A stretch of 32,886 nucleotides of DNA from Bacteroidales bacterium (GTDB lineage Bacteria; Bacteroidota; Bacteroidia; Bacteroidales; UBA932): NCBI GenBank assembly GCA_015060225.1, contig SUYX01000018.1, positions 1-32,886 on the forward strand. Reading direction: 5' to 3'. Positions 1-32,886 of this stretch are shown piece after piece. The notes beneath the pieces are model-generated. The model had not been told where the DNA came from. It searched no databases and was given only the letters and a program-made list of their open reading frames with translations. The position numbers and the translations under genes are program-made. Position 1 is the first letter of the stretch; every line of letters begins with the position of its first letter.

Positions 1-1
1 C

Positions 2-157
2 AAAGAGCATATCATGGAGTGGGATATAGAAATCACAAATGACATATCAGAACAAAAAGCAATTGGTAAATTCTTTAGAAGTCTAGATCAAAAGATTGAA
101 TTAAACCGCCAAATAAATGATAATTTAACATTTACACGAAACATATTATCAGCTTAA
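2..157 (+). CDS. hsdS: Type I restriction-modification specificity subunit (HsdS), C-terminal end only
   Basis: The reading frame is open from the window edge and ends in TAA, giving 51 residues. It contains the segment EQKAIGKFFRSLDQKIELNR, the typical end of a type I S subunit: the conserved helix after the second target-recognition domain that packs against HsdM. HsdS chooses the DNA sequence that the HsdM/HsdR complex methylates or cuts. The stop lies 37 nt before hsdR, so the two are probably one operon with hsdM further upstream. The target-recognition domains are outside the window, so specificity cannot be judged. Confidence 0.85.
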   Translation, partial: KEHIMEWDIEITNDISEQKAIGKFFRSLDQKIELNRQINDNLTFTRNILSA

Positions 158-194
158 CCTATTCACGAATAATTATTTAAGAAATCCATATACC

Positions 195-3100
195 ATGTTC
201 TTACATTTCACAGAAGACTCATATGAGAATGCACTTATCGGACTGTTCAAGTCGATGGGATATGAGTACGCATATGGACCGGATATAGAAAGGAATTATC
301 AGGAGCCATATTATCTTAACCAGATATGGGCTTCCTTGCCGATTGTCAATCCGTCAAAACATCATAATGCCATTGCAGAGGCTATCAAGAAACTCACCAA
401 TATTGATTCGGGTGATCTAACCCAGAAGAATGGTATCTTCATGGATTACCTGCAGAACGGTATTCCGGTAGCATATCATGATGGAAAAGAGATACGCCAT
501 GACATTGTATATTTGATTGACTACGGGAATACGCATAGGAACACTTTCCAGATTATCAATCAATGGACATATGTTGAGAAGTCTGAAAAGAGGGCCGATC
601 TGATTGTGTTTGTGAATGGCCTGCCACTGGTATTGATTGAACTGAAGTCTCCATCCCGTGAAGAGACTGATGCATCTGCTGCATACAGGCAGATAAAGAA
701 CTACATGTATGAGATTCCATCAATGTTCACATACAATGCCTTCTGTGTGATGAGCGATATGATGTGCTCTAAGGCTGGTACAATCACCAGTAGTGAGGAC
801 CGCTTCATGGAATGGAAGACAAAGGACGGAAACTATGAAAGCACACAATACGCAGACTACGACACATTCTTTGAGGGTATTTTCCCGAAGGATCGTCTTC
901 TTGATATTATAAAGAACTTCACATGCTTCTCGCACGAAGAGAAAGGTGCAGCTAAGATTCTGGCAGGATATCACCAGTATTTTGCAGTTAGAAAGGCTGT
1001 GGAGAGAACAGTGAAAGCAACTAACGGTGACGGTAAGATTGGAGTATTCTGGCACACTCAGGGCAGTGGTAAATCACTGTCTATGGTATTCTATGCGCAT
1101 ATGATTCAGGAGGCCCTTTCTCAGCCTACTATTGTTGTCATTACAGACAGAAACGACTTGGATGATCAGCTTTATGCTCAGTTTGCAAAATGCAAGGATT
1201 TCTTAAGACAGACTCCAGTGCAGGCACAGAATAGAGAGAATCTACAGGAACTCCTTAGGAAAAGAGAGGCAAATGGTATAATCTTTACCACTATGCAGAA
1301 GTTCCAGGAGTCAAATGAGCCGTTATCAGAGAGGAAGAATATTGTGGTTATGACTGATGAGGCACATCGTGGCCAGTATGGATTTGAAGAGAAAGTAAGT
1401 GCAGACGGAAAGATATCTGTTGGAATGGCCAGAGTTATTCATAACTCATTGCCTAATGCGTCATTTATAGGTTTTACTGGAACACCTATATCCGCTAAAG
1501 ATAAAGATACACAGGAAGTTTTTGGTGAATATATTGATATATATGACATGACTCAAGCTGTCGCAGATGGCGCTACATGCGCTGTTTTCTATGAGTCTCG
1601 TGTCATTAACCTTAATCTTGATGATGCCACATTAAAGTTGCTGGATGATGAGTATGAGCTTCTTGCAAATGAAGGGGCAAGTGTTGAGCAGATAGAGGCA
1701 AGCAAGAAGGAAATGGCCCATATGGAAGCTATTCTTGGCGCACCTGAAACAATAGATTCACTTTGTTGTGACATACTTAAGCACTATGAAGAAAACAGGC
1801 AGTATGAACTTACCGGTAAGGCTATGATAGTTGCATACTCCCGTCCAATAGCAATGAAAATATATGAAAGGTTGTTGGAACTTCGTCCGGAGTGGACCGA
1901 GAAAGTTAAGGTAATCATGACAGGAGGTAATAATGATCCGGAAGAATGGCATGAGATTGTCGGGAATAAGCAATACAAAAAGGAGCTTGCCAAGAAGTTT
2001 AAGGATGACAATGATCCTATGAAAATTGCTATTGTTGTGGATATGTGGCTTACCGGGTTTGATGTGCCTTCTCTTGCTACCATGTATGTGTATAAACCAA
2101 TGACCGGTCATAATCTTATGCAGGCAATTGCTCGTGTGAATCGTGTTTTTAAAGATAAAGCAGGTGGGCTTGTTGTAGATTATATTGGTATAGCTAAGGC
2201 GCTTAAGGAAGCAATGAGAGATTATACCAAACGCGACCAGGATAAATATGGAAACCCGAATATTAAGGAGACAGCACTGTTAAAATTCAAGGAAAAGCTT
2301 GAAGTGTGCAGAGGATTAATGCATGGGTACGATTATAGCGCGTTCAAAGAGTGTAGTGATACAGAGAGGGCAAGAATTATTAAGGGTGGAGTAAACTTTA
2401 TGTTTGCGCCTACTAAGGAGGAAGATTATAAGAATTTCTTAAAAGAAGCAGGACTGCTCAAAAATGCAGTGAGCCTATGCAGAAGCCTTTTGCAGGAAGA
2501 GGAAAGATATGAATCAGCTTTCTTTGAAACGGTACGTACTCTTCTTAACAGGATGACTGGTAAAGGGACTATTTCTAAGAAAAGTATCAATGAAAGGATT
2601 AGTGCGCTCCTAAGCCAAAGTGTTAAGAGTAATGGCGTCATAAATTTGTTTTCTGATGTTAAGGCAGAGTTTTCACTCTTTGATGCTGCTTTCTTGGATG
2701 AAATCTCCAAAATGAAGGAGAAAAACATTGCAATTGAATTACTTAAGCGATTACTTGCTGAAAGAATTCATATTTATAAAGAGTCAAATATTGTGCAATC
2801 ACAGAAGTTCTCTGAAATGCTTAATATGACTCTATCCAACTACCTCAAAGGGATGATTACTAACGAGGAAGTTATTGAAGAGCTTTTGAAAATGGCTCAG
2901 GATATTGCAAATTCAGAGTCACAGGCCAATGAACTTGGTCTTTCAAAAGAAGAGAAAGCGTTTTATGATGCACTTACCCAACCTAGAGCTGTACAAGATT
3001 TCTATACCAACGAGCAACTTGTAGAAATGACTAAGGAACTTACTGATACTCTCAGGAAAAACCGTACAATAGACTGGCAAAAGAAAGAATCTGCAAGAGC

Positions 3101-3239
3101 AGGTATGAGAAGATTGATAAAACGTCTTTTGAAGAAATACAAATATCCACCAGAGGAGGAGCAAAATGCCATGGATATTGTCCTTAAGCAATGTGAGCAA
3201 TGGGCTGATGTGGAGCCTGAGTATGCATATTATGACTAA
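195..3239 (+). CDS. hsdR: Type I restriction enzyme, restriction/translocation subunit HsdR
   Basis: This 1014-residue protein has the usual length of an HsdR. It is the ATP-driven DNA translocase and nuclease of a type I restriction complex and cuts DNA lacking the host methylation. In order it shows an N-terminal PD-(D/E)XK nuclease (D135, then E149 and K151 in LIELK), a superfamily 2 motor with Walker A TQGSGKS (288-294), DEAH box (388-391) and a GFTGTP motif III, a second RecA-like lobe ending in an ARVNRVF motif VI, and a helical C-terminal region that would bind the methylase core. All key motifs are intact. The ATG at 195 is the first good start after hsdS. Its base composition is closer to the host chromosome than that of the genes from 4122 onward, which suggests a different origin. 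Confidence 0.95.
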   Translation: MFLHFTEDSYENALIGLFKSMGYEYAYGPDIERNYQEPYYLNQIWASLPIVNPSKHHNAIAEAIKKLTNIDSGDLTQKNGIFMDYLQNGIPVAYHDGKEIRHDIVYLIDYGNTHRNTFQIINQWTYVEKSEKRADLIVFVNGLPLVLIELKSPSREETDASAAYRQIKNYMYEIPSMFTYNAFCVMSDMMCSKAGTITSSEDRFMEWKTKDGNYESTQYADYDTFFEGIFPKDRLLDIIKNFTCFSHEEKGAAKILAGYHQYFAVRKAVERTVKATNGDGKIGVFWHTQGSGKSLSMVFYAHMIQEALSQPTIVVITDRNDLDDQLYAQFAKCKDFLRQTPVQAQNRENLQELLRKREANGIIFTTMQKFQESNEPLSERKNIVVMTDEAHRGQYGFEEKVSADGKISVGMARVIHNSLPNASFIGFTGTPISAKDKDTQEVFGEYIDIYDMTQAVADGATCAVFYESRVINLNLDDATLKLLDDEYELLANEGASVEQIEASKKEMAHMEAILGAPETIDSLCCDILKHYEENRQYELTGKAMIVAYSRPIAMKIYERLLELRPEWTEKVKVIMTGGNNDPEEWHEIVGNKQYKKELAKKFKDDNDPMKIAIVVDMWLTGFDVPSLATMYVYKPMTGHNLMQAIARVNRVFKDKAGGLVVDYIGIAKALKEAMRDYTKRDQDKYGNPNIKETALLKFKEKLEVCRGLMHGYDYSAFKECSDTERARIIKGGVNFMFAPTKEEDYKNFLKEAGLLKNAVSLCRSLLQEEERYESAFFETVRTLLNRMTGKGTISKKSINERISALLSQSVKSNGVINLFSDVKAEFSLFDAAFLDEISKMKEKNIAIELLKRLLAERIHIYKESNIVQSQKFSEMLNMTLSNYLKGMITNEEVIEELLKMAQDIANSESQANELGLSKEEKAFYDALTQPRAVQDFYTNEQLVEMTKELTDTLRKNRTIDWQKKESARAGMRRLIKRLLKKYKYPPEEEQNAMDIVLKQCEQWADVEPEYAYYD

Positions 3240-3251
3240 CTTAAATGAATT

Positions 3252-4061
3252 ATGAAACAACCAGGATACGTATACATTCTTACCAATCCATCTTTCAAGG
3301 AGGATTGGGTGAAAATTGGTAAAAGTTCAAGACCGGTAGATGTAAGGTCAAAGGAATTGGATAATACTGCAGTGCCTTTGCCTTTTGAGATTTTTGCCAC
3401 TCTTAAGACTGAGAAGTATGATAAGGCTGAGAAGTTGATACATCGCTATATTGAGCGTTTTACCAACTTGCGTATCCGTGACAATAGGGAGTTCTTTAAT
3501 GTTAAGCCTGAGGATGCGTTGGCTATATTCAGAGATGTGGCAATGATTTTGGATGATGCGGAGATTGATGAGGTTTATAAAAGGTCGGTAAATGGAGAAG
3601 AGGACGAAAAGTCAACATCACCCCGCATAAGACGTACACCAGAGAGAGCAGAGCAATATACTTGGCTAATCTCCGCCAATACAAAATATTTTAATCTTGA
3701 GGGATGCATACAAAAATATGGAGTGGTGTATTGGTCTCAATATTTCCATTATCAGACAGGAGATACTATTTATGTATATAATTCCAGTCCCGACAGTTGT
3801 ATCCGTTATAAGTTCATAGTTGAAGGCCACGATTTGCAATTCAGTGCAGAGATGGAACAAGAAAAGGAATTTCATGCTGACCCAAAAGATTTTGAAAATA
3901 CCAAACTGCACAACCGCTTTGCGAAACTGAAGTTTGTAGACAAGACATCTTCAGACAGACTGTCACTTGTTCATCTCATGGATCATGGTTTGGGTATGGC
4001 TCCAAGGGGTGCTGTGCATCTTACTGGTGAGTTATTGGAGTATATTGAGAAGAATTTCTAG
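3252..4061 (+). CDS. GIY-YIG nuclease (T5orf172/MUG113 type) fused to a PUA/EVE-like domain
   Basis: The 269-residue protein has two parts. Residues about 5-100 look like a T5orf172-type GIY-YIG nuclease: YVYILTN at 6-12, KIGKS at 21-25, an R32/E35/L36 helix, and NREFF with E80 as likely metal-binding glutamate. A charged linker (about 112-135) leads to a beta-rich segment (136-268) starting YTWLISAN, with GDTIYVYNS and a late PRG, resembling PUA/EVE-like folds. EVE-type domains in other proteins recognise modified bases and are often fused to nucleases, so a modification-dependent nuclease is a reasonable inference. The gene starts 12 nt after hsdR, so it is probably read from the same transcript. 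The domain match is by eye; the nuclease half is firmer than the EVE half. Confidence 0.7.
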   Translation: MKQPGYVYILTNPSFKEDWVKIGKSSRPVDVRSKELDNTAVPLPFEIFATLKTEKYDKAEKLIHRYIERFTNLRIRDNREFFNVKPEDALAIFRDVAMILDDAEIDEVYKRSVNGEEDEKSTSPRIRRTPERAEQYTWLISANTKYFNLEGCIQKYGVVYWSQYFHYQTGDTIYVYNSSPDSCIRYKFIVEGHDLQFSAEMEQEKEFHADPKDFENTKLHNRFAKLKFVDKTSSDRLSLVHLMDHGLGMAPRGAVHLTGELLEYIEKNF

Positions 4062-4121
4062 CAAACATTATAACGGATATTAGTTGTAAGTGTTGAAATA
4101 AAAATCACACAAGAGATATAA

Positions 4122-7100
4122 ATGGCAAAGTATAATAAAGGTGATAGTGTTACGTTCGTTGAAACTAACGAGTCAGGAGTGATAGTTGAGGTATATGCTC
4201 CATACAAGGGAAAACAACAATATGCGGTGCGTTGGATTAATTCCGGTGATATATCTGATATTCTAGAATCCAGATTAGAACCTGAACGTAAACTAGAAAA
4301 TGCATTTGATATGCTTCAAGCTGGAATCTATAGTGCATTTGTGGATTTTGCACGCCTTAATACGCAATATAAAATAGAAAACACGAGCATAAATACTATT
4401 TCTTCTTTAAAAGCCTCTCGCACAATTTTTAAGCCATATCAATATAAACCGTTATTGAAATTTCTAAACTCAGATTCAAGAAGAATTTTAATTGCTGATG
4501 AAGTTGGCCTTGGAAAGACGATAGAAGCTGGACATATAATGTTAGAATTAAAAGCAAGAAATGAACTAGGTAGTGCTATAATAGTTTGCCCCAGCTCTCT
4601 ACAAGATAAATGGAAAGATGAACTTGAAACTCGTTTTGACCTACGCTTTAAAAAATATGAGCATAAGTTAGACTTTATTGCGGATATAGAAAGTCATCGT
4701 CCAATATATGGAATTTTAACATATGAAAAAATAAGGACATCAAGTCATAATGATTTAGGTGAAATTTTAGAGGAAAAACAGGTCTTTATTGATTTAGTGG
4801 TATGTGATGAAGCTCATAGAATGAGAAATAGTGGAACTGATACTTTTGATGGAGCAAAGAAGTTTTTGACGGCAGCTCGTTCTGCAATATTTATGTCGGC
4901 TACTCCGATTATGTTGCATGAAGGGAATTTATTCACATTGCTTAATTTATTGGATCCGTATCAATTTAAGTCAGAAGAAGTCTTTAGGAACTTAATGAAT
5001 GCAAATAAACCTTTTGTGGCTGCCATATCCGAATTGAATGCTAAGTTGCCTTTTAAGGATATTGCGCAACGCTTGATGGATGCAGAACTAAGGTATGAGT
5101 ATAAATATAGCGGAGATGACAAGTATAAGTGGACTGCTATTTCTGTCAAGGAAGATTATAAATCCAACCCACTATTTAATAAAATTATAGCAGATCTTAA
5201 TCAACTAGAGGAAACAGATCACAATAGGGTAAAGATTCAATATGACATCTCGTCAATAAGCATTTTAAATAATATCTTTTCTCGTACTACCAAAAGGGAT
5301 GTGACGACAGACTGGAGTCAGGCAATACGAATGCCTAACACTATTACTATAAAATTGACAGAATTTGAACGCAATTTATATGATGATTATCTAGAAAACA
5401 AGTGTGCAGAGGAAGGTGTCACAATTTATGATGCCAACCCTTTGTTTCTTTCAAGTTTGAAGAAGACATTGGCTAGCAGTGTTATTGCAAATACCACAGA
5501 ATGGGAAAACAAGACGGATCTTCCCTATGACTCAAAGTTTGAAGCACTAAAGGAGATTATTGACGATGTTTTAAAAAAGCAAGGGAAGAAACTTATTGTC
5601 TTTGCAACTACAATTCGTACCCTTAAATATTTGCAATATAGACTAATGCTTGAAGGAGTTGAATCTCTAATGATTTATGGAGGAATTAAAGAACGTCAAC
5701 AAATTGTTTGCCGGTTTCAGATGAATAAAGACTTTAATATATTGTTATCATCAGAGGTGGGAGGAGAAGGTCTTGATATGCAATTTTGTGATACGATAGT
5801 TAATTATGATTTGCCATGGAATCCAATGGTTGTAGAGCAACGAATAGGACGCATAGATAGATTTGGACAGACGTCAGAATATGTCTATATCTATAATATC
5901 TTAGTTAAGGGAACATTGCAAGAGAAGATATATGGCCGATTGTTGAATAGAATAGGAATATTTAGGGAATGCATAGGAGATATCGAGGTAATTTTAGACA
6001 GATTCCTTGAAAAAGAAAATATTAAGGGGGTGGATTTTGTCAGCTATCTGGAAAGAGAGGTGGATAATCCAAATCTAACTGAGGATGAAGTTAATAGGAA
6101 ACTAGATAGTATAAGAAAAGCTATTGAACAAGTTAAATTTGATGTGGATCAACTAACAAAAGGATTAAGCGATAGCTTAACCAATGATATGTATTTCAAA
6201 GAAGAAATAAATAAGATTAATAATCATAATAGATATATAACAGAGACGGAACTTATTAATTATGTCAATAGTATTATAGCAAATAAACTAAAGACTGTCA
6301 GGCTGAAGAAAATAGATAAATTCGTTTACAACATAGCACTTCAAAAAGGAGATGCTAAGGCATTAACAAATTTTTTAATTACAAATAAGCCGAATAAGAC
6401 TGATATCAACTATTCTGAATTTCTAAATTATATTAGGGATGAATATATTATACCAATAACTTTTAATCAGGAGTATGCCTATGAGAATAAAGGAATTCAG
6501 TATGTTAATTCATATCATCCTCTAACTATGGCTATTACTGAATATTATAAAAAGGAAAAAAAAGCTAGTGGAAATACCTTTAGGATGGTGCTTAGGAAAG
6601 CGGATGTTGATAATAGGTTAAAAACTGGTGTATATATAATGGGGGTTTATCTATTGGATATTCAGCGCGAAGTCTTTCATAGTGTAAAGCACACACAACT
6701 GCTTATACCTATTGTTTTTGATTGTCAAAATGAGGATTTTGTTGATGATGAGGAACTTAATGAAAAAATATTTTCAGCTTCGCAAGTCTTTTCAGAAATT
6801 GAGGATGAGATAGGACCCCTTGATGTATCTTTTCCATTGCAGATGGCATTTTCAGAAAAAATATCAGAAGTTCAAGATAGATATAAAGAAGACTATAATA
6901 TCAGATCTGAATCGAATAAAATTGTACTTCGTCAACGCATTGTGTCTCAATATGAAAAAAGAATACAAAGTCATTATGATAGGATTGATGAGTATCAGTA
7001 TAGCTATGATCCAAATAAACTTAAGCTTATACCAGCATTGAAAGGAAAAGTAAAAAAATGGGAAGAAGAATTGCAAACAGAACTCATGGAACTAGATAGG

Positions 7101-7160
7101 TCAAAGATTGCTGTTAATCCAAATAAACTTGTGTCATTAAGTGTAATAACTATTAAGTAA
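4122..7160 (+). CDS. SNF2/RapA-like helicase with N-terminal SH3/Tudor-like segment, first gene of a putative defence operon
   Basis: This 1012-residue protein begins with a small beta-rich segment (about 1-55, GDSVTF, GVIVEVY, QYAVRWIN) resembling SH3/Tudor or KOW folds. A SNF2-family motor follows: motif I DEVGLGKTIEAG (126-137), DEAH (229-232), MSATP (258-262), and the second lobe with GGEGLDMQF and motif VI QRIGRIDRFGQ (573-583), characteristic of RapA-like members. The last 400 or so residues are a Lys/Asp/Ile-rich region I do not recognise. SNF2 proteins move along or remodel nucleic acid using ATP; DISARM DrmD is a related defence helicase. The stop overlaps the next start by one base (TAATG), indicating coupled expression. 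Codon use is very AT-rich, unlike hsdR upstream. Confidence 0.88.
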   Translation: MAKYNKGDSVTFVETNESGVIVEVYAPYKGKQQYAVRWINSGDISDILESRLEPERKLENAFDMLQAGIYSAFVDFARLNTQYKIENTSINTISSLKASRTIFKPYQYKPLLKFLNSDSRRILIADEVGLGKTIEAGHIMLELKARNELGSAIIVCPSSLQDKWKDELETRFDLRFKKYEHKLDFIADIESHRPIYGILTYEKIRTSSHNDLGEILEEKQVFIDLVVCDEAHRMRNSGTDTFDGAKKFLTAARSAIFMSATPIMLHEGNLFTLLNLLDPYQFKSEEVFRNLMNANKPFVAAISELNAKLPFKDIAQRLMDAELRYEYKYSGDDKYKWTAISVKEDYKSNPLFNKIIADLNQLEETDHNRVKIQYDISSISILNNIFSRTTKRDVTTDWSQAIRMPNTITIKLTEFERNLYDDYLENKCAEEGVTIYDANPLFLSSLKKTLASSVIANTTEWENKTDLPYDSKFEALKEIIDDVLKKQGKKLIVFATTIRTLKYLQYRLMLEGVESLMIYGGIKERQQIVCRFQMNKDFNILLSSEVGGEGLDMQFCDTIVNYDLPWNPMVVEQRIGRIDRFGQTSEYVYIYNILVKGTLQEKIYGRLLNRIGIFRECIGDIEVILDRFLEKENIKGVDFVSYLEREVDNPNLTEDEVNRKLDSIRKAIEQVKFDVDQLTKGLSDSLTNDMYFKEEINKINNHNRYITETELINYVNSIIANKLKTVRLKKIDKFVYNIALQKGDAKALTNFLITNKPNKTDINYSEFLNYIRDEYIIPITFNQEYAYENKGIQYVNSYHPLTMAITEYYKKEKKASGNTFRMVLRKADVDNRLKTGVYIMGVYLLDIQREVFHSVKHTQLLIPIVFDCQNEDFVDDEELNEKIFSASQVFSEIEDEIGPLDVSFPLQMAFSEKISEVQDRYKEDYNIRSESNKIVLRQRIVSQYEKRIQSHYDRIDEYQYSYDPNKLKLIPALKGKVKKWEEELQTELMELDRSKIAVNPNKLVSLSVITIK

Positions 7161-8857
7161 TGTCTCAGATTATTAATATAGGGTTGGATTTTGGTACACA
7201 TCAGACTAAGGTTTGTATTGAAAATTCTACAGATCCAAGGAATATTACATACACATTTATGAAATTCTATGAGGGAACGATAAGCGAGACTTATTTTTTT
7301 CCTTCAATTGTTCAAGTCAACAAGGATGATACCATCTCGTATGGAAAATTTGATAATAATACAGCTAAATGTATTAAGCAGAACATTACTAAGGGTAAAA
7401 AACCTAAGTTAATTTTGCCTGAAGTACCTAAAAAAGAAAGATATCCCGTAAAGCCGAATGATATAAGTATACTCTCGTTTAATAAGTTTCAAAGTAATCA
7501 AATTAACAAGATTGTCTCAATAGAAGAAAATAGACTGCATAAAAGCTTAAGGAAAGATGAGAGGAAGAAGTTGATATACAAACTTTCTACGCAAACACAT
7601 GATATCAATCACATGAAATTACTATATCAAAGATATGTAGATGAAACACGGGCTAGAAATAGAAAACAATATAATGAATGGAAGATTAAAGTCGATAGAA
7701 TAGATGATAATTATAGGGCAAAGGTACATGGGTGGAAACAAAAATGCTGTGAATTAAAATCAGATTATGAGAAAGAATTAAGGAAATGGGAAAAACCAAC
7801 TAGCAATAAAAAGTATCAAATTTATAGATATTTTAAAATTGCATCTTTTTCAAAACATTATGAGTGGAATATGGATATTGACCCTATAACAGTGTCAATT
7901 TGGTATATTACGTATGTTCTATTTCAAATATATAAGGTTGTAGATAAAAGCGCAACTGTTCAAATGGGCATTCCCCAGAGTATAAGTGATGTAAGTCACT
8001 CAAAGTTGCAGATTAAAAATGCTGAAAGGATATTTTATTCTGCATATAGATTATATTCAAGTTATGAGGATGAAAAAGAATTTCTTAATGCAAAAGTTTC
8101 ACAGCTATTAGAGCGAACAAAATGTGAATTTATTGAGCCTGATTATAATATAGAACCGGGGCTTTTGGTTTTACCAGAAGCCTTCGCGAGCCTTATTACT
8201 TTGACAAAAGAGGGCAAGATTAACAGAGGCCTAAGTCTATTGATGGATATAGGTGGTGGTAGTACTGATATTTCTTTATTTAATGTTATTAATAGAGGCA
8301 GAAACACATTACCCAATATATCTCATATACTTTCAATTCATAAAGGATTAAACCATTTGTTTAAGTCGTATTTTGATGATCATGATGTTGAATCAATAGA
8401 AGATGTAAGAATATTATTTCAGAGAGGGCAGAATGGGTTTTCAAAGTATGTGGATCAATTTTGTAAAGATATAGCAAAAGACATACAAGAGAGTATTTAT
8501 TCCCCATTAATAGAGGCTTCTCAGCATTCAGGAATAAATAGTTATAAGGTTAAAGATGCTCTACAGGGACGTCCGGTGATTTATACTGGAGGAGGTGGTG
8601 TATTTGATATATTGATAAGAAGAATTCATGTCTTTACAGATCCTATGAGTATTTCTAAAGATTTTATTTCATTGAAGAATATAACCAATAAAAATCTTAC
8701 CGATATAGAGTTGTCAATACTATCAGTTTCATATGGTTTGTCTGTGGCACAAATTAAAGAACCAGAAATGACGCCACTAAAAAATCTTTTTGATCATATT
8801 AAGATTATTTTGGGAGAGAAAAATAACTACGAGCACGGCATAACTGACGTTGAGTAA
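7160..8857 (+). CDS. Actin/Hsp70-like ATPase with large charged insertion, second gene of the putative defence operon
   Basis: The 565-residue protein has the three nucleotide-binding signatures of the actin/Hsp70 superfamily: phosphate-1 GLDFGTHQTK (8-17), phosphate-2 MDIGGGSTDISL (362-373) and adenosine motif YTGGGGVFD (475-483). It is not DnaK. A Lys/Glu/Arg-rich, probably helical insertion (roughly 115-215) interrupts the N-terminal lobe, and the protein ends about 80 residues after the adenosine motif, with no substrate-binding domain, lid or EEVD-like tail. Such proteins act as ATP-dependent switches or chaperone-like assembly factors. Its one-base overlap with the helicase gene and the nuclease just downstream suggest it regulates or assembles a helicase-nuclease complex. 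That role is inference. Confidence 0.82.
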   Translation: MSQIINIGLDFGTHQTKVCIENSTDPRNITYTFMKFYEGTISETYFFPSIVQVNKDDTISYGKFDNNTAKCIKQNITKGKKPKLILPEVPKKERYPVKPNDISILSFNKFQSNQINKIVSIEENRLHKSLRKDERKKLIYKLSTQTHDINHMKLLYQRYVDETRARNRKQYNEWKIKVDRIDDNYRAKVHGWKQKCCELKSDYEKELRKWEKPTSNKKYQIYRYFKIASFSKHYEWNMDIDPITVSIWYITYVLFQIYKVVDKSATVQMGIPQSISDVSHSKLQIKNAERIFYSAYRLYSSYEDEKEFLNAKVSQLLERTKCEFIEPDYNIEPGLLVLPEAFASLITLTKEGKINRGLSLLMDIGGGSTDISLFNVINRGRNTLPNISHILSIHKGLNHLFKSYFDDHDVESIEDVRILFQRGQNGFSKYVDQFCKDIAKDIQESIYSPLIEASQHSGINSYKVKDALQGRPVIYTGGGGVFDILIRRIHVFTDPMSISKDFISLKNITNKNLTDIELSILSVSYGLSVAQIKEPEMTPLKNLFDHIKIILGEKNNYEHGITDVE

Positions 8858-8870
8858 ATATATAACTAAA

Positions 8871-9683
8871 ATGGCAACAGTCAAAGATTTAGCAATGAAA
8901 ATGATCCCAGTCCTTATTCGTTGGGCGCAGGGGGCATGGGATAAACCACACTATTATTCTGATTTGTCAGAATCTGTTGGACATAATTCACCAAGAATTG
9001 GAAGAGTACTAGGGGAGATTCAGGATATAATTGATAAACTTGCAATTAATACAGGAAAAGAAATTCCTACATTAAATGGTTTAGTTCAAAATAAGTACTC
9101 AGGATTACCTAGTGATGGTTTTGACTATGTGGTAAAGGATTATAGTGGTTTGTCTGATGATTCAAAAAAAGGTGAGGTGGCAAAACTGAACTTTATTGCG
9201 CATAAATTTGATTGGAGTTGGGTGCTAAAGGAATTGAACCTGTCTCCTGCGCGAATAATTGATGACGAAGAGATTAAAAAAATTCAAAAAGGTGTGTTCG
9301 GGAAGGGGGGAGAAGGCGCAGAACATAAATTGCTTAAGGAATATATATATGAACAACCCAAAAAGGTTAGCTTGGATAAACCAATCGAAGCGGTGATGGA
9401 GTACTGTTTAATGTCTGGAGATAAATTGGATGTTTTCTTTAAGTATGCTAACAAACATGTAGCAATCGAGGTGAAACCATCAAATGCTCCTGAAGAGGAT
9501 GTTAGAAGAGGTATTTTTCAATGTGTCAAATATAAATCAGTAATGGATGCTGAGCGTGTTGTGTATGCTGACAATTATGACAACGAAGTGTTATTGGTTT
9601 TGGGGGGATTAATATCAGATGTTAACAAGCAAATTGCACTTGATTTAGGTGTTAGATATATTGAAAATTTCAAGATAAAATAA
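8871..9683 (+). CDS. PD-(D/E)XK family nuclease, third gene of the putative defence operon
   Basis: The C-terminal half shows the ordered residues of a PD-(D/E)XK nuclease: E151 in a helix (EGAEHKLLKEY), D187 in DKLDVFF, E200 and K202 in AIEVKPS, then a helix with Q217 and Y221 (FQCVKY), like the QxxxY helix of RecB/Vsr-type nucleases. The N-terminal 130 residues resemble a small helical DNA-binding or partner-binding module (LSESVGHNSPRIGRVLGEIQ), unassigned. The ATG at 8871 was preferred over an in-frame TTG at 8850, which would overlap the previous gene and add seven residues. It lies 13 nt after the Hsp70-like gene and closes the operon; a strong hairpin follows at 9730. The likely job is DNA cleavage directed by the helicase and ATPase. 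No family name is recognised. Confidence 0.75.
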   Translation: MATVKDLAMKMIPVLIRWAQGAWDKPHYYSDLSESVGHNSPRIGRVLGEIQDIIDKLAINTGKEIPTLNGLVQNKYSGLPSDGFDYVVKDYSGLSDDSKKGEVAKLNFIAHKFDWSWVLKELNLSPARIIDDEEIKKIQKGVFGKGGEGAEHKLLKEYIYEQPKKVSLDKPIEAVMEYCLMSGDKLDVFFKYANKHVAIEVKPSNAPEEDVRRGIFQCVKYKSVMDAERVVYADNYDNEVLLVLGGLISDVNKQIALDLGVRYIENFKIK

Positions 9684-9699
9684 TGAGTTGTTATCCCAC

Positions 9700-9719
9700 G
9701 TGGTGCAAATGTGGTGCAA
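9700..9719 (+). repeat. Paired GTGGTGCAA repeats, candidate integrase arm-type sites of the left-hand island
   Basis: GTGGTGCAA occurs at 9700-9708 and 9711-9719, an 11-bp period, just after the nuclease gene. The second element has paired TAGTACAC repeats with 11-12 bp period at the matching distance from its own attachment core. This suggests the island to the left ends in arm-type binding sites of a related tyrosine recombinase not present in the window. Confidence 0.55.
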
Positions 9720-9729
9720 GAAAAAAGAA

Positions 9730-9761
9730 AAACCCTCTCAGAGATATCTCTAAGAGGGTTT
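9730..9761. terminator. Hairpin terminator at the end of the defence island
   Basis: AAACCCTCT (9730-9738) pairs perfectly with AGAGGGTTT (9753-9761), and the loop contains the palindrome AGAGATATCTCT. A-rich and T-rich flanks let it act in both directions. It would end the helicase-ATPase-nuclease transcript and shield it from the neighbouring element. Confidence 0.7.
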
Positions 9762-9762
9762 C

Positions 9763-9776
9763 AAGTACCCAGAGCC
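9763..9776. repeat. Attachment core repeat (left copy), tRNA-Leu 3' end duplicate
   Basis: AAGTACCCAGAGCC is identical to 16479-16492, which overlaps the 3' end of tRNA-Leu. No tRNA body adjoins this copy. It is the outer attachment site of the 6.7-kb element and also the probable right boundary of the island to the left. Confidence 0.85.
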
Positions 9777-9892
9777 AGTATAAAACCCTGAAAATACAAG
9801 AAAATAAAACCATCTAAAAGTAAAGAAATACAGGTTGTTACAAATATAGTATTTTCTTTTGGTTTCAAAAATAGGCATTATTTTATATCAAT

Positions 9893-9912
9893 TAGTACAC
9901 CTTTTAGTACAC
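9893..9912 (+). repeat. Paired TAGTACAC repeats, left arm-type integrase sites
   Basis: TAGTACAC at 9893-9900 and 9905-9912, each followed by C, 12-bp period. The same pair occurs near the right end at 16401-16419 on the same strand. Position between the attachment core and the integrase start fits arm-type recombinase sites. They lie directly upstream of the integrase -7 box, so binding could also repress int. Confidence 0.65.
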
Positions 9913-9929
9913 CTTTGGAAAATAAATCA

Positions 9930-9937
9930 TACCTTTG
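9930..9937 (+). promoter_or_regulatory. Candidate -7 box of the integrase promoter
   Basis: TACCTTTG matches the Bacteroidota TAnnTTTG -7 element, 26 nt before the integrase ATG. I see no convincing TTG at the usual upstream spacing; that region holds the TAGTACAC repeats. Confidence 0.45.
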
Positions 9938-9963
9938 GGAAAGTAAGAGAAAACAAAAGAGGT

Positions 9964-11208
9964 ATGGCAAAACTATCAAGCAGCAACAAGGACAACCCCA
10001 AATTGGAACAGAGGATTTTGGATGATGGGCGTATAAGCCTGTATCTGGAGTATTATTTGGGGCGTGAGAGTGTGCCTGTGTTGGATGAGAACGGGCAACC
10101 TGTATTGTATGAAACGGGTAAAATGGTCGGTACACCCAAATATAGGGTAAAGCATAATAGGAAAAAAGAGAACCTAAATATATATCTGGTGGCCACACCC
10201 AGAACGCCACAGGAGAGAACATCTAATAAGGAGGCTATAAGGCTGGCAAATAAGATTAGGCAGGAAAGAGAACAGGAGCTGTTGGAGAGCAGGGAGGGTT
10301 ACAGGCTGAAAAAAGAGCGTGAAATAAATTTCTTAGATTACTTCCAGATATACATAGATGGCTATACCAAAAAGGATATAAAGATGATGCAGATAGCATT
10401 ACAGAGGTTTAAGGACTTTTTGAAAGCCTCTCCAGAATACAGGAGGTATGAACAGATCATAAAACCCAACCAGCTCACAAAGGATATGATGGTGGATTTT
10501 ACAGAGTATCTGAATAGCAGGAGTAAAGGAGAGGGGGCAAAAAGTATTTACCAGAGGTTTAAAAAGGTTATTAAATACGCTGTTGAACACGATGTAATAA
10601 AAAAGAACCCTTGTATAGGTGTAGTTATAAAGATTGATGAACAAATTTTGAGAAAGGATGTTCTTTCATTAGAGGAGGTGCAGCAGCTAATATCTACCCA
10701 CTATACAGGGGAAAATCCCAATATAAGGAGAGCATTTATCCTTAGCCTATACTGTGGGTTGAGGTTCTGTGATGTTAAAGAGCTGGTTTTTGCTAATGTG
10801 GATTATTCAAATAAGCTACTAAGATTTGAGCAGAATAAAACCAAAGGGCATTCTGCAAATAGTGGTGTGGTTGTACCTCTGAATGATGGCCTGATAAAAT
10901 TGATTGGAACCCCTGTAGATGGGCAGGGTAAGGATAGTTTAATATTTCCATTGCCTAGCCATACAATGTGCCTTAAAGCCTTAAAAAGGTGGGTAAAAAG
11001 GGCGGGGATAGATAAGCATATAAGTTGGCACTGTGCCAGGCATTCATTTGCTGTTAATATCCTCAACAATGGGGCTAATATAAAGACTGTAGCAAGTTTA
11101 TTGGGCCATTCTGGATTAAAGCATACAGAGAAATACACAAGGGCAATAGACAGCTTAAAACAGGATGCAATAAACAGTTTGCCAATGCTGGATAGTACTA
11201 ACTTTTAA
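9964..11208 (+). CDS. Tyrosine recombinase (site-specific integrase)
   Basis: This 414-residue integrase would insert and excise the element at tRNA-Leu. The catalytic set is complete in the C-terminal half: R267 (CGLRFCD), a KTKG beta-hairpin lysine, H356 and R359 (HCARH), H382 and the nucleophile Y391 (HTEKYTR). The region about 120-220 is a SAM-like core-binding domain, and the N-terminal 110 residues an arm-binding domain as in Bacteroidota integrases. The frame is open upstream to 9859 through a TTG, but ATG 9964 (MAKLSS) follows the -7 box and is preferred. Its location next to the left attachment core is typical. It precedes the 236-residue gene by 12 nt, so they may be co-transcribed. 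Confidence 0.95.
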   Translation: MAKLSSSNKDNPKLEQRILDDGRISLYLEYYLGRESVPVLDENGQPVLYETGKMVGTPKYRVKHNRKKENLNIYLVATPRTPQERTSNKEAIRLANKIRQEREQELLESREGYRLKKEREINFLDYFQIYIDGYTKKDIKMMQIALQRFKDFLKASPEYRRYEQIIKPNQLTKDMMVDFTEYLNSRSKGEGAKSIYQRFKKVIKYAVEHDVIKKNPCIGVVIKIDEQILRKDVLSLEEVQQLISTHYTGENPNIRRAFILSLYCGLRFCDVKELVFANVDYSNKLLRFEQNKTKGHSANSGVVVPLNDGLIKLIGTPVDGQGKDSLIFPLPSHTMCLKALKRWVKRAGIDKHISWHCARHSFAVNILNNGANIKTVASLLGHSGLKHTEKYTRAIDSLKQDAINSLPMLDSTNF

Positions 11209-11220
11209 AGGGTTGAGGTT

Positions 11221-11931
11221 ATGTATAATAAAAGCAATATTTTAGATAAATATCTACTGAATTGGGATGGTGTTTGGTACCTAATGGGCAAATATCAGCA
11301 GTTATATGATGGTGATACAGAAATGATGCCCGATGGAGAATTTGTGTGTAACCCAACAATAGAGGGAGAAAAAGAATCAGAAAAAGTGTTAAGGCTCTTA
11401 TGGCTAGATATTGGGAAGTATAAAGAACAGATTAAAGAGGATTGGCAAAAGATAGAGAACGATTATGAATTTAGGCACCAATATGAAGCAGAGTATATTG
11501 CTATAAAGAGACTGAGTATAATTTGCAAGGATTATGAAGATAGATGCAAATATTTAGATGAGTTAGTAAGTAAAATGCAACAATCTAAATGCCCTAAATT
11601 TTCCATACCAAATGAACTAAACACAGATAAAGCTAGTAGGTTATTAGGTAAAGCAATGCAATATGGTTTATGTGATGCTAGTTATAAATGGCTAAAAACA
11701 AAGGCTTTATTAGCATATTTTAGTGCACAGGCTAGTGATTATTTAAGTTTAACCAACTCTAAATATGGTGAAAAGCTAAAAATTTCTTGGCAACCTTTTG
11801 AGCAATTATTCCAGGTTACGGGGCTCGCTGGTGCAAATAATGAAAACGTAAATAAGTATGGACCTCCAAAAGATAGCAAGATAGTAGATGATATTTTTAA
11901 AGAATTAAACAATAGTGTTAATAATCAATAG
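11221..11931 (+). CDS. Hypothetical protein downstream of integrase
   Basis: A 236-residue soluble protein with no signal peptide or membrane segment. The middle is charged and helical; the C-terminal part (about 130-210: IPNELNTDKASRLLGKAMQYG, then KWLKTKALLAYFSAQ, then the WQPFEQLF stretch) resembles a conserved region of unnamed proteins I associate with Bacteroidota mobile elements, where it often follows an integrase. It follows int by 12 nt and ends just before a strong terminator, so int and this gene form one transcript. A role in recombination or element control is only suggested by position. Confidence 0.7.
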   Translation: MYNKSNILDKYLLNWDGVWYLMGKYQQLYDGDTEMMPDGEFVCNPTIEGEKESEKVLRLLWLDIGKYKEQIKEDWQKIENDYEFRHQYEAEYIAIKRLSIICKDYEDRCKYLDELVSKMQQSKCPKFSIPNELNTDKASRLLGKAMQYGLCDASYKWLKTKALLAYFSAQASDYLSLTNSKYGEKLKISWQPFEQLFQVTGLAGANNENVNKYGPPKDSKIVDDIFKELNNSVNNQ

Positions 11932-11937
11932 ATTAGC

Positions 11938-11970
11938 CTCCTATATAGTCCCTATATAGGAGCTTTTTTT
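11938..11970 (+). terminator. Rho-independent terminator after the integrase transcript
   Basis: CTCCTATATAG (11938-11948) and CTATATAGGAG (11952-11962) form an 11-bp stem with a 3-nt loop followed by seven T residues. It sits just after the stop of the 236-residue gene, so an upstream ATG at 11971 for the next gene is unlikely. Confidence 0.85.
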
Positions 11971-12102
11971 ATGATATACTCTATTTCTTTGCATTGTTCT
12001 TCTACAGCAATAGTGTTTGCAAGCTCTATTGTGAGAACAAGGGCAAATAAGGGGTATACTTGCAAATGCCCTGGACAGCCCCAACCCTCTAAAACTAAGA
12101 CT

Positions 12103-12393
12103 ATGACAGAGGAAATGAGGCAGATGGCTGACCTAGTAACAGCCAACATTATTAACAGCTCAAAAAGAATCCTAACCAGCGAGGAGGCAGCCCGTTATAT
12201 GGGAGTTTCAAAATCTTACCTCTATAAACTTACAATGAGGCAAGAGATACCCCATTCTAAACCAACGGGCAAAATGGTGTACTTTGATAGGGAAGAGCTG
12301 GAAGAGTGGCTAATGAGTGGCAGAATAGCTACAGAACAACAGTTGAACCAACAAGCCCAAACTTATTGTATGAAAAAAGGAGGTAAGCAATGA
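12103..12393 (+). CDS. Excisionase-family helix-turn-helix DNA-binding protein
   Basis: With the ATG at 12103 the product has 96 residues. Residues about 23-70 (LTSEEAARYMGVSKSYLYKL, then a wing with KMVYFDREELEEWL) are a clear MerR/excisionase-type HTH_17 domain, found in excisionases and replication or mobilisation helpers of Bacteroidota elements. The frame extends upstream to 11971, but that start abuts a terminator and the extra residues look non-coding. The stop overlaps the next start (ATGA), so it is coupled to the 178-residue gene and probably to rep. It may act as recombination directionality factor or regulate replication. Confidence 0.8.
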   Translation: MTEEMRQMADLVTANIINSSKRILTSEEAARYMGVSKSYLYKLTMRQEIPHSKPTGKMVYFDREELEEWLMSGRIATEQQLNQQAQTYCMKKGGKQ

Positions 12394-12926
12394 ATACCCC
12401 CAACATTCTCTACTATGCAAAATTTGCATACACTACCCAAAAGGGCAAGAAAACCCCTAAATACACAATAATTGCACAAGCTGGGTATTATCCCCCTATG
12501 GAAGAGTTGAGGGGTAGGGATGGTTTAATATCTATGAACCTAATGGAAAAGCTAAAAGATGGTAGTAATATCCCATCTGTTAGACTACAGGCTAAAAACA
12601 GCCTCAACTTCACAGGGCTTAAAGAGTATTTTCAAGGAGGCAAATTGTCTGGTTATGCTTATGGATACCCCTTTGATAAATCAACCTATAGCAAGGATGG
12701 TAAGCCTAACCCATTTTTTACACATAAGCAGGATGGATTTTTGTTTATCATTGAGCAAGACAAAACAACCCCCAACAACCTCACCCCTGTTTCTATTGAG
12801 ATGGTAGTAATTGAGGGGGCAAAGGTGTTAATAAGTGCCTACTGTAAACAGCTTGCAATGGGTGGTTTTAATGAGGTGCTAACGGAGTTGAGGAAACAGG
12901 CCAAAATAGAGAATGTCTTACAATAG
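12390..12926 (+). CDS. Hypothetical protein upstream of the replication initiator
   Basis: A 178-residue protein with no membrane segment, rich in aromatic and glycine residues (GYAYGYPF, FFTHKQDGFLFIIEQD), probably beta-rich. It overlaps the HTH gene by 4 nt, and its stop codon lies inside the first origin-like repeat immediately before rep. In filamentous phages a single-stranded-DNA-binding protein is encoded next to gene II, so a replication accessory role is possible, but I see no specific match and the size is larger than gpV. Confidence 0.65.
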   Translation: MNTPNILYYAKFAYTTQKGKKTPKYTIIAQAGYYPPMEELRGRDGLISMNLMEKLKDGSNIPSVRLQAKNSLNFTGLKEYFQGGKLSGYAYGYPFDKSTYSKDGKPNPFFTHKQDGFLFIIEQDKTTPNNLTPVSIEMVVIEGAKVLISAYCKQLAMGGFNEVLTELRKQAKIENVLQ

Positions 12927-12955
12927 GGTGTTATTTGTTGGCAAAATTTGGTAAC
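12915..12955 (+). other. Origin-like repeat 1 (f1-type plus-strand origin similarity), upstream of rep
   Basis: A 41-bp sequence starting GTCTTACAATAGGGTGT, followed by an imperfect palindrome (GTTGGCAAA / TTTGGTAAC). It matches 13905-13945 at 36 of 41 positions. Layout and sequence recall the f1/M13 plus origin (nick region GTTCTTTAATAG, then a short spacer and a TTGTTCC hairpin). It contains the stop codon of the preceding gene and ends 6 nt before the rep ATG. Confidence 0.6.
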
Positions 12956-12961
12956 AGCAGA

Positions 12962-13903
12962 ATGTATGACAAAGTTAAATTTTGGTTGGATAGAGGGCTT
13001 TATAAAGAAGAGTACTCAACCATAGTGAACAGCTTGGAAAATGCTACTATCTCAGCAGACAAAAAGGGGGAAACTTGGGTAAATGGCAATTTGGGAAACT
13101 TGAAAATATCAGCTCAAATTGGGGGGCTGTCGGTGGTGGGTAGTTTGCCAAAATATCTATATGGCCATAATGCCTATAATTTAGATCTAAATTCAGCAGG
13201 GCAAGCCATAGAGAAGATTGAGGATGATTTGCATATAAGCATAGGGGGTGCACACATAACAGAAATAGAGTTTGGTTCAACATTCCAGATGCAAAAGGAG
13301 GTTTCAGAATATCTGTTGAGGTTGGGGGAAGCCCCCAGATTATGCAGGGGTGGATTTGGCACCTCAACCCTCTACTACACAGGTAAGGGAAAGAGGCCTG
13401 CAAGGGTGTTGGCTTTTTATGATAAGGCAAAAGAGATGGGGGGAGAGCTGGCAGAGATTCCTGCAGAGTTGAGGGGTAAAAACCTGTTGAGGTTTGAAAT
13501 GAGAGAACGGGGGCGGTTGGGCCAGAGGTTAGGGGTTCCCAGAGTTACAGCCTCAACCCTTACACAAAGGGCGTTTTATACAAAGATGGTTAAGAGGTAT
13601 AAAGAGGGGTATTTTAGTATTGCTAAACAGAACCGACTAAAAACAAATGCTATGGATGGTATAAAAACAGTTTCACAGGCTTATGATGCTTTTGTAGCTC
13701 AACTGATAATGCAGAGCAAGCAAGGGCAAGCACAGGAATTTATAGAGGATTTAAAGAGAGCTGGAGTGTTTAAAGATAGAAAGGATTATACAAGGCTTAA
13801 AAACAGAATAGCCAGAGCCTCAACAGGTGCCAAATTTGTAGAGGCAGATGAGCTAATAAAAGAGCTGGATGATGATATTATAAATTGCTGTGCTTATGGG
13901 TAA
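12962..13903 (+). CDS. Filamentous-phage gpII-like replication initiator
   Basis: The 313-residue protein resembles the gene II/X replication initiators of filamentous phages, which nick the plus origin and start rolling-circle replication. By eye, the stretch GSLPKYLYGHNAYNLDL and ITEIEFGSTF parallel the f1 gpII segments around its GHNVFGTTDL and ISRIDATF. Further on are VLAFYDKAKEM (YDK 153-155) and LRFEMRERG (RFE 177-179), as in the family. The ATG at 12962 (MYDKVKFWLDRG) is preferred over TTG at 12935, which lies inside the origin repeat. Two origin-like repeats flank the gene. The product should give the excised element a replicative phase. Confidence 0.85.
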   Translation: MYDKVKFWLDRGLYKEEYSTIVNSLENATISADKKGETWVNGNLGNLKISAQIGGLSVVGSLPKYLYGHNAYNLDLNSAGQAIEKIEDDLHISIGGAHITEIEFGSTFQMQKEVSEYLLRLGEAPRLCRGGFGTSTLYYTGKGKRPARVLAFYDKAKEMGGELAEIPAELRGKNLLRFEMRERGRLGQRLGVPRVTASTLTQRAFYTKMVKRYKEGYFSIAKQNRLKTNAMDGIKTVSQAYDAFVAQLIMQSKQGQAQEFIEDLKRAGVFKDRKDYTRLKNRIARASTGAKFVEADELIKELDDDIINCCAYG

Positions 13904-13904
13904 A

Positions 13905-13945
13905 GTCTTACAATAGGGTGTAGTTTGTTACCAAATTTTGGTAAC
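13905..13945 (+). other. Origin-like repeat 2 with perfect palindrome, downstream of rep
   Basis: Second copy of the 41-bp sequence, one base after the rep stop. Here the palindrome is perfect: GTTACCAAA-T-TTTGGTAAC (13927-13945). The AATAG nick-like region and the hairpin correspond to the f1 plus origin arrangement. This copy looks the more intact and may be the active origin. Confidence 0.62.
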
Positions 13946-13980
13946 ATCTTAAAATCTAAAATAGAATAAAAATAGAAGAG

Positions 13981-14313
13981 ATGAGCAGGGCAAAAGGTTC
14001 CCCAAAGACAGGGGGCAGGAAAGCAGGAACCCCCAACAAAGTAAAGGCAGATGTAAAACAGTGGGTTGATATAATCCTCAACAATGGCAGGGGGGAATTT
14101 GAAAAAAGACTGTTGAGGTTGGATGATAGAGAATACATAAGAACCTATGTAAGTCTATTGGGGTATGTACTGCCTAAAATGTCACCGACAACACCAGAGG
14201 AGCTATTGAAGAAAGAGGGGGAAATGATGCAAAAAATGTTGGTATCAATGTCAGAGGAGGCGTTGGATAAGGTGGCTAAGAAATTGTTTGAACTTAACAG
14301 TAGAGGAGAATGA
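13981..14313 (+). CDS. Small basic DNA-binding-like protein (KGSPKTGGRKAGTPNK motif)
   Basis: A 110-residue protein with a basic Gly/Pro-rich N-terminus (AKGSPKTGGRKAGTPNK, residues 4-20) of the AT-hook-like kind seen in DUF5681 and some phage terminase small-subunit-like proteins, followed by two helical segments (about 22-60 and 70-108). It lies 35 nt after origin-like repeat 2 and overlaps the next small gene by 4 nt (ATGA). A nucleic-acid-binding role is likely; packaging is not supported because no large terminase is nearby. Confidence 0.6.
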   Translation: MSRAKGSPKTGGRKAGTPNKVKADVKQWVDIILNNGRGEFEKRLLRLDDREYIRTYVSLLGYVLPKMSPTTPEELLKKEGEMMQKMLVSMSEEALDKVAKKLFELNSRGE

Positions 14314-14468
14314 AATTTGCACTGACTAGGGAGGAGAAATTGGCCTTATTACAGGCAACCTCAACGGGAGAACTAGACACAAAGAAGATTCCCAGAATAG
14401 AAAAGGAAATAAGGGGGCAAAATGCCTTTTTAGAGCTGATGCAGAGCTTACCCGATATTGAGGGATAA
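14310..14468 (+). CDS. Small hypothetical protein, 52 residues
   Basis: The frame starts at the ATG overlapping the previous stop (ATGA) and encodes MKFALTREEKLALLQATSTG followed by a charged helical segment ending LPDIEG. The 4-nt overlap and intact frame support a coupled small gene. No family is recognised. It is followed by a terminator hairpin. Confidence 0.6.
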   Translation: MKFALTREEKLALLQATSTGELDTKKIPRIEKEIRGQNAFLELMQSLPDIEG

Positions 14469-14510
14469 ACGCTTTCAAAACGCTTAAAACCGGCAGAAAA
14501 CCGGCCAAAT

Positions 14511-14548
14511 AAAAAAGGGGCAAGGTATTTTTATCCTTACCCCTTTTT
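14511..14548. terminator. Bidirectional hairpin terminator between convergent genes
   Basis: AAAAAGGGGCAAGGTAT pairs with ATCCTTACCCCTTTTT across a short T loop with about two mismatches. It sits between the rep-side operon reading right and the XRE gene reading left, so it can end both transcripts. Confidence 0.75.
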
Positions 14549-14586
14549 GCATAATAATCTAATTTATCCAATGCCTATAAAAAAGG

Positions 14587-14829
14587 CTACTCCTTAACCT
14601 CAACGAGCTGGAGCCTTGCACCACAGTTGGGGCAACAGAGAACGCTTTTAGGTTCAAACAGCTCAGCTATTGAAACATTCAGTGCATTTGAAAGCCTCTC
14701 TAGGGTTTCAAATGATGGCTTTTTTATGTTCTGGCTCAATGCCGATGGGGTTATACCCATAATGTTGGCAAGGTCTGCAAGGGTTATATTTTTCTCCCTG
14801 CAAATTTCTTTCACTCTTAATGTAGTCAT
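14587..14829 (-). CDS. XRE-family repressor with C-terminal zinc-ribbon-like tail
   Basis: An 80-residue Cro/CI-type regulator. Residues about 5-58 form an XRE helix-turn-helix (LADLANIMGITPSALSQNI, SFETLERLSNALNVSIAELF). The end carries CCPNCGARL (C65, C66, C69), half of a zinc-ribbon-like knuckle that may bind metal, possibly in a dimer. It is transcribed away from the small-gene cluster starting at 14989. The shared 159-bp gap holds two promoter-like sequences and a 9-bp inverted repeat, so it probably represses the rightward cluster and itself, as a lysogeny-type switch. Confidence 0.85.
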   Translation of the reverse strand: MTTLRVKEICREKNITLADLANIMGITPSALSQNIKKPSFETLERLSNALNVSIAELFEPKSVLCCPNCGARLQLVEVKE

Positions 14830-14851
14830 ACCTAAATATAGTTTGTTGGTG

Positions 14852-14859
14852 CAAATATA
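14852..14859 (-). promoter_or_regulatory. Candidate -7 box for the XRE regulator
   Basis: On the minus strand TATATTTG matches TAnnTTTG, 22 nt before the regulator ATG. The upstream partner is weak. Confidence 0.5.
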
Positions 14860-14874
14860 CTAAAATGTAGGATA

Positions 14875-14903
14875 TTCTAAATAAATTGTAAAAATATTTA
14901 GAA
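14875..14903. promoter_or_regulatory. Candidate operator of the XRE regulator
   Basis: TTCTAAATA (14875-14883) and TATTTAGAA (14895-14903) form a perfect 9-bp inverted repeat with an 11-bp A/T spacer. It lies between the two divergent promoters, where a homodimeric XRE protein would be expected to bind. Confidence 0.5.
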
Positions 14904-14919
14904 AAAGTTTCAAATAAAT

Positions 14920-14950
14920 TTGGTGGTTAATGAAATTATGCCTACATTTG
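14920..14950 (+). promoter_or_regulatory. Promoter of the rightward small-gene cluster
   Basis: TTG at 14920-14922 and TACATTTG at 14943-14950, separated by 20 nt, match the Bacteroidota consensus well. The first gene starts 38 nt downstream. Confidence 0.65.
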
Positions 14951-14988
14951 TATCAGAGAAATGAAACAAACCCTAAATAATTAAAGTT

Positions 14989-15165
14989 ATGGCAACACAA
15001 AGAAGATACACAGTAAGTTTAGCACCAACAGGCTGGTCAGTATATGATGAGGTTACAGGATTAAAGGTGAGATGTTTTGGATGCAGACAGGGTGATAGAA
15101 TAGAGGCTGTAACTGAGATGTACAAGCTTAATGGATGGAGAATTCCAGCAGGGGGCATAAGATAA
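14989..15165 (+). CDS. Small hypothetical protein, 58 residues
   Basis: Encodes MATQRRYTVSLAPTGWSVYD then a segment with VRCFGCRQGDR (a CxxC pair) and ends WRIPAGGIR. It is the first gene after a good promoter and opposite the repressor, the position of early or regulatory genes in phage-like switches. The CxxC may bind metal. No family recognised. Confidence 0.55.
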   Translation: MATQRRYTVSLAPTGWSVYDEVTGLKVRCFGCRQGDRIEAVTEMYKLNGWRIPAGGIR

Positions 15166-15233
15166 GCCCCTGTTTCTCCAACAGTAACTAAAACAATATC
15201 TAAAGACTAATAACAATCCAAAAATCCAATATT

Positions 15234-15569
15234 ATGAGTACAGACAGAAAAACACAAATGAGCAAGCTAATGCAAAACGCTTGGATGCTAGTAAAAAAAT
15301 ATGGCCTATCAATGAGGAATGCAATGGTAAAGGCTTGGGGTATCTTCAAGCTAAAGGGCCAGATGTTGAGGGGTATAGTGAAATTTTTTTACACAAAGGT
15401 TGATGGTTCCACCCGTATGGCTTGGGGGACTTTAAAAGCGGACTTGCTACCTCAACAGGCAGAAGAGGGCAAACAGAAAAAGGCCAACGATACAGTATTT
15501 AGCTATTGGGACACAGATAAACAGGCCTTTAGATGTTTCAAAGTGGTAAACTTTTTAAATATAGCATAG
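15234..15569 (+). CDS. DUF2693/SH3-barrel-like small protein
   Basis: A 111-residue protein. The N-terminal half is a basic helix (LMQNAWMLVKKYGLSMRNAM), and the C-terminal half is the pattern VDGSTRMAWGTLKADLLP ... FSYWDTDKQAFRCFKVVNFL that I recognise from DUF2693 proteins with an SH3-like barrel, common on Bacteroidota mobile elements. The biochemical role is unknown. It lies in the small-gene cluster controlled from 14943. Confidence 0.75.
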   Translation: MSTDRKTQMSKLMQNAWMLVKKYGLSMRNAMVKAWGIFKLKGQMLRGIVKFFYTKVDGSTRMAWGTLKADLLPQQAEEGKQKKANDTVFSYWDTDKQAFRCFKVVNFLNIA

Positions 15570-15571
15570 TG

Positions 15572-15718
15572 ATGGGTGGAAATGGCAGACTAGCTGGGTT
15601 AATAGCCCAGCTAGAACAAAAGAACGAGATAATAAACCGGCTTACAGCAGAGATTAAGAACCTATTAAAAGAATTAAATGGATATGAGCACACAGGTAAC
15701 TTGCAATGTTTTAGTTAG
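15572..15718 (+). CDS. Small coiled-coil hypothetical protein, 48 residues
   Basis: The ATG at 15572 follows the DUF2693 stop by 2 nt and gives a product dominated by one amphipathic helix (LIAQLEQKNEIINRLTAEIK), probably a coiled coil. It overlaps the next frame by 41 nt. Tight spacing supports translation. No family recognised. Confidence 0.5.
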   Translation: MGGNGRLAGLIAQLEQKNEIINRLTAEIKNLLKELNGYEHTGNLQCFS

Positions 15719-15950
15719 TGAAAGAACGGCTAAAATCATAAAAATAGAGGCTAAATTGGTGGCATTGAGTGTTGAGGTAGCAGATATTGTGAAAGAACTA
15801 TACCCAGCCAATAAGGAAAAAGAAGACTATTATACAAATAGTTTTGGGGAGGCTCTGGATTGTATTAAAATGTTGAGGGATAGGAGCATAACAATAGCTA
15901 TTGAGGATATTGGGATTGTAGGTGAAAGCAATAAAAAAATAATAATATAA
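15678..15950 (+). CDS. Small hypothetical protein, 90 residues
   Basis: Starts at ATG 15678, or ATG 15684 two codons later. The product is mostly helical (ERTAKIIKIEAKLVALSVEV) with no signal or membrane segment. It overlaps the preceding gene by 41 nt and is followed 6 nt later by the next small gene, so it belongs to the same transcript. Function unknown. Confidence 0.55.
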   Translation: MDMSTQVTCNVLVSERTAKIIKIEAKLVALSVEVADIVKELYPANKEKEDYYTNSFGEALDCIKMLRDRSITIAIEDIGIVGESNKKIII

Positions 15951-15956
15951 AAGATT

Positions 15957-16112
15957 ATGAAACCGACAGACATAACCACAATAAAGGTGGATAGAACAGG
16001 GTTAACGGACACAGAATATATCCAGGCTCTAGAGCTATCAAATAGGACAATGGCCGATGAGGTATTTAGATTAAGACAGTTGGTGTTATCCTATTGGGGT
16101 AAAATGGATTAG
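15957..16112 (+). CDS. Small hypothetical protein, 51 residues
   Basis: The frame encodes MKPTDITTIKVDRTGLTDTE then a helical segment TMADEVFRLRQLVLSYWGKM. Six nt separate it from the previous stop. The size and the pattern of strand then helices could suit a small ribbon-helix-helix-like protein, but I cannot support that firmly. Confidence 0.5.
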   Translation: MKPTDITTIKVDRTGLTDTEYIQALELSNRTMADEVFRLRQLVLSYWGKMD

Positions 16113-16160
16113 TAAATTTAGAACATAGGCCCTATATTTGAACCTAGTAAACAAAGCAAA

Positions 16161-16385
16161 ATGGATATACTCATACTGAACAAAAAAATAGAGTTGGGGC
16201 CTGTGTTCATTTATGATGATATAGAAGAGGCTTTCTTGAAAGTGTTTAATGATAACGGGGTAAAGAGGTGTATTCTTAAACATAGGGGGTGCAAGCCTGT
16301 TGAGGTTCCCCATTCTTACCCAACAGTGTTTAATATAATGTTGGCGGGGGTTGAGGTGACAGAGCAAGAATTTGAGAGATTTTAG
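16161..16385 (+). CDS. Small hypothetical protein at the right end of the element
   Basis: A 74-residue alpha/beta-looking protein (MDILILNKKIELGPVFIYDD ... EVTEQEFERF) with two cysteines. TATATTTG at 16133-16140 lies 20 nt before its ATG, so it may have its own promoter. It ends 15 nt before the right arm-type repeats. Function unknown. Confidence 0.55.
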   Translation: MDILILNKKIELGPVFIYDDIEEAFLKVFNDNGVKRCILKHRGCKPVEVPHSYPTVFNIMLAGVEVTEQEFERF

Positions 16386-16400
16386 ACCCTTTTTGTTACA

Positions 16401-16419
16401 TAGTACACTTTTAGTACAC
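16401..16419 (+). repeat. Paired TAGTACAC repeats, right arm-type integrase sites
   Basis: TAGTACAC at 16401-16408 and 16412-16419 (11-bp period) matches the pair near the left end on the same strand. It lies 60 bp inside the right attachment core. Confidence 0.65.
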
Positions 16420-16430
16420 CTTGAAAATAA

Positions 16431-16466
16431 AAAATCCTTTGTAAATAGTTGATTTACAAAGGATTT
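16431..16466. terminator. Hairpin terminator inside the right element end
   Basis: AAAATCCTTTGTAAAT (16431-16446) pairs perfectly with ATTTACAAAGGATTTT (16451-16466) across a 4-nt loop, followed by a T-run. It ends rightward element transcription before it can run antisense into tRNA-Leu. Confidence 0.8.
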
Positions 16467-16478
16467 TCTTTTTTTAAA

Positions 16479-16492
16479 AAGTACCCAGAGCC
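16479..16492. repeat. Attachment core repeat (right copy), overlapping tRNA-Leu
   Basis: AAGTACCCAGAGCC, identical to 9763-9776. It covers the discriminator, acceptor strand and first T-stem bases of the tRNA, so insertion keeps the tRNA 3' end intact. Confidence 0.85.
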
Positions 16493-16563
16493 GGGGTCGA
16501 ACCGGCACGGGTCGCCCCACTGGTGTTTGAGACCAGCGCGTCTACCGATTCCGCCATCTGGGC
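16482..16563 (-). tRNA. tRNA-Leu (anticodon CAA)
   Basis: On the minus strand the 82-nt sequence folds as a class II tRNA: acceptor GCCCAGA with TCTGGGT, an anticodon arm CTGGT-CTCAAAC-ACCAG with anticodon CAA, a variable stem-loop (GGGGCGACCC region), and a T-arm GCCGG-TTCGACC-CCGGC. CCA is not encoded. Its 3' end is the integration target of two adjacent elements. Confidence 0.93.
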
Positions 16564-16653
16564 CTTTCATTTGCGCTCCCGTAAGAGCCGCATCACAAAG
16601 GTTAAGAACTTTTGAGAACGCAAATGTACAAACTTTTATTTAAAATCCAAATT

Positions 16654-17061
16654 TTAATAGTTGAAAGTTATGGATTTTTTAATGTCCGGGTGCAAACTGT
16701 TGTAAACAGGGCATGATTTTGCAGATGCTTCAATCACCCTTTTCTGTCTGTCGGTGTAGTTGTTGTCTTTAGGGAAAGTGATGTTCAGTTTCAGTTCAAC
16801 AACTCTTCTTGGGTCTGTTCCCATTATTTTTTCTGTTTCAATTACGGTTCCCTCAAGGTTGTAGCCGTATGCAGGGGCAGAGATGCCCATAATTGTAAGC
16901 ATGCAACTTCCAAGAGAGGTTGCAAGAAGGTCTGTAGGAGAGAAAGCCTCTCCTTTGCCGTTGTTGTCAAGTGGTGCATCAGTGATAATCTTGTTGCCTG
17001 ATTGCAAATGCTCGGCCTCTGTCCTCAGATTGCCAAGGTATACAGTTTTCATTTTTGTCAT
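16654..17061 (-). CDS. OsmC/Ohr-family protein
   Basis: A 135-residue protein of the OsmC/Ohr superfamily, thiol peroxidases that reduce organic hydroperoxides. The two family cysteines are present: C53 in LATSLGSCML and C117 in SAKSCPVYNSL, with the conserved FSPTDLLATSLGSC stretch. This looks like the broader OsmC branch rather than classical Ohr, so the physiological substrate is uncertain. It is 43 nt downstream of miaB on the same strand and may be co-transcribed, and it is the first core gene after tRNA-Leu. Confidence 0.88.
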   Translation of the reverse strand: MTKMKTVYLGNLRTEAEHLQSGNKIITDAPLDNNGKGEAFSPTDLLATSLGSCMLTIMGISAPAYGYNLEGTVIETEKIMGTDPRRVVELKLNITFPKDNNYTDRQKRVIEASAKSCPVYNSLHPDIKKSITFNY

Positions 17062-17104
17062 AGTGCGTATTTTTTAGTGTTTATAAATGTTTTTCTTCAT
17101 ATAA

Positions 17105-18481
17105 TTATTCTTCAACCAGCTCTGCCATTAGTGTTGCAGAGGTGCATGAGGTAACTTTTACGGTTACGTAGTCTCCAATCTTGTGCCCTTTGCCGTCAAA
17201 TACGCAAACCTTATTTTGAGGTGTGCGTCCGAACAATTGCTCAGCAGATCTCTTTGATGTCCCTTCAATCAGAACTTCATACTCTTTGCCAATGCATTTC
17301 TGGTTGCTGGCAAGTGAAAGGCTGTTCTGCAGTTCAATTATCTCGTTCAGCCTGCGGGTTTTCTCCTCTAAAGGTACGTCGTCTGTAAAGTGCCTGTGGG
17401 CTTTGGTGTTGGGCCTCATTGAGTACTGGAACATGAATGCGGAGTCGTAACCTACTTCTCTCATTATTGAAAGGGTGTCGGCATGGTCTTCAAGTGTCTC
17501 ACCACAGAATCCTGCAATTATGTCTGTACTTATTGCGCAGTCCGGGATAATCTCCCTTATCTTGGAGACTCTGTAAAGATACCCCTCACGGGTGTATTTC
17601 CTGTTCATCTTCTCCAGCATTGCATCGCTTCCGCTCTGTACGGGAAGGTGTATGTGGTTGCAGATGTTGGGATACATTGCCATGGTATAGAGTACTCCGT
17701 TGCCCATATCTTTAGGGTGTGAGGTTGAGAACCTTACCCTCAATTGCGGACTTACCAGGGCTACAAGTTCAAGCAGTTGGGCAAAGTTTGTTGTTTCGGT
17801 GGTGTTGTCGGGATTAACCCATTTGTATGAATCCACATTCTGTCCCAGAAGGGTAACCTCCTTATATCCTGCATCAAAGAGTTCCTGGGCTTCCCTTACA
17901 ATGCTGTGAGGGTCGCGGCTTCTCTCGGCACCTCTTGTGTAAGGTACAACACAGTATGAACACATATTGTTGCAGCCTCTCATAATTGAGATGAAGGCAG
18001 AAACGCCGTTTTTGTCGAGTCTTACCGGAGATATGTCTGAATATGTCTCCTCGCGCAGCAGTTTGATGTTTATCTGCTTTTCTCCTGTGTCAAGGGCTGC
18101 AATGAGGTTTGCAATGTTCCTGTAGGAATCCGGACCTGCTACAATGTCAACTGCAGGGTGCTCCAACAGTTCTTCCTTGAGCCTTTCTGCCATACAGCCC
18201 AGTACTCCTACCACTACATTTTTCCTTTTCTTTTTCTCCTGGAGGAATACATCCAGCCTTCCCCATATTCTCTGTTCTGCGTTATCCCTTATTGAACAGG
18301 TGTTTACCAGTATTACATTTGCCTGTTGCAAGGAGTCGCATAAAGCATAGCCGGCTTTCTGCAGCACGGAAAGTACCACCTCGCTGTCGTTCACATTCAT
18401 CTGGCAGCCGTAGGTCTCTATGAATACCTGTGGCAGTGAACTGTCTTTAATGGGCTTTACGGAACAATATTTGTTTGTCAT
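17105..18481 (-). CDS. miaB: tRNA-2-methylthio-N6-dimethylallyladenosine synthase MiaB
   Basis: This 458-residue radical-SAM enzyme adds the methylthio group to i6A37 in tRNAs reading codons that begin with U, using two iron-sulfur clusters. The N-terminal MTTase domain has its three cluster cysteines C26 (ETYGCQMN), C62 (NTCSIRDNA) and C96 (LGCMAER). The radical-SAM motif RGCNNMCSYC has C170, C174 and C177. A TRAM domain closes the protein (about 390-458). NTCSIRDNAEQRIWGRL favours MiaB over the related MtaB and RimO. A -7 box lies 20 nt upstream in the gap shared with the divergent lipoprotein gene. Confidence 0.96.
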   Translation of the reverse strand: MTNKYCSVKPIKDSSLPQVFIETYGCQMNVNDSEVVLSVLQKAGYALCDSLQQANVILVNTCSIRDNAEQRIWGRLDVFLQEKKKRKNVVVGVLGCMAERLKEELLEHPAVDIVAGPDSYRNIANLIAALDTGEKQINIKLLREETYSDISPVRLDKNGVSAFISIMRGCNNMCSYCVVPYTRGAERSRDPHSIVREAQELFDAGYKEVTLLGQNVDSYKWVNPDNTTETTNFAQLLELVALVSPQLRVRFSTSHPKDMGNGVLYTMAMYPNICNHIHLPVQSGSDAMLEKMNRKYTREGYLYRVSKIREIIPDCAISTDIIAGFCGETLEDHADTLSIMREVGYDSAFMFQYSMRPNTKAHRHFTDDVPLEEKTRRLNEIIELQNSLSLASNQKCIGKEYEVLIEGTSKRSAEQLFGRTPQNKVCVFDGKGHKIGDYVTVKVTSCTSATLMAELVEE

Positions 18482-18501
18482 GTAGTCAAATTATTAAAAC
18501 A

Positions 18502-18509
18502 CAAAGATA
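18502..18509 (-). promoter_or_regulatory. -7 box of miaB
   Basis: TATCTTTG on the minus strand, 20 nt before the miaB ATG, in a 59-nt divergent gap. Confidence 0.55.
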
Positions 18510-18528
18510 AGTTTTTTATAAGTTTTTT

Positions 18529-18536
18529 TACCTTTG
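18529..18536 (+). promoter_or_regulatory. -7 box of the lipoprotein-SPOR operon, very close to the start codon
   Basis: TACCTTTG ends only 4 nt before the ATG at 18541. With the usual distance from the box to the transcription start, the mRNA would begin at or next to the start codon. Confidence 0.55.
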
Positions 18537-18540
18537 TCAA

Positions 18541-19005
18541 ATGAAGAAATTGATATTTATACTCCTTGCATGTTCACTGATATTGGGTGGATGTGCCAAT
18601 TATAGGAATATTGAACTTACAGATGTGGAGGTGGTAAGTTTCTCCATGGTATCGCTCAATGCTGCCCAGGCTGAGGTGAAGTTGGAGGTGGACAATCCCA
18701 CAAGGGCAACTTTTGAGATTGTGGGTGTGGATGGCTCAATAAAGAAACAGGGGAATGTGTTTGCTTCCATTCTTCAGGTGGATACTCCCCAGAAGTGCAG
18801 GATTGCTCCAGGGGCATCTTCTGTTGCAAACATTACACTCAGGGGGGAACTCTCGGATCCCATTGCCGTTTTTGCAGGAGGATTGAAGCAGGAGCATTTT
18901 ACTGCAGATGTTACAATAAGGATAAAGCAGGGAATAATTACCAAAAGGATAGTTCTTAAGGATGTTCCGGTTGGTGAACTGGTTAAAGAAATTATAAGGA
19001 AATGA
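18541..19005 (+). CDS. LEA14-like lipoprotein
   Basis: A 154-residue predicted lipoprotein. A signal peptide ends in the lipobox LGGC with C18 as lipidated residue. The mature part (about 25-150) looks like a LEA type 2/WHy-like immunoglobulin-type domain: the pattern LNAAQAEVKLEVDNPTRATF with the NP turn is characteristic. LEA2-like domains are structural and no enzymatic activity is expected. It shares an ATGATG overlap with the SPOR-domain gene downstream, so the two probably act together at the cell envelope. Confidence 0.78.
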   Translation: MKKLIFILLACSLILGGCANYRNIELTDVEVVSFSMVSLNAAQAEVKLEVDNPTRATFEIVGVDGSIKKQGNVFASILQVDTPQKCRIAPGASSVANITLRGELSDPIAVFAGGLKQEHFTADVTIRIKQGIITKRIVLKDVPVGELVKEIIRK

Positions 19006-19517
19006 TGAAAAGATTTTTTGCAGTTATATTTTCAGCGGCATTGGCCTTGCCTGTTTTTGCTCAGCAGCAGACCGTTGTACAGACTGTGCCTCAAACAGAT
19101 TCTACAGTTGTGGTAAAGCTGCCTCTGGCAGATTCGTCGCTTGTGGGCAAGACAATATTTCAGGTGTTGGGCCAACCTGGTGAGGGGAGTGTGAAACTCA
19201 ACCAGCCGCAAGGGATGGGACAGGCATATGAAAAATATATAAAGGCAAATGGGGAGCGCAAACGCCAGGGGTACCGGATAAGACTTTTTTTTGACAACAG
19301 GCAGACAGCCCGCAAGGAATCAGAGGAGTTGGAGAAGGCTTTCCAGCGGCAGTTTCCACTTATCCCAACATACCGCAGTTACACCAACCCTTTCTTTAAG
19401 GTTGTAGTTGGAGATTACCGAACAAAATCGGAGGCGGTAAAGGAACTCAATAAAATACTCCCTTTCTACCCCAAGGCAATTGTGGTTAAAGAGAGCATCT
19501 ATTTTCCTGCAATATAA
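19002..19517 (+). CDS. Secreted SPOR-domain protein
   Basis: A 171-residue protein with an N-terminal signal peptide (cleavage near residue 20, VFAQQQ) and a C-terminal SPOR-like domain (about 92-170): YRIRLFFDNRQTARKESEEL, YTNPFFKVVVGDYRTKSEAV and KAIVVKESI. SPOR domains bind peptidoglycan stripped of stem peptides, mainly at division sites. Translation starts at 19002 or 19005, overlapping the lipoprotein stop. It is periplasmic or outer-membrane associated, and a hairpin terminator follows. Confidence 0.82.
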   Translation: MMKRFFAVIFSAALALPVFAQQQTVVQTVPQTDSTVVVKLPLADSSLVGKTIFQVLGQPGEGSVKLNQPQGMGQAYEKYIKANGERKRQGYRIRLFFDNRQTARKESEELEKAFQRQFPLIPTYRSYTNPFFKVVVGDYRTKSEAVKELNKILPFYPKAIVVKESIYFPAI

Positions 19518-19523
19518 AGCCAT

Positions 19524-19548
19524 CTTCCCGACAAATCCTGTCGGGAAG
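19524..19548. terminator. Hairpin terminator after the SPOR gene
   Basis: CTTCCCGACA (19524-19533) pairs perfectly with TGTCGGGAAG (19539-19548) across a 5-nt loop, followed by a short TTTT stretch. It separates the SPOR gene from glsB on the other strand. Confidence 0.7.
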
Positions 19549-19607
19549 AGTTTTCCAGAAGTAATGCCATCAGTATTTTGCCAAATTTGCCCATCTGCGG
19601 TACTGCT

Positions 19608-20558
19608 TTATTTTTTCCACCATTTTACCCTTATGCGGTGTACCCAGTTGCGGATAGGGGTAATGTACCGTTCTATTTTTTCCGGGTATATATCGTTTAT
19701 ACTTACCAGAATACCAGTCTCTTCCACACCTCCAAAGCCGTAGTTTACGGCTGTTCCAAACACTTTCATGGAAGGGGAAAGATTCATGTATGAGTTGATG
19801 AGTGGCGGTATATGCTCACCGTTGTTCTTTATTTCCCTCTGGAGTACCTTGTAGGCATCCTTGTATTCAAGGCCTTTGAACAGTTCTGTAAAGTATGGAT
19901 TATCCATATCGCACTCCAGTGGAACTATAGGCAGTACGAGTGACTCAGGGTCCTTGAAGTATTTCTTAAGGAAGTGAAGCAGCAGGTTGCGTGCCCTTGA
20001 GTTGTATGAGGTGTACATTGTAACCTTCCCAAAGAAGTATTTTACATTGCCGTATTTTACAATAAGAGCACCAAGCCCGTCCCACAGGTTATCCAATGCA
20101 TATAGGCTCTTGCGTTTAATATTTGTACTCTGGTAGTTGGGCTGCACAAAAGAGCGTCCCAACTCAATGGTGAACGGCATATATCCGTTTATGAACTCAT
20201 CTGAGAAATCAAACAGTTCCCTGGTGGCCATTTTCTTTATATCAAGCCCGCCGCACATGATGTAGCGGTATCCTCCAATTATCTCCTGGTCTTTGGGGTC
20301 CCATACAATAAGCTGGCGGTATGGTTCATGAGGGTCAATATCATATTCATCTATGTCCACAGCCTTTCCTGTTCCTCCTCCCCCTACGCGGAAAGAGATT
20401 TCCCTAAGACGCCCTATCTCCTGCATTACATTTGGAGAGTCATGGGCCGTAACTTCATACAGGTGGTTGTGCCCTTTTCTGGTTACTCTTATGAATTTGT
20501 CTTTTGTGAGTTCTTGTCTTATGAGTTGCCTGTCAACAGGCGGAATTATCGGCTTCAT
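19608..20558 (-). CDS. glsB: Acyl-ACP N-acyltransferase, probable glycine lipid synthase GlsB
   Basis: This 316-residue GNAT-fold protein belongs to the OlsB/hemolysin-like N-acyltransferase family. Features include the conserved start with RQELTKDKFIRV, the central LIVWDPKDQEIIGGYRYI stretch and the ELGRSFVQPNYQ segment, typical of OlsB relatives. In Bacteroides, GlsB joins a 3-hydroxy fatty acid to glycine, the first step in glycine/serine-glycine lipids. The adjoining gene (start of glsB one base after the glsA stop) is a lyso-acyltransferase, the same pairing as glsB-glsA. The amino-acid acceptor is inferred from relatives, not visible in the sequence. Confidence 0.8.
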   Translation of the reverse strand: MKPIIPPVDRQLIRQELTKDKFIRVTRKGHNHLYEVTAHDSPNVMQEIGRLREISFRVGGGGTGKAVDIDEYDIDPHEPYRQLIVWDPKDQEIIGGYRYIMCGGLDIKKMATRELFDFSDEFINGYMPFTIELGRSFVQPNYQSTNIKRKSLYALDNLWDGLGALIVKYGNVKYFFGKVTMYTSYNSRARNLLLHFLKKYFKDPESLVLPIVPLECDMDNPYFTELFKGLEYKDAYKVLQREIKNNGEHIPPLINSYMNLSPSMKVFGTAVNYGFGGVEETGILVSINDIYPEKIERYITPIRNWVHRIRVKWWKK

Positions 20559-21392
20559 CTACTTTTCTCCCAGTTGGTAACATTTTTCCCTTATTTCCAT
20601 GCACCATTGGTCCAGAGTTTTGCTCGAGTCAATTGAGCCAATGGGTACAGGTTCTCCAATTGTCACCTCAAAGATACTATTTTTTTGCTTGAACATTTCG
20701 TCGGGAAGAAAAATCATCTCAATGTTGAATTTTATCCCCAATGCTTTCCTTATTTTGGCAAGGCGGTAGAAAAAGTTGGAATTGTGTCCTCCGAAATGTA
20801 CGGGAACTATATCCCTGTTGTATTTTTTTGCCTGCTTGAGGAAATTTTTCTGCCACTGGAGGTCTGTTATCTTACCCTTTATCAGCCTTGAACACAGCCC
20901 TGCAGGGAAGTAGAGAATCTGGGCATCTGATGCATACGCATCTGTTATCATTTTCCCATATTCTTTTCCCATCCTGCCGTGCTTGTTTACCGGTACAAAC
21001 AGGTTTCTCATGGGAATTATGTTCATGAGGATGTCATTTACAACAAATTTTATATTCCCGAAGATTTTGCCCAAAACGGAAATCATAATAAGCCCGTCAA
21101 GCCCGCCAAGGGGATGGTTGGATACAAAAATATACCGTTTGTCCAGATGCAGACTCTCTCTGTTTGTGAACTTTACATTACTTTTTGCGTTAAGCCACTG
21201 GAGGGTTTTATCTGCAAACTCCACATCAATGGCACCTTCGCTGAAACGGAGTATATCGTTCAGCTCATCCTGGTGTACAATGCTTTTTAGCCAGGACAAA
21301 ATGAACTTTGGTGTGCATTTTGCTATTCTCTCACTTTTAGAAGCAATTACTGCGTATAAATCTACTTTTAAATCTTTGTTATAGCTTTCCAT
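20559..21392 (-). CDS. glsA: PlsC-like O-acyltransferase, probable glycine lipid synthase GlsA
   Basis: A 277-residue acyltransferase of the PlsC/OlsA class. The catalytic H(X)4-5D motif is in SNHPLGGLDG with H93 and D99, and the later substrate motif is LYFPAGLCSR in place of the usual FPEGTRS. GlsA adds the second acyl chain to the hydroxyl of the lyso-glycine lipid made by GlsB. It is first in the two-gene minus-strand operon, diverging from rpoN by 52 nt. General lysophosphatidic acid acylation is an alternative. Confidence 0.8.
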   Translation of the reverse strand: MESYNKDLKVDLYAVIASKSERIAKCTPKFILSWLKSIVHQDELNDILRFSEGAIDVEFADKTLQWLNAKSNVKFTNRESLHLDKRYIFVSNHPLGGLDGLIMISVLGKIFGNIKFVVNDILMNIIPMRNLFVPVNKHGRMGKEYGKMITDAYASDAQILYFPAGLCSRLIKGKITDLQWQKNFLKQAKKYNRDIVPVHFGGHNSNFFYRLAKIRKALGIKFNIEMIFLPDEMFKQKNSIFEVTIGEPVPIGSIDSSKTLDQWCMEIREKCYQLGEK

Positions 21393-21431
21393 TGCAGGGT
21401 TTATTTGTGGATGCTAAGTTAAAAAAAATTG

Positions 21432-21439
21432 TATCTTTG
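21432..21439 (+). promoter_or_regulatory. -7 box of rpoN, very close to the start codon
   Basis: TATCTTTG ends 5 nt before the rpoN ATG. A TTTG at 21404-21407 is 24 nt upstream, a slightly long spacing. The transcript may be leaderless. Confidence 0.55.
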
Positions 21440-21444
21440 CCATT

Positions 21445-22848
21445 ATGTTAAAACAGGGGTTACAGCAAAAACAGCAACAAAAATTATCTCCTCTCCAGAT
21501 ACAGACCATCAAACTTCTGGAGTTGCCGGCTCTTGAGCTGGAACAGAAGATGAGGAAAGAACTGGAAGAGAATCCGGTTCTTGAGGAGATACTCGAGCGT
21601 GATGATCCGGAGAGCGATACTCCAAAGAATGTATCTTTGAGTGAGTATCCTGCGGATGACCCTACACCGTCATACAAATTGTATGTTAATAATCAGGGGA
21701 AGGATCCCAAACCCCAATACAATACATTTTCTGTTAAGGAGAGTTTCCAAGAGAACCTTATTGTACAGCTTGGTTACAGGAAACTTAATGAGCGTACCAG
21801 GTCCATTGCCGAGTTTGTGATAGGAAGTCTGGATGATGACGGCTATCTCAGGCGTGACCTTGAATCACTCTCCTATGACATACTCCTGCGTCTGAATATT
21901 GAGACTACAGAAGAGGAACTTGAGCAAATACTTAAGATAATACAAGAGTTTGAACCGGCCGGAATAGGTGCACGCAACCTTCAGGAGTGCCTTCTGTTGC
22001 AGCTGGATCCTAAAAATATTGCGCAGGAGAGGGCCCGTACCATATTGGACCAGTACTTCCAGGAATTTACAAAGAAACATTATGCCAAGATAATTTCCAG
22101 AATGGGAATAACCCAAGAGGAGTTGAAAGAGGCTGTGGATGAGATTATAAGGCTCAATCCCCGTCCTGGCGGTCAGATAGATGATTCGTATGAGGACCAG
22201 GCCCAGCAGATTGTCCCTGATTTCCTTCTGGAGGAGAAGGATGGTGAGCTCATAATGAGCATGCCCAAATTCTCCGTACCTGAGTTGAGGGTAAACAAGA
22301 GATATGCGGAGCTGCTTATGGATTCTTCAAATTCGGGCACCAAGGCAGGGAAGGAGGCGGCAAGCTTTGTAAAGCAGAAGTTGGATTCCGCAAAGTGGTT
22401 CATTGAGGCTATAAAGCAGAGGCAGAACACTTTGCGCAACACCATGAATGCCATAATAGATTTCCAGAGGGAGTATTTTATGGAGGGTGATGAGACAAAG
22501 CTCAAACCTATGGTGTTAAAGAATATTGCAGAAAAGACAGGGCTGGATATCTCCACTATCTCAAGGGTGGTGAACTGCAAATATATACAGACACACTTCG
22601 GTATCTATCCTCTGAAGTATTTCTTCTCAGAGGGGCTTATGACAGAAGGGGGAGAAGAGGTATCTACAAGGGAGATAAAGAAGATTCTTACAGAGAGTGT
22701 GGACGCGGAAGACAAAAACAAGCCGCTCACAGATGAGCAGCTTGTTGAGGTCCTCAATGACAAGGGCTATAAGGTAGCACGCCGTACTGTTGCCAAATAC
22801 AGGGAGCAGCTCAATATCCCTATAGCCAGACTCCGTAAGGAGCTATAG
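21445..22848 (+). CDS. rpoN: RNA polymerase sigma-54 factor RpoN
   Basis: The 467-residue protein is a full-length sigma-54. Region I is a Gln/Leu-rich activator-contact segment (LKQGLQQKQQQKLSPLQ), followed by an acidic region, a core-binding domain, a helix-turn-helix (AEKTGLDISTISRVVNCKYI), the FGIYPLKYFFSEG segment and the C-terminal RpoN box ARRTVAKYRE that reads the -24 element. It needs bacterial enhancer-binding ATPases to open promoters; none is encoded in this window. Its tail overlaps the convergent upp by 6 bp, so there is no room for a separate terminator. Confidence 0.96.
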   Translation: MLKQGLQQKQQQKLSPLQIQTIKLLELPALELEQKMRKELEENPVLEEILERDDPESDTPKNVSLSEYPADDPTPSYKLYVNNQGKDPKPQYNTFSVKESFQENLIVQLGYRKLNERTRSIAEFVIGSLDDDGYLRRDLESLSYDILLRLNIETTEEELEQILKIIQEFEPAGIGARNLQECLLLQLDPKNIAQERARTILDQYFQEFTKKHYAKIISRMGITQEELKEAVDEIIRLNPRPGGQIDDSYEDQAQQIVPDFLLEEKDGELIMSMPKFSVPELRVNKRYAELLMDSSNSGTKAGKEAASFVKQKLDSAKWFIEAIKQRQNTLRNTMNAIIDFQREYFMEGDETKLKPMVLKNIAEKTGLDISTISRVVNCKYIQTHFGIYPLKYFFSEGLMTEGGEEVSTREIKKILTESVDAEDKNKPLTDEQLVEVLNDKGYKVARRTVAKYREQLNIPIARLRKEL

Positions 22849-23496
22849 CTTGTTCCCGTATGCCAGATCACCGGCATCACCTATACCTGGAACTATAAAT
22901 GATTTGTTGGTGAGCTCTTCATCAACTGCAGCAACCCAAAGTGTAACTTTCTTGTGCGGCAGGTGCTTTGAAAGGTATCCCAGACTGAATTCGCTCGCAA
23001 TCGGACACACTATGTGTGTATGTGCAGGTTCTCCCTTCTCGCACAGTTTCTCGTATGCCAGTACAAGTGATGATCCTGTGGCCAGCATAGAGTCCGCTAT
23101 AACCAATATCTTCCCTTCAATAGAAGGGGAACTTATGTATTCTATCTGTATTGTAAACTTGTTGTCTTTTCCATATTTGCGGTAAGCGGCCACAAAGGCG
23201 TTCTGGGCTTTGTCAAAGATGTTCAGCAAACCGTTATGCAAAGGTACCCCTGCCCGGAGAATTGTGGCAAGTACCATATTCTCGTCGGGAATACTGCAGT
23301 TTGCAATTCCCAGAGGCGTAGTAACCTCCTTTGCAGAATAATTCAAGGTCTTGCTTATTTCGTATGCAAAAATTTCCCCTATACGTTCAAGGTTTCTTCT
23401 GAACCTCATGCTGTCCTTCTGGATGCTCTTATCCCTGAGTTCTGCAATGAATCTGTTAAGGATGGAATTGCTTTGGCCAAGATTTATCGTTTTCAT
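22843..23496 (-). CDS. upp: Uracil phosphoribosyltransferase
   Basis: A 217-residue type I phosphoribosyltransferase converting uracil and PRPP to UMP in pyrimidine salvage. The PRPP loop is VIADSMLATGSSLVLAYE, with Ser where many homologues have Pro (DPMLATG). The uracil-binding tail FIVPGIGDAGDLAYGNKL is the family signature. Its 3' end overlaps that of rpoN by 6 bp. A TATATTTG -7 box lies 21 nt upstream. Confidence 0.93.
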   Translation of the reverse strand: MKTINLGQSNSILNRFIAELRDKSIQKDSMRFRRNLERIGEIFAYEISKTLNYSAKEVTTPLGIANCSIPDENMVLATILRAGVPLHNGLLNIFDKAQNAFVAAYRKYGKDNKFTIQIEYISSPSIEGKILVIADSMLATGSSLVLAYEKLCEKGEPAHTHIVCPIASEFSLGYLSKHLPHKKVTLWVAAVDEELTNKSFIVPGIGDAGDLAYGNKL

Positions 23497-23517
23497 AACA
23501 TTAAGGTATTACAAGAA

Positions 23518-23525
23518 CAAATATA
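23518..23525 (-). promoter_or_regulatory. -7 box of upp
   Basis: TATATTTG on the minus strand, 21 nt before the upp ATG, in the 44-nt gap after radC. Confidence 0.5.
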
Positions 23526-23540
23526 ATGAAAATATGACTG

Positions 23541-24230
23541 TTATAACAGACCTTCATCTGCAAAACTGAAATAATTTCCTCCGGCAACAATCAGGTGGTC
23601 TATAAGTTCTATATCGCACATTTTGGCGGCTTTTTTCAGCTTTTCCGTCTGTATTTTGTCGGCTTCCCCTGCCATTTTGTTTCCCGACGGGTGGTTGTGC
23701 ACCAGTATTATATGACAGGCATTCCGCGCAAGGGCGTTCCTCAGGATAATCCTTATATCCACTACGGTAGAGTCAAATCCCCCTATGAAAACCCTTTCCC
23801 GTCCCAGAAGTTTGTTGGATTTGTTGAGGTAAAGTACCCAGCACTCCTCATGTTGCAGGTCCTTAAGCATTGGAACTACATTTTCCGCAGCCGCAGAAGA
23901 GGAGTATATCTGGCTCAGAGGTGTTGCATTTTCTACCTGTCCTCTCCTTGCAAGTTCAAAGGCAGCCATTATGGAGAGTGCCTTCCCAATACCTATCCCC
24001 TTGAATTTCTTCAGATCCTCAAATGAAAACCGTCCCAGATTTTTCAGAGAGTTGCCTGCTCCTCTAAGAATTTTTCTGGCAAGGTCTATTGCATTTTCAT
24101 CTTTGTTACCGGCCCTTATGAGTATTGCCAGCAGTTCTGCATCACTTAGGCTCCCTGCTCCACGGGCTAAAAATTTTTCTCGTGGCCTCTCATCCCTGGC
24201 CCAATCCATAATTGTAAATCTGTCCCTCAT
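23541..24230 (-). CDS. radC: RadC-family JAB/MPN-domain protein
   Basis: With the ATG at 24230 (MRDRFTIMDWARDERPREKF) the product is 229 residues, normal for RadC. The frame continues upstream to 24281, but those codons overlap the terminator hairpin after rpsT and are unlikely to be translated; an ATG at 24209 is also possible. Residues 10-85 are the UPF0758 N-terminal HhH-like domain (KGIGIGKALSIMAAFE); the C-terminal JAB/MPN domain carries HNHPSGN and a downstream aspartate, consistent with a JAMM metal site. The biological role of RadC is unsettled; a specific DNA-repair function is not well supported. Confidence 0.9.
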   Translation of the reverse strand: MRDRFTIMDWARDERPREKFLARGAGSLSDAELLAILIRAGNKDENAIDLARKILRGAGNSLKNLGRFSFEDLKKFKGIGIGKALSIMAAFELARRGQVENATPLSQIYSSSAAAENVVPMLKDLQHEECWVLYLNKSNKLLGRERVFIGGFDSTVVDIRIILRNALARNACHIILVHNHPSGNKMAGEADKIQTEKLKKAAKMCDIELIDHLIVAGGNYFSFADEGLL

Positions 24231-24248
24231 ATCGTTGCATATAAAAAA

Positions 24249-24277
24249 TAAAACTTCCCAAAGATTGGGAAGTTTTA
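24249..24277. terminator. Terminator after rpsT
   Basis: TAAAACTTCCCA (24249-24260) pairs perfectly with TGGGAAGTTTTA (24266-24277) across a 5-nt loop; on the minus strand it ends in a T-rich run. It closes the tRNA-Glu-rpsT transcript. Confidence 0.82.
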
Positions 24278-24303
24278 TCATTATCTCAACGATTAGGATA
24301 AAT

Positions 24304-24558
24304 TTACGCTAGTTTGTTGACATAAACAGCAAGACCGCTCTTAAGGTTAGCAGCTTTATTGCTGTGAATGATGTTCTTTTTAGCTAGTTTGTCCAACATT
24401 GCTGCAACTTTAGGCATTAGAGCCAATGCAGCCTCTTTGTCTGTTGTGTTACGCAATGCCTTAATTGCATTACGTGTTGTCTTTGCATAATAACGATTAT
24501 GCAATCTACGCTTCGCATTCTGGCGATTGCGTTTTTCTGCTGATGCGTGATTTGCCAT
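24304..24558 (-). CDS. rpsT: 30S ribosomal protein S20
   Basis: The 84-residue basic protein begins [20 protein letters not shown] and contains [18 protein letters not shown], both characteristic of bS20, a primary binder of 16S rRNA. It lies 25 nt after tRNA-Glu on the same strand and is followed by a strong terminator, which suggests the tRNA and S20 are transcribed together. A frame over the same region and the tRNA on the same strand is a shadow. Confidence 0.95.
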
Positions 24559-24583
24559 GATTTTATTTTTTTAATATTCTTAG

Positions 24584-24655
24584 TAGTCGGTAGGGGAATC
24601 GAACCCCTATTGCAAGAATGAAAATCTTGAGTCCTAACCGTTAGACGAACCGACC
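24584..24655 (-). tRNA. tRNA-Glu (anticodon TTC)
   Basis: On the minus strand a 72-nt cloverleaf: acceptor GGTCGGT with ACCGACT, D-arm TCGTCTAACGGTTAGGA, anticodon arm CAAGA-TTTTCAT-TCTTG with anticodon TTC, and T-arm AGGGG-TTCGATT-CCCCT. The discriminator is A and CCA is not encoded. Confidence 0.95.
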
Positions 24656-24704
24656 TTTCCAGTTTGGGATTGCAAAGGTATAAAATATTTTTATACATGC
24701 AAAA

Positions 24705-25703
24705 TTATTTTCCAAACTCTTCTTTCCAATCAAAAGAGTACAGGATTGATTCAACCTGTCTTATGTAATCTCTCTTGTCGTATCTTGGGGCGTAAACGAA
24801 CCCTTCAACAACTATAATTTCTTTAGGATTATTCTTGTCATAGAAGGCATGAATTACAAACGGTCCACCCATAAAATCATTTTTTACCTCCCATAATCCC
24901 CTCATCTCTACGAAGTTGCGGTTCTTGTATTTCATTACGGACAATCCTGGAGTAATCTCGTTGCTAATTGTCATATAGCTGTTGTCCACCATGCCGGGAA
25001 CATTTTCCTGCATTATATTGTTGGTGGCAGCCATTAGATTCTCCAATTGTACAGAAGTTGAATCTATATAAGGAATTCTATAGACAAAAATTCCAAGATT
25101 TATATATGTTGTCTCGTAAGAGATCCATACAAAGTTGTCTGTCTGTTTCTTTAGGGTGTATCCTTTAGGGAAATATGGAGAACCTCCAAATTTGTCGGCA
25201 ACAAACTGTCTGAGGGCAATGTCCTCATATCTCTTTGAGTTCCTCATTATCCTGTTTCTCTCAGCCTGGTTTATTATGTTGAACAGCTGTTCCCCATGCT
25301 CAGCAATTACTTTTGTAAGTTCCTCCTTTGTAGGGGCTGTTATCATTATTACTGTCTGAGGGGCTGCCCATACATCCTCAACAGCAGTAAACTTTGCCTC
25401 CAGCTGTGGATCCACTTTAACTATAACAATATTCCTGTGATACTCGAATAGTGATGTGAAGCTTTTGTGCGGTATATTTATAATGGTGTAAGAAGGCTCA
25501 GACTGCGGGAGATATGGGTATGGTGCAGCCAATATGTTGCGGAGCTCATTTCCTGGCTCACTTTCCCATTCAGCCTTGTTGGCAACTATTATTATTTCTC
25601 CTGCTTTTCCGCCAACATTCTGTTTTACAATTGCATCTGTATCCTTGCAGCTTGTTGCAAGAATTGCGGTGAGCGCCAAAATAAAGAGTTTAAGAAGTTT
25701 CAT
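24705..25703 (-). CDS. DUF4837 family lipoprotein
   Basis: A 332-residue predicted lipoprotein with a signal peptide ending in the lipobox ATSC (C19). The body has the motif series I associate with Bacteroidota DUF4837 proteins: GEIIIVANKAEWES near the start, SYTIINIPHKSFTSLFEYHR, ERNRIMRNSKRYEDIALRQF, and FVYAPRYDKRDYIRQVESIL at the end. The function is unknown. It follows rseP by 11 nt, at the end of an M23-dxr-rseP run, which places it among envelope genes. Confidence 0.85.
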   Translation of the reverse strand: MKLLKLFILALTAILATSCKDTDAIVKQNVGGKAGEIIIVANKAEWESEPGNELRNILAAPYPYLPQSEPSYTIINIPHKSFTSLFEYHRNIVIVKVDPQLEAKFTAVEDVWAAPQTVIMITAPTKEELTKVIAEHGEQLFNIINQAERNRIMRNSKRYEDIALRQFVADKFGGSPYFPKGYTLKKQTDNFVWISYETTYINLGIFVYRIPYIDSTSVQLENLMAATNNIMQENVPGMVDNSYMTISNEITPGLSVMKYKNRNFVEMRGLWEVKNDFMGGPFVIHAFYDKNNPKEIIVVEGFVYAPRYDKRDYIRQVESILYSFDWKEEFGK

Positions 25704-25714
25704 ATCAATTTATG

Positions 25715-27040
25715 TTATAAGAAGAATCTGAAAATGTCATTTCCAAAAGCAAGTATCATAAGTCCTAACAACAGAAGCATGCCAACTGTTTGTGCATATT
25801 CAAGGAATTTGTCACTCGGCTTGCGTTTTGTTATCATCTCGTAAACTGTAAATACAAGGTGGCCTCCATCCAGCGCCGGAATAGGGAGGATGTTCAGCAC
25901 TGCCAGCATTACAGAGAGGAACGCTGTAATAGTCCAAAAACTGTGCCAGTCCCATGTGCCGGGAAATATGCTTCCAATTGTCAGGAAACTTCCTACAGAT
26001 TTGTAGGCTTCGGTTTTTGGGGAGAATATGAGTTTCAGCTCCTTGAAGTAGTTTTCAACTGTGGTTATAGCCTTGTTTATTCCCGCCGGAACTGCAGAAA
26101 GCAGAGAGTATTCTTTTCTTGTTATTGTATAGAAATCTTCTATTTTGGCATTAAAGACAATTTGCAGCTTCCCAAGTGTGTCTGTGGCAAGTGGAAGAAG
26201 CATTATCTCTCCCCCTCTTGCTATTGTTGCAACTATGGAGTCCCCTTTGAATTTTGACAGTACCTCCTGTGCCTCATAGAACATGTCGCAGTCTGCACCG
26301 TTGATTGCCAGCAACCTGTCTTTTGGCATAAGGCCGTTGGCTGCATTTATAGAGGAATCCGGCACCTCCTGCACTTCAAATGGAAATCCAAGATGGAACA
26401 TCCTTGGTGCTTTCAGGATTGCCGGTATGTATACAGGATCTATGGAAACAGTAACTGTGTCTCCATCCCTCAATACTTTTGCCTCTTTTGCCTGGGTGCG
26501 TATCAGGTCTACCTGCAGTTCATTGAAATTGTCGGGAACAAAACCGTCAAATGAGAGTATGCGGTCTCCGTTGCGGAATCCTATCTCTTGGGCCAGTCCG
26601 GTTGTATACATACCTGTGGTTACATCAGAGTTCTTTATGTACTGCTCTCCCCATGTAAACATGATGCCTGTGTAAATGATGATTGCAAGGATGAAGTTGA
26701 ACAGAACTCCTCCGAATATTACAAAGAATCTCTGCCATGCAGGTTTGCTGCGATATTCCCAAGGCTGCGGTTCCTGTGCCATGGCTTCCTTGTCCATTGA
26801 TTCATCTATCATTCCCGATATCTTGCAGTAACCTCCCAGAGGAAGCCATCCGATGCCGTATTCTGTATCACTGTTCTTTGGTTTGTATTTGAAGAGACTG
26901 AACCACGGATCAAAGAAGAGGTAGAATTTTTCCACCCTAATCTTGAATATTCTGGCAAAAAGGAAGTGCCCGAACTCATGGATCAGTACCAGTATGCTAA
27001 GCGACAGTATAAGTTGCAGTATTTTATTTAAAATGATCAT
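25715..27040 (-). CDS. rseP: Site-2 intramembrane zinc metalloprotease RseP
   Basis: The 441-residue integral membrane protease cuts within membranes, classically cleaving anti-sigma factors and remnant signal peptides. The zinc site HEFGH is H21, E22, H25 in the first membrane helix (HEFGHFLFAR), and the conserved LDGGH sits in a late helix (about residue 395). Two PDZ-like regions lie in the periplasmic loop, near TTGLAQEIGFRNGDRILSFD and NGLMPKDRLLAINGA. Four membrane segments are predicted. It is 11 nt downstream of dxr. Confidence 0.94.
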   Translation of the reverse strand: MIILNKILQLILSLSILVLIHEFGHFLFARIFKIRVEKFYLFFDPWFSLFKYKPKNSDTEYGIGWLPLGGYCKISGMIDESMDKEAMAQEPQPWEYRSKPAWQRFFVIFGGVLFNFILAIIIYTGIMFTWGEQYIKNSDVTTGMYTTGLAQEIGFRNGDRILSFDGFVPDNFNELQVDLIRTQAKEAKVLRDGDTVTVSIDPVYIPAILKAPRMFHLGFPFEVQEVPDSSINAANGLMPKDRLLAINGADCDMFYEAQEVLSKFKGDSIVATIARGGEIMLLPLATDTLGKLQIVFNAKIEDFYTITRKEYSLLSAVPAGINKAITTVENYFKELKLIFSPKTEAYKSVGSFLTIGSIFPGTWDWHSFWTITAFLSVMLAVLNILPIPALDGGHLVFTVYEMITKRKPSDKFLEYAQTVGMLLLLGLMILAFGNDIFRFFL

Positions 27041-27051
27041 CTTATAAATTC

Positions 27052-28200
27052 TTAGATTAAACTTGTTGCTATTTCTTTTGCCTGCTCATGAGAACTGTAA
27101 ATGTCATCTATGTCAGGAAGGGGGACAAAGGTAGCCTTTTCCATTGTCTTTTCAATGATTTCCGGTATTCTGTGGAAAAGTATCTTCTCTTTAAGGAATG
27201 CATCAACTGCAATTTCATTGGCTCCGTTCATTATGCATGCCATGTTGCCTTTCATCCTGTGTGCCGCATATGCAAGTTCTATTGCTGGGAAACGGGTGGT
27301 GTCGGGAGCGTAGAAGTCCAGGTGCCCAAGTTCTGCAAAACTGATTCTTCTGGTATCCAGTGATACCCTCTCAGGGTATGAAAGTGCATACTGGATGGGA
27401 ACTCTCATGTCAGGAGCTCCAAGCTGGGCCTTCAGGCAGCCGTCTGTGAACTGCACCATGGAATGCACTATTGATTGTGGGTGTACAACAATCTCAATAT
27501 CGTCGGGATTGACATTGAAGAGCCATGATGCCTCTATCATCTCCAGCCCCTTGTTCATCATGCTTGCCGAGTCTATGGTAACTTTTGCCCCCATGTCCCA
27601 ATTGGGATGGTTGAGGGCCTGTGCCCTTGTTGCTTTTGCTATCTCCTCTTTGCCCCATGTGCGGAACGGGCCTCCTGAGGCAGTGAGGATCAGTTTTTCA
27701 ATTCTGGTGCGTTCCCCCTGCAGGCACTGGAAGATTGCGGAGTGCTCGGAGTCTACAGGTATTATTGGAGAGTTGTATTCCCTTGCAAGGCGGGTTACGA
27801 TGCTTCCGGCAGCAACCAGTGTCTCCTTGTTGGCCAATGCAATCACCTTTCCTGCCCTTATGGCATTGAGGGTAGGCTCAAGTCCGCTGAACCCCACCAT
27901 GGAGGCGAGTACAATGTCAGTTGTACTGCTCTGTACCAGGCTATTGACAGACTTCATCCCTGCAAACACCTTAATGTCCTCGTCTGCGAGGGCTTCATTA
28001 ACTGTGCTGTAAAGGTCTTCGTTGCAGATAACAACATTGTTTGGCTTGAACCTGCGTGCCTGTTCTATAAGAAGTGCAGCATTGTTGTTTGCGGTAAGGA
28101 GGTCCACATCAAACAGTTCCGGATGTTGGGATATCACATCCAGAGCCTGAGTACCTATGGACCCTGTAGATCCCAATATGGCTATGTGTCTTTTGCTCAT
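27052..28200 (-). CDS. dxr: 1-deoxy-D-xylulose 5-phosphate reductoisomerase
   Basis: The 382-residue enzyme makes MEP from DXP with NADPH, the first committed step of the non-mevalonate isoprenoid pathway. Visible motifs are the Rossmann loop GSTGSIGTQALDVI (10-23), LANKETLVAAG, the metal/substrate motifs PVDSEHSAIFQC and SGGPFR, NHPNWDMGAKVTIDSASMMN and NKGLEMIEA. Full length, no breaks. It is 7 nt downstream of the M23 gene and 11 nt upstream of rseP. Confidence 0.97.
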   Translation of the reverse strand: MSKRHIAILGSTGSIGTQALDVISQHPELFDVDLLTANNNAALLIEQARRFKPNNVVICNEDLYSTVNEALADEDIKVFAGMKSVNSLVQSSTTDIVLASMVGFSGLEPTLNAIRAGKVIALANKETLVAAGSIVTRLAREYNSPIIPVDSEHSAIFQCLQGERTRIEKLILTASGGPFRTWGKEEIAKATRAQALNHPNWDMGAKVTIDSASMMNKGLEMIEASWLFNVNPDDIEIVVHPQSIVHSMVQFTDGCLKAQLGAPDMRVPIQYALSYPERVSLDTRRISFAELGHLDFYAPDTTRFPAIELAYAAHRMKGNMACIMNGANEIAVDAFLKEKILFHRIPEIIEKTMEKATFVPLPDIDDIYSSHEQAKEIATSLI

Positions 28201-28207
28201 TTCAATA

Positions 28208-29041
28208 TCAGAATTTGATGTATTGTGCAGGATTTATAGGCTCACCTTTGTGCCATAATTCAAAATGAAGGTGCGGTGCGGTACTCAATGTACCTGTGTT
28301 GCCTACAAGGGAGATAGGGGTTCCTGCAGTTACCTTGTCCCTTGTCTTCTTCAGGAGCTTTGAATTGTGCTTATATATTGATACAAGATTGTTCTCGTGC
28401 TGTACATGTATTACATATCCATTCTCGTCGTCCCATCCTGCATATATTACAGTACCGTCAAGTACTGAGTATACAGGGCTGTTTTCTGCTGCGGCTATAT
28501 CCAGATACGGGTGCTCAATTGCCAGATTGTATTCCTCTGTTATTACTCCTTTAAGCGGAGGGAAGAAGTGGAGCCCTTCAATCTGCTCAATCTGATACTT
28601 TTTCTCTGTAAGGTTGAACTGTTCCTCATGTAGGACTGTAGCCCTGAGAAGGGAGTCATCCTTGGCGTAGATTCCGTTATGATCAGTGATGGTATCCTTG
28701 GAGCCTTTAAGGTTCAAAAGACTGTCGAGATGCAGCGGTTTCTCCCCTGTAGCTATTCTCTGGATGTTTACAAGCTGCATGCGCCACATGTTTATTTCAT
28801 TTTGAAGGGAATCTATCTTTATGGCGTTTTCTACAAGTTCATGCCTGCTTTGTGCGGACGGATAACCTGGAATCAGTTCCCTCAGGGAGGTGAAGGAGAT
28901 GAGTACTGTCACAGATCCTATAAGGAGGATTACGGCAACGGCAAGTGTAGCTATGGAGAGTGCACCGTATGCCCTTATAGAGAATATCTCCTCATGTGTA
29001 GTGTCATTGAAGATGGAGAATCTGTATTTTTTTTTAGCCAT
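28208..29041 (-). CDS. Membrane-anchored M23 peptidase
   Basis: The 277-residue protein has an N-terminal membrane segment (about 27-50), a coiled-coil region (about 65-130) and a C-terminal M23 LytM domain. The zinc motif is HxxxD (HPYLD) and HLHFE in TAPHLHFELWH, where the usual STGPHLH is changed to STAPHLH. It is likely active against peptidoglycan or an EnvC-like regulator of it. It is the first gene of the run leading to dxr, rseP and the DUF4837 lipoprotein, and diverges from ruvX. Confidence 0.9.
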   Translation of the reverse strand: MAKKKYRFSIFNDTTHEEIFSIRAYGALSIATLAVAVILLIGSVTVLISFTSLRELIPGYPSAQSRHELVENAIKIDSLQNEINMWRMQLVNIQRIATGEKPLHLDSLLNLKGSKDTITDHNGIYAKDDSLLRATVLHEEQFNLTEKKYQIEQIEGLHFFPPLKGVITEEYNLAIEHPYLDIAAAENSPVYSVLDGTVIYAGWDDENGYVIHVQHENNLVSIYKHNSKLLKKTRDKVTAGTPISLVGNTGTLSTAPHLHFELWHKGEPINPAQYIKF

Positions 29042-29058
29042 ATTTCCTTTTAAAAATT

Positions 29059-29066
29059 TAACTTTG
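29059..29066 (+). promoter_or_regulatory. -7 box of ruvX, very close to the start codon
   Basis: TAACTTTG ends 4 nt before the ruvX ATG, in the 29-nt divergent gap to the M23 gene. The transcript may be leaderless. Confidence 0.5.
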
Positions 29067-29070
29067 CAGT

Positions 29071-29487
29071 ATGGATAGGATTATAGGCATTGATTATGGC
29101 AGAAAAAGGGTGGGTATTGCTGTAAGCGACCCACTTGGCATTTTTGCATCTGCCCTTGAAACAATACCGGCTGCAAAGATAATTGATTATCTCAAAAATT
29201 ATACCCAAAACAATAAAGTGGAACGTTTTGTGGTAGGGTATCCTATGAACCTCAATGGTAAACCTGCAGAGTGTGCACAATATGTGGATGTTTTTCTCAA
29301 GCATCTGAAGAAACAGTTTCCTCATATACCTGTTACCCTTGAGGATGAACGTTTCACTTCACAGCTTGCAATGAAGGCTATGATTGCGGGAGGAATGAAG
29401 AAATCTGACCGCAGGGAGAAGGAGAATGTAGATAAAATAAGTGCGGCCATAATCCTGCAGTCATATATGGATAATCCACACGAATAA
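29071..29487 (+). CDS. ruvX: YqgF/RuvX family putative Holliday junction resolvase
   Basis: A 138-residue RNase H-fold protein. IGIDYGRKRVGIAVSD at the start has the first conserved acid, LEDERFTSQLA the second, and a later aspartate in ENVDKISAAIIL completes the site. The family is known for pre-16S rRNA 5' maturation (YqgF) and also proposed as a Holliday junction resolvase. The start is 29 nt from the divergent M23 gene, and def follows 10 nt later in one operon. Confidence 0.9.
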   Translation: MDRIIGIDYGRKRVGIAVSDPLGIFASALETIPAAKIIDYLKNYTQNNKVERFVVGYPMNLNGKPAECAQYVDVFLKHLKKQFPHIPVTLEDERFTSQLAMKAMIAGGMKKSDRREKENVDKISAAIILQSYMDNPHE

Positions 29488-29497
29488 AATTTTTGTT

Positions 29498-30064
29498 ATG
29501 ATATTACCAATACACGTTTACGGTTCAGATGTGCTTAGGGCAAATGCCCTGGAGATAGATTTTGCAGCTTATGAGGGGTTGCAGGAACTTATTGCAAATA
29601 TGCAGGAGACAATGGAGAGGGCAGATGGAGTGGGAATTGCTGCACCTCAAGTTGGTCTTGCCATAAGGCTGCTTATTGTTGACGGCAAACCTTTTGGGGA
29701 AGATGATCCGGAGCTGGCTGCGTTCAGGAGAGTGATGATAAATCCCGTATTGCTTGAGGCAAGTGAGGAGACAGCTGAGTATTCTGAAGGGTGTCTGAGT
29801 GTTCCCGATATCCATGCAGACATTACACGTCCTGCAAGAATTAAGGTGAAATACCTCAATGAGAAAGGGGAGGAGATTACAGAGGATTTTGACGGTTTCA
29901 AGTGCCGCATGGTGCAGCATGAGATGGATCATCTCGACGGCAAGATGTTTGTGGACCGCGCTACACCTATCCGCAAGAAGATGATTGCCGCTAAATTGAA
30001 CAAGATTGCATCAGGGAAGGTGCGTACCCATTATAAGGTTGCCCGATTGATGCCAAAGAAGTAA
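29498..30064 (+). CDS. def: Peptide deformylase
   Basis: The 188-residue enzyme removes the N-formyl group from nascent proteins. All three motifs are present: GVGIAAPQVG (44-53), EGCLSVP with metal ligand C99, and QHEMDHLDG with H141, E142, H145. It ends 3 nt before the DUF5009 gene, indicating co-expression. Confidence 0.96.
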   Translation: MILPIHVYGSDVLRANALEIDFAAYEGLQELIANMQETMERADGVGIAAPQVGLAIRLLIVDGKPFGEDDPELAAFRRVMINPVLLEASEETAEYSEGCLSVPDIHADITRPARIKVKYLNEKGEEITEDFDGFKCRMVQHEMDHLDGKMFVDRATPIRKKMIAAKLNKIASGKVRTHYKVARLMPKK

Positions 30065-30067
30065 TAA

Positions 30068-31408
30068 ATGACATTAAAGGGGGAGCGATATCTTTCACTT
30101 GATTTCCTCAGGGGACTCACAATTTTTGGCATGGTGCTGAGTGCAATCCAGCCGGGTGGTGTTATGCCCGCATGGATGTATCATGTGCAGAACCCGCCGC
30201 CAACACATGCCCTCGATGTTTCGGTGCCAGGTATAGGTTGGGTTGATCTGGTGTTCCCAATCTTCATTTTTTGTATGGGTGCTGCAATACCATTTGCAAA
30301 GCCTTCCATAAAAGGGATATTCAGCCGTTTTGGTATGTTATGGCTCTTCTCGTATCTGTATGTGCTTATCAATTCGTCAAATCCTTGGGTTACTCTGGCA
30401 GGTTTTGCAGCTCTGTTCCCGCTTTATATGGTTATTAAGAATCCGTTGAAGTTGGCTGGTATTGGAATCCCGGTGTGGGTGGTTAGGCTTGCAGGGGCTG
30501 TTGCGGTTGCAGGGGTAATTACTGTAAACCATTTTTACTTTGGTGAGGTTGTCTCTGAACAGAGGAGGGGAATAATCATATTTCTGTTGGCGTTCTTGTA
30601 TCTGTTCGGTTCTCTCATATGGTATTATACCCGTGGCAAGTTGCGTTTGAGAACCCTCATATGGCTTGGGATATTGGCATTTACAATTATAACACAGCAG
30701 TTGGACTGGCCTACGGTAACTTATGCCAATCCAAAGATAAGGTGGTGGTTCAATGTGGAGTATTTCTATTTCCTTCTGCTGCTGGTCCCTTCAACCTATG
30801 TGGGGGAACTCATTAAGGAGAGGCTTTCTTCCGGTGACAAATATGCCATGAAACCGTCTGGTATGCTTGCACTGCTTTCAGGGGCATTGGTTGTCTGGCT
30901 TACATATGCTTTTTATATGCAGATTTACTGGTGGAATCTGGCTTTGTCGGGAATAATGGTTTTGGGAATATTTGCTGTTGCCAGAAAGTTTTCCCCTCAA
31001 TATATTCCCTTGTTGGGGGTGGCTGCCTTCATGATTCTTGTGGGTGCGCTCATTGAACCGTATGGTGGAGGTATAAAGAAGGTTCCGTGTACAATACAGT
31101 ATTGTTTTGCAACAGGAGGTATGGCAATGATGCTCCTTGTGGTGGCGGATTATATTTGCAGTTGCTTCCCGACATCCTTTTTTACCGGTATTCTTGAAAA
31201 GGCAGGGAAGAATCCCCTGATGTGTTACATTGCATTCGGATGTTTTGTGTTTCCACTTATGCAGATATCGGGAGCATCATATTTGTACAAGTTGGCTTAC
31301 CCTCAGGGAATGCATCTTGTGGGGTTTCTGAGGTCTGTAGTTATGGTGCTCTTTACAATGTGGGTTGTAGGGCTTTTCACCCGAAAGAAAATTTTCTGGA
31401 AAGCCTGA
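30068..31408 (+). CDS. DUF5009 / HGSNAT-like membrane acyltransferase
   Basis: A 446-residue multipass membrane protein beginning with RYLSLDFLRGLTIFGMVL, the signature of the DUF5009/heparan-alpha-glucosaminide acetyltransferase-like (NagX) family. About ten hydrophobic segments are visible. Relatives are thought to transfer acyl groups to sugars across the membrane; the substrate here is unknown. It is third in ruvX-def-DUF5009, and its stop directly abuts the convergent rimM stop with no gap. Confidence 0.85.
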   Translation: MTLKGERYLSLDFLRGLTIFGMVLSAIQPGGVMPAWMYHVQNPPPTHALDVSVPGIGWVDLVFPIFIFCMGAAIPFAKPSIKGIFSRFGMLWLFSYLYVLINSSNPWVTLAGFAALFPLYMVIKNPLKLAGIGIPVWVVRLAGAVAVAGVITVNHFYFGEVVSEQRRGIIIFLLAFLYLFGSLIWYYTRGKLRLRTLIWLGILAFTIITQQLDWPTVTYANPKIRWWFNVEYFYFLLLLVPSTYVGELIKERLSSGDKYAMKPSGMLALLSGALVVWLTYAFYMQIYWWNLALSGIMVLGIFAVARKFSPQYIPLLGVAAFMILVGALIEPYGGGIKKVPCTIQYCFATGGMAMMLLVVADYICSCFPTSFFTGILEKAGKNPLMCYIAFGCFVFPLMQISGASYLYKLAYPQGMHLVGFLRSVVMVLFTMWVVGLFTRKKIFWKA

Positions 31409-31945
31409 TTACTCTTCAAGCAATCCTCCCGGGATTGTCATGGTGATTATCCTTTTCCTGTTGTCAAGTTTCAGGATAAGTTCTTCGTTGAACGGCACCA
31501 GATTTTTGCCGTTGAGTTCTATGCACGGGTTGTTGGGATAATTGTAGTAGTCAGATATTTTTCCAACCTCTTTGCCGTTCTGGTCCTTTACTTTGAAACC
31601 TGTAAGGAATGCAGCCATTGCCTGGTCTTCATCAACTTCTATAGAATCAGTGTCAATGGTGGTGGAGTCTACAAATATCTCCTTTTTTATGAGTTCCTCT
31701 GCGTGTGAGAGGTCGTTTATGGTTTCAAACTTTATCAGGGCACCGTTTGAACCTTTTGTTTTGAATGAAACAATAAAGAAAGGAACCGGAAGCCCATCAA
31801 AGATGATGAATACCGGTTCCTTTTTGAAGTCATAGTCATCCAATATCCCTGAGGTAAGCCTTACGACAACCTCACCGTTGATATCGTATGATTTCACAAT
31901 TTGCGCTACTGGCAACAAATCCATATCTGCTGTCTGGCGCAACAT
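31409..31945 (-). CDS. rimM: Ribosome maturation factor RimM
   Basis: The 178-residue protein has the two beta-barrel domains of RimM: an N-terminal part (AQIVKSYDINGEVVVRLTS) and a C-terminal PRC-barrel-like part (LTGFKVKDQNGKEVGKISDY, KRIITMTIPGGLLE). RimM assists 16S processing and 30S head assembly and binds S19. It follows rpsP by 6 nt, the usual coupling of these genes. Confidence 0.93.
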   Translation of the reverse strand: MLRQTADMDLLPVAQIVKSYDINGEVVVRLTSGILDDYDFKKEPVFIIFDGLPVPFFIVSFKTKGSNGALIKFETINDLSHAEELIKKEIFVDSTTIDTDSIEVDEDQAMAAFLTGFKVKDQNGKEVGKISDYYNYPNNPCIELNGKNLVPFNEELILKLDNRKRIITMTIPGGLLEE

Positions 31946-31951
31946 TGCAAA

Positions 31952-32497
31952 TTAAGCTTCTGGGTTCTCAGCTGTCTCCTCTGCTGGAGCTGCCTCTGCA
32001 GCTGCCTCAGCCTCTGCAGCAGCTTTTGCAGCTTCTGCCTCAGCCTTTTTCTTTGCAAGCTCTGCTGCTCTGTCGGCATTTACTTTAGCCTCAGCCTCAA
32101 GTGCAGTTTTCTTTGCAGCTACTTTGCCCTGAGCAAGGGCAGTCTTCTTCTGGCTTACTTTAGCCTCTTTTTCAGCTACCCATGCGCTATATTTAGCCTC
32201 AGCCTGCTCTAGTGTAAGAGCACCTTTCTTAACACCCTCAAGAAGGTGTTTCTTAAGAAGTACACCTTTGTATGAAAGGATTCTTCTACAAGTCTCGGTT
32301 GGCTGTGCACCATTGTTCAACCAAGCAAGAGCTTTCTCATTATCAAGGATAATGGTAGCAGGGTTAGTGTTAGGGTTGTAAGAGCCAATTAGCTCAATGA
32401 AGCGACCATCACGTGGTGCTCTGCTGTCGGCAGCAACAATGTGGAAGAATGCGTAGTTTTTCTTACCGTGGCGTGCCAATCTGATCTTTACAGACAT
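31952..32497 (-). CDS. rpsP: 30S ribosomal protein S16 with Ala/Glu/Lys-rich C-terminal extension
   Basis: The first 80 or so residues are bS16 ([32 protein letters not shown]). A long C-terminal extension, rich in Ala, Glu and Lys and probably a long helix or coiled coil, brings the length to 181 residues; such extensions are common in Bacteroidota S16. The extension role is unknown. Transcribed from a consensus promoter upstream with rimM. Confidence 0.95.
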
Positions 32498-32555
32498 TTC
32501 AAATAAGTTTTAATTAGTGATTTATAACTTCCTTATCTTCTCGAGAAAAGGCGCG

Positions 32556-32586
32556 CAAATATAAGGGTTTTTTCTGTAACTGCCAA
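32556..32586 (-). promoter_or_regulatory. Promoter of rpsP-rimM
   Basis: On the minus strand TTG (complement of 32584-32586) is followed 20 nt later by TATATTTG (32556-32563), a near-perfect Bacteroidota promoter. The leader to rpsP is about 50 nt and contains the small palindrome TCTCGAGA. Confidence 0.7.
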
Positions 32587-32624
32587 TAGTTTAATGAAAA
32601 TGCAGAGTTTTTTTAATGCAAAAA

Positions 32625-32718
32625 GGTTATTGGATGCACCTGCTCGAAGTCTCCTCTGCTTCGTCATTGCTTTGCAATAACTCGCAACCGTCGAATTATG
32701 CAGGCGCATCCAATAACC
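32625..32718. repeat. Palindromic repeat unit with nested hairpins
   Basis: GGTTATTGGATGCACCTGC (32625-32643) and GCAGGCGCATCCAATAACC (32700-32718) are inverted repeats of 19 bp with one mismatch. Inside are smaller hairpins, CGAAG...CTTCG and ATTGCTTTGCAAT. The whole can fold as a cruciform or structured RNA. It resembles a REP/MITE-like element; no transposase is nearby. Confidence 0.65.
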
Positions 32719-32886
32719 TCTCTGCTCTCAGAATCTCTCTTGTATTTCACCAATGCTTTGCAATAACTCGCAACCGTCGAATTATGCAGGCGCATCCAAT
32801 AACCTCTCTGCTCTCAGAATCTCTCTTGTATTTCACCAATGCTTTGCAATAACTCGCAACCGTCGAATTATGCAGGCGCATCCAAT
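32668..32886. repeat. 86-bp tandem repeat continuing past the window edge
   Basis: Two full units (32668-32753, 32754-32839) and a 47-bp start of a third are identical as far as I can compare. Each unit contains the right arm of the preceding palindrome. The period is not divisible by three, and an open frame of 78 residues across it changes frame from unit to unit, so it is not coding. Nothing else is seen in 32587-32886. Confidence 0.85.

Follow-up and report, generated by a model that had tools for sequence, protein, structure and literature searches.

What do a DNA motor, a chaperone-type ATPase and a nuclease do when they are encoded side by side, and how many of the three belong together? 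The question is raised by a Bacteroidales locus within a window of 32,886 nucleotides, the whole stretch of DNA that was analysed, which begins at base 1 of its contig so that genes beyond the first one, for HsdR, lie outside view. On the forward strand follow a SNF2/RapA-type DNA translocase (4122..7160, 1012 aa), an Hsp70/actin-fold ATPase without substrate-binding domain (7160..8857, 565 aa), the two being the core partners, and a stand-alone PD-(D/E)XK nuclease (8850..9683), which in this genome is an accessory of the pair. The first two genes overlap by 1 nt, and the nuclease gene starts either at TTG 8850, overlapping the ATPase gene by 8 nt, or at ATG 8871, leaving a gap of 13 nt. Upstream, outside the pair and also on the forward strand, lie HsdR of a type I restriction system (195..3239) and a GIY-YIG-type T5orf172 protein (3252..4061), the N-terminal part of which resembles the PADLOC candidate PDC-S57; downstream, a 14-nt att-like repeat has its left copy at 9763..9776 (forward strand) and its right copy at 16479-16492, at the 3' end of tRNA-Leu. 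An earlier note had read the three genes as a defence system of three parts. The genes are real and the observation was confirmed; of the interpretation, the pair as a unit and the fold of the ATPase stood, whereas an obligate three-part system did not.

The SNF2 protein combines an N-terminal beta barrel (residues 9-54), a motor (about 90-690) in which two RecA lobes, Walker A, a DEAH-type motif II and motif VI are all present, and a C-terminal half that resembles RapA and contains a long helix (905-959). Its active-site residues are invariant across relatives, and structural comparison of the predicted model, which is of middling quality (pLDDT 79.1), gave SRCAP as the best row, tied with RapA. 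The second protein contains an actin-type nucleotide-binding domain with the predicted fold of the Hsp70 nucleotide-binding domain and no substrate-binding domain, as had been claimed correctly from the first reading: the NBD-like part ends at about residue 533 of 565, residues 551-565 have a pLDDT below 50, and a helical insert (about 107-211) varies within the family from 0 to about 200 aa. Here, too, the active-site residues are invariant across relatives. The ATPase is nearest to Hsp70 by domain alignment only; Foldseek mixes Hsp70s with PilM, MreB and BeeR at similar E-values and with TM-scores that are low over the whole chain (TMq 0.26-0.42), and the Pfam HSP70 family PF00012 does not match the window ATPase at 0.1 and matches two of 20 scanned relatives (best 7.6e-4). 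The PDC-M61B model matches the window ATPase with an E-value of 0.019 and all 20 scanned relatives (best 1.3e-6), and it also matches, short and weakly, in 104 of 198 genomes, where the proteins hit are probably FtsA- and DnaK-like, judged by length; PDC-M61 was therefore left aside as a name for the ATPase, a common fold being all that these matches show.

A scan for the motif GLDFGT[HY]Q[ST]K returned 53 stretches and two viral ones; the viral stretch L019 looks like a chance match, and one of three phage-labelled contigs was examined. In all 53 contexts the gene immediately 5' of the Hsp70-like one encodes a RapA/DrmD-like SNF2 protein, at a spacing of -14 to +24 nt. Requiring one motif samples one clade, and since there are near-copies by their BLAST rows (L028/L054, L039/L072) and one genome (G808) carries two pairs, the contexts amount to fewer than 53 independent cases. 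One comparison omitted L022 (identical to L007), L030 (identical to L006), L039 and L054. Distances among the SNF2 proteins correlate with those among the ATPases with r 0.90 over 50 of the 53 rows, the incomplete L094, L100 and L127 being left out, and none of 2000 permutations reached this value, which is also expected from co-inheritance alone. Since the two genes are linked in every one of these contexts and in six distant pairs, it is strongly supported that the functional unit is the SNF2 and Hsp70-like ATPase pair and not the triad.

The pair is present in several bacterial phyla. The distant pairs, from Aminobacter, Shinella, Sphingobium, Cyanobacterium, Leptolyngbya (with reversed gene order) and G243, span Alphaproteobacteria and Cyanobacteria, and one of them stands beside BREX-like genes. 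In one relative (L006) a single protein joins the Hsp70-like ATPase to Septu PtuA (1.9e-79), and PtuB comes next (9.9e-73). Moreover, a sister clade of the SNF2 proteins, in a tree that included 27 of 50 Bacteroidota-type rows, pairs with a sacsin/Hsp90-type ATPase and not with an Hsp70-like one. A search at 1e-80 gave at least 3 of 200, the pair carrier G796 being absent from those; as the pair of G796, labelled Moraxellaceae, sits inside the Bacteroidota clade, this genome may be misbinned. The P0002 query found one other genome per sample (1/60 and 1/394) and no relatives in plasmids or viral contigs, the L007 ATPase query none in plasmids or phages, and alignments A3 and A4 none in viral contigs. 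A profile search of 394 other genomes of the class yielded nine matches (8.6e-5 to 9.9e-4); their frames measure 432-449 aa, and by this length only they are taken for FtsA-like proteins.

Does the pair lie among defence genes, as the earlier note had proposed to check? Eight of the 53 contexts, that of the window included, contain type I restriction genes (clusters c2, c4 and c9, names assigned by us); a 75-aa fragment in L088 is left out of this count. Type I restriction was rejected as owner of the pair because such genes are found in so few contexts. The G243 pair is adjoined by PglZ- and BrxL-like genes, named by eye as were BREX-, CBASS- and some regulator genes wherever no family match is cited, and some 4 kb separate the Aminobacter pair from an annotated HamA. 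For a count against background, the six closest ORFs with a length of 150 aa or more were taken at each of 20 loci, those on long contigs and not a random choice, giving 118 of 188 neighbours, or 117 after one of 1807 aa was dropped for its size; as controls served 119 of 165 genes, mostly ordered from the left with some long ones skipped. At 1e-110, 19 PADLOC models match the 117 neighbours versus 4 among the 119 control genes, which come from the same 20 genomes. At 1e-20 the contrast shrinks to 196 versus 123 models, and several models match one protein so that model counts overstate genes. At this looser threshold the type I methylase model PDLC03019 matches five neighbour proteins and one control. 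The model mad3 was matched in three control genes. Overall, the enrichment in defence islands is modest, and together with the Septu fusion these neighbours indirectly make a defence role of the pair likely.

How could such a pair work? The reading that we prefer, at a probability of roughly 0.6, is a two-gene module of a defence-linked DNA motor and a chaperone-type ATPase that gates it, combined with exchangeable effectors. The RapA/DrmD-like motor should track along double-stranded DNA, and the ATPase, as an Hsp70 nucleotide-binding domain devoid of a substrate-binding domain, should open and close with ATP and ADP. Bound to the motor, it could act as a nucleotide-dependent clutch, such that the motor would load or stay on invading DNA in one nucleotide state only. 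The complex might then block DNA transactions of the invader by itself or signal to an adjacent or fused effector, which would be the PD-(D/E)XK nuclease here, PtuA-PtuB in the Septu relative and other proteins elsewhere. Helicase-centred defence systems are numerous, and to our knowledge the switch that turns on their motors is mostly unknown; with an Hsp70-like ATPase beside the motor in every context and sacsin-linked sisters, gating becomes directly testable with two proteins. More tentatively, and rather against the odds, there may be a general class of immune machines in which a DrmD/RapA-type SNF2 motor is gated by chaperone-type ATPases of two unrelated folds with effectors plugged into the ATPase. 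The folds proposed are the Hsp70 nucleotide-binding domain (Bacteroidota, Alphaproteobacteria, Cyanobacteria) and the sacsin/Hsp90-type GHKL ATPase of the sister clade. If it exists, such a class would mirror in bacteria the chromatin remodellers that are gated by actin/Arp, and orphan 'DrmD' calls might be accounted for by it.

Alternatively, the two proteins could serve housekeeping or a mobile element and have no part in defence, the motor being a RapA-like factor of transcription or replication and the ATPase its ParM/Hsp70-like partner. This is unlikely given the patchy distribution, since the pair occurs in none of 36 relatives from the same genus (many being incomplete drafts), as well as the fusion to PtuA and the defence genes as neighbours. 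It is still less probable that the locus is a divergent DISARM, with DrmD as the SNF2 protein and the remaining components lost or encoded at another site. DrmD of class 1 DISARM is indeed the nearest relative of the motor in PADLOC and NCBIfam: the PADLOC model PDLC02623 is the best match of the window protein (1.3e-122) and is matched across its full length by the G243 protein (5e-254). However, the window protein scores 304.7 bits against NCBIfam DrmD NF038317 with its cut-off of 610, and the gene that stays with the motor in all 53 contexts is the Hsp70-like one. In agreement with the earlier note, drmA, drmB and drmC are absent among the six window proteins scanned with PADLOC (195-11208), where the only matches to DISARM models among the 25 of 47 families listed are those of the SNF2 protein. 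DISARM membership was rejected on these grounds, and a 'DrmD' match outside DISARM may stem from a different system.

There remains the nuclease as the obligate cutter of a true three-gene system. Its gene adjoins that of the ATPase closely and, as had been noted, the protein is intact, retaining the catalytic residues D194, E207 and K209. However, no relative of it was found by blastp at 1e-6 in the 52 other pair contexts, six of which have less than 1.4 kb of sequence 3' of the ATPase gene (L127 none, L130 546 nt, L137 863, L100 910, L104 932, L105 1348); the claimed system accordingly holds for helicase and ATPase but not for the third part, and homologues that rarely occur together, named in the earlier note as counting against it, are found for the triad and not for the pair. 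In addition, relatives of the nuclease occur in six contexts without the pair, and in L092, the nearest relative of the window pair (SNF2 79%, ATPase 68% identity over shared columns), an HTH-type regulator stands in the place of the nuclease. Most pairs are without a recognised effector, because a same-strand ORF follows within 80 nt in only 29 of 53 contexts and many of these ORFs are short or unrelated, one being the split end of the ATPase. The obligate three-gene reading is thereby largely refuted and the least probable of all; the nuclease is an optional add-on, and adjacency to a pair does not by itself make a nuclease a member.

How does the preferred two-gene module compare with known systems? 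PADLOC scans, read over the best 25 families for the SNF2 proteins, gave no named system with these parts, the motor being matched by DrmD only and the ATPase by hints at the level of the fold, and literature searches gave no SNF2 and Hsp70-like ATPase pair among the matches listed. RapA, BrxHII and BREX-related helicases have in common with the motor an N-terminal barrel, a SNF2 core and a C-terminal half of RapA type. In those systems the helicase goes with a methylase and a DUF499/BrxC-like ATPase, and a word search of the available main text gave no mention of Hsp70 or ASKHA (PMC12839542). Neither PglZ/BrxL nor a DUF499 ATPase with an N6-methylase was found in the first ten window genes by Pfam or the first six by PADLOC. 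CoCoNuT is similar in that an Hsp70-like ATPase has joined a predicted defence system; yet CnuD comprises NBD and SBD, has degenerate Walker-A-like motifs and accompanies McrBC (PMC11090510), in contrast to the window ATPase with its NBD only, conserved motifs and SNF2 partner. As no McrB-type GTPase was matched among ten window proteins either, CoCoNuT was rejected. Septu is touched through the relative with PtuA fused to the ATPase and PtuB next to it; PtuA and PtuB are absent among the six window proteins scanned with PADLOC, and Septu is not known to contain a SNF2 or Hsp70 part. In eukaryotes, the SNF2 remodellers INO80, SWR1 and BAF contain an actin/Arp module. The pair resembles them in joining a SNF2 motor to an actin-fold ATPase and differs in that the partner is nearest to Hsp70 and histones are not involved, a likeness for which shared ancestry is not claimed.

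The SNF2 gene (4122..7160) and the gene for the Hsp70-like ATPase (7160..8857), both on the forward strand, form a pair that is kept together in every context compared. Relatives of the ATPase gene are rare and occur, own genome excluded, in 1 of 60 related genomes and in 1 of 394 genomes of the phylum sample; both of these first relatives have an SNF2 gene immediately upstream. Scanning the genome collection for a motif yielded 53 stretches, all with an Hsp70-like open reading frame and 48 with an SNF2 open reading frame as well, and the remaining five (L029, L037, L040, L043, L057) are cut short, SNF2 being present in their wider contexts. In every one of 53 contexts (the window, L006, L007 and 50 others that were fetched) the SNF2 gene lies immediately upstream on the same strand, at gaps of -14 to +24 nt. 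No further family is kept across these contexts in an all-against-all comparison (1e-6), which after the pair itself yields groups of type I restriction parts, of regulators and of a 408-694 aa family (five loci). Over 50 rows, the pairwise distances among the ATPases track those among the SNF2 proteins with a correlation of 0.90, a value reached in none of 2000 permutations, and stable linkage accounts for it as well as contact would. One genome (G808) has the pair twice, in differing copies on separate contigs (L105, L112).

Does the nuclease belong to this unit? The earlier note had placed all three open reading frames, and these positions were confirmed in the sequence, the third running from TTG at 8850 or ATG at 8871 to 9683 on the forward strand of the window, which covers bases 1-32886 of contig 36 in a draft genome of 2.15 Mb. 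Family matches bear out its SNF2/RapA motor, a translocase of the RapA/DrmD kind, and the third product, with a weak CoiA_nuc hint and nothing else in the family search, has D194, E207 and K209 in the correct order for the proposed PD-(D/E)XK nuclease. The Hsp70-like ATPase matched no family in Pfam, NCBIfam or PADLOC apart from fold-level hints (Ppx-GppA, 0.016; exopolyphosphatase, 0.064; PDC-M61B, 0.019). The proposed co-occurrence of three homologue sets held for SNF2 and Hsp70-like genes (53 of 53 contexts) but not for the nuclease. To judge from sequence comparison, the latter is an independent nuclease that here lies within the same gene run, because none of the other 52 contexts contains a relative of it (1e-6; six have less than 1.4 kb downstream of the ATPase gene), because SNF2 and Hsp70-like genes are both absent from all six nuclease-relative contexts examined (tblastn, 1e-3), and because the closest relative of the window's pair (L092) has as its third gene one for an HTH protein that matches WCX weakly. 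Plasmids of Chryseobacterium, Lactiplantibacillus, Methylobacterium and Falsirhodobacter carry nuclease relatives (29-36% identity), as do 2 of 197 genomes of other classes; a fifth plasmid match, in Rhizobium, lies outside the six contexts. One relative (L145, 4332-7850) adjoins genes that by eye resemble a CBASS operon. The commonest third gene belongs to the 408-694 aa family, directly downstream of the pair in L099, L103, L105, L106 and L107, spaced by -4 or +1 nt relative to the ATPase gene in four of the five loci and with BspA-type leucine-rich repeats in the two members tested. Most pair loci seem to be without a recognised effector.

The pair is not confined to Bacteroidota. When 197 genomes of other phyla were searched with an SNF2 profile (1e-60), two matched, G243 and G201. 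In G243 the SNF2 gene overlaps by 4 nt a gene for a protein with the motif GLDWGTSCTK, and the pair sits between a group of PglZ- and BrxL-like genes and a group of integrase and HsdR-like genes (named by eye). Plasmid searches starting from G243 added Aminobacter, Shinella, two Sphingobium plasmids, Leptolyngbya, where the gene order is reversed, and Cyanobacterium. A wider Hsp70-like profile detected the partner in all six distinct distant loci (5e-78 to 6.7e-49), the scores of five being partly by construction since these, all except Leptolyngbya, were built into it; with a narrower profile made without the distant loci the five score 1.3e-29 to 1.5e-5. On the two Sphingobium conjugative plasmids (L177, L178; 6980-16645) the pair, a 533 aa protein, a PLD-type protein and a GIY-YIG gene form a single run.

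A DrmD-like SNF2 gene of about 1200 aa, unaccompanied by an Hsp70-like gene, was found in G201, in at least 3 of 200 genomes from the phylum that includes G796 (presumably Pseudomonadota) and on one phage-labelled gut contig. In four of five such loci (L171, 3050-9732; L174, 5236-12021; L183, 6038-12702; L184, 2-6837) a protein starting with a QNAED motif is encoded directly downstream, and the fifth (L185, 372-4939) has a broken open reading frame with a similar beginning. The three of these proteins that were tested all match Pfam SACS (3.9e-18 to 9.9e-20), which marks the partner as a sacsin/Hsp90-type ATPase. A tree of 38 rows separates the three partner types from one another, their groups having 99-100% support; SNF2 with the sacsin/Hsp90-type partner is a second pair type with its own clade.

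What links the pair to defence? Type I restriction genes occur in 8 of the 53 contexts, and an annotated Hachiman HamA lies about 4 kb from the Aminobacter pair. In a comparison of 117 pair-near genes from 20 loci with 119 controls drawn from those genomes, PDLC03019, a model for type I methylases, matched 5 versus 1 at 1e-20, and 19 PADLOC models, BrxC included, versus 4 were matched at 1e-110; the excess is modest, since at 1e-20 the numbers are 196 versus 123 models. The strongest single clue comes from L006 (5789-9339), where the Hsp70-like ATPase runs on into a Septu PtuA ATPase (1.9e-79) and a PtuB-like HNH gene (9.9e-73) follows, overlapping the fusion gene by 4 nt, so that parts of a proven system, Septu (PtuA-PtuB), are joined to the Hsp70-like ATPase. 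In the window, a T5orf172/GIY-YIG gene (3252-4061), whose product matches the PADLOC candidate PDC-S57 with its N-terminal 115 residues (5.7e-54), has HsdR on one side and the pair on the other. The defence genes lie to the left of, and outside, a 6.7 kb element (9763-16492) that has a copy of the 14-nt repeat AAGTACCCAGAGCC at either end, the right one at the 3' end of tRNA-Leu(CAA), and that contains an integrase (9859-11208) and an excisionase-like gene (11971-12393). Within it a 45-nt direct repeat (12912-12956 and 13902-13946, 87% identical) flanks an open reading frame (12935-13903) with a Phage_CRI replication match.

How could such a pair act? From established knowledge of the SNF2 and Hsp70 families, the SNF2 motor would be expected to translocate along double-stranded DNA and the ATPase to change shape with its nucleotide state. 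The ATPase might then gate the motor and serve as the attachment site for effectors, and a pair without a recognised effector could block transcription or replication of incoming DNA.

The pair is not described in the literature matches listed for Hsp70-like or actin-like proteins with SNF2, DrmD, DISARM and phage defence, drawn from a collection in which subscription journals are thinly covered, nor in those for sacsin with SNF2 and Septu with Hsp70-like. The accessible parts of the descriptions of CoCoNuT (PMC11090510), BREX-related (PMC12839542), phosphorothioate (PMC10853773) and YprA/ARMADA systems (PMC12458937) and of the HEPN (PMC3710099) and TRADD-N (PMC8195603) surveys hold no such pair. 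It may already be named elsewhere. Scans with PADLOC-DB 2.0 gave no system with SNF2 and Hsp70-like parts among the matches listed. The nearest label in that database is DrmD, and, in agreement with the earlier note, which saw no drmA, drmB or drmC, no DISARM partners back this label among the six window proteins scanned (195-11208).
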